Numbered from the stretch's first letter, positions 1 through 36,767 are shown. The stretch is 36,767 bases of DNA from Verrucomicrobiales bacterium (GCA_016793885.1 JAEUHE010000235.1:1-36767); one strand, 5' to 3'. Program-made: numbers and translations. The notes: generated by a model not told the origin, from the letters alone.

Positions 1-143
1 AGTCCGGCTGCGGCCTGGTAGGAAGAGTATTCCGGGTAGTCCGGGCTGATCTCGATGGCCTTCTCGCGCGAAGTCGACCAGCTCTCATTGTGGGTCTCAT
101 CAAAGAGAACCTTCACCCGGCGAAGCTTTGAGTCGCCATTCAT
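1..143 (-). CDS. N-terminal fragment of unknown protein, cut by the window edge
   Basis: An open minus-strand frame starts at an ATG at 143-141 and runs off the left edge, giving 47 residues. It begins MNGDSKLRRVKVLFDETHNE. A short charged start is followed by a hydrophobic strand (VKVLF) and then DETHNE, which resembles the first beta-strand of a Rossmann-like or amidotransferase-like fold. That resemblance is weak and I assign no function. Only 20 bases separate its start from the stop of the threonine aldolase upstream on the same strand, so the two are probably co-transcribed. No frame break is seen inside the fragment. Confidence 0.6.
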   Translation of the reverse strand, partial: MNGDSKLRRVKVLFDETHNESWSTSREKAIEISPDYPEYSSYQAAAG

Positions 144-163
144 AGCCTTAACCCCTCACTCCC

Positions 164-1231
164 TCATTCGATTCCTTCTGCTGCTAACTTAGCATCAGAA
201 ACGAATAGTTCCACATCCGATGCGGTGGTATTCCAGGCGCACATGAGGCGGGCGCCACCCGGACCCACATCGTTGTAAAAGCGCCATCCCCGAGCCAGCA
301 GCTTATCGGCCATCCCTGGGGGAAAGTCCACAAACACGGCGTTGGCCTCAGTCGGGTAGAGCACCCGCACACCGGGGACAAGGCTAATCAGCGCTCGAAG
401 ATGGGCGGCCATCGTGTTGGCATGAGTGGCATGCTTGAGCCAGGTGGAACCAGAGAGCATCCCCAGCCACTGAGCTGAGTGGTAGCGCATCTTGGAAGCG
501 AGCTGGCCCGATTGCTTGCAGCGACGTTTGAAATTCGTGGCGAGATCGGGGTTGAACAGCACCACCGCTTCGCTGCCCATCATCCCGTTCTTGGTGCCTC
601 CAAAGCAGAGTGCGTCGACTCCCGCCTTCCAGGTGATTTCCGCCGGTCGGCAGCCCAGGCTGGCGACGGCGTTGGCGAAGCGGGCTCCATCCAGATGCAC
701 CACCATGCCCAGGCGGTGGACGCACTGGGCTAGATCTTCGATCTGGCCCGGGGTGTAGACGGTGCCTAGTTCGGTGGATTGGGTCAGGCTCAGCACGCGC
801 GGGGCGGAGGCGTGAATGTCGCGTCGGTTGTGGAATACCTTCTCCACCGCCGCTGCATCGAGTTTTGCCAGGGGAGTGTCGATGGGCAGGGTCTTGATGC
901 CGTGGGCGAAGAATCCCGGAGCATTGGACTCATCGGTCTCGACATGGCTGTAGGCATGGCAGATGACCGCCTGAAAGGGCTCGCACGCGGCCGCCACCAC
1001 CAGGGAGTTCGCCGCGGTTCCGTTGAAAACGAAGTGAACCTCGCAGTCGGTTTCGAACAACTCCTGAAAGAGTGCCTGGGCTCGTTGAGTGTAGGGATCG
1101 TCGCCGTATCCCGGGACGTGATCCACGTCGGCCGCCCTCAAGGTCTCCCAGACCTCGGGACAGACCCCGGCGTAGTTGTCGCTGCCAAAATGGCGTGAGG
1201 GGACGGCGGGCGCGTTGCTCATGCCACGCAT
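164..1231 (-). CDS. ltaE: Low-specificity L-threonine aldolase (PLP-dependent beta-eliminating lyase family)
   Basis: This 355-residue protein should cleave L-threonine or L-allo-threonine to glycine and acetaldehyde using pyridoxal phosphate in the cytoplasm. Visible signatures are SDNYAG near residue 17, the FNGTAAN phosphate-binding loop (69-75), HAYSHVETDE around 92-101, the cofactor-ring aspartate in HLDGAR (D181) and the Schiff-base lysine in FGGTKNG (K214). Length and motif order fit the family. A second ATG three codons in (1222) is an equally good start; neither has a clear Shine-Dalgarno sequence. A truncated gene begins 20 bases after the stop and may share the transcript. Confidence in the fold is high; substrate preference within the aldolase/beta-eliminating lyase family is inferred. 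Confidence 0.9.
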   Translation of the reverse strand: MRGMSNAPAVPSRHFGSDNYAGVCPEVWETLRAADVDHVPGYGDDPYTQRAQALFQELFETDCEVHFVFNGTAANSLVVAAACEPFQAVICHAYSHVETDESNAPGFFAHGIKTLPIDTPLAKLDAAAVEKVFHNRRDIHASAPRVLSLTQSTELGTVYTPGQIEDLAQCVHRLGMVVHLDGARFANAVASLGCRPAEITWKAGVDALCFGGTKNGMMGSEAVVLFNPDLATNFKRRCKQSGQLASKMRYHSAQWLGMLSGSTWLKHATHANTMAAHLRALISLVPGVRVLYPTEANAVFVDFPPGMADKLLARGWRFYNDVGPGGARLMCAWNTTASDVELFVSDAKLAAEGIE

Positions 1232-1326
1232 TTGGCATCGGCGGAGACAAAGTGCAAGGGTTTTAACCGTCGCACCCCCGGTGAAATTTCATTGATCTTG
1301 GGCGCTGGTCGAAGAAGCATAGCCTA

Positions 1327-1686
1327 GTGTCACGAAGTGCATTAGGTCGTGGGCTCAGCTCTTTGATGGAAGCGCCGCCGGGGGATTCTACCTCGGCCGT
1401 GGCTTCTTCGTCGCCTCGGGTTGCGCAGGGACCAGGGCCCGCTGTGCAACGCCTGTTGGAGCAGAGCAAGCCCACCGTTGAAGCGCCTGTTCCGGCAAAA
1501 CCGCTTCCTTCCCAACCCGCCCGGGTCAAATGGAGCCTGCTAGCAGCGGATGTGTTCCTGCTCCTGCTCTGCGCGACATTGCTCAACGGCGTCCCGCTGA
1601 TTGCGATCTTCTGGAAAGAATGGACGTTGGCGATCGTTGCCCTGATCTTCGGAGGTTGGCTGGCTTGGCTGGCTTTCTCCGACTAG
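1327..1686 (+). CDS. Small two-helix membrane protein with ParB-like N-terminal peptide
   Basis: A GTG start gives 119 residues. The protein opens with MSRSALGRGLSSLMEA, which matches the LG-R/K-GL peptide at the N-terminus of ParB/Spo0J proteins, the part that stimulates ParA ATPases. No ParB nuclease or helix-turn-helix domain follows. Instead there is a Pro/Ala/Ser-rich linker (about 17-65) and two hydrophobic helices (about 70-90 and 97-117) ending at the C-terminus. It is therefore probably an inner-membrane protein with a cytoplasmic N-terminal tail. No gene partner is apparent: the threonine aldolase is divergent, and downstream comes a 28-bp inverted repeat whose left arm contains the stop codon. 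The function is unknown; an interaction with a ParA/MinD-type ATPase is only a hypothesis. Confidence 0.65.
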   Translation: MSRSALGRGLSSLMEAPPGDSTSAVASSSPRVAQGPGPAVQRLLEQSKPTVEAPVPAKPLPSQPARVKWSLLAADVFLLLLCATLLNGVPLIAIFWKEWTLAIVALIFGGWLAWLAFSD

Positions 1687-1769
1687 CAGCAACCACCGGC
1701 GATGCGATGCGACGGTTGTTGTGACGGGCGGAAACCTCAGGGCATCGCATCGCCGGTGGTTGCTGCTAG
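1683..1769. repeat. Perfect 28-bp inverted repeat with 31-nt loop
   Basis: Bases 1683-1710 are exactly complementary to 1742-1769, and the loop is 1711-1741. The arms contain ACCACCGGCGATGCGATGC. The TAG stop of the upstream small gene lies in the left arm. No run of T follows on either strand, so it is not a typical intrinsic terminator, although such a stem would still affect the 3' end of the mRNA. It could be a REP/MITE-like element. Confidence 0.9.
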
Positions 1770-1840
1770 GAGGCACTGCGTGCGGGGAGCAAGACGACCC
1801 TTGATGTTCAAAAGTTAAGGAAGTGAGTTCCTGAATCCTA

Positions 1841-1946
1841 CGCCGAGAACCCGCAGGGCTCAAAGAGATTAGCCGGGGCGTTGAGCGCAGTGACACCCCT
1901 GGTCCGTTGCCACCCTATTGAACAGCACCCTGAAAGGCGTGCCACC
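1841..1946 (-). repeat. Dispersed intergenic repeat, copy A
   Basis: Read on the minus strand, this stretch starts GGTGGCACGCCTTTCAGGGT and matches bases 30221-30327 read on the plus strand. The first ~34 bases are identical, and most of the remaining ~70 agree with scattered substitutions. The two copies are in opposite orientation about 28 kb apart and both lie between genes. Both can be read as a similar short peptide (GVSLRSTPRLIS), but neither has a credible gene start. The rest of the gap 1687-2014 shows nothing beyond this and the inverted repeat. Confidence 0.85.
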
Positions 1947-2014
1947 CGTCGGCCAGTGGACTCACGAACGGATTTTGTTCCTCGAGTAGGGGTGACGCAA
2001 GTCTCCGAAGCTGG

Positions 2015-2371
2015 TTAGAGCACTTTGTGCCAAACCTCGGCATCGAAGCCGACCATTCCGACATTCGCTCCCACTACGAAGGGCCGCTTGACCAAGCGCC
2101 CATTGCTGGCGAGTAGCTTCAGTGCCTCCGTTGGGCTCATGCCGGGAAGCGTGTCTTTGATGTTGAGGGCCTTGTAGTCGAGTCCGGAGGTGTTGAACAG
2201 TTTCCGGAGGTTTCCGTCGTAGCGCTCCAGCATCGCCTTGAGCTCGGCCAGCGTGGGAGGCTGTTCACGAATCGGGATCACTTCATGGGCGATCTTGCGT
2301 TCGTTCAGAAACTTCAACGCTTTGCGGCAGGTATCGCATCCTTCGTAGGTGTAAACTTTCAACGTTTTCAT
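2015..2371 (-). CDS. ArsC/Spx/YffB-family thioredoxin-fold protein
   Basis: This 118-residue protein starts MKTLKVYTYEGCDTCRKALK. The C-x-x-C pair in GCDTC follows the first strand as in the Spx/YffB branch of the arsenate-reductase family. The conserved arginine appears in GRLVKRPFVV near residue 95, and the end (VGFDAEVW) also fits. A longer frame exists upstream but overlaps dnaE and reads as non-family sequence, so I chose the ATG at 2371. It begins 40 bases after the dnaE stop on the same strand and may be read from the dnaE transcript. Members act as glutathione- or thioredoxin-linked reductases or as RNA-polymerase-binding regulators. The sequence alone does not say which, and no arsenic-resistance genes are nearby. 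Confidence 0.85.
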   Translation of the reverse strand: MKTLKVYTYEGCDTCRKALKFLNERKIAHEVIPIREQPPTLAELKAMLERYDGNLRKLFNTSGLDYKALNIKDTLPGMSPTEALKLLASNGRLVKRPFVVGANVGMVGFDAEVWHKVL

Positions 2372-2411
2372 GGCATTGAATCGGGTGTTGTCCAGGGCGC
2401 CGGTCGTCGGG

Positions 2412-5400
2412 CTATTCGGACGCGGACTGTTCGCCTTTGCGCTCCCATTTTCGTTGAACTCGCTCGGGCAGGCGGGTGTCCACCTTCGCATAGTAGGTGT
2501 CCTCCCCGAACAGCTCGTCCACTGCCCGCTGAAAGGCCAGAGAGGGCGCGACATTCCATCGTTCATGAGCCTCGATGAAGACCAGTTCGCCGGCGCTGCG
2601 CTTCACACAGAGAAACAGGGGGATTTTCCCGCGGTTTGCCTCGGCGATTTGGCGCGCTGCTTCGAGTCGCTCGGTGGAGAGTTGTGCCTCGTTAAGCCGG
2701 AAATGGACCTGCGACGTGTATCGCCGTGGGGCATCCTCGAGCCGCAGGATCTCTTGGGGGAACAGCTTCGGCTTGTCTTCGTCGTTGTTCACTTCACCGA
2801 TCACCATCAGGGCTTGGTTCGGGATGAGCAGCTCCCGGTACTTATCGTAGTTCTCGTTCATGCAGAGCATCGACATGTTGCCCTCCAAGTCCTCCAGGGT
2901 GACCATGGCATACGGCTTGCCGCTCTTCTTGCTCATGCCGCTCTGCACCGTGCTGACCATGCCGCCAATGCGGGTCAGGGTTCGAGGCGGAACTTCTTTG
3001 GCGGTGATGGAGTTATGCAGGCAGTAACGTTCCAACACAGACGCCAGGGGAGTGAGTGGATGTCCCGTGACATAGAAGCCCAACAGCTCCTTCTCGGCGG
3101 AGAGCAGCTCATGCTGCGGCCATTCCTGCAGGGTCACCGTGTTCTCCCGGGCGGCCGGCTTTTCCAGCTCCTCGATCAAACCGAAGAGCGAGCTTTGACC
3201 GCGCGCCTTGTCCTCGGCCATGGTGGAAGCCCGGGCCATGACATGCTCCAGGCTCGCGAACATGCCTGCGCGGGTCTCCTTCAAGCTGTCGCACGCCCCG
3301 CAGCGAATCAGTGCTTCCAGGACCCGTTTGTTCACGGTGCGGCCGTCCACCCGCTCGCATAGCTCCGCCAGGGTTTTGAACCTTCCGCCTTCAGCCCGAG
3401 CCTTGAGGATGCTCTCGACGGCAATCTCGCCCACTCCTTTGATGGCCGCCAGGCCGAAGCGGATGGCTGGTTTGCTCTGCCCGTGCTCGTCGGCTGTGCC
3501 CGTGGCCGGACCGAAGAAGGCGTCGCCTTCATTCACATCGGGAGGCAGGACCTCCACTCCCATTGACTTCGATTCGTTGAGCACCACCTGGAGTTTTTCC
3601 AGGGAGCCCATTTCGTTCGTCATCATGGCGGAGAGGAACTCCACCGGGTAGTTGGCCTTGAGATACGCCGTCTGATAGGAAACGATCGCGTAGGCGGCCG
3701 CGTGCGACTTGTTAAAGCCATAGCCGGCGAATTTTTCCAAGAGATCGAACACCTGGTTCGCTTTGGACTCGGGAATCTTGTTGGTCTGGGCGGCGCCCTT
3801 CACGAAAATGGCCCGCTGCTTGGCCATTTCCTCAGGCTTCTTTTTGCCCATCGCCCGCCGCAGCAGATCGGCGCCGCCGAGGGTGTAGCCGGCCAAATAC
3901 TGGGCCGCCTGCATGACCTGCTCCTGGTAGATGAGCACTCCGTAGGTCTCCTTGCTGATGGATTCCAGCAGGGGGTGCTCATACTCGATGCTGACCTCGC
4001 CGTGGCGGCGTTTGATGAAATCCGGAATCAGGTCCATGGGGCCCGGACGATACAGCGCCACCAGAGCGGTGATGTGTTCGACGGAACTGATCTGGAACTT
4101 GCGGCACAGGTCGCGCATGCCGCCAGATTCTAGCTGGAACACGCCGACGGTGTTGCCCTTGTTGAGCAGGTCGTAGGTCTTCTGGTCATCGAGCGGAAGG
4201 CGGTCGATGTTGATGGTGATGCCGCGGGTGCGCTGGACCATCTCGCAGACGTTTCGGATCACCGTCAGGGTCTTCAGGCCCAGAAAATCCATCTTCAGCA
4301 GACCCAAGTCCCCCACCGGACCCATGGGATATTGTGTGACGATGGTGCCATCCTCGTCCTGCTTGAGCGGCAGCAGGTTCACCAATGGTTCGGGACCGAT
4401 GACGACACCGGCCGCGTGCACGGAGGAGTTGCGGACGATGTCCTCCAGCACAAATGCGGTATCCACCAGTTCCCGGGTCATTTCCTCGCTATCGTAGGCC
4501 TGCTTGAAGTCCGGCGAGACTTTCAAGGACTTGGCGAGGTCCATCTTCAGCTCGTTGGGAATCATCTTGGCCAGGCGATCACCGTCTCCGAACGAGAGCC
4601 CGTTGACCCGGGCCAGGTCGCGGAGAACGGATTTCGCACCCATGGTGCCGAAGGTGATGATCTGGGCGACGCAGTCGCTCCCGTATTTTTGACGGACGTA
4701 TTCGATCACGTCGGCGCGTCGGTCGTCGGCAAAATCGATGTCGATATCGGGCGGGTTGACGCGTTCAGGATTGAGAAACCGCTCGAAGAGCAGCCCGTAT
4801 CGGATCGGGTCAACATTCGAGATCTCCAGCAGGTAGGTCACGATGGACCCGGCGGCGGAACCACGAGCCACGCAGGATACCCCTTTCTCGCGGCCGTGCT
4901 GGACGAAGTCGCCGACGATCAAAAAGTAAGAGATAAAGCCGGTCTTCTCGATGACCTTCAGTTCGAGTTGAAGACGGTCGATCACCACCTTCACCGCTTG
5001 TGCAACCTTAGGGTCGTTCAGATCGCGCGGGGGCGAGTTCGGATCGATCGCCGCCGCTTCCTCGGGGCTGAGAGTGTAAATAGGCAGGTTGCGAGCGTCC
5101 TCGATGGATTCGACGATGTACTCCTGCCCCTGCGCCTTGGCCACCATGCCATAGCGTCGGCCCAGGCCATCAGCCAGCAGTTTGCGCAGATAGCCTTCCC
5201 GGGTGAAATGTTCGGGAGGTTCGAAATTCGGATAGTGCAGCTCGCCGAACTTCAGCTCCACATTGCACTTCTCGGCGACCTCCAGGGTGTTCTGGATGGC
5301 TTCGGGCACCTCGGCAAAAAGCGCCTTCATCTCTTCGGCCGACCGCAGATAGAACTGCTCCGGCACATAGCGCATCCGCCGCTGGTCTTGCAGAGTGGTT

Positions 5401-6092
5401 TGGGTGCCCAGACAGATGAGGCAGTCGTGGGCGTGGGAGTGGCTCTTGTCGATGTAGTGAACATCGTTGGTGGCCACTAGCTTCACGCCGAACTCTTTCG
5501 ACCAGGGGATCAGGTGCCGGTTGACCTTGGCTTGTTCCGCGATGCCATGGTTTTGCAGCTCGAGATAGTAGTTTTCGGGACCCATCACCTGCTTGTACCA
5601 GTCGATGGCCTCGCGGGCTTTTTCGAGGTTGTCCGTGTGGATGAGCTGAGGGACCTCGCTGGCCAGGCATCCGGATAGCGCGATCAAGCCCTCGTGATGT
5701 TGCTGGAGCAGTTCTTTGTCGATCCGAGGCTTGTAGTAGTATCCTTCCAGATGGGCCGCCGTGGAGAGCTTGATCAGATTTCGATACCCTTGCTCATCCT
5801 TGGCCAGCAGGAGCAAGTGGTTGTAGACATCACGTCCCCCGCTGGAAGACTTCTTATCGAACCGGCTGTGCGGAGCTACGTAAACCTCGCAACCCAGGAT
5901 TGGTTTAATGCCTTTGTTGTGGGCCGCTTGATAGAAATCCACCAGGCCATAGAGCACCCCGTGATCGGTAATGGGCAGCGCCGAGAACTTCAGCTCATGA
6001 GCCCGATCGACTAGTTTGTCCAATCGACAGGCGCCATCAAGCATCGAGTACTCGGTATGCAGGTGCAGGTGAACGAAGTCCGCGTGCGACAT
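2412..6092 (-). CDS. dnaE: DNA polymerase III alpha subunit (replicative polymerase)
   Basis: The 1226-residue catalytic subunit of the chromosomal replicase. The N-terminal PHP domain (about 1-290) carries HLHLHTEYS, ITDHG, GCEVYVA, SGCLASE and TNDVHY, so the full set of metal ligands seems present. The polymerase active site shows PDIDIDFADDR near residue 446, and the tandem helix-hairpin-helix/beta-binding part includes GYGFNKSHAAAYA near 790. A C-terminal OB-fold is suggested by YAMVTLEDLEGNM (about 1050). I start at the ATG at 6092, preceded by GAGGGG, rather than the upstream TTG at 6128, because family members begin just before HLH. A segment of about 50-60 residues (roughly 310-370, with YIVESIEDARNLP) looks like an insertion relative to typical DnaE proteins. 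An ArsC/Spx-family gene follows. Confidence 0.97.
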   Translation of the reverse strand: MSHADFVHLHLHTEYSMLDGACRLDKLVDRAHELKFSALPITDHGVLYGLVDFYQAAHNKGIKPILGCEVYVAPHSRFDKKSSSGGRDVYNHLLLLAKDEQGYRNLIKLSTAAHLEGYYYKPRIDKELLQQHHEGLIALSGCLASEVPQLIHTDNLEKAREAIDWYKQVMGPENYYLELQNHGIAEQAKVNRHLIPWSKEFGVKLVATNDVHYIDKSHSHAHDCLICLGTQTTLQDQRRMRYVPEQFYLRSAEEMKALFAEVPEAIQNTLEVAEKCNVELKFGELHYPNFEPPEHFTREGYLRKLLADGLGRRYGMVAKAQGQEYIVESIEDARNLPIYTLSPEEAAAIDPNSPPRDLNDPKVAQAVKVVIDRLQLELKVIEKTGFISYFLIVGDFVQHGREKGVSCVARGSAAGSIVTYLLEISNVDPIRYGLLFERFLNPERVNPPDIDIDFADDRRADVIEYVRQKYGSDCVAQIITFGTMGAKSVLRDLARVNGLSFGDGDRLAKMIPNELKMDLAKSLKVSPDFKQAYDSEEMTRELVDTAFVLEDIVRNSSVHAAGVVIGPEPLVNLLPLKQDEDGTIVTQYPMGPVGDLGLLKMDFLGLKTLTVIRNVCEMVQRTRGITINIDRLPLDDQKTYDLLNKGNTVGVFQLESGGMRDLCRKFQISSVEHITALVALYRPGPMDLIPDFIKRRHGEVSIEYEHPLLESISKETYGVLIYQEQVMQAAQYLAGYTLGGADLLRRAMGKKKPEEMAKQRAIFVKGAAQTNKIPESKANQVFDLLEKFAGYGFNKSHAAAYAIVSYQTAYLKANYPVEFLSAMMTNEMGSLEKLQVVLNESKSMGVEVLPPDVNEGDAFFGPATGTADEHGQSKPAIRFGLAAIKGVGEIAVESILKARAEGGRFKTLAELCERVDGRTVNKRVLEALIRCGACDSLKETRAGMFASLEHVMARASTMAEDKARGQSSLFGLIEELEKPAARENTVTLQEWPQHELLSAEKELLGFYVTGHPLTPLASVLERYCLHNSITAKEVPPRTLTRIGGMVSTVQSGMSKKSGKPYAMVTLEDLEGNMSMLCMNENYDKYRELLIPNQALMVIGEVNNDEDKPKLFPQEILRLEDAPRRYTSQVHFRLNEAQLSTERLEAARQIAEANRGKIPLFLCVKRSAGELVFIEAHERWNVAPSLAFQRAVDELFGEDTYYAKVDTRLPERVQRKWERKGEQSASE

Positions 6093-6358
6093 CCCCTCAA
6101 ATCTGAGAACCACCCGCCGCGAAGTCAATCACCGGGACACGGCCAGCTGCCATTCGGATGTGATTATTTCCGCCTGGCGGCGGAACTCCATGCGCACTTT
6201 CTGGAACGCCTTCGCAACTCGATAGAGCAGGAATTCCCGCGTTCATGAGCTAGCCTTACTTTATTCCAGCCTGGGCCCTCATTCCGGTAGTTTGGTGCTA
6301 GCGTGACCAGAATGTGACTTGTCAGATGCCCTCAAATTCCCTAACGAGGGGCACGATC
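6093..6358. other. Divergent intergenic region between dnaE and aminotransferase
   Basis: This 266-base gap must hold the promoters of dnaE (leftward) and the aminotransferase (rightward). I could not identify convincing -35/-10 boxes or an operator. A short rightward open frame running out of antisense dnaE through here is not supported as a gene. Confidence 0.5.
6346..6351 (+). promoter_or_regulatory. Ribosome binding site deciding the aminotransferase start
   Basis: GAGGGG lies 7 bases before the ATG at 6359. It supports that start over the upstream ATG/GTG-type codons beginning near 6314, which have no such site. Confidence 0.7.
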
Positions 6359-7762
6359 ATGAGTACATTACCGTTCGAACAAATCCAGGGCCGCCACTTG
6401 ATGCAATGTTGGTCGGCTCAACAGGGTTACTCGCCCATCCCCGTCTGCGAAACCCGAGGATGCTGGATTCATACCACGGACGGTCGTCGCATTTTTGATC
6501 TCCGGAGCGCCCACGAATGCATCAATCTAGGATTCAACCATCCCCAGGTGCTCCAGGCGATGCGCGATCAGATGGAAAAGGTGATCTACGTCACCGACGA
6601 TTTCGCCACCGAGCCCACCGCGCGCTTGGTGGAGCGCTTGGCTCAGTTGGTGCCAGGGGCTCCTGGCAAACGAGTCTTTCTCTCGCAAAGTGGCGCGGCA
6701 GCGGTCGAGGCGGCGATTAAAGGCGCCCGACAATACCAATACAACACCGTCCTCAAGGCTGGGTCGCCGGGCGTCGATGCCCCGATGCAATATCCGTTTC
6801 CCTACAAGATCATCTCGCGTTATCGCTCCTGGCATGGATCGAGTGCCACGGCGGCTTCGGTGAGCGGCGACCCTCGCCGTTGGTTTCAGGAGCCGTTCAC
6901 CGTCCCCGGGGTCGTCTTCGCTCCGGATGCTCAAGAATATCGGTCGCCTTTCGGCTCTGGACCAGAAGCGGTTCAGGCCAACCTCAACTACCTGGATTAC
7001 CTCATTGAGCAGGAAGGAGGCAGCAACAAAGTGGCGGCCATGATCCTGGAGCCGGTGGTGGGGAGCAACGGCATTCTCCCCCCACCTCCCGGCTATCTGG
7101 AAGGAGTGCGACGCATCTGCGATCGGTGGAACATGCTGCTGATTGTCGATGAAACCATGACCGGCATGGGCCGCACCGGGAAGATGTTTGCCGTCGAGCA
7201 CTATGGCATCGAGCCTGACATCTTGGTGATGGGCAAGGCGCTCGGCGTGTATTGCCCACTCGCCGCGACGGTGTTCTCGGAGAAGGTCTCCCGTTCCTTT
7301 GATCACAACCTATTCGGACATGGTCAGAGCTTCTCCGGGCATGCCTTGGGCTGCGCGGCGGCCTTGGCCAGCCTCGAGGTTTTGATCGAAGGAGGGTTGC
7401 TGGCACAGGTTCAGAAAAACGGTGCCTATTTGGGGGACGAACTCCGGAAGCTGGCAGCGCGCCATCCCTGTGTGGGTGACGTGCGTGGGCTGGGGCTCTT
7501 CTGGACGCTCGAATTGGTGAAGGATCGAGAGAGCCGAGAACCGCTCCGACGCACGACGGAGAAATACACCCGCACGATCGTGAGTGAGCTCGCTGACTTT
7601 CTCCTGCGCGAACGACACGTGTACGTGCCGGCTGATAAGTTCGGCATCTGGGTCGTCCCGCCGCTCATCGTCAGCCGATCGGAGATCGACTTTCTCGTGG
7701 AGGCGATCGATGCAGCGCTCACGATGGCAGATGGTTGGAGCGACCGGACTGAACCCTCCTGA
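6359..7762 (+). CDS. Class III PLP-dependent aminotransferase (omega-amino acid or taurine:pyruvate type)
   Basis: This 467-residue enzyme has the full class III pattern. The aspartate that binds the pyridine nitrogen is in LLIVDETMTGMGRTG (about 260-275), the Schiff-base lysine is in ILVMGKALG (near 291), and GHGQSFSGHALGCAAALA (about 320-338) follows. SQSGAAAVEAAIKGAR (near 120) is the phosphate-binding region. It should transfer an amino group from a terminal amine or amino acid to an oxo acid such as pyruvate. Conserved text such as GLGLFWTLELVKD is most like the taurine-pyruvate/beta-alanine-pyruvate group, but the substrate cannot be fixed from sequence alone. It is divergent from dnaE and convergent with the next gene, so it is probably transcribed alone. 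Confidence 0.9.
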   Translation: MSTLPFEQIQGRHLMQCWSAQQGYSPIPVCETRGCWIHTTDGRRIFDLRSAHECINLGFNHPQVLQAMRDQMEKVIYVTDDFATEPTARLVERLAQLVPGAPGKRVFLSQSGAAAVEAAIKGARQYQYNTVLKAGSPGVDAPMQYPFPYKIISRYRSWHGSSATAASVSGDPRRWFQEPFTVPGVVFAPDAQEYRSPFGSGPEAVQANLNYLDYLIEQEGGSNKVAAMILEPVVGSNGILPPPPGYLEGVRRICDRWNMLLIVDETMTGMGRTGKMFAVEHYGIEPDILVMGKALGVYCPLAATVFSEKVSRSFDHNLFGHGQSFSGHALGCAAALASLEVLIEGGLLAQVQKNGAYLGDELRKLAARHPCVGDVRGLGLFWTLELVKDRESREPLRRTTEKYTRTIVSELADFLLRERHVYVPADKFGIWVVPPLIVSRSEIDFLVEAIDAALTMADGWSDRTEPS

Positions 7763-7795
7763 GAAACACTCAATCCCCCAACATCGGGTTTGACC

Positions 7796-8767
7796 TCAGC
7801 GCGAGCGCGCGGTGTCCACGGCGGTTTTCATCCGCTCGTCCTGATCGTCAACCTGAATGACCGGCCCGGGGCTCAGCTCCAGCACCGCGCTCATCGGATC
7901 CGCTGAACGAAGCGCCGCCTTCGATTGGTCGTTCCAGGGTAGACATCGGTGAGATTGCGGAAGGTAGATGGCGAGGCATGCGGAGTGATCCAGCTCGGCG
8001 ATGAACCGGGCCATCCGTGGGTAATAGGACTCGCGTGAAACACCTTCACCGAGGACGCTCATCACATCGATCGAGATCCATGCCCGATGATCGCTGATCA
8101 TCTGCGCCAGCCTCAGATCAGGACAGTCCTTGGCGACTTTCCTGGGATCGGAAAAGTAGGGTTCGGCGCGGTGGTGGATTACCAGGATGGCTTCCTGGTC
8201 GCTCGCGATGAAGAGCGGGGTTGAGCCGGCTACATAGGGCTGTGGCGTTTTGTTTTCGGCGGAGTCAGCACTTTCGACGGGCTTTGCATCGGTGAATTCG
8301 ATACCCCAGGCTTTGCTGAGGTATTTTGCGATTGTTCTGCTGCTCAGCGGGAGGGGCTCACTTAACCAAAGCACGATGGAAACCATCGGCTCCGCCTCTC
8401 CTGATAAATCCGGTCGTAGCAAGGAACGAAAGTCGACCCGAACTTCCCTGGCCGCAAACACCGATGCAAGTCCCAGGGCGAGCCACAGCCAGTTCCATTC
8501 TCGGGACGCGAGCAGGAAGGCAAAATAGCATCCGAAGGAGAGATAGGTCGCCATCCCTAGCCAAACACCCCATCGACTGCCGAGCAGCAGTCCAATACCG
8601 CTGGCCAGAGCCAGCACACCATAGATGCCTTCGAACCAGACAGAGCTCCGTTGAACAGTTGCGAGCCGAGCGAGGAAGTAGATTCCCAGGGCCAGCATTA
8701 CACAAATCGTCAGCCATTGGGGGAAAGTTCTCTTCAGTGCTGGCACCTTGGGGAGCGCTGCTGACAT
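7796..8767 (-). CDS. Four-helix membrane protein with C-terminal soluble domain, unknown function
   Basis: Four hydrophobic helices occupy roughly residues 17-35, 44-64, 66-88 and 91-106 of this 323-residue protein. A ~200-residue soluble domain follows, rich in strand-like segments (SIVLWLSEPLPL, EAILVIHHRAEPYF, ACLAIYLPQ) and containing DHRAWISIDVM. I do not recognise the soluble domain. Its layout, with charged loops and conserved-looking HRAW and YYPRMARFI stretches, suggests a folded cytoplasmic domain anchored by the helices. The ATG at 8767 has GGAGG about 11 bases upstream. The gene converges on the aminotransferase with a 33-base gap, and a 451-base gap lies upstream of it. Confidence 0.75.
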   Translation of the reverse strand: MSAALPKVPALKRTFPQWLTICVMLALGIYFLARLATVQRSSVWFEGIYGVLALASGIGLLLGSRWGVWLGMATYLSFGCYFAFLLASREWNWLWLALGLASVFAAREVRVDFRSLLRPDLSGEAEPMVSIVLWLSEPLPLSSRTIAKYLSKAWGIEFTDAKPVESADSAENKTPQPYVAGSTPLFIASDQEAILVIHHRAEPYFSDPRKVAKDCPDLRLAQMISDHRAWISIDVMSVLGEGVSRESYYPRMARFIAELDHSACLAIYLPQSHRCLPWNDQSKAALRSADPMSAVLELSPGPVIQVDDQDERMKTAVDTARSR

Positions 8768-9218
8768 GGGGCAATTATGCCTCCATTTTCAACAGAAGAG
8801 CAAGCGGGAGATCGTGGTCCGCTGGCAGGCCGGCGGAATCAGAATATCGTTCTTCAGGCTGCTAGCCCCTACTAATAGGGAACCTTTTGGCGATGAACTG
8901 CTTCGAGCCCCTAGTTTGGGCGATTGTCCAACCCCGATTCTCTGGCAAACTGATCCGCATACCGTTGTTGTATGACGAAATGCCATGGGATGTTCCGGGG
9001 GGCGAGACTTGTTGAGCAGAACCGCGCTGCTCAGCTCGCATCCAGTTTGGGGATCCAGGAAAGGCACGAAGCGTTCAACCGTGAAGCTCTTCTTCTGAAT
9101 CCCCCATTCACCTCCAGGCGAGGGCGGTGGATTGTTCCATTCGGAGGAGTCTTTGCTTGTCGAGCGATTCGTGCCTTTCCTGGGTCCCCAGGCTGAGGTG
9201 CGACGGTTCCTGCCCCTC
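8768..9218. other. Gene-free stretch between two minus-strand genes
   Basis: This 451-base gap contains short overlapping open frames on both strands but none with family-like content or a ribosome site. Its only clear structure is the inverted repeat at 9048-9190. It should also hold the promoter of the leftward membrane-protein gene, which I cannot pinpoint. Confidence 0.5.
9048..9190. repeat. Long inverted repeat, 23-bp arms with one mismatch
   Basis: Bases 9048-9070 pair with 9168-9190 (arm ATCCAGGAAAGGCACGAA versus ACCCAGGAAAGGCACGAA). The spacer is 97 bases. It ends 28 bases past the end of the tandem hydrolase gene. It may be the boundary of a small mobile element or a transcript-end structure; no poly-T follows. 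Confidence 0.8.
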
Positions 9219-11579
9219 CTATCGGGATGGGGCCAAGGTTTCGGAGGGTTCGGGCCACTTCAGATGGTGATGCAGAAATCGGAATGTCCCGACGCCGTGA
9301 ATCGTATGCGGCCCATCAAAATACTCGATCTCGGTGCGCTCCGGAATCCCCAGTTGGGCGTATAGCCTGCGCACCCGCGCATATTCATGAGCCACCCATT
9401 CGTCGGGCGCCACAGCATCACGATGGCCGCGTTCCACCATGAACGGCCGGGGCGCGATCATCGCCGCCATCTCCGCGTAGCTAAAGGTGTTTCCCAGATT
9501 AAACTCCGGCATCTCGTACTCGCCGGTGAAGAGGTAGCTGTGCAGCGAGTCCACCGTCGCATTCTTGGTGATCCAATCGTTGAAGTCCCCCGAGCAGATC
9601 GACAGCGCGTAGCGTTCCAGCAGCGCGGGCACGCGCATCGCGGTCTTGCCGCCGTAGGACAATCCGTAGAACCCAATGCGCTTGGCATCCACAAAAGGTT
9701 GGGCGCTCAGCCAATCCAAAATCCGGTCATGCTGGGCCAGGATCACCGAGAACAGGGACCAGCCCAGCAGATTTGCCTGGCGCTGAAGGACACGGAATTG
9801 ATCGTGCCCTCGGTAGGGATTGTGCGGCGCGAATACCACAAAGCCACGGTCGGCCAGCCGGGCGGCGAACCCTTGGTAATAGTGGAAGTTGGGGGCTTTC
9901 GGGTCCTGGGTGATCGTGTCCTCCGGCAATCCTTCGAGCCCGTGCTGGCAGACCACCACCGGCCTTCTCTCACCGGGCTTCATCGACTTCGGCAGCAACA
10001 GCACGCCCCACGCAAAGACATCCGGGGAGACATCGATCACCACGTCGTAGCTGGTCCAGTTGGGACCTTCCTTCAGCAGCCGCGACCGGGCGATCGGGGG
10101 TGCTTTGGTTCTAGGCAGTCGTCCGATGACTTCATCCCACAGCTCCTGCTGAAACGGTTTCATGGTCGATGCCCAGTTCGTGGCATTCGACACTGGCACG
10201 GTCCGAAGGAGTCTTGCGTCGCGAACCGACTCCGAACGGCCCAGGAGTCGCTGAGTGAATTGGACCAACTCCTCCACCTGAGCGGCCTGCCGTCGATCGG
10301 GGTCGAAAGATTTGCGCTGGTCCAGCGGCGCTTTGCCAGGGGGCAGCAGTTGCGGGCGCGAAACCCCCAGCTGGTTCAGGAACTCCCGCAGCGTTTTGTC
10401 CGATCCCGGGCTGACGGGCGCTCCTTCGCTGCCGTTGAGCAGGGTGATCCATTGGCCGGCCCAGGAGGCGTTCACCAGGCGAGCCGCCCGGGTCACCTCC
10501 CCCTCCACCGAGATGTAGTCGGGAGTGGCCCACCGTCCCGGAGCAGCTCCTTGACGGCCTGCTTTGGTCGGAGGTGGTCCGTTGATCGTGTGGACCTCGC
10601 TATGTTCAATCCAAAGTTTGCGCGGAGCGATGAGGCTGGCGATCTCGGCATCGCCAAACTCCCGCAACAGTCCGAAGACATTGCGATAGATGGGCTCCGC
10701 CCAAGCTCCGTCCCTGGATTCGTAGTAACCACTCACGACACACGCATCGATCTTGAGGTGAAGCGCGGCGGAGTAGAGGGCGATCAGGCCTCCTTCGGCG
10801 TAGCCAAACACGCCGGTCTTGAGGGCCGTTCCCTGGCCCGGTTGGGCGCTGAGCCAATCGATCGCGGAGCATACTTTCAGGACCTCGTATCCAATGACGT
10901 GACGTCCGAGCTCGAACGCCTGGCGATAGATCCATTCTCGATGTGGCTGATTGGTGAAGCGCTTCAGCGCCTCGTTTCCGGAGAAGGTGTTTTTCCGATC
11001 GATCAGCGTGGGGACGATCACTCGGCACCCGTTTTCGGCCAGGCGCCGGGCGAACTGCGCCATGGGTTCGAGCCCGCGTTCCAGGCCCGCCACCATTTCC
11101 GGCGTCTGGTCCGCGTCGGGAATGGCAACCACCTGCGCCTGCACCGCACCCTTCGGCTCGAGCAGCAGCCCCTCGCCGAACACCCCGGGCAGAACCGGCC
11201 ATCGGACGGCCCAGACCCGGATGCTCTCCGTTTCTGCAACCAGCGCCGGGCTGGAGGTGGAGCTGACATACTCCAGGGCCTCAGGCTTAAGATGTTCGTC
11301 CACGGCGCCGATGGCGCGGGCGAATCGGGCGCGATTGGTGACGATCGACGCGGCATAGGCTTCGGGCGACGCGGCATCGCGAGTCCACCAGCCTGCCCGG
11401 CGATCGATAGAGCTCCGTGTCTCGCGTTTCAGAAAGCGATCGATGCCTTCCACCATGCTGGCCGAACGGTCCACATCTACCTCCAGAAGCTGAGTGCCGG
11501 GCAGGGTGGCAGGCTGGGCCGCATGAAGGACCGAAGTCAGGCTCAGGATCGGAAGGATAAAGCGAGAGATCTGGTTCAT
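9219..11579 (-). CDS. Secreted tandem alpha/beta-hydrolase (acetyl xylan esterase/dienelactone hydrolase-like), first domain degenerate
   Basis: This is a 786-residue exported protein. I start at the ATG at 11579 because a signal peptide follows directly (MNQISRFILPILSLTSVLHA, cleavage near AQP). Two hydrolase-like domains are present. In the first (about 110-330) the nucleophile elbow reads GYAEGG (259-264), with alanine where serine is expected. In the second (about 500-780) it reads GLSYGG (639-644), with an acid candidate in GHRDAV (D721) and histidines in GPHTIHG (758 and 761). The second domain should therefore be the active esterase, cleaving acyl or acetyl groups, possibly on plant or algal polysaccharide. 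The first may be structural or bind substrate. The neighbours do not fix the substrate, and the gene appears monocistronic. Confidence 0.85.
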   Translation of the reverse strand: MNQISRFILPILSLTSVLHAAQPATLPGTQLLEVDVDRSASMVEGIDRFLKRETRSSIDRRAGWWTRDAASPEAYAASIVTNRARFARAIGAVDEHLKPEALEYVSSTSSPALVAETESIRVWAVRWPVLPGVFGEGLLLEPKGAVQAQVVAIPDADQTPEMVAGLERGLEPMAQFARRLAENGCRVIVPTLIDRKNTFSGNEALKRFTNQPHREWIYRQAFELGRHVIGYEVLKVCSAIDWLSAQPGQGTALKTGVFGYAEGGLIALYSAALHLKIDACVVSGYYESRDGAWAEPIYRNVFGLLREFGDAEIASLIAPRKLWIEHSEVHTINGPPPTKAGRQGAAPGRWATPDYISVEGEVTRAARLVNASWAGQWITLLNGSEGAPVSPGSDKTLREFLNQLGVSRPQLLPPGKAPLDQRKSFDPDRRQAAQVEELVQFTQRLLGRSESVRDARLLRTVPVSNATNWASTMKPFQQELWDEVIGRLPRTKAPPIARSRLLKEGPNWTSYDVVIDVSPDVFAWGVLLLPKSMKPGERRPVVVCQHGLEGLPEDTITQDPKAPNFHYYQGFAARLADRGFVVFAPHNPYRGHDQFRVLQRQANLLGWSLFSVILAQHDRILDWLSAQPFVDAKRIGFYGLSYGGKTAMRVPALLERYALSICSGDFNDWITKNATVDSLHSYLFTGEYEMPEFNLGNTFSYAEMAAMIAPRPFMVERGHRDAVAPDEWVAHEYARVRRLYAQLGIPERTEIEYFDGPHTIHGVGTFRFLHHHLKWPEPSETLAPSR

Positions 11580-11835
11580 GCGTGATGCAAACCTAGCGGG
11601 CATCGTGCCCATGCACAAGATCCATGGCCGGAGCGGTTAATGGAGAGGTGTGGTTATTCCTGGGTGAGAGTCGCGTTGCGCTCCTCGTAACGAGGTAGGG
11701 CGAGACTCTGATCGAGCCCTGATGGGCCCTAAGGTATCGAAATGCGAAGGGGCTGCGTCGTGGAGAGCCTAAGTGGAGATGATCGCTCACCTCACACACA
11801 TTTTCTTCGAAAACGGATCCCTAAACCTAGAACTC
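11580..11835. other. Gene-free gap with palindromic segment
   Basis: The gap lies between the kinase stop and the hydrolase start, both minus strand. Near its middle CCTCGT (11683-11688) and ACGAGG (11690-11695) form a 6-bp inverted repeat around one base, flanked by AGAGTC (11667) and GACTCT (11704). It may be an intergenic repeat or the end of the kinase transcript. No gene is visible. Confidence 0.45.
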
Positions 11836-14800
11836 CTATTCCCCGGATTGGGTGGGGCGGAACACATCGGGAGGGGTGAACTGAATCCGGGCAAGCCGAT
11901 CGGCATCACCCGCCAGCTTGATCGCCTGCAGGGTGCTTCCGGTCCAGGCAGGGAAATGCGAAACAACTACCGTGCCTTCGCGGGTGACCGCCAGATACTT
12001 TCTGCCTGCGAGCGATACATCCCCCCCAGCCCACGGCGCAGGAAGGTCAATCGCATCGGTCAGACTTTCCCCCGTGCGTATGTCCCAAACCTGAAACCTC
12101 CCGCTCGCCGTCGCCGTGACCAGTGTTGACTCCGGTCCGAAGGCCGCCCACCGGACTCGCCCTCGATGCGGAATCGTTTGGACCAGTTCGGCAGATCGCC
12201 CGAGGTTCCAAACTTTCGCAGTTTGATCGTCGGATACCGTCACCACGCGGCCGCCGGTCGCATCGAATGCCCCAAAGTTCGCCGGGGCTCCGTGCGGCAG
12301 CGTCAGTGCACTGCGGGAGTCCGATCCCAACTGCATCACCAGAGGGTGGTTGCCCGACGTGATCAGCAGCAGCCGCGTGGATGTCGGGTCTAGCTGAGTC
12401 ATTTGCACATCCGCTTTGCCTGCTCCCGTGTTTACCGGCGTGTTCTGCAGGTCTGGCATCCAGTGTTTCACGGCGAGATCATTGCCGGACGTAAACACCG
12501 ACTTTCCGTCGGCGCTCAGACTGGCATGCCGGACTTGCTCCGCATGGCTCAGGGCCTGTCCCACCGGAGTACCCGTCTCCGTGTTCCACAGCTGGGCATG
12601 TGCCCAGTGCAAGGCCAGCAGACGGGATCCGTCGCTGCTAAACTGCAGAGTTCGAACGCTTTCGCGCGAGCTCGAAAGCGTCTGGCGCAATCGCAGCTCC
12701 GGCAGCTCCAGCAAATGGATGTTGCCGGAAGTGGTTCCCACGGCGATCCAGCGATCGGACGGTTCGAGTGCAACTGAGACCAGGGGGTCATCCATTCTGG
12801 CTGTTCCAATCGGGGCTCCGGACGTTGAGTCGAACGCCCGAAGGACTTGGGTGCGATCCACTGTGAAAACACGGCTTCCATCAGGGGACAGCGCCGCACC
12901 GACAACGGCACCTTCGTGTCGTATCGTCGCCGGAGGATGTCTCGGCGCGATTTCCCGCCAGAGCATCGTGCTGCCGAAATACGTGGTGCTCAGAACTCGC
13001 CTGCTGTCCTGGAGGAAGTACACTGAATCCACGGCTTTGGCCTGATTCAGCTGCCCGCTCAATGCCAGCCCCGTGTCCGCTGCCCAGACGCGGGCACTCC
13101 CGTCGCTAGACCCGGTGACCACCCGCCTTCCATCCGGGCTGAACCTGGCTGAATTGACGCGTCCGGAGTGGCGCAGGGGAGCGCCCACCCGTGCCCCGTC
13201 CGCCAGGCTCCAGATCTGCGCGGTGTCGTCGTAGGAGGCGGTGATCAACCTCTGCCCGGAAGGGTCGAAGTCCATATCGCTGATCCGGTGTTTGTGTTGG
13301 AATTTCCAACGGGGCTTCTGGCCGGCGTTCATCTGCCAGACGTGGATTCCGCCTTCGTAACCTCCTACGGCCAGCCAGCGGCCATCCGAACTGAATCGGA
13401 GGATGCGCCCCGATGGGTTGGGTAATGACAGGGAGGGGGCGCTCTCGCCGGCCCGTGCCTCCCAGAGCCTGACAACCCCGTCGGCACAAGCTGCTGCCAA
13501 CCACCGTTCATCCGGGCTGAAGGCCAGGCCTGTGGCCGGCGAGGGCACTGATCGTTGCGGGCCTATCAGCTCGCCGTTGGCCGGGTTCCAGATCATCAGA
13601 GTGTTGAGCCTGGATGAGCTGGCGCCCAGCGCTCCCGAGGCGCTGATCGCCGCTGCTTCCAAATTGCCCCGGTGGTGGGGTAGTTCAACCTTGGTTCCCA
13701 GGTCTGGACCGCCGCGCAATTCAACCTGGCCGTTCGTCAGCCCCAGGACCAGCGTCCTAGCTTCGGGTCCGAAGTGGGCTCTCGTAACCGGCCCGCTGAG
13801 CGGGCTGGCAAACGGCTTGGGTTTTCCCGAACTGAGATCCCATCCGCACAGCTTTCCCTCCGTCGTCAAGGCCAGCCAGGCGGAACGATTCGTTTGCAGG
13901 ATGGTGGCGGCAAAAGTGGCCCCATATGCTGCCGTCTCGGTTTCGGGAAGATAGAATCCGCGGGATTCGATCGCGGATTGGAGACGCATGATTGTGGTGG
14001 TCTGGTGAGGGTCCTGCCGGACGAGGTGGGCCAGGATGGCGAGTCCGCGGGAGGTCTCGCCTTCGGACAGCAGCTCGTCGGCGCGCTGCAGCTGCATCCT
14101 TCGCAGGAGTGACTCCGTTCGTTGGTTGGCGGATCGTATCTTCCATGACGCCAGGTTGGTGGCGACGGTGCCTGCGATGACCGCGATCGTCAGCGCCACC
14201 GCGCCGGTTGCCGCCAGGGGGTTGCGGCGACACCACCGCCACACTCTCTCCATTCGGCCCTGGGGACGGGCGAGGATGGATCTGTCCTGCATCCAGCGTT
14301 CGAGATCCCGTGTCAGGGCCTCGGCTGAGTCATAGCGCTGCCCCACCGCTTTACGCAGGCATTTCAGGCAGATCGTTTCAAGATCCGGATCCACCTCGGC
14401 ATCCAGCGCACGAGGAGGCACGGGGTCTTCGTCGCTCACCATCCTGAGCGTCTCCAAAGGAGTGGAGGCCAGGAACGGCGGCACCCCAGTGAGCAGTTCG
14501 TAGAGAATGGCTCCCAGTCCATAAACATCCGTGCCGACCGTCAACGATGTCGTCTCGCCGGCAGCCTGCTCCGGCGCCATGTAAGCGGGGGATCCCAGGA
14601 TCGAGAGCGATTGGGTCAAGCCGCCATCCTGAGTGAGCAGCTTGGCGAGTCCGAAGTCGGACACATGGGGCCTGCCGGCTTCATCCAACAGGATGTTCGA
14701 TGGTTTGAGGTCCCGATGCAGCACGCCTCGCTGGTGTGCGTGTTGAACAGCCCGGACGATGGCGATGAAGTCCGGGGTGGAGAAACCAGGCAGGAGGAAT

Positions 14801-15303
14801 GGATGACTTCTGGAGCGCGAACGCTTGGACCGGGAGGCTGGGGCGTGTTCCGCGATGGCCTTTCCCAGGTGACCGCCTTCCATGAGCCGCATGGTGAAGA
14901 AGTGGGTGCCCGCGACATCCCCACTCTCGAACATGGGGACGATGTGTGGGTGATTGAGCTGTGCCGCGGCCTCAATTTCCATGCGGAACCGCAGTTGTGC
15001 CTCTGGGGATGCGAGTTGTCCGGGATGGACCATCTTGAGCGCCACCGTTCTTCCAAGACTGATTTGGCGTGCGCGGTAGATCACCCCCATGCCGCCCCGC
15101 GCGACTTCGCCCAACAATTCGTAGTCTCCGAAAAACCTACCTGCAGGGGGCGGTGGCAATGGGGAGGTCAAGCCGGCCTCCTGCTCCGTGGCGTCCCCGC
15201 CCGAGAGTGCCAGCTGGAGCAGGCAATGCGGGCAGCCGCTCTCTGCCGAGCCCCGCGGGAGGGTCAGCCCGCAGGTGGAGCAGGTTTGCGTTCCGTGGCT
15301 CAA
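11836..15303 (-). CDS. Membrane Ser/Thr protein kinase with zinc ribbon and WD40 double propeller
   Basis: This 1155-residue protein has four parts. First is a zinc ribbon (Cys 8, 11, 24, 27). Next is a Hanks-type kinase domain (about 58-335) with the glycine loop GEVARGGMG, lysine in VALK (K90), catalytic HRDLKPSN (196-203), DFG (216-218) and MAPE (242-245), so it looks active. A transmembrane helix follows (about 361-385). The rest, about 470-1140, contains some 14 WD40 units of the type FSPDGRRVVTGSSDGSARVW, enough for two seven-bladed propellers. The kinase is probably cytoplasmic and the propellers outside the membrane. An Arg/Ser-rich stretch (157-167) interrupts the kinase domain before helix E. 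The start is TTG with GGGAGGG upstream; there is no ATG before the ribbon. An ECF sigma gene ends 46 bases upstream, and such sigma-kinase pairs are known in Planctomycetes and Verrucomicrobia. Confidence 0.93.
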   Translation of the reverse strand: MSHGTQTCSTCGLTLPRGSAESGCPHCLLQLALSGGDATEQEAGLTSPLPPPPAGRFFGDYELLGEVARGGMGVIYRARQISLGRTVALKMVHPGQLASPEAQLRFRMEIEAAAQLNHPHIVPMFESGDVAGTHFFTMRLMEGGHLGKAIAEHAPASRSKRSRSRSHPFLLPGFSTPDFIAIVRAVQHAHQRGVLHRDLKPSNILLDEAGRPHVSDFGLAKLLTQDGGLTQSLSILGSPAYMAPEQAAGETTSLTVGTDVYGLGAILYELLTGVPPFLASTPLETLRMVSDEDPVPPRALDAEVDPDLETICLKCLRKAVGQRYDSAEALTRDLERWMQDRSILARPQGRMERVWRWCRRNPLAATGAVALTIAVIAGTVATNLASWKIRSANQRTESLLRRMQLQRADELLSEGETSRGLAILAHLVRQDPHQTTTIMRLQSAIESRGFYLPETETAAYGATFAATILQTNRSAWLALTTEGKLCGWDLSSGKPKPFASPLSGPVTRAHFGPEARTLVLGLTNGQVELRGGPDLGTKVELPHHRGNLEAAAISASGALGASSSRLNTLMIWNPANGELIGPQRSVPSPATGLAFSPDERWLAAACADGVVRLWEARAGESAPSLSLPNPSGRILRFSSDGRWLAVGGYEGGIHVWQMNAGQKPRWKFQHKHRISDMDFDPSGQRLITASYDDTAQIWSLADGARVGAPLRHSGRVNSARFSPDGRRVVTGSSDGSARVWAADTGLALSGQLNQAKAVDSVYFLQDSRRVLSTTYFGSTMLWREIAPRHPPATIRHEGAVVGAALSPDGSRVFTVDRTQVLRAFDSTSGAPIGTARMDDPLVSVALEPSDRWIAVGTTSGNIHLLELPELRLRQTLSSSRESVRTLQFSSDGSRLLALHWAHAQLWNTETGTPVGQALSHAEQVRHASLSADGKSVFTSGNDLAVKHWMPDLQNTPVNTGAGKADVQMTQLDPTSTRLLLITSGNHPLVMQLGSDSRSALTLPHGAPANFGAFDATGGRVVTVSDDQTAKVWNLGRSAELVQTIPHRGRVRWAAFGPESTLVTATASGRFQVWDIRTGESLTDAIDLPAPWAGGDVSLAGRKYLAVTREGTVVVSHFPAWTGSTLQAIKLAGDADRLARIQFTPPDVFRPTQSGE

Positions 15304-15306
15304 TGG

Positions 15307-15313
15307 CCCTCCC
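15307..15313 (-). promoter_or_regulatory. Ribosome binding site supporting a TTG start of the kinase
   Basis: GGGAGGG on the minus strand lies 3 bases before TTG at 15303-15301. The spacing is short, but it is the only strong site near the beginning of the zinc-ribbon coding region. Confidence 0.55.
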
Positions 15314-15349
15314 GGAGTTTGATGCCTCCCTCACCGTCAGCCGAAGATC

Positions 15350-16123
15350 TCATTCGATCCCTCCCGAGCGGCAGACCACATCCAGCAGGTATCTCAGTTC
15401 CTCCTCGATCTCGGAGGGCTGGACGATCGTTTGGGCGACCTCGTCACGGATCAGTTCCCCCAGCCGCTTCTTGAACCGGTGCACCTCCTGGCGGAGAGCA
15501 GGTTCGCTCATTCCCAGTGCGGATGCGCTGAGGGCGTAGTCGGGCAGGGAGGCTCCGGAGGCGACGAAAGGTTCGAGGTGGGGGAGACGATCCGCCTTGT
15601 CTCCTCGTGAATACTCCTCCCGCAGCCGGCAGCGCGCCCGGCTCAAAAGCTCGAGAGCCCATCGGCGGTCGTACAGCTGATCCGCCGTGAGGGAATCGGC
15701 CGGCTCCAGGCGATAACGATCCTCCGCCCCCGTCTGGTCCAGAGAGAAAGTGATCGTGCCTCCCCCCCGTTTCCTCGCCTGGGACCGATCCCACTCATTC
15801 ACCAGAAAGCACTTGAACGCGGTGAGTAGGAACCATCGGAACTTGCCCCGCTTGCGGTCCGCCACACCGACGTAGTTCTTTTGAAGCAGCTTCGCAAAAA
15901 ATTCCTGAGTGAGGTCCTGTGCCGTCTCCACCTCGTATCCTCGGCGCCGAACATAGGTATACAAGGGATACCAGTAGGTTCGGCAAAGCTCAGCCAGGGC
16001 CCGCGCTCCCTCGGGGGAATCCGGACGTGCCGCCTGCACCACTGAAGTCCAGTGCGTCGTGGCAAACGCTGCGTTTTGAATGGGCTCTTCGGAACTCACG
16101 GTGCTGCGTAATGTGGTGATCAC
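15350..16123 (-). CDS. ECF-family RNA polymerase sigma factor
   Basis: This 257-residue protein has sigma region 2 at about 45-115 (YWYPLYTYVRRRGYEVETAQ, then DLTQEFFAKLL, then FRWFLLTAFKCFLVNEWDR). Region 4 is at about 185-235, with an HTH-like stretch in ALGMSEPALRQEVHRFKKRL. The opening FATTHWTSVVQAA is typical of sigma factors paired with Ser/Thr kinases in Planctomycetes and Verrucomicrobia. The start is uncertain: GTG at 16123 or another GTG eight codons later, neither with a clear ribosome site. The kinase follows after 46 bases, so the two are probably one operon and the kinase may control the sigma factor. No classical transmembrane anti-sigma gene is beside it. The three-gene giant-protein run is divergent from it and a plausible target. 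Confidence 0.9.
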   Translation of the reverse strand: MITTLRSTVSSEEPIQNAAFATTHWTSVVQAARPDSPEGARALAELCRTYWYPLYTYVRRRGYEVETAQDLTQEFFAKLLQKNYVGVADRKRGKFRWFLLTAFKCFLVNEWDRSQARKRGGGTITFSLDQTGAEDRYRLEPADSLTADQLYDRRWALELLSRARCRLREEYSRGDKADRLPHLEPFVASGASLPDYALSASALGMSEPALRQEVHRFKKRLGELIRDEVAQTIVQPSEIEEELRYLLDVVCRSGGIE

Positions 16124-16264
16124 GCCGATCTATACGAACTCCACCTACTCTCCATTTCGGCTTCCAACTAAAAAACTGTGTCACAAATCCCGACTCACCC
16201 TGAATTGCTTATTGATGACTGTTGCCCAGCTGGATCCCAGAGCTGGGGCAGGGTATCCGAAATT
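16124..16264. promoter_or_regulatory. Divergent intergenic control region
   Basis: This 141-base stretch separates the leftward sigma/kinase genes from the rightward giant-protein genes, and it is richer in A and T than the flanking coding DNA. It is the natural place for promoters of both units. I could not define reliable -35/-10 boxes or an ECF-type signature. If the giant gene starts at the GTG at 16178 instead of 16265, the region shrinks to 54 bases. Confidence 0.4.
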
Positions 16265-19200
16265 GTGCGAAAAACTAGCTGGAAGTTATTTTTGTGGAAA
16301 CACTTGTGGTTGGTGTGGTGGGTGGTTTGGTCGGAGGTGGCATCCGGCCAGATCACTCACGGAATCGCCAGTCTGCAGGTCACACGCGCCTCGGAGTGGG
16401 TGATCGATTCGGACGCCTCCAATCCGGCTCCGGGATGGGACCGCGATGGCCTGCCGGTGGAGATTGACGTGCGGTCCATCAACTCTACCGCAGCAAACCA
16501 GTCGGTGGCCTATAGCGTCGTGTTCCGCCTCCTGGATGAGTTGGGAGCCGTCCACCCGTTGTTCCAGGCAGATGGGACCACGAATGCCGCCTACACCCAC
16601 TTTCTGGTTCAGAATGCCTTCAATCTCGGTCCGAACGGAACAACTTTACGAACCCATACAGCTTTCCTGAAACCGGCGTCGCGTCTGGATGCCCTGAGGC
16701 GCTATCGCGTCGAAGCTCGGGTCTTCCGACCTCGGGTCGACCCTCCCGCAGCCACCTCGTTGTCGGTTCTTCGCAGGTACTACCACTTCATCAACACGTC
16801 GCCGAACGATCTCCCGGTCAACACGATCGTGGTGGCTAACAACGTCATCGTCTCGCGACGCGGGGCGCTGGCCACGGATCCGGACAAGTCAGGTTTCGAG
16901 GCCACGGTGAGCTACACTATCCGTCGATACGACGCCTACAACGCCTCGCACATCCCCGCGGATGACATTCCCATCCGGTTCACCTACGAGCTTCAGGAGG
17001 CCGACACCGGGGCGGTTGTTCCGATCGCGCTTGGGGTCACCAATATCCTTGCGGGGGTGTTCCGCCACGCGGCGGCGGTGGTGGGACAGCCGACAGAACC
17101 GTACGACAACGATCGCAACCAGGTGATCATCCTAACCCCCGACAACGGTGTTCAGCTGGACTCCGTTAACAAGACCTACCGAGTGGTGGTGCGAATCGCG
17201 CATCGAGAGGTTCCCGGCATCCAGATCTTTCGCCCCTCCAATGAGGTGGAAACGAGCGCCCAGAGGCTGCTGCACTTCAACGGGCGGTTGTTTTTCGGCC
17301 CCATCGAGACCCGTCTGACCCAGCTCAACAACTCGCCGGGCGTGATTCAGTTGGTGGCGGGCCAGTACGTGCGATCGGGTATCCAGATCGCCCCGGGCTC
17401 TGGGCAGGTGGTATTGGTCCCGGGGTGGACTTTCGGAGGTGGAGCTCCGTTCGACGTCCGCTTGCTCCCCAACGGAAACGCTTTGTTCGACGACACATTC
17501 CTTCCCCTGGGCCAGCAGCCGCTGGAGGCAAAGATTGAGAACGTGCGCGTCAGTTATTCAGCCACCCAGCTGAACCAGCAGGGACTGGCCTCCACGCTGA
17601 AGGTTTGGCTGCCGGCGGGCTTCGGGTATCGGCTCTCAACCAACACCCACGTTCTTCGCAACAGCATCACCTGGGTGCAGACACCAATCGGGCTGAACGG
17701 GCGCCCGCTCGATCCCGCGTTCACGTACAAGCCGGTGGGCGGATTGCAGGCCGCCGAGGAATCCCAACCCCTGTGGTTCCCGGTGAGTTCCATCAACTGG
17801 ATCGTTGCCCAGGGACGGTTCAATGTGGGCAGCAGCACTATCACTCCGGAGCATGTGCGATCGGACGAATACGCGCGGTTGGATGACGTAGCAGATTCCT
17901 TGGTGGACGCTGACGCGGCGGTCAAGCGGTCCAATGACGGCTACTTCGAGCGTGTGGACTCAGCGACCGCGCCGATCGTCCTTGCCGATACGAACTGCGT
18001 GGGGCGGCTCACGACCACGATCCGGTTTAATCGCGGGAGTTTTCGAAGTCATTTTCCGTGGAACACACGCGTTGCGTGGAATGTGGGCGGCGAGAATGTG
18101 GTGATCTCCGGGACGATGCCCAACGCGGACGTGCTGTCCTCGGTTTCATCTGTCGCGGTGGCCTATTCGCGCGGGTGCTTGGAGGGTGACTGTCCGGGGG
18201 AGGCGCAGTTGGCCACGATCACGATGGAGCCCACGAACAGCGTTTTGCGGTTTACCCGCGATGGCGGTCTCGCGGCCGTGGGCCGGACCACCGCTCCGGC
18301 CCGGCTTCAAATGGGCTACATCCCGTCGCTCAACGATTACACGCACGAGGCTTTCCTGTTCACCGAGGCGGGATTCCACATGCCGGGGCGAATCTTGCGC
18401 GGCCGCTACTCAGACCTTGCGCCTCAGGAACGCGCGGGCGCGCTGCTCTACGCGGGCGTGTTGGCCTCGAATCCGAAACAGGCCTCCAGCGAGGAGCGTC
18501 GGGACGTGGAGGGATCCGCCTTCGAAACGCGGTATCGACAGGGGTTGGCGGACTACGCGGGGCTGAACTTCCGGCTGCGGCAGGATGCCGAGTCCAGCGG
18601 ACGTTCGATTCTCGGTGGCACTCTCTCTCCGCAGTATCCCCTGAAGCAGAACTCCAAATACTACCTCCGGCACGCAGGTGTCAGCGGAGTACACCAAGCC
18701 TTGGATGGAGGATTCCCGCCTGAGATGGAGATCTACGGCTACGACTTCGAGTTCACCCGCTTCGCGTTCAACCTCCTCGAGAATCAGCTCCTCGAAAGTG
18801 AGATCAACGGGCTGATCCACGTTCCGTATCCCAGTGAGTTCGATCAGCAGTTCGCCGGGCTTCAGTTCGACTGCCTGGGCGGGCTCACCGGGGTGGGCGC
18901 GCTCGAGGGCAGCGGCACCCAGACCCTCGATTACTGGAACAACACGTTCACTCCCCGGTCGCTCGTTTTTCAGCGGAATCCCGATCAGGAGTGCGATCCC
19001 ACCGTCGGACGCATGGTGATGGCGGTGGAGACTCGGATTGCCAATGTGGAGGAGGCGTTGACGGGCAATCTCGGATTCCTGCCGGATGGGAACCTGATGT
19101 CTGCCGACGACGGGCTTGAGGGGGTGGACTCGCGTCTCACGATGCCGACCCTGGTGCAGATGCCGGGTCCGACCAACGAGATCTATGTGGTCACTCCGGT

Positions 19201-21688
19201 GACGGGGGCGTATTTCAATGATTACCGGCAGAAACCCGATCAACCTGCGGAGGACCTGGGTTGGGCGAACTTCGCCGGGCGGATGGATGTGTCCTTCTTC
19301 CCCGACCTGGAGGTTCATGTTCAGACCAGCGGCAATGGAACCCAACCTGAGGCTTTTCTGGATATGATGGGTGGCTGGCCGTTGGATCCGGACAACGATT
19401 CGAACCACGGGTGGGTCAACGGGGCAGGGGATCATTTTTTCACGGACACCCGGTTTGATTCCTCGAACCGTGGTTTTCCGCCGGATGTCAGCCTCGAAGG
19501 TTACCGAAGCCCTGCTGATTCCGATTCGTTCCGCGTGCGTGCACGGCATCACTGGCAGAACATCCATACCTTTGAGTTCCCGCTCGACTGGTTGCGCGCA
19601 GCGCGGATGTTCCGATCGCCCGAGCCCGTCCGCCGGCAAATGGTTGTTCTGGAGACGGAGCGTCAAGTGGAACGCATCACCCCGAAACACACCGAACTCA
19701 CCTTTGGAGTGCAGCTGGAGGTGCTGCCCCAGGCCAACCTTGCCAACATCGCATCCCAGATCGCCCAGCGCACCGGCATCAGCGATGCCCTGGCGGAGGC
19801 CACCGGCCAGCAGTTCACCGAGGAGATCGCCGAAGGGTACACCCGGATGGATGAGCTGCTGAACTCCAGTATGGAGACATTCTTCGATCAAGTGTTTACC
19901 GACGCGATCGATCCCAGTCTCGATGATTTCTATGACTTCTTGGCTGGGGAGTTTGATGCGAACAACCCGCTGGCGTGGCAGGGAGATCTCGGGGGGTACA
20001 TCAACACCCAACTGGTTCCAGATTTAAAGACCGGGTTAAAGGGGATCGGGGGTGATCTGAACCAGGGGATCATTCAGAAGCTTGGCGATTATGTCGGCAA
20101 GGGGAACAAAGGGATTACCAAGGCTGCGGAACTCATCGGAAAGGTGGACGAGAAACGGGGCAAGATCGGCGACGTTGTGGGGAAGATCATTGAGAAACTG
20201 GCGCCTCAGCATTCCGCCAGCGCACTTCCGGAGCGGATCGACGCATTCCTCGAGAGGGCTGAACCTACCTTCGAACAGCTTCAACAGGGACTCGAACGGC
20301 TGTCGGATGTATTGGACGAGATCCAGGCTCACATGTTGGATGTGGGCAACCTGCAGAGCCCCGGGGGCATGGGCCTCGAGATCAAGGAGGTGCTCGACGC
20401 TGCCAATCCTGAACTGGATACCATGGCGCTTTCCATGGGGAACGCGATCCAGGTGTATCTGGACGACATTGTGAGCGACGGTGATTCCCCGTTTCATGAC
20501 TACACGGACCAGGAGATTCGGGATCGGATGCGGACGGAGGTGCGGACTCGATGGCTCGGCAGTGCGGCGGCCGCGGACGTTCGTCAGGTGATCAAGGAGC
20601 GGCTCTATGATAATGACGCGGCTTCCCGCGAGATCCTCGACTCGGTTTTCTCTGAGATCAACCGGATCATCCGCGGCTTGGTGAAGATGTCGGCATCGGA
20701 AGCCGCGGATGGCTTCTCCGAAATGATGGGCGCGACGGGGCAGAAGGTGCTCAGCGCCGATGTTGATGGATATGCGCACATCAACGGAGATTCGCTGAAG
20801 GAACTGCGGTTGGACGGCCGGTTTCAGTTCAAAATCGTGAAGGATGTGGATTTTGGAGCCTACCTGCGCATACGCGAACTGGATTCGGAGGGGACGCGAA
20901 CTTGCAATGAAGATCTGGTGGGCGCGACGGAGGTGGTGCTGGGCGCCAAAGATGTGCCTCTGAGTTGGAAAAAGGACGGACTCAAGGCCTCGATCGAAAC
21001 GAAGTTTACCTTTGGGAACGAAGGCGGCTTCGCCGTCAAGGGGCTCGGTGGGGGATTCCAGCTGGTGGGGGAGATGGAGTTTGATGAAGTGAAGATGACC
21101 CAGCTTTCGGGTGCCGTGGCCTTCGGGGTGGGGGAGAATTATCTCAGTGGAGGAGCCGGGTTCGAGGTGAGTGGATGGGAGTTCACGGGCGGGATTTTCT
21201 TCGGCAAAGCCTGTTCCCTCAGTGCGATCGAAATTTGGGACCCTGCGGCGGCGGACGCGCTCGGCACCACGACCTTCACCGGGATGTACTTCTACGTTGA
21301 AGGCTGGGTGCCTCTCAACGAAATCCTCCTCATCAAGTCGTCCTGCCTGCTGAAACTGTCCGGTGGCATGGGCATGGGGCGAGGCTTCTTCATCGAGGGA
21401 CCCACGATCCTCGCCAAGGTCAAATACGGGCTCAGCGGCGAGCTGCTCTGCATTATGAACGTGAAGGGCGAACTGACCGGCGTCGCTTCCATGAAGCTCT
21501 TCAACCCCCTGGAGGGCGCGGGTCAGGACGGTTACGCGAGCGGGTTGCTCGACAAGGTCCGCGACGGACTCACGCTCAAGGCCATTGGAAAGTTCACCGG
21601 TTCACTCGGTTGGTGCCCCCTTTGCCTCGAGATCTCCAAGGAGATCGGGGCGACTTACAAGGGCGGCAAGTGGAAACTGGAAAAATGA
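16265..21688 (+). CDS. Giant exported protein 1 of three-gene cluster, unknown function
   Basis: About 1807 residues. The frame is open from a GTG at 16178, but I prefer the GTG at 16265. There a short basic stretch (VRKTSWK) and a Trp-rich hydrophobic core (LFLWKHLWLVWWVVW) make a compact signal peptide, and AGGG lies 11 bases upstream. Residues about 35-1150 are mostly strand-like and polar, with C-x4-C in GCLEGDC. Residues about 1150-1490 switch to amphipathic helix (NIASQIAQRTGISDALAEAT, LEQLQQGL-type heptads). From about 1490 on, Gly-rich strands recur (GGFQLVGEMEF, LSGGMGMGRGFFIEGPT), ending with CPLC near 1783. I recognise no catalytic motif and no known domain with certainty. Its stop overlaps the next start (ATGA). 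Confidence 0.85.
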   Translation: MRKTSWKLFLWKHLWLVWWVVWSEVASGQITHGIASLQVTRASEWVIDSDASNPAPGWDRDGLPVEIDVRSINSTAANQSVAYSVVFRLLDELGAVHPLFQADGTTNAAYTHFLVQNAFNLGPNGTTLRTHTAFLKPASRLDALRRYRVEARVFRPRVDPPAATSLSVLRRYYHFINTSPNDLPVNTIVVANNVIVSRRGALATDPDKSGFEATVSYTIRRYDAYNASHIPADDIPIRFTYELQEADTGAVVPIALGVTNILAGVFRHAAAVVGQPTEPYDNDRNQVIILTPDNGVQLDSVNKTYRVVVRIAHREVPGIQIFRPSNEVETSAQRLLHFNGRLFFGPIETRLTQLNNSPGVIQLVAGQYVRSGIQIAPGSGQVVLVPGWTFGGGAPFDVRLLPNGNALFDDTFLPLGQQPLEAKIENVRVSYSATQLNQQGLASTLKVWLPAGFGYRLSTNTHVLRNSITWVQTPIGLNGRPLDPAFTYKPVGGLQAAEESQPLWFPVSSINWIVAQGRFNVGSSTITPEHVRSDEYARLDDVADSLVDADAAVKRSNDGYFERVDSATAPIVLADTNCVGRLTTTIRFNRGSFRSHFPWNTRVAWNVGGENVVISGTMPNADVLSSVSSVAVAYSRGCLEGDCPGEAQLATITMEPTNSVLRFTRDGGLAAVGRTTAPARLQMGYIPSLNDYTHEAFLFTEAGFHMPGRILRGRYSDLAPQERAGALLYAGVLASNPKQASSEERRDVEGSAFETRYRQGLADYAGLNFRLRQDAESSGRSILGGTLSPQYPLKQNSKYYLRHAGVSGVHQALDGGFPPEMEIYGYDFEFTRFAFNLLENQLLESEINGLIHVPYPSEFDQQFAGLQFDCLGGLTGVGALEGSGTQTLDYWNNTFTPRSLVFQRNPDQECDPTVGRMVMAVETRIANVEEALTGNLGFLPDGNLMSADDGLEGVDSRLTMPTLVQMPGPTNEIYVVTPVTGAYFNDYRQKPDQPAEDLGWANFAGRMDVSFFPDLEVHVQTSGNGTQPEAFLDMMGGWPLDPDNDSNHGWVNGAGDHFFTDTRFDSSNRGFPPDVSLEGYRSPADSDSFRVRARHHWQNIHTFEFPLDWLRAARMFRSPEPVRRQMVVLETERQVERITPKHTELTFGVQLEVLPQANLANIASQIAQRTGISDALAEATGQQFTEEIAEGYTRMDELLNSSMETFFDQVFTDAIDPSLDDFYDFLAGEFDANNPLAWQGDLGGYINTQLVPDLKTGLKGIGGDLNQGIIQKLGDYVGKGNKGITKAAELIGKVDEKRGKIGDVVGKIIEKLAPQHSASALPERIDAFLERAEPTFEQLQQGLERLSDVLDEIQAHMLDVGNLQSPGGMGLEIKEVLDAANPELDTMALSMGNAIQVYLDDIVSDGDSPFHDYTDQEIRDRMRTEVRTRWLGSAAAADVRQVIKERLYDNDAASREILDSVFSEINRIIRGLVKMSASEAADGFSEMMGATGQKVLSADVDGYAHINGDSLKELRLDGRFQFKIVKDVDFGAYLRIRELDSEGTRTCNEDLVGATEVVLGAKDVPLSWKKDGLKASIETKFTFGNEGGFAVKGLGGGFQLVGEMEFDEVKMTQLSGAVAFGVGENYLSGGAGFEVSGWEFTGGIFFGKACSLSAIEIWDPAAADALGTTTFTGMYFYVEGWVPLNEILLIKSSCLLKLSGGMGMGRGFFIEGPTILAKVKYGLSGELLCIMNVKGELTGVASMKLFNPLEGAGQDGYASGLLDKVRDGLTLKAIGKFTGSLGWCPLCLEISKEIGATYKGGKWKLEK

Positions 21689-24600
21689 AAACGTCCGTTC
21701 TTCAACGCTCGGTTCTGTTCCTGTTGCTCAGTCTGCAACTGCCGGCTCAGCAGTCCCTCGACCAAATGATCTCCACCACCGGCACGACGGTGACGGACAA
21801 TCAGGGGAGGCACTGGGGCTATGTGGTCTGGGGTAGCCCCACCACCGGCACCCAGGGAGACGTCCAGGTCCGAGGCTATAACCTGACACATACGTGGCCC
21901 TCCAAGTGGAGGCTGGGCGCGACCAAGGACCGTCGGATCGCAGTCTACCGCAAAACCGGAGCGGCGGATGCAGCGGCGGATTATCAACGACTTGCGGTCA
22001 CCGGCATCCAGACTGATCCCATCGTGATCGATGCTCTGCTTGAGCGCGCCGCCATCCTGGGCCACAGCCGGCAGTCCCTGGAGGAACGCATCGACGGTCT
22101 CTTTGGTGACCTGGTGGACCAGTCGTCACCCACCCTCGGGGTGAAGGTTTCGGCCGTGATCCGCGGCGGCCTGGACAACCCCAACCACTGCGAGAATCTG
22201 ATGCTGCTTAGCCGCCAGCATGCGGGGCTGGCGTTCTGTCTGGGCCTGGCCCATGCGGAGCTGATTCCCGGGCCGATTGGCACGCGCAGTACCTTCGAAC
22301 TTCGGCTTCACGACGCGGCCTCCGGAGCCGACGAGGGCGTGATGGGCCGGGTGACGGTGACCGCCGGGCAACCGCTCGTCCTTCCCCCTCCGGGTAAGCC
22401 GATGGAAACCATCGATGTCTCCCCCAAGGGTGATCTGAACGTGAAGATCCTGTGGTCGACGCCCCCTGCGCTTCGTCGGCTTTCGCTCGCGAACTACGGG
22501 TTCAACGTCTACCGGATCAACGCCGCGCATGCCGAGCAGCAGGGATTCCACGTCGCGCCGCCGTCCGTGGCCACACTGCTCAGCCTCGTCAACGCCGGAC
22601 AGCACGGTTACCGGCTGAACCTGGCTCCGGTGCTCGCATCCCAGCAACTGGATGATTTGGAGGTGGCGGCGCTGGCTGCTGGACCGACGAACTACTTCTT
22701 TAGCGATTCCAACGATCGTGCCGTTCCCGAGGAGGGTCCGCCCCAGGAGCCTTTCAAGAACGGCGCGGAGTTTTACTACTTCGTTACCGCACGCGATGTG
22801 TTGGGTCGCGACGGTCTGGTGTCGGAGGGGCGCAAGGTTCGGATCTGTGATCGGATGCCCCCGCTTCCGCCGCGCTACGTTCGGGTTGAAAACGTTTACG
22901 CGCACGATCCTGGCACTGGAAAGCGCGAGCGAAGGCTGAAGATCATCTGGGATCAAAACATCGACCAGGCTCCCGAGCGAACCACCGGCTATTACGTGCA
23001 TCGGTGGACCAGCCTTCAGGAGATGCAGGACTTCTCCGACATTCCCAACGCGGCACGCATTGTGGGTCCCATTCCGCACATCGTAGGACAGAAGGAGAAC
23101 TCGTTCATCGACACCACTCCGTTGTCACCGAACGAGGCCTTTCAAGTGGGGAAGCCCTTTTGGTACACGGTGCGGGCCATCGATCACGGCGCGTGTGCGC
23201 CCGGGGGGAATGTTTCCCACAATTCGTCGCCGGCATTTGGGGTGATCCGCGAGTTTGAAGGGCCGAAGGGCGGAGGTGGCAACATCCGGATCCGCTGCGT
23301 GCAGCCTACGCTGACGTTCAAGGCCCCGGCGGTCTCGGAACCGGATCCGCTCCCCGACCAGTCCGTGCATGACTACCGGCTCGAGTGCATTCGAACGAGT
23401 TCCAAAGTGAAGCATGTGGATTTTCTCTGGTTCCCCACGGGCTCCCTAGGTTCGGCCCGTCACCTCGGGCGGCGTGTGTTCCGGTCGGGTGAGGATTCGG
23501 TGGACATGACCGTGCGCTGGCGGTGGTCGGAGTTTGGGCTGGGCACGACGCCCCGGGTGATCTGCCGCATCACCCTTGATAACGGGAAGACCACCGAAGC
23601 CCAGGTGAACCTGGCTGCGCCCGCCTCGCCTGGCCTGCGCCTGCGGGCGAGATTCGAGGCGGGCATCACGGTGATTCGTGGACCTCGGACCATCGAGTGC
23701 GGCGTTCACGACCCGGTTCCCGAGGACGGGGACGATTCCGGGCTGGTGGATCCCTTGTGGGTGGATCTGTTCTTCCCCGACGACTGCACCGAATGGCGGC
23801 TGTATCGCAGCGTGGATCAGGGTCCCGCGTCACCAGCACACGAGCTGACGCACCTGATCCAGCAGGGGGAAGGCGACTTTGGGGTGGGGGATGTGCTGCC
23901 GGTCCGGGATCAGGCGATCCCGGCGAACGCCTGCGAGATTTGCTACTTCATTCAATACCTAGACAAGCACGGCAATGCCGGTCCATTGCTGCCGATTGGG
24001 TGTGTTCGGACTGAGGGGACGCAGGGGCTGCCGACGCCGGTGTTGTCGAAGATTCAGCCCTTGGGCACCGCCGAGAATCCTTCCATGGAATTGAAATGGA
24101 CTTGTGCCACCCCCGGGGTGGAACGGTTTGAGGTGTGGGTAGGCGGAATGCCGGAAGCTCCCCCGCAGGATCTATCCAGCGATCTGGAATTCGTCGACGA
24201 GACCCCGGCCTCTCCGTTCTTCGCCTCTTCATCGAGGCCATCCCAGGTGCTCTATCGACGCTATCACACGAGGAGGATCGGCCCCGGGTTTGGTACCGGA
24301 CCGCAGTTTACCGTGCCGGCAAAGTGTTTTCTCGAGAACCGATGGGTGGTCGTGGTGCGTGCCCTGGGTGCCAGCGGCGAACTGGGGCCGTTGAGCAATT
24401 CGGAGGGATTTATCTGGCAAGTTCCCGGCACCACGGATCCGAACGTTCCGTGGCCGGCCCGCGCCCTGCCTGCGCCGTCGGTGGGCACGTTTCCACAAGT
24501 CCTCGCCCGGTTCATCCCTGCCTCGCTCAGCTTGAGCAATCCCTGGGAGGGGGTTGCGGTCCGCATCGGAACGGTCAACATGGGCTTCACCACGGATCCC

Positions 24601-25017
24601 GCGCCCGGTCAACCGGATCGTTATCAGGGACAGTCCGATCCCCTGGACCATGTGTATCGGTCTCCGTCGAACGACCGGCTGCTCGGTGTGGTGCTCTATC
24701 GATGGCAGGTTCCCAATGAGGTGTATCCTGAGGTTTCCGGCGATGTGATTCAGGTATCGCCGATGATCGACAAGATCGCGTGGGAGAAAAGCGGTGCGTC
24801 TGCCGAAGCGGGCAGCACCCTGATTCGAGATCCGTTCATCCGGCTTTTTCCCGAGCTGCCTCCCCAAAACGATCCGGTGCGCGCACGCGGGATCTACCTG
24901 CTCGATACGCAGCCGGTGCTCGAGGGCGCCGCCTACCAATATTCGCTGGTGAGGTTTTCGCCGGTCACTCGTGAGCCCGTGGAATCGATCCACACCAACC
25001 CTGTCACCGTGCCATGA
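21685..25017 (+). CDS. Giant exported protein 2 of three-gene cluster, FN3-like modules
   Basis: About 1110 residues. The ATG at 21685 overlaps the previous stop by 4 bases, and it is followed at once by a signal peptide (MKTSVLQRSVLFLLLSLQLP, cleavage near AQQ), which settles the start. At least one fibronectin type III-like module is visible at about 395-500: PPRYVRVENV, then KIIWDQN, YYVHRW and FWYTVRAID. Similar strand patterns recur at about 230-370 (YGFNVYRIN, FYYFVTARDVLG) and 690-960 (EWRLYRSVD, ICYFIQYLDKHGNAG, FEVWVGG, WVVVVRALGASGELG). Cysteines cluster in the second half (DDCTEW, ACEICYF, GCVRTE, WTCATP). No catalytic motif is seen. It is probably an extracellular binding or scaffold protein and is translationally coupled to both neighbours. 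Confidence 0.87.
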   Translation: MKTSVLQRSVLFLLLSLQLPAQQSLDQMISTTGTTVTDNQGRHWGYVVWGSPTTGTQGDVQVRGYNLTHTWPSKWRLGATKDRRIAVYRKTGAADAAADYQRLAVTGIQTDPIVIDALLERAAILGHSRQSLEERIDGLFGDLVDQSSPTLGVKVSAVIRGGLDNPNHCENLMLLSRQHAGLAFCLGLAHAELIPGPIGTRSTFELRLHDAASGADEGVMGRVTVTAGQPLVLPPPGKPMETIDVSPKGDLNVKILWSTPPALRRLSLANYGFNVYRINAAHAEQQGFHVAPPSVATLLSLVNAGQHGYRLNLAPVLASQQLDDLEVAALAAGPTNYFFSDSNDRAVPEEGPPQEPFKNGAEFYYFVTARDVLGRDGLVSEGRKVRICDRMPPLPPRYVRVENVYAHDPGTGKRERRLKIIWDQNIDQAPERTTGYYVHRWTSLQEMQDFSDIPNAARIVGPIPHIVGQKENSFIDTTPLSPNEAFQVGKPFWYTVRAIDHGACAPGGNVSHNSSPAFGVIREFEGPKGGGGNIRIRCVQPTLTFKAPAVSEPDPLPDQSVHDYRLECIRTSSKVKHVDFLWFPTGSLGSARHLGRRVFRSGEDSVDMTVRWRWSEFGLGTTPRVICRITLDNGKTTEAQVNLAAPASPGLRLRARFEAGITVIRGPRTIECGVHDPVPEDGDDSGLVDPLWVDLFFPDDCTEWRLYRSVDQGPASPAHELTHLIQQGEGDFGVGDVLPVRDQAIPANACEICYFIQYLDKHGNAGPLLPIGCVRTEGTQGLPTPVLSKIQPLGTAENPSMELKWTCATPGVERFEVWVGGMPEAPPQDLSSDLEFVDETPASPFFASSSRPSQVLYRRYHTRRIGPGFGTGPQFTVPAKCFLENRWVVVVRALGASGELGPLSNSEGFIWQVPGTTDPNVPWPARALPAPSVGTFPQVLARFIPASLSLSNPWEGVAVRIGTVNMGFTTDPAPGQPDRYQGQSDPLDHVYRSPSNDRLLGVVLYRWQVPNEVYPEVSGDVIQVSPMIDKIAWEKSGASAEAGSTLIRDPFIRLFPELPPQNDPVRARGIYLLDTQPVLEGAAYQYSLVRFSPVTREPVESIHTNPVTVP

Positions 25018-28000
25018 ACCGGAAAAGTGTGAGTCAGCATTCAACCCTGTCGCTGGCGGCTCTGGGCGCTCTGATCCTCGGCGGCTGCCTGGCCGTGTGT
25101 GGTGGACGGCTTCAAGCCCAGACAGGGTTTGTCCTCGACACCGGTCGCGAGCTGTCGCTCACGGCTGACTTCAATGGCGACGGTATTGAAGACGCCGCTT
25201 TGGTGGATCAGGAGTCCGGCGGCGTGTTTGTTGCCATCGGGCTGGCGGACGGCTCTCTTCAGTGGGGTACGCAGCAATCCGCTGGCATGTCCCCGGTCTT
25301 GTCCGTTGCGGCCGGCCGATGGGCACAGCTCGGGCGTGATTCCCTGGGTTTAGGCGGGCCCTTGGCAAACCGGATTCATTGGGTGGCGGCGCCCGCTGAT
25401 CCGGTCTGGGATGAAATGCGCACGATCGATGTCTCGTGGGAAGCCGCGCATGCGGTCGCGGCCATGGATGTGGGCGGTCCGGGAAACACGGCGTTCGACG
25501 ACTTCCTGATCCTCAGTCGGCCCGGACCGGGCTTGAACTCGGCCTGGACCGCCATGAGGAATCCCGCCGGGGCGCCGACCCTCCCGGTGTTCAACCAGCC
25601 GTTTCCGGGGACGCTCGGGCAACTCAACCGAATCGCCATCACTCCGGATAACAAGCGCTATCTCGCCGCTGTTTTCGCCCTCGGATCCCAGACGGAGCTT
25701 CGAGCTTGGGATCTCAGTGGTGGAGCGGCGGCGATGGTGACCCGGTTGACGAATCTGCCCCCAGCCACGCGGTATATCAGCGGGCCCTTCGGCCCCGCCA
25801 ACGAGGTCATGGCCATCGGGTACGGCCTGGGGTCGATGGTCATGCGGGCCGGGCGATTGGATTTACCTGTGCCCGAGGTGCGCACTGTCATTCTGCCTGC
25901 TACCCTGACGGCTTCGGTCGGTTCGATCGCCGGCCTGCGAACCATCCCCGGTCCGGGCCGGCCCGACATTCTCGCGTTCGGAACGCTTCCGGGCACGGCG
26001 CTGGTGCTGCGGTTCAACGGCGTGGACACCATGAGTATCGCCCAAACCTTGCAGATTCCGGAGGGCGATTTGATCACCGGCATGCTGACGCGTTCGGATG
26101 GTGGATTTCAGGTGTTCACCGGTACCGAGGGAAGATCGAGCCAGTTCCATCGCTATCGTCGATCCGGCAGCCAGTACCAATTTGTGGGATCGGGTGTCAT
26201 GCCCAAACTGAATCAGGCGATGTTGGGCGGGAACGTGTTCCAGTTCGATCGCGAACCGTTCGTGAATCCAAACCCCGGACTGTTGCGCACGCATCGTGTT
26301 CCGGACTGGACCAGCCAGTTCGGGCTGGGCGGAATGCCGGTGGAAGTGCAGGTGCTGCGCGAAAGGTTCGGGACATCCGCGCAGGGACTAGATAACCCCG
26401 CGGTCTTCCCGGTGGGGCCGGCCCATCCGGATGCAGATTTCGGGCTCGTGAATCAATACCATGAGGCCCTTTCCCTCTTCACCTTTTCACAGACCCTGGG
26501 TGATGCGGTGTCGGACGTGACGATACATCCGCCTTCCGGGACCTATCGCAGCGGCGTTCAGGTTCGATTCACGACCGGGCAGCCTGGACATCAGGTGTAC
26601 TACCGGCTGAGTCAGGCTGCCCCCTGGCAGCTCTATTCGGGCGCTCCACTACACCTGTTCAGTGCGACGACGATTCACTATTACGCCAAACCCGCTCTGG
26701 GCAACGCGAAGTCCGCCATTCAAGAAGCAAGTTACGAATTCCTGATTCCGGAAGGCCGGGTGGATTCCGATGCCGATGGAGTGCCGGATTTCGTGGAGCA
26801 GCATCTGAATCTGGACCCCGCCGCAGGGGGAGACTCGGATCAGGATACGTTCAGCGACATCGAGGAGATCATCGCGGGAACGGACCCAGCCAATGCCGGA
26901 TCGATACCCGCGCAACGGCCGGCGTCGCAGTCGGACGCGGGGATGCGGTTCCGGCTGACACCACTGCCGTTTCACCCGGTGAGCGGTTCCGTTACCCAGG
27001 CGGCGGTCGGTGTCTCTGTGCGTTTGGTGGGGCTGAACGGGAATCAGGTGGGTTTGGGGGAGGTTGGTGTCAGCTTGATCCAGCCAGGGGGGACGGCGGT
27101 GCTGGGGGACGTACGTCCCGACGACGGGCTGCCTTTCCTGGTGATGGCCACGGATCCCCACTTTCCCCTGCGTGGCGAGACGGAGGATCCCATCCACGGC
27201 CGCGAGTTGATCGGACTGATGCGAATTCCTCCCCCGGCACAACCTGTGGTGAACTATGCGTACGGTGCCAGCGGAGGCGGATTGGCCGCAGAGGCCCAGG
27301 CCTGGATCGCTGCCATGAAAGCCGCAGTGAAGGCAGCGGAGCCCCAGCCGATCGAAAGATCCTTCGGTGCCCGGGATGCACTGGTCGCCCGGCTGTTCGA
27401 ACGCGGAATATCCCTCGCTCTCGTCTCTCGGGGCCTCAGTGAAGCGGGCAACCTGACACTCTTTCCGTTCCGGATTGCGGAGGCCGGGCGATGGGTTCCT
27501 CCCCTGCAAACCTGGAGGGGTGGGGCACGATTCAACGAAACTACCAATCCTCCCGCGCCTTTCGGCGTGGAGGAAATGATGGCGTTCCACGATCTCCTGG
27601 CCGCACGGGTGTTGTCGCCGCCCACTCCCGAGTTGCAAGCGCTGGTCACCTTGTGCGAGCAGATCCATCTCCTCAGCGCCCAATCCCACAACGCCGATCC
27701 GACGCGATACCCGCTGCCCTTCGACGCGCTCCGCAGCTGGATCTGGTCGGGTGTGCTTCCGGGGGGATATGCGACCGATGTGCCCGGGTTGCCCAGCCTG
27801 CTCGAGCCCGCAGAGGCGGGAGTGGCTCAGGCACTGGCGCTGCTCCCATCGAGGCAGCGGATAAATTGGATCCTCCGGGTGCGCGATGACTCCTTCACTG
27901 GACCGTGCGCCACGCTGGACACCACCGACGGCACCTCCGGGCCGGTGCATCTGTTCGATTCAAGCGGGGAGGCGTTTTTGTTCCCGGATGGATTTGTCCT

Positions 28001-28562
28001 CCTTCCCGGCACCCGCGTGCGGGTGGAGGGCTATCCCACCACCGCCAGCGGCCCGTGCGCGGGCACCAAGGTGGAGGTGCTGCAGGCATCACTGGTGTCG
28101 CTGCCTGAGTCGGTGGGAGGCGATGCCAACCAAAACGGGGTGCCGGATGACTGGGAACTTCTGTTCCTGGGCGGGCTGATCATGGATCCCTTTCAGGATT
28201 CCGATCAGGATCAGGTTTCCGATCTGGAGGAGTTCCTGGGAGGATCGGATCCCCAGGACCCCGGTGCCGTGCCTGCGATTTCGGTTCCCGACGTGACGCC
28301 GCCGGAGATCGAGATCGTGGTGACACCCGAGGGTGGGGTGGAGGTGGAGTGGCAAGGCAAGGGGACATTGCCGCCCCAGCTGGCGAACCTGAAGTACGTG
28401 GTGCTGAGCGGAGGAGACTTGGAATCCATTGCAACACCAGTGGCTCAGCACTCGGCGAGCGAGGGTGGGCGGGTGGTCTTGCGCTTGCCCGAGGCGGCAG
28501 CCGGCACTGCGACGTTCTATCGTCTCAGTCTCTGCTGGGGAGATTGTTCCGGGCGGGATTGA
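25014..28562 (+). CDS. Giant exported protein 3 of three-gene cluster, VCBS-like, chitobiase-C-like and Ca-binding repeats
   Basis: About 1182 residues. The ATG at 25014 overlaps the preceding stop (ATGA). A signal sequence occupies residues 1-36; LILGGC near 20-25 could be a lipobox, but a normal cleavage after LQAQ is also possible. An FG-GAP/VCBS-like repeat follows (TADFNGDGIEDAALVD, about 50-65), and propeller-like strands continue to about 490. A chitobiase/beta-hexosaminidase C-terminal-like module is at about 502-580 (HPPSGTYRSGVQVRFTT, then IHYYAKP). Two acidic thrombospondin-3/EF-hand-like Ca-binding stretches are present: DSDADGVPDFVE with DSDQDTFSDIEEIIAGTDP (about 582-630), and DANQNGVPDDWE with DSDQDQVSDLEEFLGGSDP (about 1036-1080). 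It is probably a surface or extracellular structural protein; no enzyme motif was found. Confidence 0.87.
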   Translation: MNRKSVSQHSTLSLAALGALILGGCLAVCGGRLQAQTGFVLDTGRELSLTADFNGDGIEDAALVDQESGGVFVAIGLADGSLQWGTQQSAGMSPVLSVAAGRWAQLGRDSLGLGGPLANRIHWVAAPADPVWDEMRTIDVSWEAAHAVAAMDVGGPGNTAFDDFLILSRPGPGLNSAWTAMRNPAGAPTLPVFNQPFPGTLGQLNRIAITPDNKRYLAAVFALGSQTELRAWDLSGGAAAMVTRLTNLPPATRYISGPFGPANEVMAIGYGLGSMVMRAGRLDLPVPEVRTVILPATLTASVGSIAGLRTIPGPGRPDILAFGTLPGTALVLRFNGVDTMSIAQTLQIPEGDLITGMLTRSDGGFQVFTGTEGRSSQFHRYRRSGSQYQFVGSGVMPKLNQAMLGGNVFQFDREPFVNPNPGLLRTHRVPDWTSQFGLGGMPVEVQVLRERFGTSAQGLDNPAVFPVGPAHPDADFGLVNQYHEALSLFTFSQTLGDAVSDVTIHPPSGTYRSGVQVRFTTGQPGHQVYYRLSQAAPWQLYSGAPLHLFSATTIHYYAKPALGNAKSAIQEASYEFLIPEGRVDSDADGVPDFVEQHLNLDPAAGGDSDQDTFSDIEEIIAGTDPANAGSIPAQRPASQSDAGMRFRLTPLPFHPVSGSVTQAAVGVSVRLVGLNGNQVGLGEVGVSLIQPGGTAVLGDVRPDDGLPFLVMATDPHFPLRGETEDPIHGRELIGLMRIPPPAQPVVNYAYGASGGGLAAEAQAWIAAMKAAVKAAEPQPIERSFGARDALVARLFERGISLALVSRGLSEAGNLTLFPFRIAEAGRWVPPLQTWRGGARFNETTNPPAPFGVEEMMAFHDLLAARVLSPPTPELQALVTLCEQIHLLSAQSHNADPTRYPLPFDALRSWIWSGVLPGGYATDVPGLPSLLEPAEAGVAQALALLPSRQRINWILRVRDDSFTGPCATLDTTDGTSGPVHLFDSSGEAFLFPDGFVLLPGTRVRVEGYPTTASGPCAGTKVEVLQASLVSLPESVGGDANQNGVPDDWELLFLGGLIMDPFQDSDQDQVSDLEEFLGGSDPQDPGAVPAISVPDVTPPEIEIVVTPEGGVEVEWQGKGTLPPQLANLKYVVLSGGDLESIATPVAQHSASEGGRVVLRLPEAAAGTATFYRLSLCWGDCSGRD

Positions 28563-28633
28563 TGCCGAGCAAGGGGTGTCAGTCGTAATCCCGGAACGGG
28601 GTGATCCGTTCTGTGGTTCAGCGGCGGGGTTCG

Positions 28634-29668
28634 TCAGCGGCGGGTGTCGTCGGGACGCAGAGCGTGTTCAAACGACGGCATGATCTGAGAAAAATCAACG
28701 TGGGTACCGGTGAATTTGCCGATGATGACGGGGAAGGTTTTGCGTCCCCACTTCAACAATTGTTTCTGACGCTCGCGAGAGTTGAATTGCGGGGCCGGGA
28801 TGTCGCTGATGAAGCGCTCCAATGCGGTGCGGGTTGGGAGCGCAAGCCGCCTCTGCTCGTCTGGTGTGAGTGTGGCGGCTTCGAGAAAATTCAGCGCGGA
28901 TCCCATGGCGTTGGAGTTCCCAGCAATGCTCTCCAAGACTGTTGCCAGCCGGGTCGCGAAGTCCGGCAGTTCGCGCAACCGCGCGGTGGCTGCCTCACGC
29001 GTCTGGCGGGTGCGATACACTCCCGCCAGATCGAGTATTTCCATGAATCCCTGCTCGCTTTGCGGATCGAGCGCGGAGATTTTGGCGAGATGCTCCGGTG
29101 TGGTGTCCCGAGCAGTCAGGATTCGGTGGACGAGATCTCGTACACCGAAGCCGGTGTGGACGAGACGATGTCCGACGAACCCCACACAGACGACAAGGCT
29201 CAAGGCGGCGAACAGGGTCCACGGCAATCGCAGCCATTGAATGGGAACTCCTGGTATCAGTTTTTGATTGAGGCTCAGGAGCACCAGGAATCCGGTGGCG
29301 AAGGGGATGAGGTATATCCCCGGAGTGTAGATCACACGCGGCGTGAATCCGGGCCGCATATACAGGGCGATGAACACGAAGGTAGCGACCGCCAGCGCGA
29401 CACTCGCGCCGACGGTCAACGTGTAGAGCGCGGGCCGGCCGAGGCGCAACCCGTCGAATCCGCCGCTGGCGGTCATGCAGAGCAGCGCGACCATCAACAG
29501 TAGCCACAGCGGAATCAAGCTGAACAGGACCGGTGTCACCCAGCGATCGTCGTTCAAGTGCTTGTCCGCGTAGTCCCAGAGCAGTCGTTGCAACGGCAGT
29601 AGGAAAACGAGCGCGGCCAGAGCGACGCACACGTTGCCGATGATTTGATTGACAGGAGAAACGTTCAT
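28634..29668 (-). CDS. Five-helix integral membrane protein of unknown function
   Basis: This 344-residue protein starts at the ATG at 29668, with AGG just upstream (GCAGGCAAATG). The frame is open further upstream, but that part reads as unrelated Arg/Gly-rich sequence. Five hydrophobic helices are evident: VCVALAALVFLLPL, VLFSLIPLWLLLMVALLC, ALAVATFVFIALYM, IYLIPFATGFLVLLSL and LFAALSLVVCVGFVGH. A helical, charged C-terminal half (about 180-344) follows, with no motif I recognise (EQGFMEILDLAGVYRTR, LPDFATRLATVLESIAG). It converges on the giant-protein cluster with a 71-base gap. The start overlaps the stop of a possible 44-codon gene. Confidence 0.8.
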   Translation of the reverse strand: MNVSPVNQIIGNVCVALAALVFLLPLQRLLWDYADKHLNDDRWVTPVLFSLIPLWLLLMVALLCMTASGGFDGLRLGRPALYTLTVGASVALAVATFVFIALYMRPGFTPRVIYTPGIYLIPFATGFLVLLSLNQKLIPGVPIQWLRLPWTLFAALSLVVCVGFVGHRLVHTGFGVRDLVHRILTARDTTPEHLAKISALDPQSEQGFMEILDLAGVYRTRQTREAATARLRELPDFATRLATVLESIAGNSNAMGSALNFLEAATLTPDEQRRLALPTRTALERFISDIPAPQFNSRERQKQLLKWGRKTFPVIIGKFTGTHVDFSQIMPSFEHALRPDDTRR

Positions 29669-29799
29669 TTGCCTGCGTTGTTCGGAGTTTCCGAGTCCGC
29701 GCGGGTGGCCACCGAGGCATCCGATCCGTCGCGGAGTGTTGCCAGAATGGATTCTCTTACGGATTTGCGCCATTCGACTTTGGTCGTATAGGTCATCAT
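29665..29799 (-). CDS. Possible 44-residue small protein coupled to the membrane protein
   Basis: The minus-strand frame from ATG 29799 (or the adjacent ATG at 29796) encodes MMTYTTKVEWRKSVRESILA followed by a polar, acidic tail ending NNAGK. Its TGA overlaps the ATG of the downstream membrane protein by 4 bases, an arrangement typical of coupled genes and repeated elsewhere in this window. The content (amphipathic helix start, acidic tail) looks protein-like. There is no clear ribosome site, and the frame is also open upstream without an obvious start. It may be a real small gene, or a longer frame with a non-ATG start. Confidence 0.4.
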   Translation of the reverse strand: MMTYTTKVEWRKSVRESILATLRDGSDASVATRADSETPNNAGK

Positions 29800-30332
29800 C
29801 TGGCGGGGTCTGGGGTCGGACCGCAGCAACTGGTTCGCACGGAAGGCATAAGCTGGTTTTGTGCTTCGAAACTGGGGCTTAGCGGCCGCTTTTGAATCGA
29901 AAAAGCAGGGTCTAAGCGCGAGGCGGGCGAGATTTCCCCTCCGAACATGACAGTAGATATCTGAGACTTCGCGGCGGACCGGAACGATGGTTGAGCCGGA
30001 GCTCCATTCCTTCGTTTCAACTGAGCATTTGCAGGAAGTTCACGCGCGCTGCCGTCCCGCCCGAGTTTCCGGTGCCAGCAGCAACCGAGGAACTCCATCA
30101 AGCGATGATCGCCATTGCAGAACGCCGTATGGACAAGGCTGGCTTGGCTAACCTACTCAGGAGACTCTGCGGCGCTCCTTCGCAAGGAACCTGATCCGTG
30201 CGTCAGTCCAAGAGCTGACTGGTGGCACGCCTTTCAGGGTGCTGTTCAATAGGGGGCCCGACAGACCGGGGGTGTCCCTGCGCTCCACGCCCCGGCTTAT
30301 CTCTATGAACCCCGTGGGTTCTCGACGTCAGA
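29800..30332. other. 533-base gap with dispersed repeat and no convincing gene
   Basis: Short open frames occur on both strands, for example a plus-strand frame ending near 30194 with a helix-like end (ATEELHQAMIAIAERRMDKA). None has family-like content over its length. The clearest element is the repeat copy at 30221-30327. The gap may contain remnants of a decayed gene. Confidence 0.45.
30221..30327 (+). repeat. Dispersed intergenic repeat, copy B
   Basis: This is the plus-strand counterpart of the repeat at 1841-1946. The opening GGTGGCACGCCTTTCAGGGT and the following ~14 bases are identical, and the later part, ending near GTGGGTTCTCGACG, has substitutions. It sits just beyond the 3' end of the M50-like protease gene. 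Confidence 0.85.
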
Positions 30333-30998
30333 CTAACCCCTCCCCACGGCGAGGAACGCGGCTATTCGTTGATAGAATTGGCCGGTCTCGCGCAGCCACC
30401 AGACCACCGCATCCCAGATGGGCACCCCGGTGAGAACGGGCAATCCGATCAGCAGCACGAGGAGGTTTCCCAGAACGATGACGACGGCCGAGAAGAAGAA
30501 CCCTTGGGTGGTGATGTCGCTCTGTTCGGTCTTGAGCGCGTGCCAGGTGAGCGAGAGGTGGAATGCATAGGTGACTCCCAGCAGGAGGTGGAACCAGACC
30601 GAGTAGGCCTTCCAGCCCCAGATCCAGTTTCCCAGCCCATAGATTCCCACGAGTAGGATCGTGTAGAGCGGGAAGAAATAAGGGGCTAGGGCGATCAGGA
30701 AATTGCTTTTGGTGATGACCACATGGCCGCCGAGCGCTGAGACCCTGAACTTCTTGACCTTGCCGCCGAAGAGCCACGTCCACAGGGCATGCGTGAGTTC
30801 GTGGCCGAAGACATACACCCACATCGGCTTGGGCAGCAGCGCATAGATGGTGAACCAACAGGCCGCTCCTCCGGCGGCGGCAATCCAAAAGGGCTTTGAC
30901 TGTCCCGAGATCATCAGAACTCGCGCCAGCGAGCCGATGGCTCCCACGCAAAGCGGGAAAAGCAGAAATGCCAAGGCTACTTTCAGCCACTTGTTCAT
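30333..30998 (-). CDS. M50-like membrane metalloprotease
   Basis: This 221-residue membrane protein contains the zinc-binding HELTH motif (66-70) in VYVFGHELTHALWTWLFGG, at the end of the second hydrophobic helix, as in peptidase M50B-type proteins. About six helices are visible (4-25, 36-55, 97-120, 125-150, 165-190, 192-210). The second M50 motif (N-x-x-P...D-G) is not present in canonical form; D in GVPIWDAVV is only a candidate third ligand. It would act in the inner membrane by cleaving transmembrane or membrane-bound substrates, if active. I chose the ATG at 30998 because the hydrophobic N-terminus begins there; the upstream extension is Arg/Pro-rich. No partner gene is adjacent, and it is divergent from the DUF1080 gene. 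Confidence 0.8.
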   Translation of the reverse strand: MNKWLKVALAFLLFPLCVGAIGSLARVLMISGQSKPFWIAAAGGAACWFTIYALLPKPMWVYVFGHELTHALWTWLFGGKVKKFRVSALGGHVVITKSNFLIALAPYFFPLYTILLVGIYGLGNWIWGWKAYSVWFHLLLGVTYAFHLSLTWHALKTEQSDITTQGFFFSAVVIVLGNLLVLLIGLPVLTGVPIWDAVVWWLRETGQFYQRIAAFLAVGRG

Positions 30999-31132
30999 GC
31001 CGTCCGGCTCAACCCATTCACATTCACGCGCTGATATTAGCCCGGGAGGCGGCCTCGGTCTGCCTAAAAATCTACCGGAACCCCACGCCAAAATCCTTCC
31101 CAAGGGCCTGACATCCGCCTACAACCTTTTAC

Positions 31133-31876
31133 ATGCGACATATAACCCAGTTTTTCGGCGCACTCAGCTGCGGTCTTCTCCTCGCGGGTGCGGAATTGCG
31201 TGCGGACCATCATGAAGAGGGTTTTCAGGACCTTTTTAACGGCAAGGACTTGTCCGGATGGGCCGGCCATCCCAGCCTCTGGTCGGTTCAGGATGGCGTC
31301 ATCCGCGGCCAGACCAAGCCGGAAGATCCCATCAAGCATAACACCTTTCTGGTTTGGAAGAATGGCACGGTGGACGATTTTGAACTGCGCTTCTCCTACA
31401 AGATTGTGACCAATGGCGAGAAGGGGTCGGCGAATTCCGGCTGCCAGTACCGCAGCAAGGTCGCGGATCACGACAAGTTCATCGTCGGGGGCTATCAGGC
31501 AGATTTTGAGGCGGGCACCACCTACTCGGGAATTCTCTACGAAGAACGCGGTCGTGGCATCCTGGCCCAGCGCGGACAGGTGACTTTGGTCAAAGCGGAT
31601 CCGAAGGATCCCAAGAAGACCAAGGTGGAGGTGATCGGCTCGGTCGGAAAGACTGAGGAGATCCAGGCTGGGATCAAAGCCAACGATTGGAATGACTACA
31701 TTATCATCGCCAAGGGAAACCGCCTGATGCACATCATCAATGGTCGCGTCTCGGCGGATGTGACGGATGAGCAAGCCACTCATGCCGCCAAGTCCGGCGT
31801 TCTCGCCTTCCAGTTGCACGCGGGCCCGGCCATGACGGTCGAGTTGAAAAACGTGCGTCTCCGTCCGCTCCACTGA
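31133..31876 (+). CDS. Secreted DUF1080 (3-keto-disaccharide hydrolase-type) protein
   Basis: This 247-residue protein has a signal peptide (MRHITQFFGALSCGLLLAGA, cleavage near LRA). It carries the DUF1080 pattern: FQDLFNGKDLSGW near residue 31, WSVQDGVIRGQ, NTFLVWKNGTVDDFELRFSY, SGCQYRS and the end TVELKNVRLRPL. The family has a concanavalin/laminarinase-like beta-sandwich, and members include 3-keto-glycoside hydrolases. It is very common in Verrucomicrobia and Planctomycetes. A ThuA-like gene follows after 35 bases, a familiar pairing. It probably acts outside the cytoplasm on sugars or glycosides; the exact substrate is not known. Confidence 0.9.
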   Translation: MRHITQFFGALSCGLLLAGAELRADHHEEGFQDLFNGKDLSGWAGHPSLWSVQDGVIRGQTKPEDPIKHNTFLVWKNGTVDDFELRFSYKIVTNGEKGSANSGCQYRSKVADHDKFIVGGYQADFEAGTTYSGILYEERGRGILAQRGQVTLVKADPKDPKKTKVEVIGSVGKTEEIQAGIKANDWNDYIIIAKGNRLMHIINGRVSADVTDEQATHAAKSGVLAFQLHAGPAMTVELKNVRLRPLH

Positions 31877-31911
31877 GATTACCAAGACATCGTTCCCTCC
31901 TCCTCAATCTT

Positions 31912-32832
31912 ATGTCACGTCTGACTCTCGTGGGCGGAGTTTCCGTCCTGCTCCTCCTGGGGGTGATCGGTTCCGTCGCAGCCGATCGCAACCTGGTGCT
32001 GATTGCCGGCAAACCCAGCCATGGACCCTTGGATCACGAGTTCCGGGCGGGCTCGCTGCTGCTGCAGAAGTGCCTGGCCAAGGTTCCAGGATTGCATGTG
32101 GAAGTTCATACCAACGGATGGGTGAACGATCCGGCCGTGTTGGACCGGGCCGATGCTGTGATGATCTATGCGGATGGAGGCGGTGGACATCCTGCCATCC
32201 AGGGCAATCATCCGGAGCTGCTCAAAAAGCTCGTTCAACGAGGGGCAGGGCTGGCGTTTGCTCATTATGGGGTGGAGGTTCCGGCCACAAACGGCGGAGC
32301 CTTGTTTCACGAGTGGATCGGTGGCTACTACGAACACCTCTATTCGGTGAACCCGATGTGGAAGCCTGAATACACCTCCTTTCCCCATCATTCCATTACC
32401 CGCGGGGTGAAGGCGTTTGCCGTCACGGATGAATGGTATTTCAACATGCGCTGGCGGCCGGACATGAAGGGCGTGACTCCGATCTTGGTGGCCAAGCCTT
32501 CCGACAAAGTCCGCGGCGGCCCGTATGTTTATCCTCCCGGGCCGTACGAGCATATCAAGGCGGCATCCGGTCGGGACGAAGTCATGATGTGGGCCATGCA
32601 GCGAGCCGATGGCGGCCGAGGATTCGGATTTACCGGCGGCCACCGACATCTGAACTGGGGCGATGACAATTATCGTCGGGTGGTTCTGAACGCGCTGCTG
32701 TGGATCAGCCGGGTGGAAGTTCCTGAAGGCGGAGTGGAATCGTCCGTGACCGAGGACGATCTGATGCAGAATCTCGATCCCAAGACGCCCCGGAAGCCTC
32801 CGGTGGCTCCCGCGAAGGCGGCGGCGAAGTAA
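31912..32832 (+). CDS. Secreted ThuA-like (trehalose-utilisation-type) protein
   Basis: This 306-residue protein has a signal peptide (MSRLTLVGGVSVLLLLGVIG, cleavage after SVAA). A ThuA-like glutamine-amidotransferase-fold domain follows: VLIAGKPSHGPLDHEFRAG, then ADAVMIYADGGGGHP, RGAGLAFAHYGVEVP, and the late GRGFGFTGGHRHLNWGDDNYR preceding VLNALLWISR. A charged, Pro/Ala/Lys-rich tail ends the protein. ThuA homologues take part in oxidation and utilisation of disaccharides. Being exported and next to a DUF1080 protein, it probably belongs to periplasmic sugar processing. No classical amidotransferase triad is evident. It is 29 bases upstream of alanine dehydrogenase. Confidence 0.88.
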   Translation: MSRLTLVGGVSVLLLLGVIGSVAADRNLVLIAGKPSHGPLDHEFRAGSLLLQKCLAKVPGLHVEVHTNGWVNDPAVLDRADAVMIYADGGGGHPAIQGNHPELLKKLVQRGAGLAFAHYGVEVPATNGGALFHEWIGGYYEHLYSVNPMWKPEYTSFPHHSITRGVKAFAVTDEWYFNMRWRPDMKGVTPILVAKPSDKVRGGPYVYPPGPYEHIKAASGRDEVMMWAMQRADGGRGFGFTGGHRHLNWGDDNYRRVVLNALLWISRVEVPEGGVESSVTEDDLMQNLDPKTPRKPPVAPAKAAAK

Positions 32833-32861
32833 ACTCGGCTGGCCCTACCGCCCCACGCATT

Positions 32862-33956
32862 ATGATCATCGGGATTCCCAAGGAGATCAAGGATCACGAG
32901 TATCGGGTGGCCATGCTGCCATCGGCCGCCTACTTGCTGATCCGTCGTGGACACCAGGTCATCGTTCAGGCCGGCGCCGGCATCGGTGCCGGTTACCCGG
33001 ACGAGGACTATCGCCAGGCCGGCGCCTCCGTGGTCGAGTCGGCTCAGAAGGTCTTTGAGACGGCCGACTTGATCGTAAAGGTCAAGGAGCCCCAAGCGAG
33101 CGAGCTGCCGATGCTCCGTCGGGGGCAACTGCTTTTCACCTATCTGCATTTGGCCGCCAGTAAGCCGCTCACCGAAGCCCTGATGCAGTCCGGAGTCACG
33201 GCCATCGCCTACGAGACGATTGAGGTGAATCGACGTTTGCCCCTGTTGGAACCGATGAGTGAGATCGCAGGGCGCATGTCGGTTTTGGTCGGCGGTTACT
33301 ACTTGGCCAAGCACAACGGCGGGAGCGGGGTGCTGCTGGGTGGGGTCCCGGGAGTGCTTCCCGGGAAGGTGGTGGTGTTAGGTGGCGGAGTCTCTGGGAT
33401 CAACGCGGCTCGCATGGCCACAGGATTGGGGGCGGACGTCACGATCCTGGAGGTCGATGTCGAGAGAATGAGGTTTCTGGACATCACTCTCCATACCGCG
33501 CACACTCTGTATTCGAGCGAGGCTCATTTGCTGGAGTTGCTTCCGGCGGTGGATCTGCTGATCGGAGCCGTGTTGGTTCCTGGCGCCAAGGCGCCTAAGC
33601 TGATTTCCCGCGAGATGCTGCGACGGATGCGGCCGGGCAGTGTCTTTGTGGACATTGCCATCGACCAGGGTGGATGTGCCGTGACATCGCGGCCAACCAC
33701 GCATCACAACCCGACTTATGTTGAGGAAGGGGTCATGCACTATTGTGTGGCAAACATGCCCGGGGCTTATGCCCGGACTGCCACGCAGGCGCTGACCAAT
33801 GTGACCCATCGTTTTGTGGAGCTCCTGGCCGACCACGGATTGACCGAAGCCTGCCAGCGCCAACCGGCGTTGAAGGGTGGGATCAACGTGATGAATGGGC
33901 AGGTGACCCACAAAGCGGTGGCGGAAGCCCACGGGCTTTCTTGTTCTGCGGTTTAA
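32862..33956 (+). CDS. ald: Alanine dehydrogenase
   Basis: This 364-residue cytoplasmic enzyme interconverts L-alanine and pyruvate plus ammonia with NAD. The N-terminus [20 protein letters not shown] is the family signature, and VKVKEP (about 70-76) and LLFTYLHLA (about 88-96) carry the substrate-binding lysine and catalytic histidine. The NAD fold shows [17 protein letters not shown] (about 168-184), followed by [14 protein letters not shown] (about 232-245) and [10 protein letters not shown] (about 261-270). Length is normal for the family. The start lies 29 bases after the ThuA gene and the stop only 6 bases before the methyltransferase start, so it is part of a closely spaced run. Confidence 0.96.
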
Positions 33957-33962
33957 ACTATT

Positions 33963-35165
33963 ATGGATTCTTTGCCGACAGTGTTGTTGAAACCCGGGGA
34001 AGCGGACCGCGTGCTCGCAGGTCATCCCTGGATCTATGAAACGTCGATCCTCCGGATCACTCGTCCCGCGAAGGATGGCGACGTTGTTCAGGTAAAGGAT
34101 CATCGCCAGCGCTTCCTGGGCACCGGTTTCTTCAATTCCCTTTCCCGGATCCGGGTGCGGGTGATCTCCAACCAGCGTGAAGAGATTAACGACAAGTTCT
34201 TCATCCAGCGCATCCGGGCGGCCTTGGCCGTTCGCCAAAGGCATATGCCGAAGGCGACCTCCTTCCGGGTGGTCAACGCGGAGAGCGATCAGCTGAGCGG
34301 GCTCATCGTGGACAAGTATGAGGACGTGCTGGTGGTCCAAACCTCCTCCCTCGGGATGGAGCGAAGCAAGCCATCCATCCTTCGCGCGTTGCGTGAGCTG
34401 TTCAAACCGCGCTCTATTCTGGAACGGAATGAGATGGCTTCGCGAAAGTTCGAAGGTCTCGAGGATGCGAATGGGGTTTTATTCGGCGATCCTGTGGAGG
34501 AGATCCAGATTCGTCTGAACGGCTTGCCGTTTAACATCAATCTGAAGACTGGGCACAAGACGGGCTTGTATCTGGATCAACAAGCCAACTATCAGGCGGT
34601 TTCGGCCTTGGCTCGCGGCGGACGCGTGCTCGACTGCTTCAGCTTCCTGGGCGGATTCGCGATTCATGCCGCCAAAGCCGGAGCCAAACAAACGGTTGGC
34701 ATCGACCAAAGCGAAGATGCCGTCAAAGCCGCGGCTGGAAACGCTACCGCGAATGGCGTGGCTGACCGCTGCAGCTTCGAGGCCGCCAATGTCTTCGATT
34801 GGCTCAAAGCCAAGACGGCTCACTCGGCGGAAGCCCCGCTGGTGCCCGACTGGGATCTGATCGTTCTGGATCCCCCGAGCTTCACCCGCAATCGCGCCTC
34901 GGTTCCCGATGCGCTGCGGGGGTATAAGGAAATTCACCTTCGGGCCATGAAACTGCTCAAGCCCGGCGGGACCCTGGCCACTTTCTGCTGCTCGCATCAC
35001 GTCGACGCTACCCTGTTTCAGGACGTCATTCTGGCCGCGGCCTATGACGCTCACAAAGTGTTGCGACGGGTCGCCACTTACTCCCAATCGCCGGACCATC
35101 CGATTGTTCCTTCGATCCCGGAGACTGAGTACCTTAAGGGATTCGCCTTCGAGATGCTGAGCTGA
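33963..35165 (+). CDS. rlmI: RlmI-type class I SAM-dependent rRNA methyltransferase
   Basis: This 400-residue enzyme is likely to methylate a cytosine (m5C) in 23S rRNA. An N-terminal PUA domain (about 5-80: LKPGEADRVLAGHPWIYE) is followed by an EEHEE-like linker region (SGLIVDKYEDVLVVQ) and the Rossmann methyltransferase domain. SAM-binding motif I is RVLDCFSFLGGFAIHAAKAGA (about 221-241), motif IV is DLIVLDPPSFTRN (about 299-311), and FCCSHHV (about 340) carries the cysteines expected near the active site. Size and motif order match RlmI/RlmK-like proteins. Which rRNA base it targets is inferred from the family. It follows alanine dehydrogenase by 6 bases and precedes the fuconate dehydratase by 15 bases. 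Confidence 0.9.
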   Translation: MDSLPTVLLKPGEADRVLAGHPWIYETSILRITRPAKDGDVVQVKDHRQRFLGTGFFNSLSRIRVRVISNQREEINDKFFIQRIRAALAVRQRHMPKATSFRVVNAESDQLSGLIVDKYEDVLVVQTSSLGMERSKPSILRALRELFKPRSILERNEMASRKFEGLEDANGVLFGDPVEEIQIRLNGLPFNINLKTGHKTGLYLDQQANYQAVSALARGGRVLDCFSFLGGFAIHAAKAGAKQTVGIDQSEDAVKAAAGNATANGVADRCSFEAANVFDWLKAKTAHSAEAPLVPDWDLIVLDPPSFTRNRASVPDALRGYKEIHLRAMKLLKPGGTLATFCCSHHVDATLFQDVILAAAYDAHKVLRRVATYSQSPDHPIVPSIPETEYLKGFAFEMLS

Positions 35166-35180
35166 TCCCACGGTGTTCCC

Positions 35181-36479
35181 ATGGCGACGCTGATTACTGA
35201 GATCGAGGTGAGGGATATCCGCTTCCCCACCTCCCGTCAGCTGGATGGGTCGGACGCGATGAATCCGGACCCGGATTACTCCGCCGCCTACGTGATTCTC
35301 AAGACCGACCATCCGGCCGGTCTCGCCGGCCATGGGCTCGCGTTCACCATCGGGCGCGGGAACGAGATCGTGGTCAGCGCCATTCAGGCCTTGTCCCCGA
35401 TGCTGAGAGGCCGAACCCTGGAAAGCTTCACCCGCGATATGGCGGGCTTCTGGCGTTACATTACCGGCGACAGCCAGCTTCGTTGGATTGGTCCAGAGAA
35501 GGGTGCCATCCATCTGGCCACAGCCGCCGTGGTGAACGCCGTGTGGGATCTGTGGGCCAAGGTGGAGGGCAAGCCGGTCTGGAAGCTTTTGGTGGACCTG
35601 ACTCCGGAACAGTTGGTGGCCTGCGTCGACTTTCGGTATGTGACCGACGTGCTGACGCCGGAGGAGGCCATCCGGAGCCTGGCGAAGTTGGCTCCTTCCA
35701 AGGCCGAGCGCGAGCAGCGCATGCACCAGGAGGGGTATCCGGCTTACACGACGTCGGCGGGCTGGCTGGGTTACTCGGACGAAAAGTTACGGGGTCTGTG
35801 CCGGGAGGCGATTGCTGGGGGATGGACGCATTTCAAGATCAAGGTGGGACGTGACTTGGCAGATGACATCCGTCGCTGCGAAATCATTCGTCAGGAGATC
35901 GGCTGGGATCGCCGCCTGATGGTGGATGCGAATCAAGTCTGGGATGTGCCACAGGCCATTGCCTGGATGGCTGAGTTGGCCCGATTTCAACCGTGGTGGA
36001 TTGAGGAGCCGACCAGCCCGGATGATGTGTTGGGCCACGCGGCGATTGCCAAGGCGGTGGCGCCGATCGGGGTCGCCACGGGCGAGCACTGTCAGAATCG
36101 AGTGATCTTCAAACAGCTGATGCAGGCGGGGGCGATTCGGTTCTGCCAGATTGATGCTTGCCGTTTGGGCGGCATCAACGAGGTGCTTGCGGTGATGCTC
36201 TTGGCGGCGAAGTTCAAGATTCCGGTTTGTCCGCATGCCGGCGGCGTCGGCCTCTGCGAACACGTCCAGCACCTGAGCCTCTGCGACTACATCGCGATCA
36301 GTGGATCCGTAGAGAATCGAGTGATCGAGTATGTCGATCATTTGCATCAACACTTTGTGGATCCGGTGACGATGCGTCGTGGCGCTTATCTGCCGCCGTC
36401 GCGGCCCGGCTACAGCACGGAAATGCGCGCTGGATCCCTGGTCGAGTTCGAGTTTCCTAGTGGGGCCGCTTGGAGGTAA
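35181..36479 (+). CDS. L-fuconate dehydratase (enolase superfamily)
   Basis: This 432-residue enzyme should dehydrate L-fuconate to 2-keto-3-deoxy-L-fuconate. The opening region IRFPTSRQLDGSDAMNPDPD is characteristic of the fuconate dehydratase/ENOSF1 group. Catalytic marks are the KxK pair in HFKIKVG (about 217-220), metal ligands D in VDANQ (about 248), E in WWIEEPTSPDD (about 275) and E in GEHCQN (about 301), and the catalytic histidine in CPHAGGVGLCEHVQH (about 350). It is a late step in L-fucose catabolism, which suits an organism using fucose-containing polysaccharides, though no other fucose gene lies in this window. It is the last gene of the plus-strand run. Confidence 0.93.
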   Translation: MATLITEIEVRDIRFPTSRQLDGSDAMNPDPDYSAAYVILKTDHPAGLAGHGLAFTIGRGNEIVVSAIQALSPMLRGRTLESFTRDMAGFWRYITGDSQLRWIGPEKGAIHLATAAVVNAVWDLWAKVEGKPVWKLLVDLTPEQLVACVDFRYVTDVLTPEEAIRSLAKLAPSKAEREQRMHQEGYPAYTTSAGWLGYSDEKLRGLCREAIAGGWTHFKIKVGRDLADDIRRCEIIRQEIGWDRRLMVDANQVWDVPQAIAWMAELARFQPWWIEEPTSPDDVLGHAAIAKAVAPIGVATGEHCQNRVIFKQLMQAGAIRFCQIDACRLGGINEVLAVMLLAAKFKIPVCPHAGGVGLCEHVQHLSLCDYIAISGSVENRVIEYVDHLHQHFVDPVTMRRGAYLPPSRPGYSTEMRAGSLVEFEFPSGAAWR

Positions 36480-36524
36480 ACGAAAAGCGGCAATCGCGTC
36501 GCGAAACGTATGGAGTGCTGTCGC

Positions 36525-36593
36525 CCTCTACAGCTTTTCAGGCACCCCCGGAGGGGGATCCCAGCTCCGCTGAGGGGACCAAAGCGGTAGAGG
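36525..36593. repeat. Inverted repeat, 13-bp arms with one mismatch
   Basis: CCTCTACAGCTTT (36525-36537) pairs with AAAGCGGTAGAGG (36581-36593) over a 43-base loop. It starts 45 bases after the fuconate dehydratase stop. It may help end that transcript or be part of an intergenic repeat; no T-run follows. Confidence 0.7.
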
Positions 36594-36632
36594 TCTCTGA
36601 GTATTACCCACAAGTTCTTCGACCAGATGTTA

Positions 36633-36649
36633 GAATCCCAAAGGGATTC
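36633..36649. repeat. Perfect 7-bp hairpin
   Basis: GAATCCC and GGGATTC are separated by AAA. It is one of three hairpins in the gene-free end of the window. Confidence 0.65.
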
Positions 36650-36659
36650 CGCCTCAAAG

Positions 36660-36696
36660 CCCAGGGTTGGCGCGACGCAGGAGCGCCTACCCTGGG
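36660..36696. repeat. 14-bp hairpin with one mismatch
   Basis: CCCAGGGTTGGCGC (36660-36673) pairs with GCGCCTACCCTGGG (36683-36696) over a 9-base loop. The rest of 36480-36767 contains no gene; together the hairpins suggest a repetitive intergenic element that runs off the window. Confidence 0.7.
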
Positions 36697-36767
36697 TTAG
36701 TCGTGGTTTTCTCACAACCCCATCGCGGGTTGCGCTTGGGATCACCTGAAGCCCCACAGGGTTCGCA

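Follow-up and report, generated by a model that had tools for sequence, protein, structure and literature searches.

Soils, lakes, sediments and guts are rich in Verrucomicrobiota, bacteria whose surface biology consists in large part of nameless proteins. In the DNA analysed here (36,767 nucleotides from a Verrucomicrobiales bacterium, referred to below as the window), three very large genes, designated A, B and C, follow one another on the same strand. This locus raises the question of whether the three genes form one system, where their products would reside and whether any known system resembles it.

The original prediction had proposed three large exported genes in series, and we could confirm this reading: the open reading frames encode 1807, 1110 and 1182 residues and each product begins with a Sec-type signal, namely MRKTSWKLFLWKHLWLVWWVVWSEVASG followed by Q in A, MKTSVLQRSVLFLLLSLQLPAQ followed by Q in B, and MNRKSVSQHSTLSLAALGALILGGCLAVCGGRLQAQ in C (Table 1). 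The frame of gene A also has an alternative start, GTG 16178. Using a simple heuristic, we observed comparable export signals in 65/75 A, 69/81 B and 64/72 C proteins, while lipoboxes were few in these families. The two 4-nt ATGA overlaps on which the predicted coupling was based are present at both junctions. As evidence for coupling they held only for B/C, where the overlap is exact in 33 of 70 loci; at A/B it is exact in 4 of 76, and we rejected it as a conserved coupling signal there. The case for treating the three genes as a set therefore rests on conserved synteny and co-inheritance instead of on the overlaps. A sigma-70 consensus scan of the region 15200–29900 gave no promoter-like site, and terminator-like sites in the same region were below chance level.

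Table 1. Features of the three-gene locus and its regulators (window coordinates)
Feature	Coordinates	Strand	Residues	Remarks
Ser/Thr protein kinase gene	11836..15303	-		WD40 repeats; beside sigma gene; candidate sensor partner
ECF-type sigma factor gene	15350..16123	-		Divergent from A, 141 bp from A start; candidate regulator
Gene A	16265..21688	+	1807 aa	Giant exported protein, hallmark of the unit; GTG start 16265
A signal peptide (inferred)	16265..16351	+	1-29	From sequence, heuristic
A N-terminal region	16352..18064	+	30-600	Fastest-diverging part
A conserved beta core	18065..19729	+	601-1155	Cys 638/643/870/910
A helical region	19739..20743	+	1159-1493	Long amphipathic helices
A C-terminal domain	20747..21685	+	1495-1807	~16 amphipathic antiparallel strands; probable outer-membrane beta-barrel
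A C-terminal domain cysteines				Cys 1547/1650/1694/1729/1784/1787
ATGA overlap A/B	21685..21688	+		A stop / B start
Gene B	21685..25017	+	1110 aa	Exported protein
ATGA overlap B/C	25014..25017	+		B stop / C start
Gene C	25014..28562	+	1182 aa	Exported protein
C CHB_HEX_C_1-like domain	26529..26708	+	506-565	
C TSP3-like repeats	26751..26933	+	~580-640	Ca-binding
C second TSP3-like segment	28110..28283	+	~1033-1090	

Adjacency and order across Verrucomicrobiota strongly upheld the predicted association. We compared 85 distinct A genes whose 3′ end was intact: B lay directly downstream in 76, three were at a contig border and six had a different arrangement; C adjoined B in 70 of the 71 loci with room to see it. 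Of the six deviating loci, two are rearranged to B-C-A, in two on short contigs C immediately precedes A, and the others are L101 and L150. In L101 (5789-12389), from one Pontiellaceae genome, a 2124-aa frame lies between A and B; L150 is the sole locus where A and B are apart, on opposite strands. An apparent A–B gene fusion in L086 (2969-aa frame) was rejected: it is only an overlapping open frame, the two genes having an ORF each at this locus. Of 97 related genomes, 19 contained A and the identical 19 contained B, neither gene ever occurring without the other, and a search with C's own sequence found C at most of those A/B loci. Moreover, pairwise distances were correlated across 63 loci of ~30% identity (r = 0.93 for A/B, 0.85 for A/C and 0.87 for B/C), the best of 999 permutations reaching 0.14. 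There is hardly any doubt that A, B and C constitute a conserved functional unit.

Four copies of the trio are present in the 8.7-Mb host genome, the three outside the window being ~30% identical to the one within it; their order is A-B-C on contigs C200 and C31, and B-C-A on C231. As copies within a genome were no closer to one another than to copies in other families, they represent old types. From a scan of the genome contigs of ~85,000 species with a single nine-residue pattern, which distant relatives in other phyla could escape, we obtained 79 loci, all labelled Verrucomicrobiota except two records titled only 'bacterium'. The lineages with loci include Kiritimatiellales/Pontiellaceae, Opitutales, Limisphaerales/Pedosphaera and Verrucomicrobiaceae/Prosthecobacter. 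In an even draw across the phylum, a Pontiellaceae A query detected A in only 6 of 115 species, and the trio is thus an accessory trait. Neither A nor B had an acceptable Pfam, NCBIfam or PADLOC family, PADLOC found nothing for the trio, and we found no described system with this trio in the open-licence literature. The trio is an undescribed, phylum-typical module. Within 12 kb it obeys clear rules (the three partners are fixed, the copies repeated and the sensors linked) that the libraries fail to annotate; as a defined target, it could allow three 'hypothetical proteins' in each copy to be replaced by a named surface system.

Where would such a unit reside? A predicted model of A (residues 608-1807, 69 sequences, mean pLDDT 82.9, pTM 0.64) has the beta core, then the helical region and finally the ~16 strands of the C-terminal domain. 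Its description as a beta/helical/Gly-rich giant was accurate, the order being beta, helical and then Gly-rich beta. The C-terminal strands of the model are mostly 11–17 residues long in a domain of 313 residues, and their hydrophobic and polar faces alternate only slightly more than in the other strands of A. The best VIA-align matches for this part were outer-membrane barrels (Z 10–12.6 over 190–280 residues, rmsd 8–11 Å). Foldseek with A gave no match at E < 1e-3, the top ones being ApoB100/MTP (E 0.016), and a PDB profile search with A gave helical-composition matches only.

The C-termini of the A family provide the strongest independent hint. The known signature for outer-membrane assembly is a terminal F or W with hydrophobic residues at −3, −5, −7 and −9 (PMC3869937). 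In 81 A proteins, we observed that the last residue was F, Y or W in 65% (background 9%; B 3%, C 1.5%), and that 81% and 74% had a hydrophobic residue at −3 and −5, respectively, against 14–20% at −2, −4 and −6. Unlike the published signature, Y is also common at the terminus and −7 and −9 are not hydrophobic, which suggests a resemblance in part; the A protein of the window ends in KWKLEK, without a terminal aromatic residue. Cysteines co-occur in the pairs 1694/1729, 1784/1787, 638/870 and 643/910, as expected outside the cytoplasm, and Cys 1547 and 1650 are nearly invariant. When close A pairs were compared, the N-terminal 600 residues had diverged most and the C-terminal domain least. LamG- or MAM-type domains gave 4 and 5 matches among 26 A proteins; they sit in an N-terminal extension that is missing from the A protein of the window.

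The C-terminal signature, the strands, the cysteine pairs, the diverging N-terminus and the LamG/MAM-type domains are together consistent with an A protein that is anchored in the outer membrane and exposes a fast-evolving head. On the predicted model, residues 1495-1807 are probably an outer-membrane beta-barrel, and we consider it quite likely that A sits in the outer membrane. The surface location proposed in the original prediction thereby gains independent support from the C-terminal signature and the predicted strands.

The other two proteins also agree with what had been predicted. B, described as an FN3-like, Cys-containing protein, has in its predicted model (61 sequences, mean pLDDT 85, pTM 0.53) a mixed alpha/beta N-terminal part (~28-230) followed by a string of FN3/Ig-like domains (~231-914). 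Its best Foldseek matches were FN3 arrays of receptors and filaments (E 1e-12 to 1e-15), within residues 231-914 Foldseek matched FN3 receptor ectodomains at E 1e-12 to 1e-13 and VIA gave Z ~10–11, and the cysteine pairs 388/504, 538/672, 568/627 and 753/773 co-occur in the family. By sequence, Pfam fn3 was detectable in only 1 of 26 B proteins, and a PDB profile search with B gave no match. As judged from the tandem FN3-like folds of the model, B is a rod of such domains. C, for which VCBS-like, chitobiase-C-like and Ca-binding repeats had been proposed, has FG-GAP-like repeats, a chitobiase-C-like domain and two TSP3 Ca-binding-type segments. The Pfam matches of C in the window are weak (CHB_HEX_C_1, E 4e-4; FG-GAP_3, E 3e-3), and the assignment is clear at the level of family sequences, with TSP3 in 13/22 and FG-GAP_3 in 9/22 proteins. 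The length of C varies from ~650 to >2100 aa across loci, and a PDB profile search with C gave no match. In line with the reported lack of catalytic motifs, no enzyme domain was found in A, B or C. Weak matches to the second TSP3 segment of C number in the dozens in the host genome and fall mostly within very long ORFs, which suggests a widely reused module of exported proteins.

The trio is often accompanied by regulators. The ECF sigma family encoded next to A in the window was adjacent or one gene away in 10 of ~85 loci, and some loci have sigma, kinase, A, B and C in one run. With ~27 genes of this family in the host genome and 36 in a relative, very roughly 3 chance neighbours are expected per ~85 loci, and the association is moderate. 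Such numbers of ECF sigma/WD40-kinase copies suggest that many signalling lines run in parallel, each with target genes of its own. Other loci are flanked by a WD40-bearing histidine kinase, response regulators or LuxR-type regulators; L122 and L124, which fell in a LuxR/response-regulator cluster, were discounted, having only a receiver domain in common. WD40-bearing kinases have been described for Planctomycetota (PMC11032199). The linked pair is of the known kind of ECF sigma–Ser/Thr kinase (WD40) pairs of the PVC superphylum; unlike those, the pair in the window is tied to an undescribed surface module. Regulator families recur beside the trio, but no conserved CAZyme or other enzyme neighbour does.

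From these observations, we propose that A, B and C, having signal peptides, would leave the cytoplasm via Sec. BAM would then fold A into the outer membrane through its C-terminal strands, as the strands and the F/Y signature of the relatives would imply, with the large and probably disulfide-bonded N-terminal part facing outside. B (the FN3 rod) and C (FG-GAP/TSP3) might assemble on A as a stalk or as accessory ligand-binding subunits, given the near-obligate co-occurrence and correlated evolution. We assign a rough probability of 0.55 to these steps taken together, that is, to a conserved module for an outer-membrane-anchored surface complex; that the three proteins form a physical complex is, taken by itself, a likely arrangement, held with a little less assurance than the location of A. 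Going by the domain types, the complex could bind extracellular ligands, likeliest polysaccharide or surfaces, for attachment or capture; this binding or adhesion role is a guess to which we give somewhat less than even odds. Judging from the neighbourhoods, a linked sensor may switch expression: the ECF sigma factor and WD40 kinase here, and a histidine kinase/response regulator or a LuxR-type regulator elsewhere.

Other readings of the locus have to be weighed against an outer-membrane-anchored surface complex. A could be an outer-membrane translocation or export port in the autotransporter/two-partner or BcsC/PgaA manner, with B and C as secreted or accessory partners. BcsC and PgaA have a helical domain and then a 16-strand barrel, the layout predicted for A, where the helical region directly precedes the ~16 strands, and both the PgaA barrel and BcsC were matched by fold (4y25, Foldseek probability 0.96, VIA Z 11.1; 6tzk, Z 10.6). 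However, these matches are no better than those to porins generally, the superposition being weak (rmsd 9–10), and A differs from both in its 1150-residue, mostly beta region before the helices. Pfam found no TPR, POTRA, plug or autotransporter domain (beta-domain or passenger repeats) in the A protein of the window and 26 A proteins, nor do synthase or glycosyltransferase genes recur beside the trio; we regard a port as unlikely. The top Foldseek matches, ApoB100 and MTP (E 0.016–0.03), and the resemblance of the helical region to apolipoproteins A-I/A-IV/E in a profile search would suit a soluble or secreted giant of the apolipoprotein/large lipid transfer protein type, whose amphipathic helices and sheets hold lipid. 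Those E-values are not significant, though, and the helical region also matches designed bundles and coiled coils, which points to composition; Pfam detected no LLTP (Vitellogenin_N) module of the ApoB/MTP/vitellogenin type in A, and the C-terminal F/Y signature better suits an outer-membrane protein. A lipid carrier is hence improbable.

Three large coupled proteins with a VCBS/FG-GAP subunit also recall Tc layouts, and A might be the pore or receptor-binding part of a Tc/Rhs-like or other contact toxin complex. We consider such a weapon very improbable and the least likely of port, lipid carrier and toxin: the A, B and C families (26, 26 and 22 proteins, respectively) showed no RHS, SpvB, Tc or toxin domain, their neighbourhoods have no recurrent immunity-like gene family, and PADLOC gave nothing. 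That A, B and C are three unrelated surface proteins which are neighbours by chance is scarcely credible. C-like halves do occur alone elsewhere, but A and B were never apart in the 97 genomes, and the 76/85 adjacency and the correlated distances over 63 loci of ~30% identity speak against it; for A and B, synteny and co-occurrence already refute chance.

We compared the outer-membrane-anchored complex with known surface systems. Like SusC/SusD of Bacteroidota, it would combine an outer-membrane barrel with large exported partners, and it has several paralogous copies per genome and often linked ECF or two-component regulators. The domains are different, however: Pfam matched neither a TonB plug domain nor SusD in 26 A, 26 B and 22 C proteins, and conserved CAZyme or other enzyme genes are missing alongside. 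With a membrane barrel at its C-terminus and an adhesive part at its N-terminus in one giant exported chain, A would resemble the type V autotransporters, but it differs from these and from intimin/invasin in its ~16 predicted strands, its long helical region and the near-obligate B and C. A bolder and rather doubtful proposal is that the trio is an undescribed, phylum-specific tripartite surface machine in which a giant barrel-anchored A with exchangeable lectin-like heads joins an FN3 rod and a Ca-binding propeller. A genome would have as many as about four such machines of anciently diverged paralogous types, often controlled by a linked sensor, and their task, for example polymer capture or cell-surface attachment, would be one that no known system performs.

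Part of C has a life outside the trio. Stand-alone FG-GAP/VCBS and TSP3 proteins of Verrucomicrobiota (e.g. a 737-aa C-like protein) share its N-terminal half and adjoin a Gfo/Idh/MocA-like oxidoreductase gene, not A and B. C is therefore not confined to the trio, since this half is also found by itself in different gene neighbourhoods. Three such genes (L164, L165 and L166; ORFs of 735–749 aa) are ~49% identical among three genomes, and each is followed by a Tat-signal Gfo/Idh/MocA-like oxidoreductase gene, which makes a separate conserved pair. One four-member oxidoreductase-like cluster recurs near the trio. In the window, positions 9219-11618 (minus strand) encode a 799-aa protein with two weak alpha/beta-hydrolase (dienelactone hydrolase/esterase-like) stretches, opposite which lies a probably spurious 732-aa ORF; downstream of the trio, 3-keto-disaccharide hydrolase and ThuA-like genes adjoin each other at 31133-32832 (plus strand).
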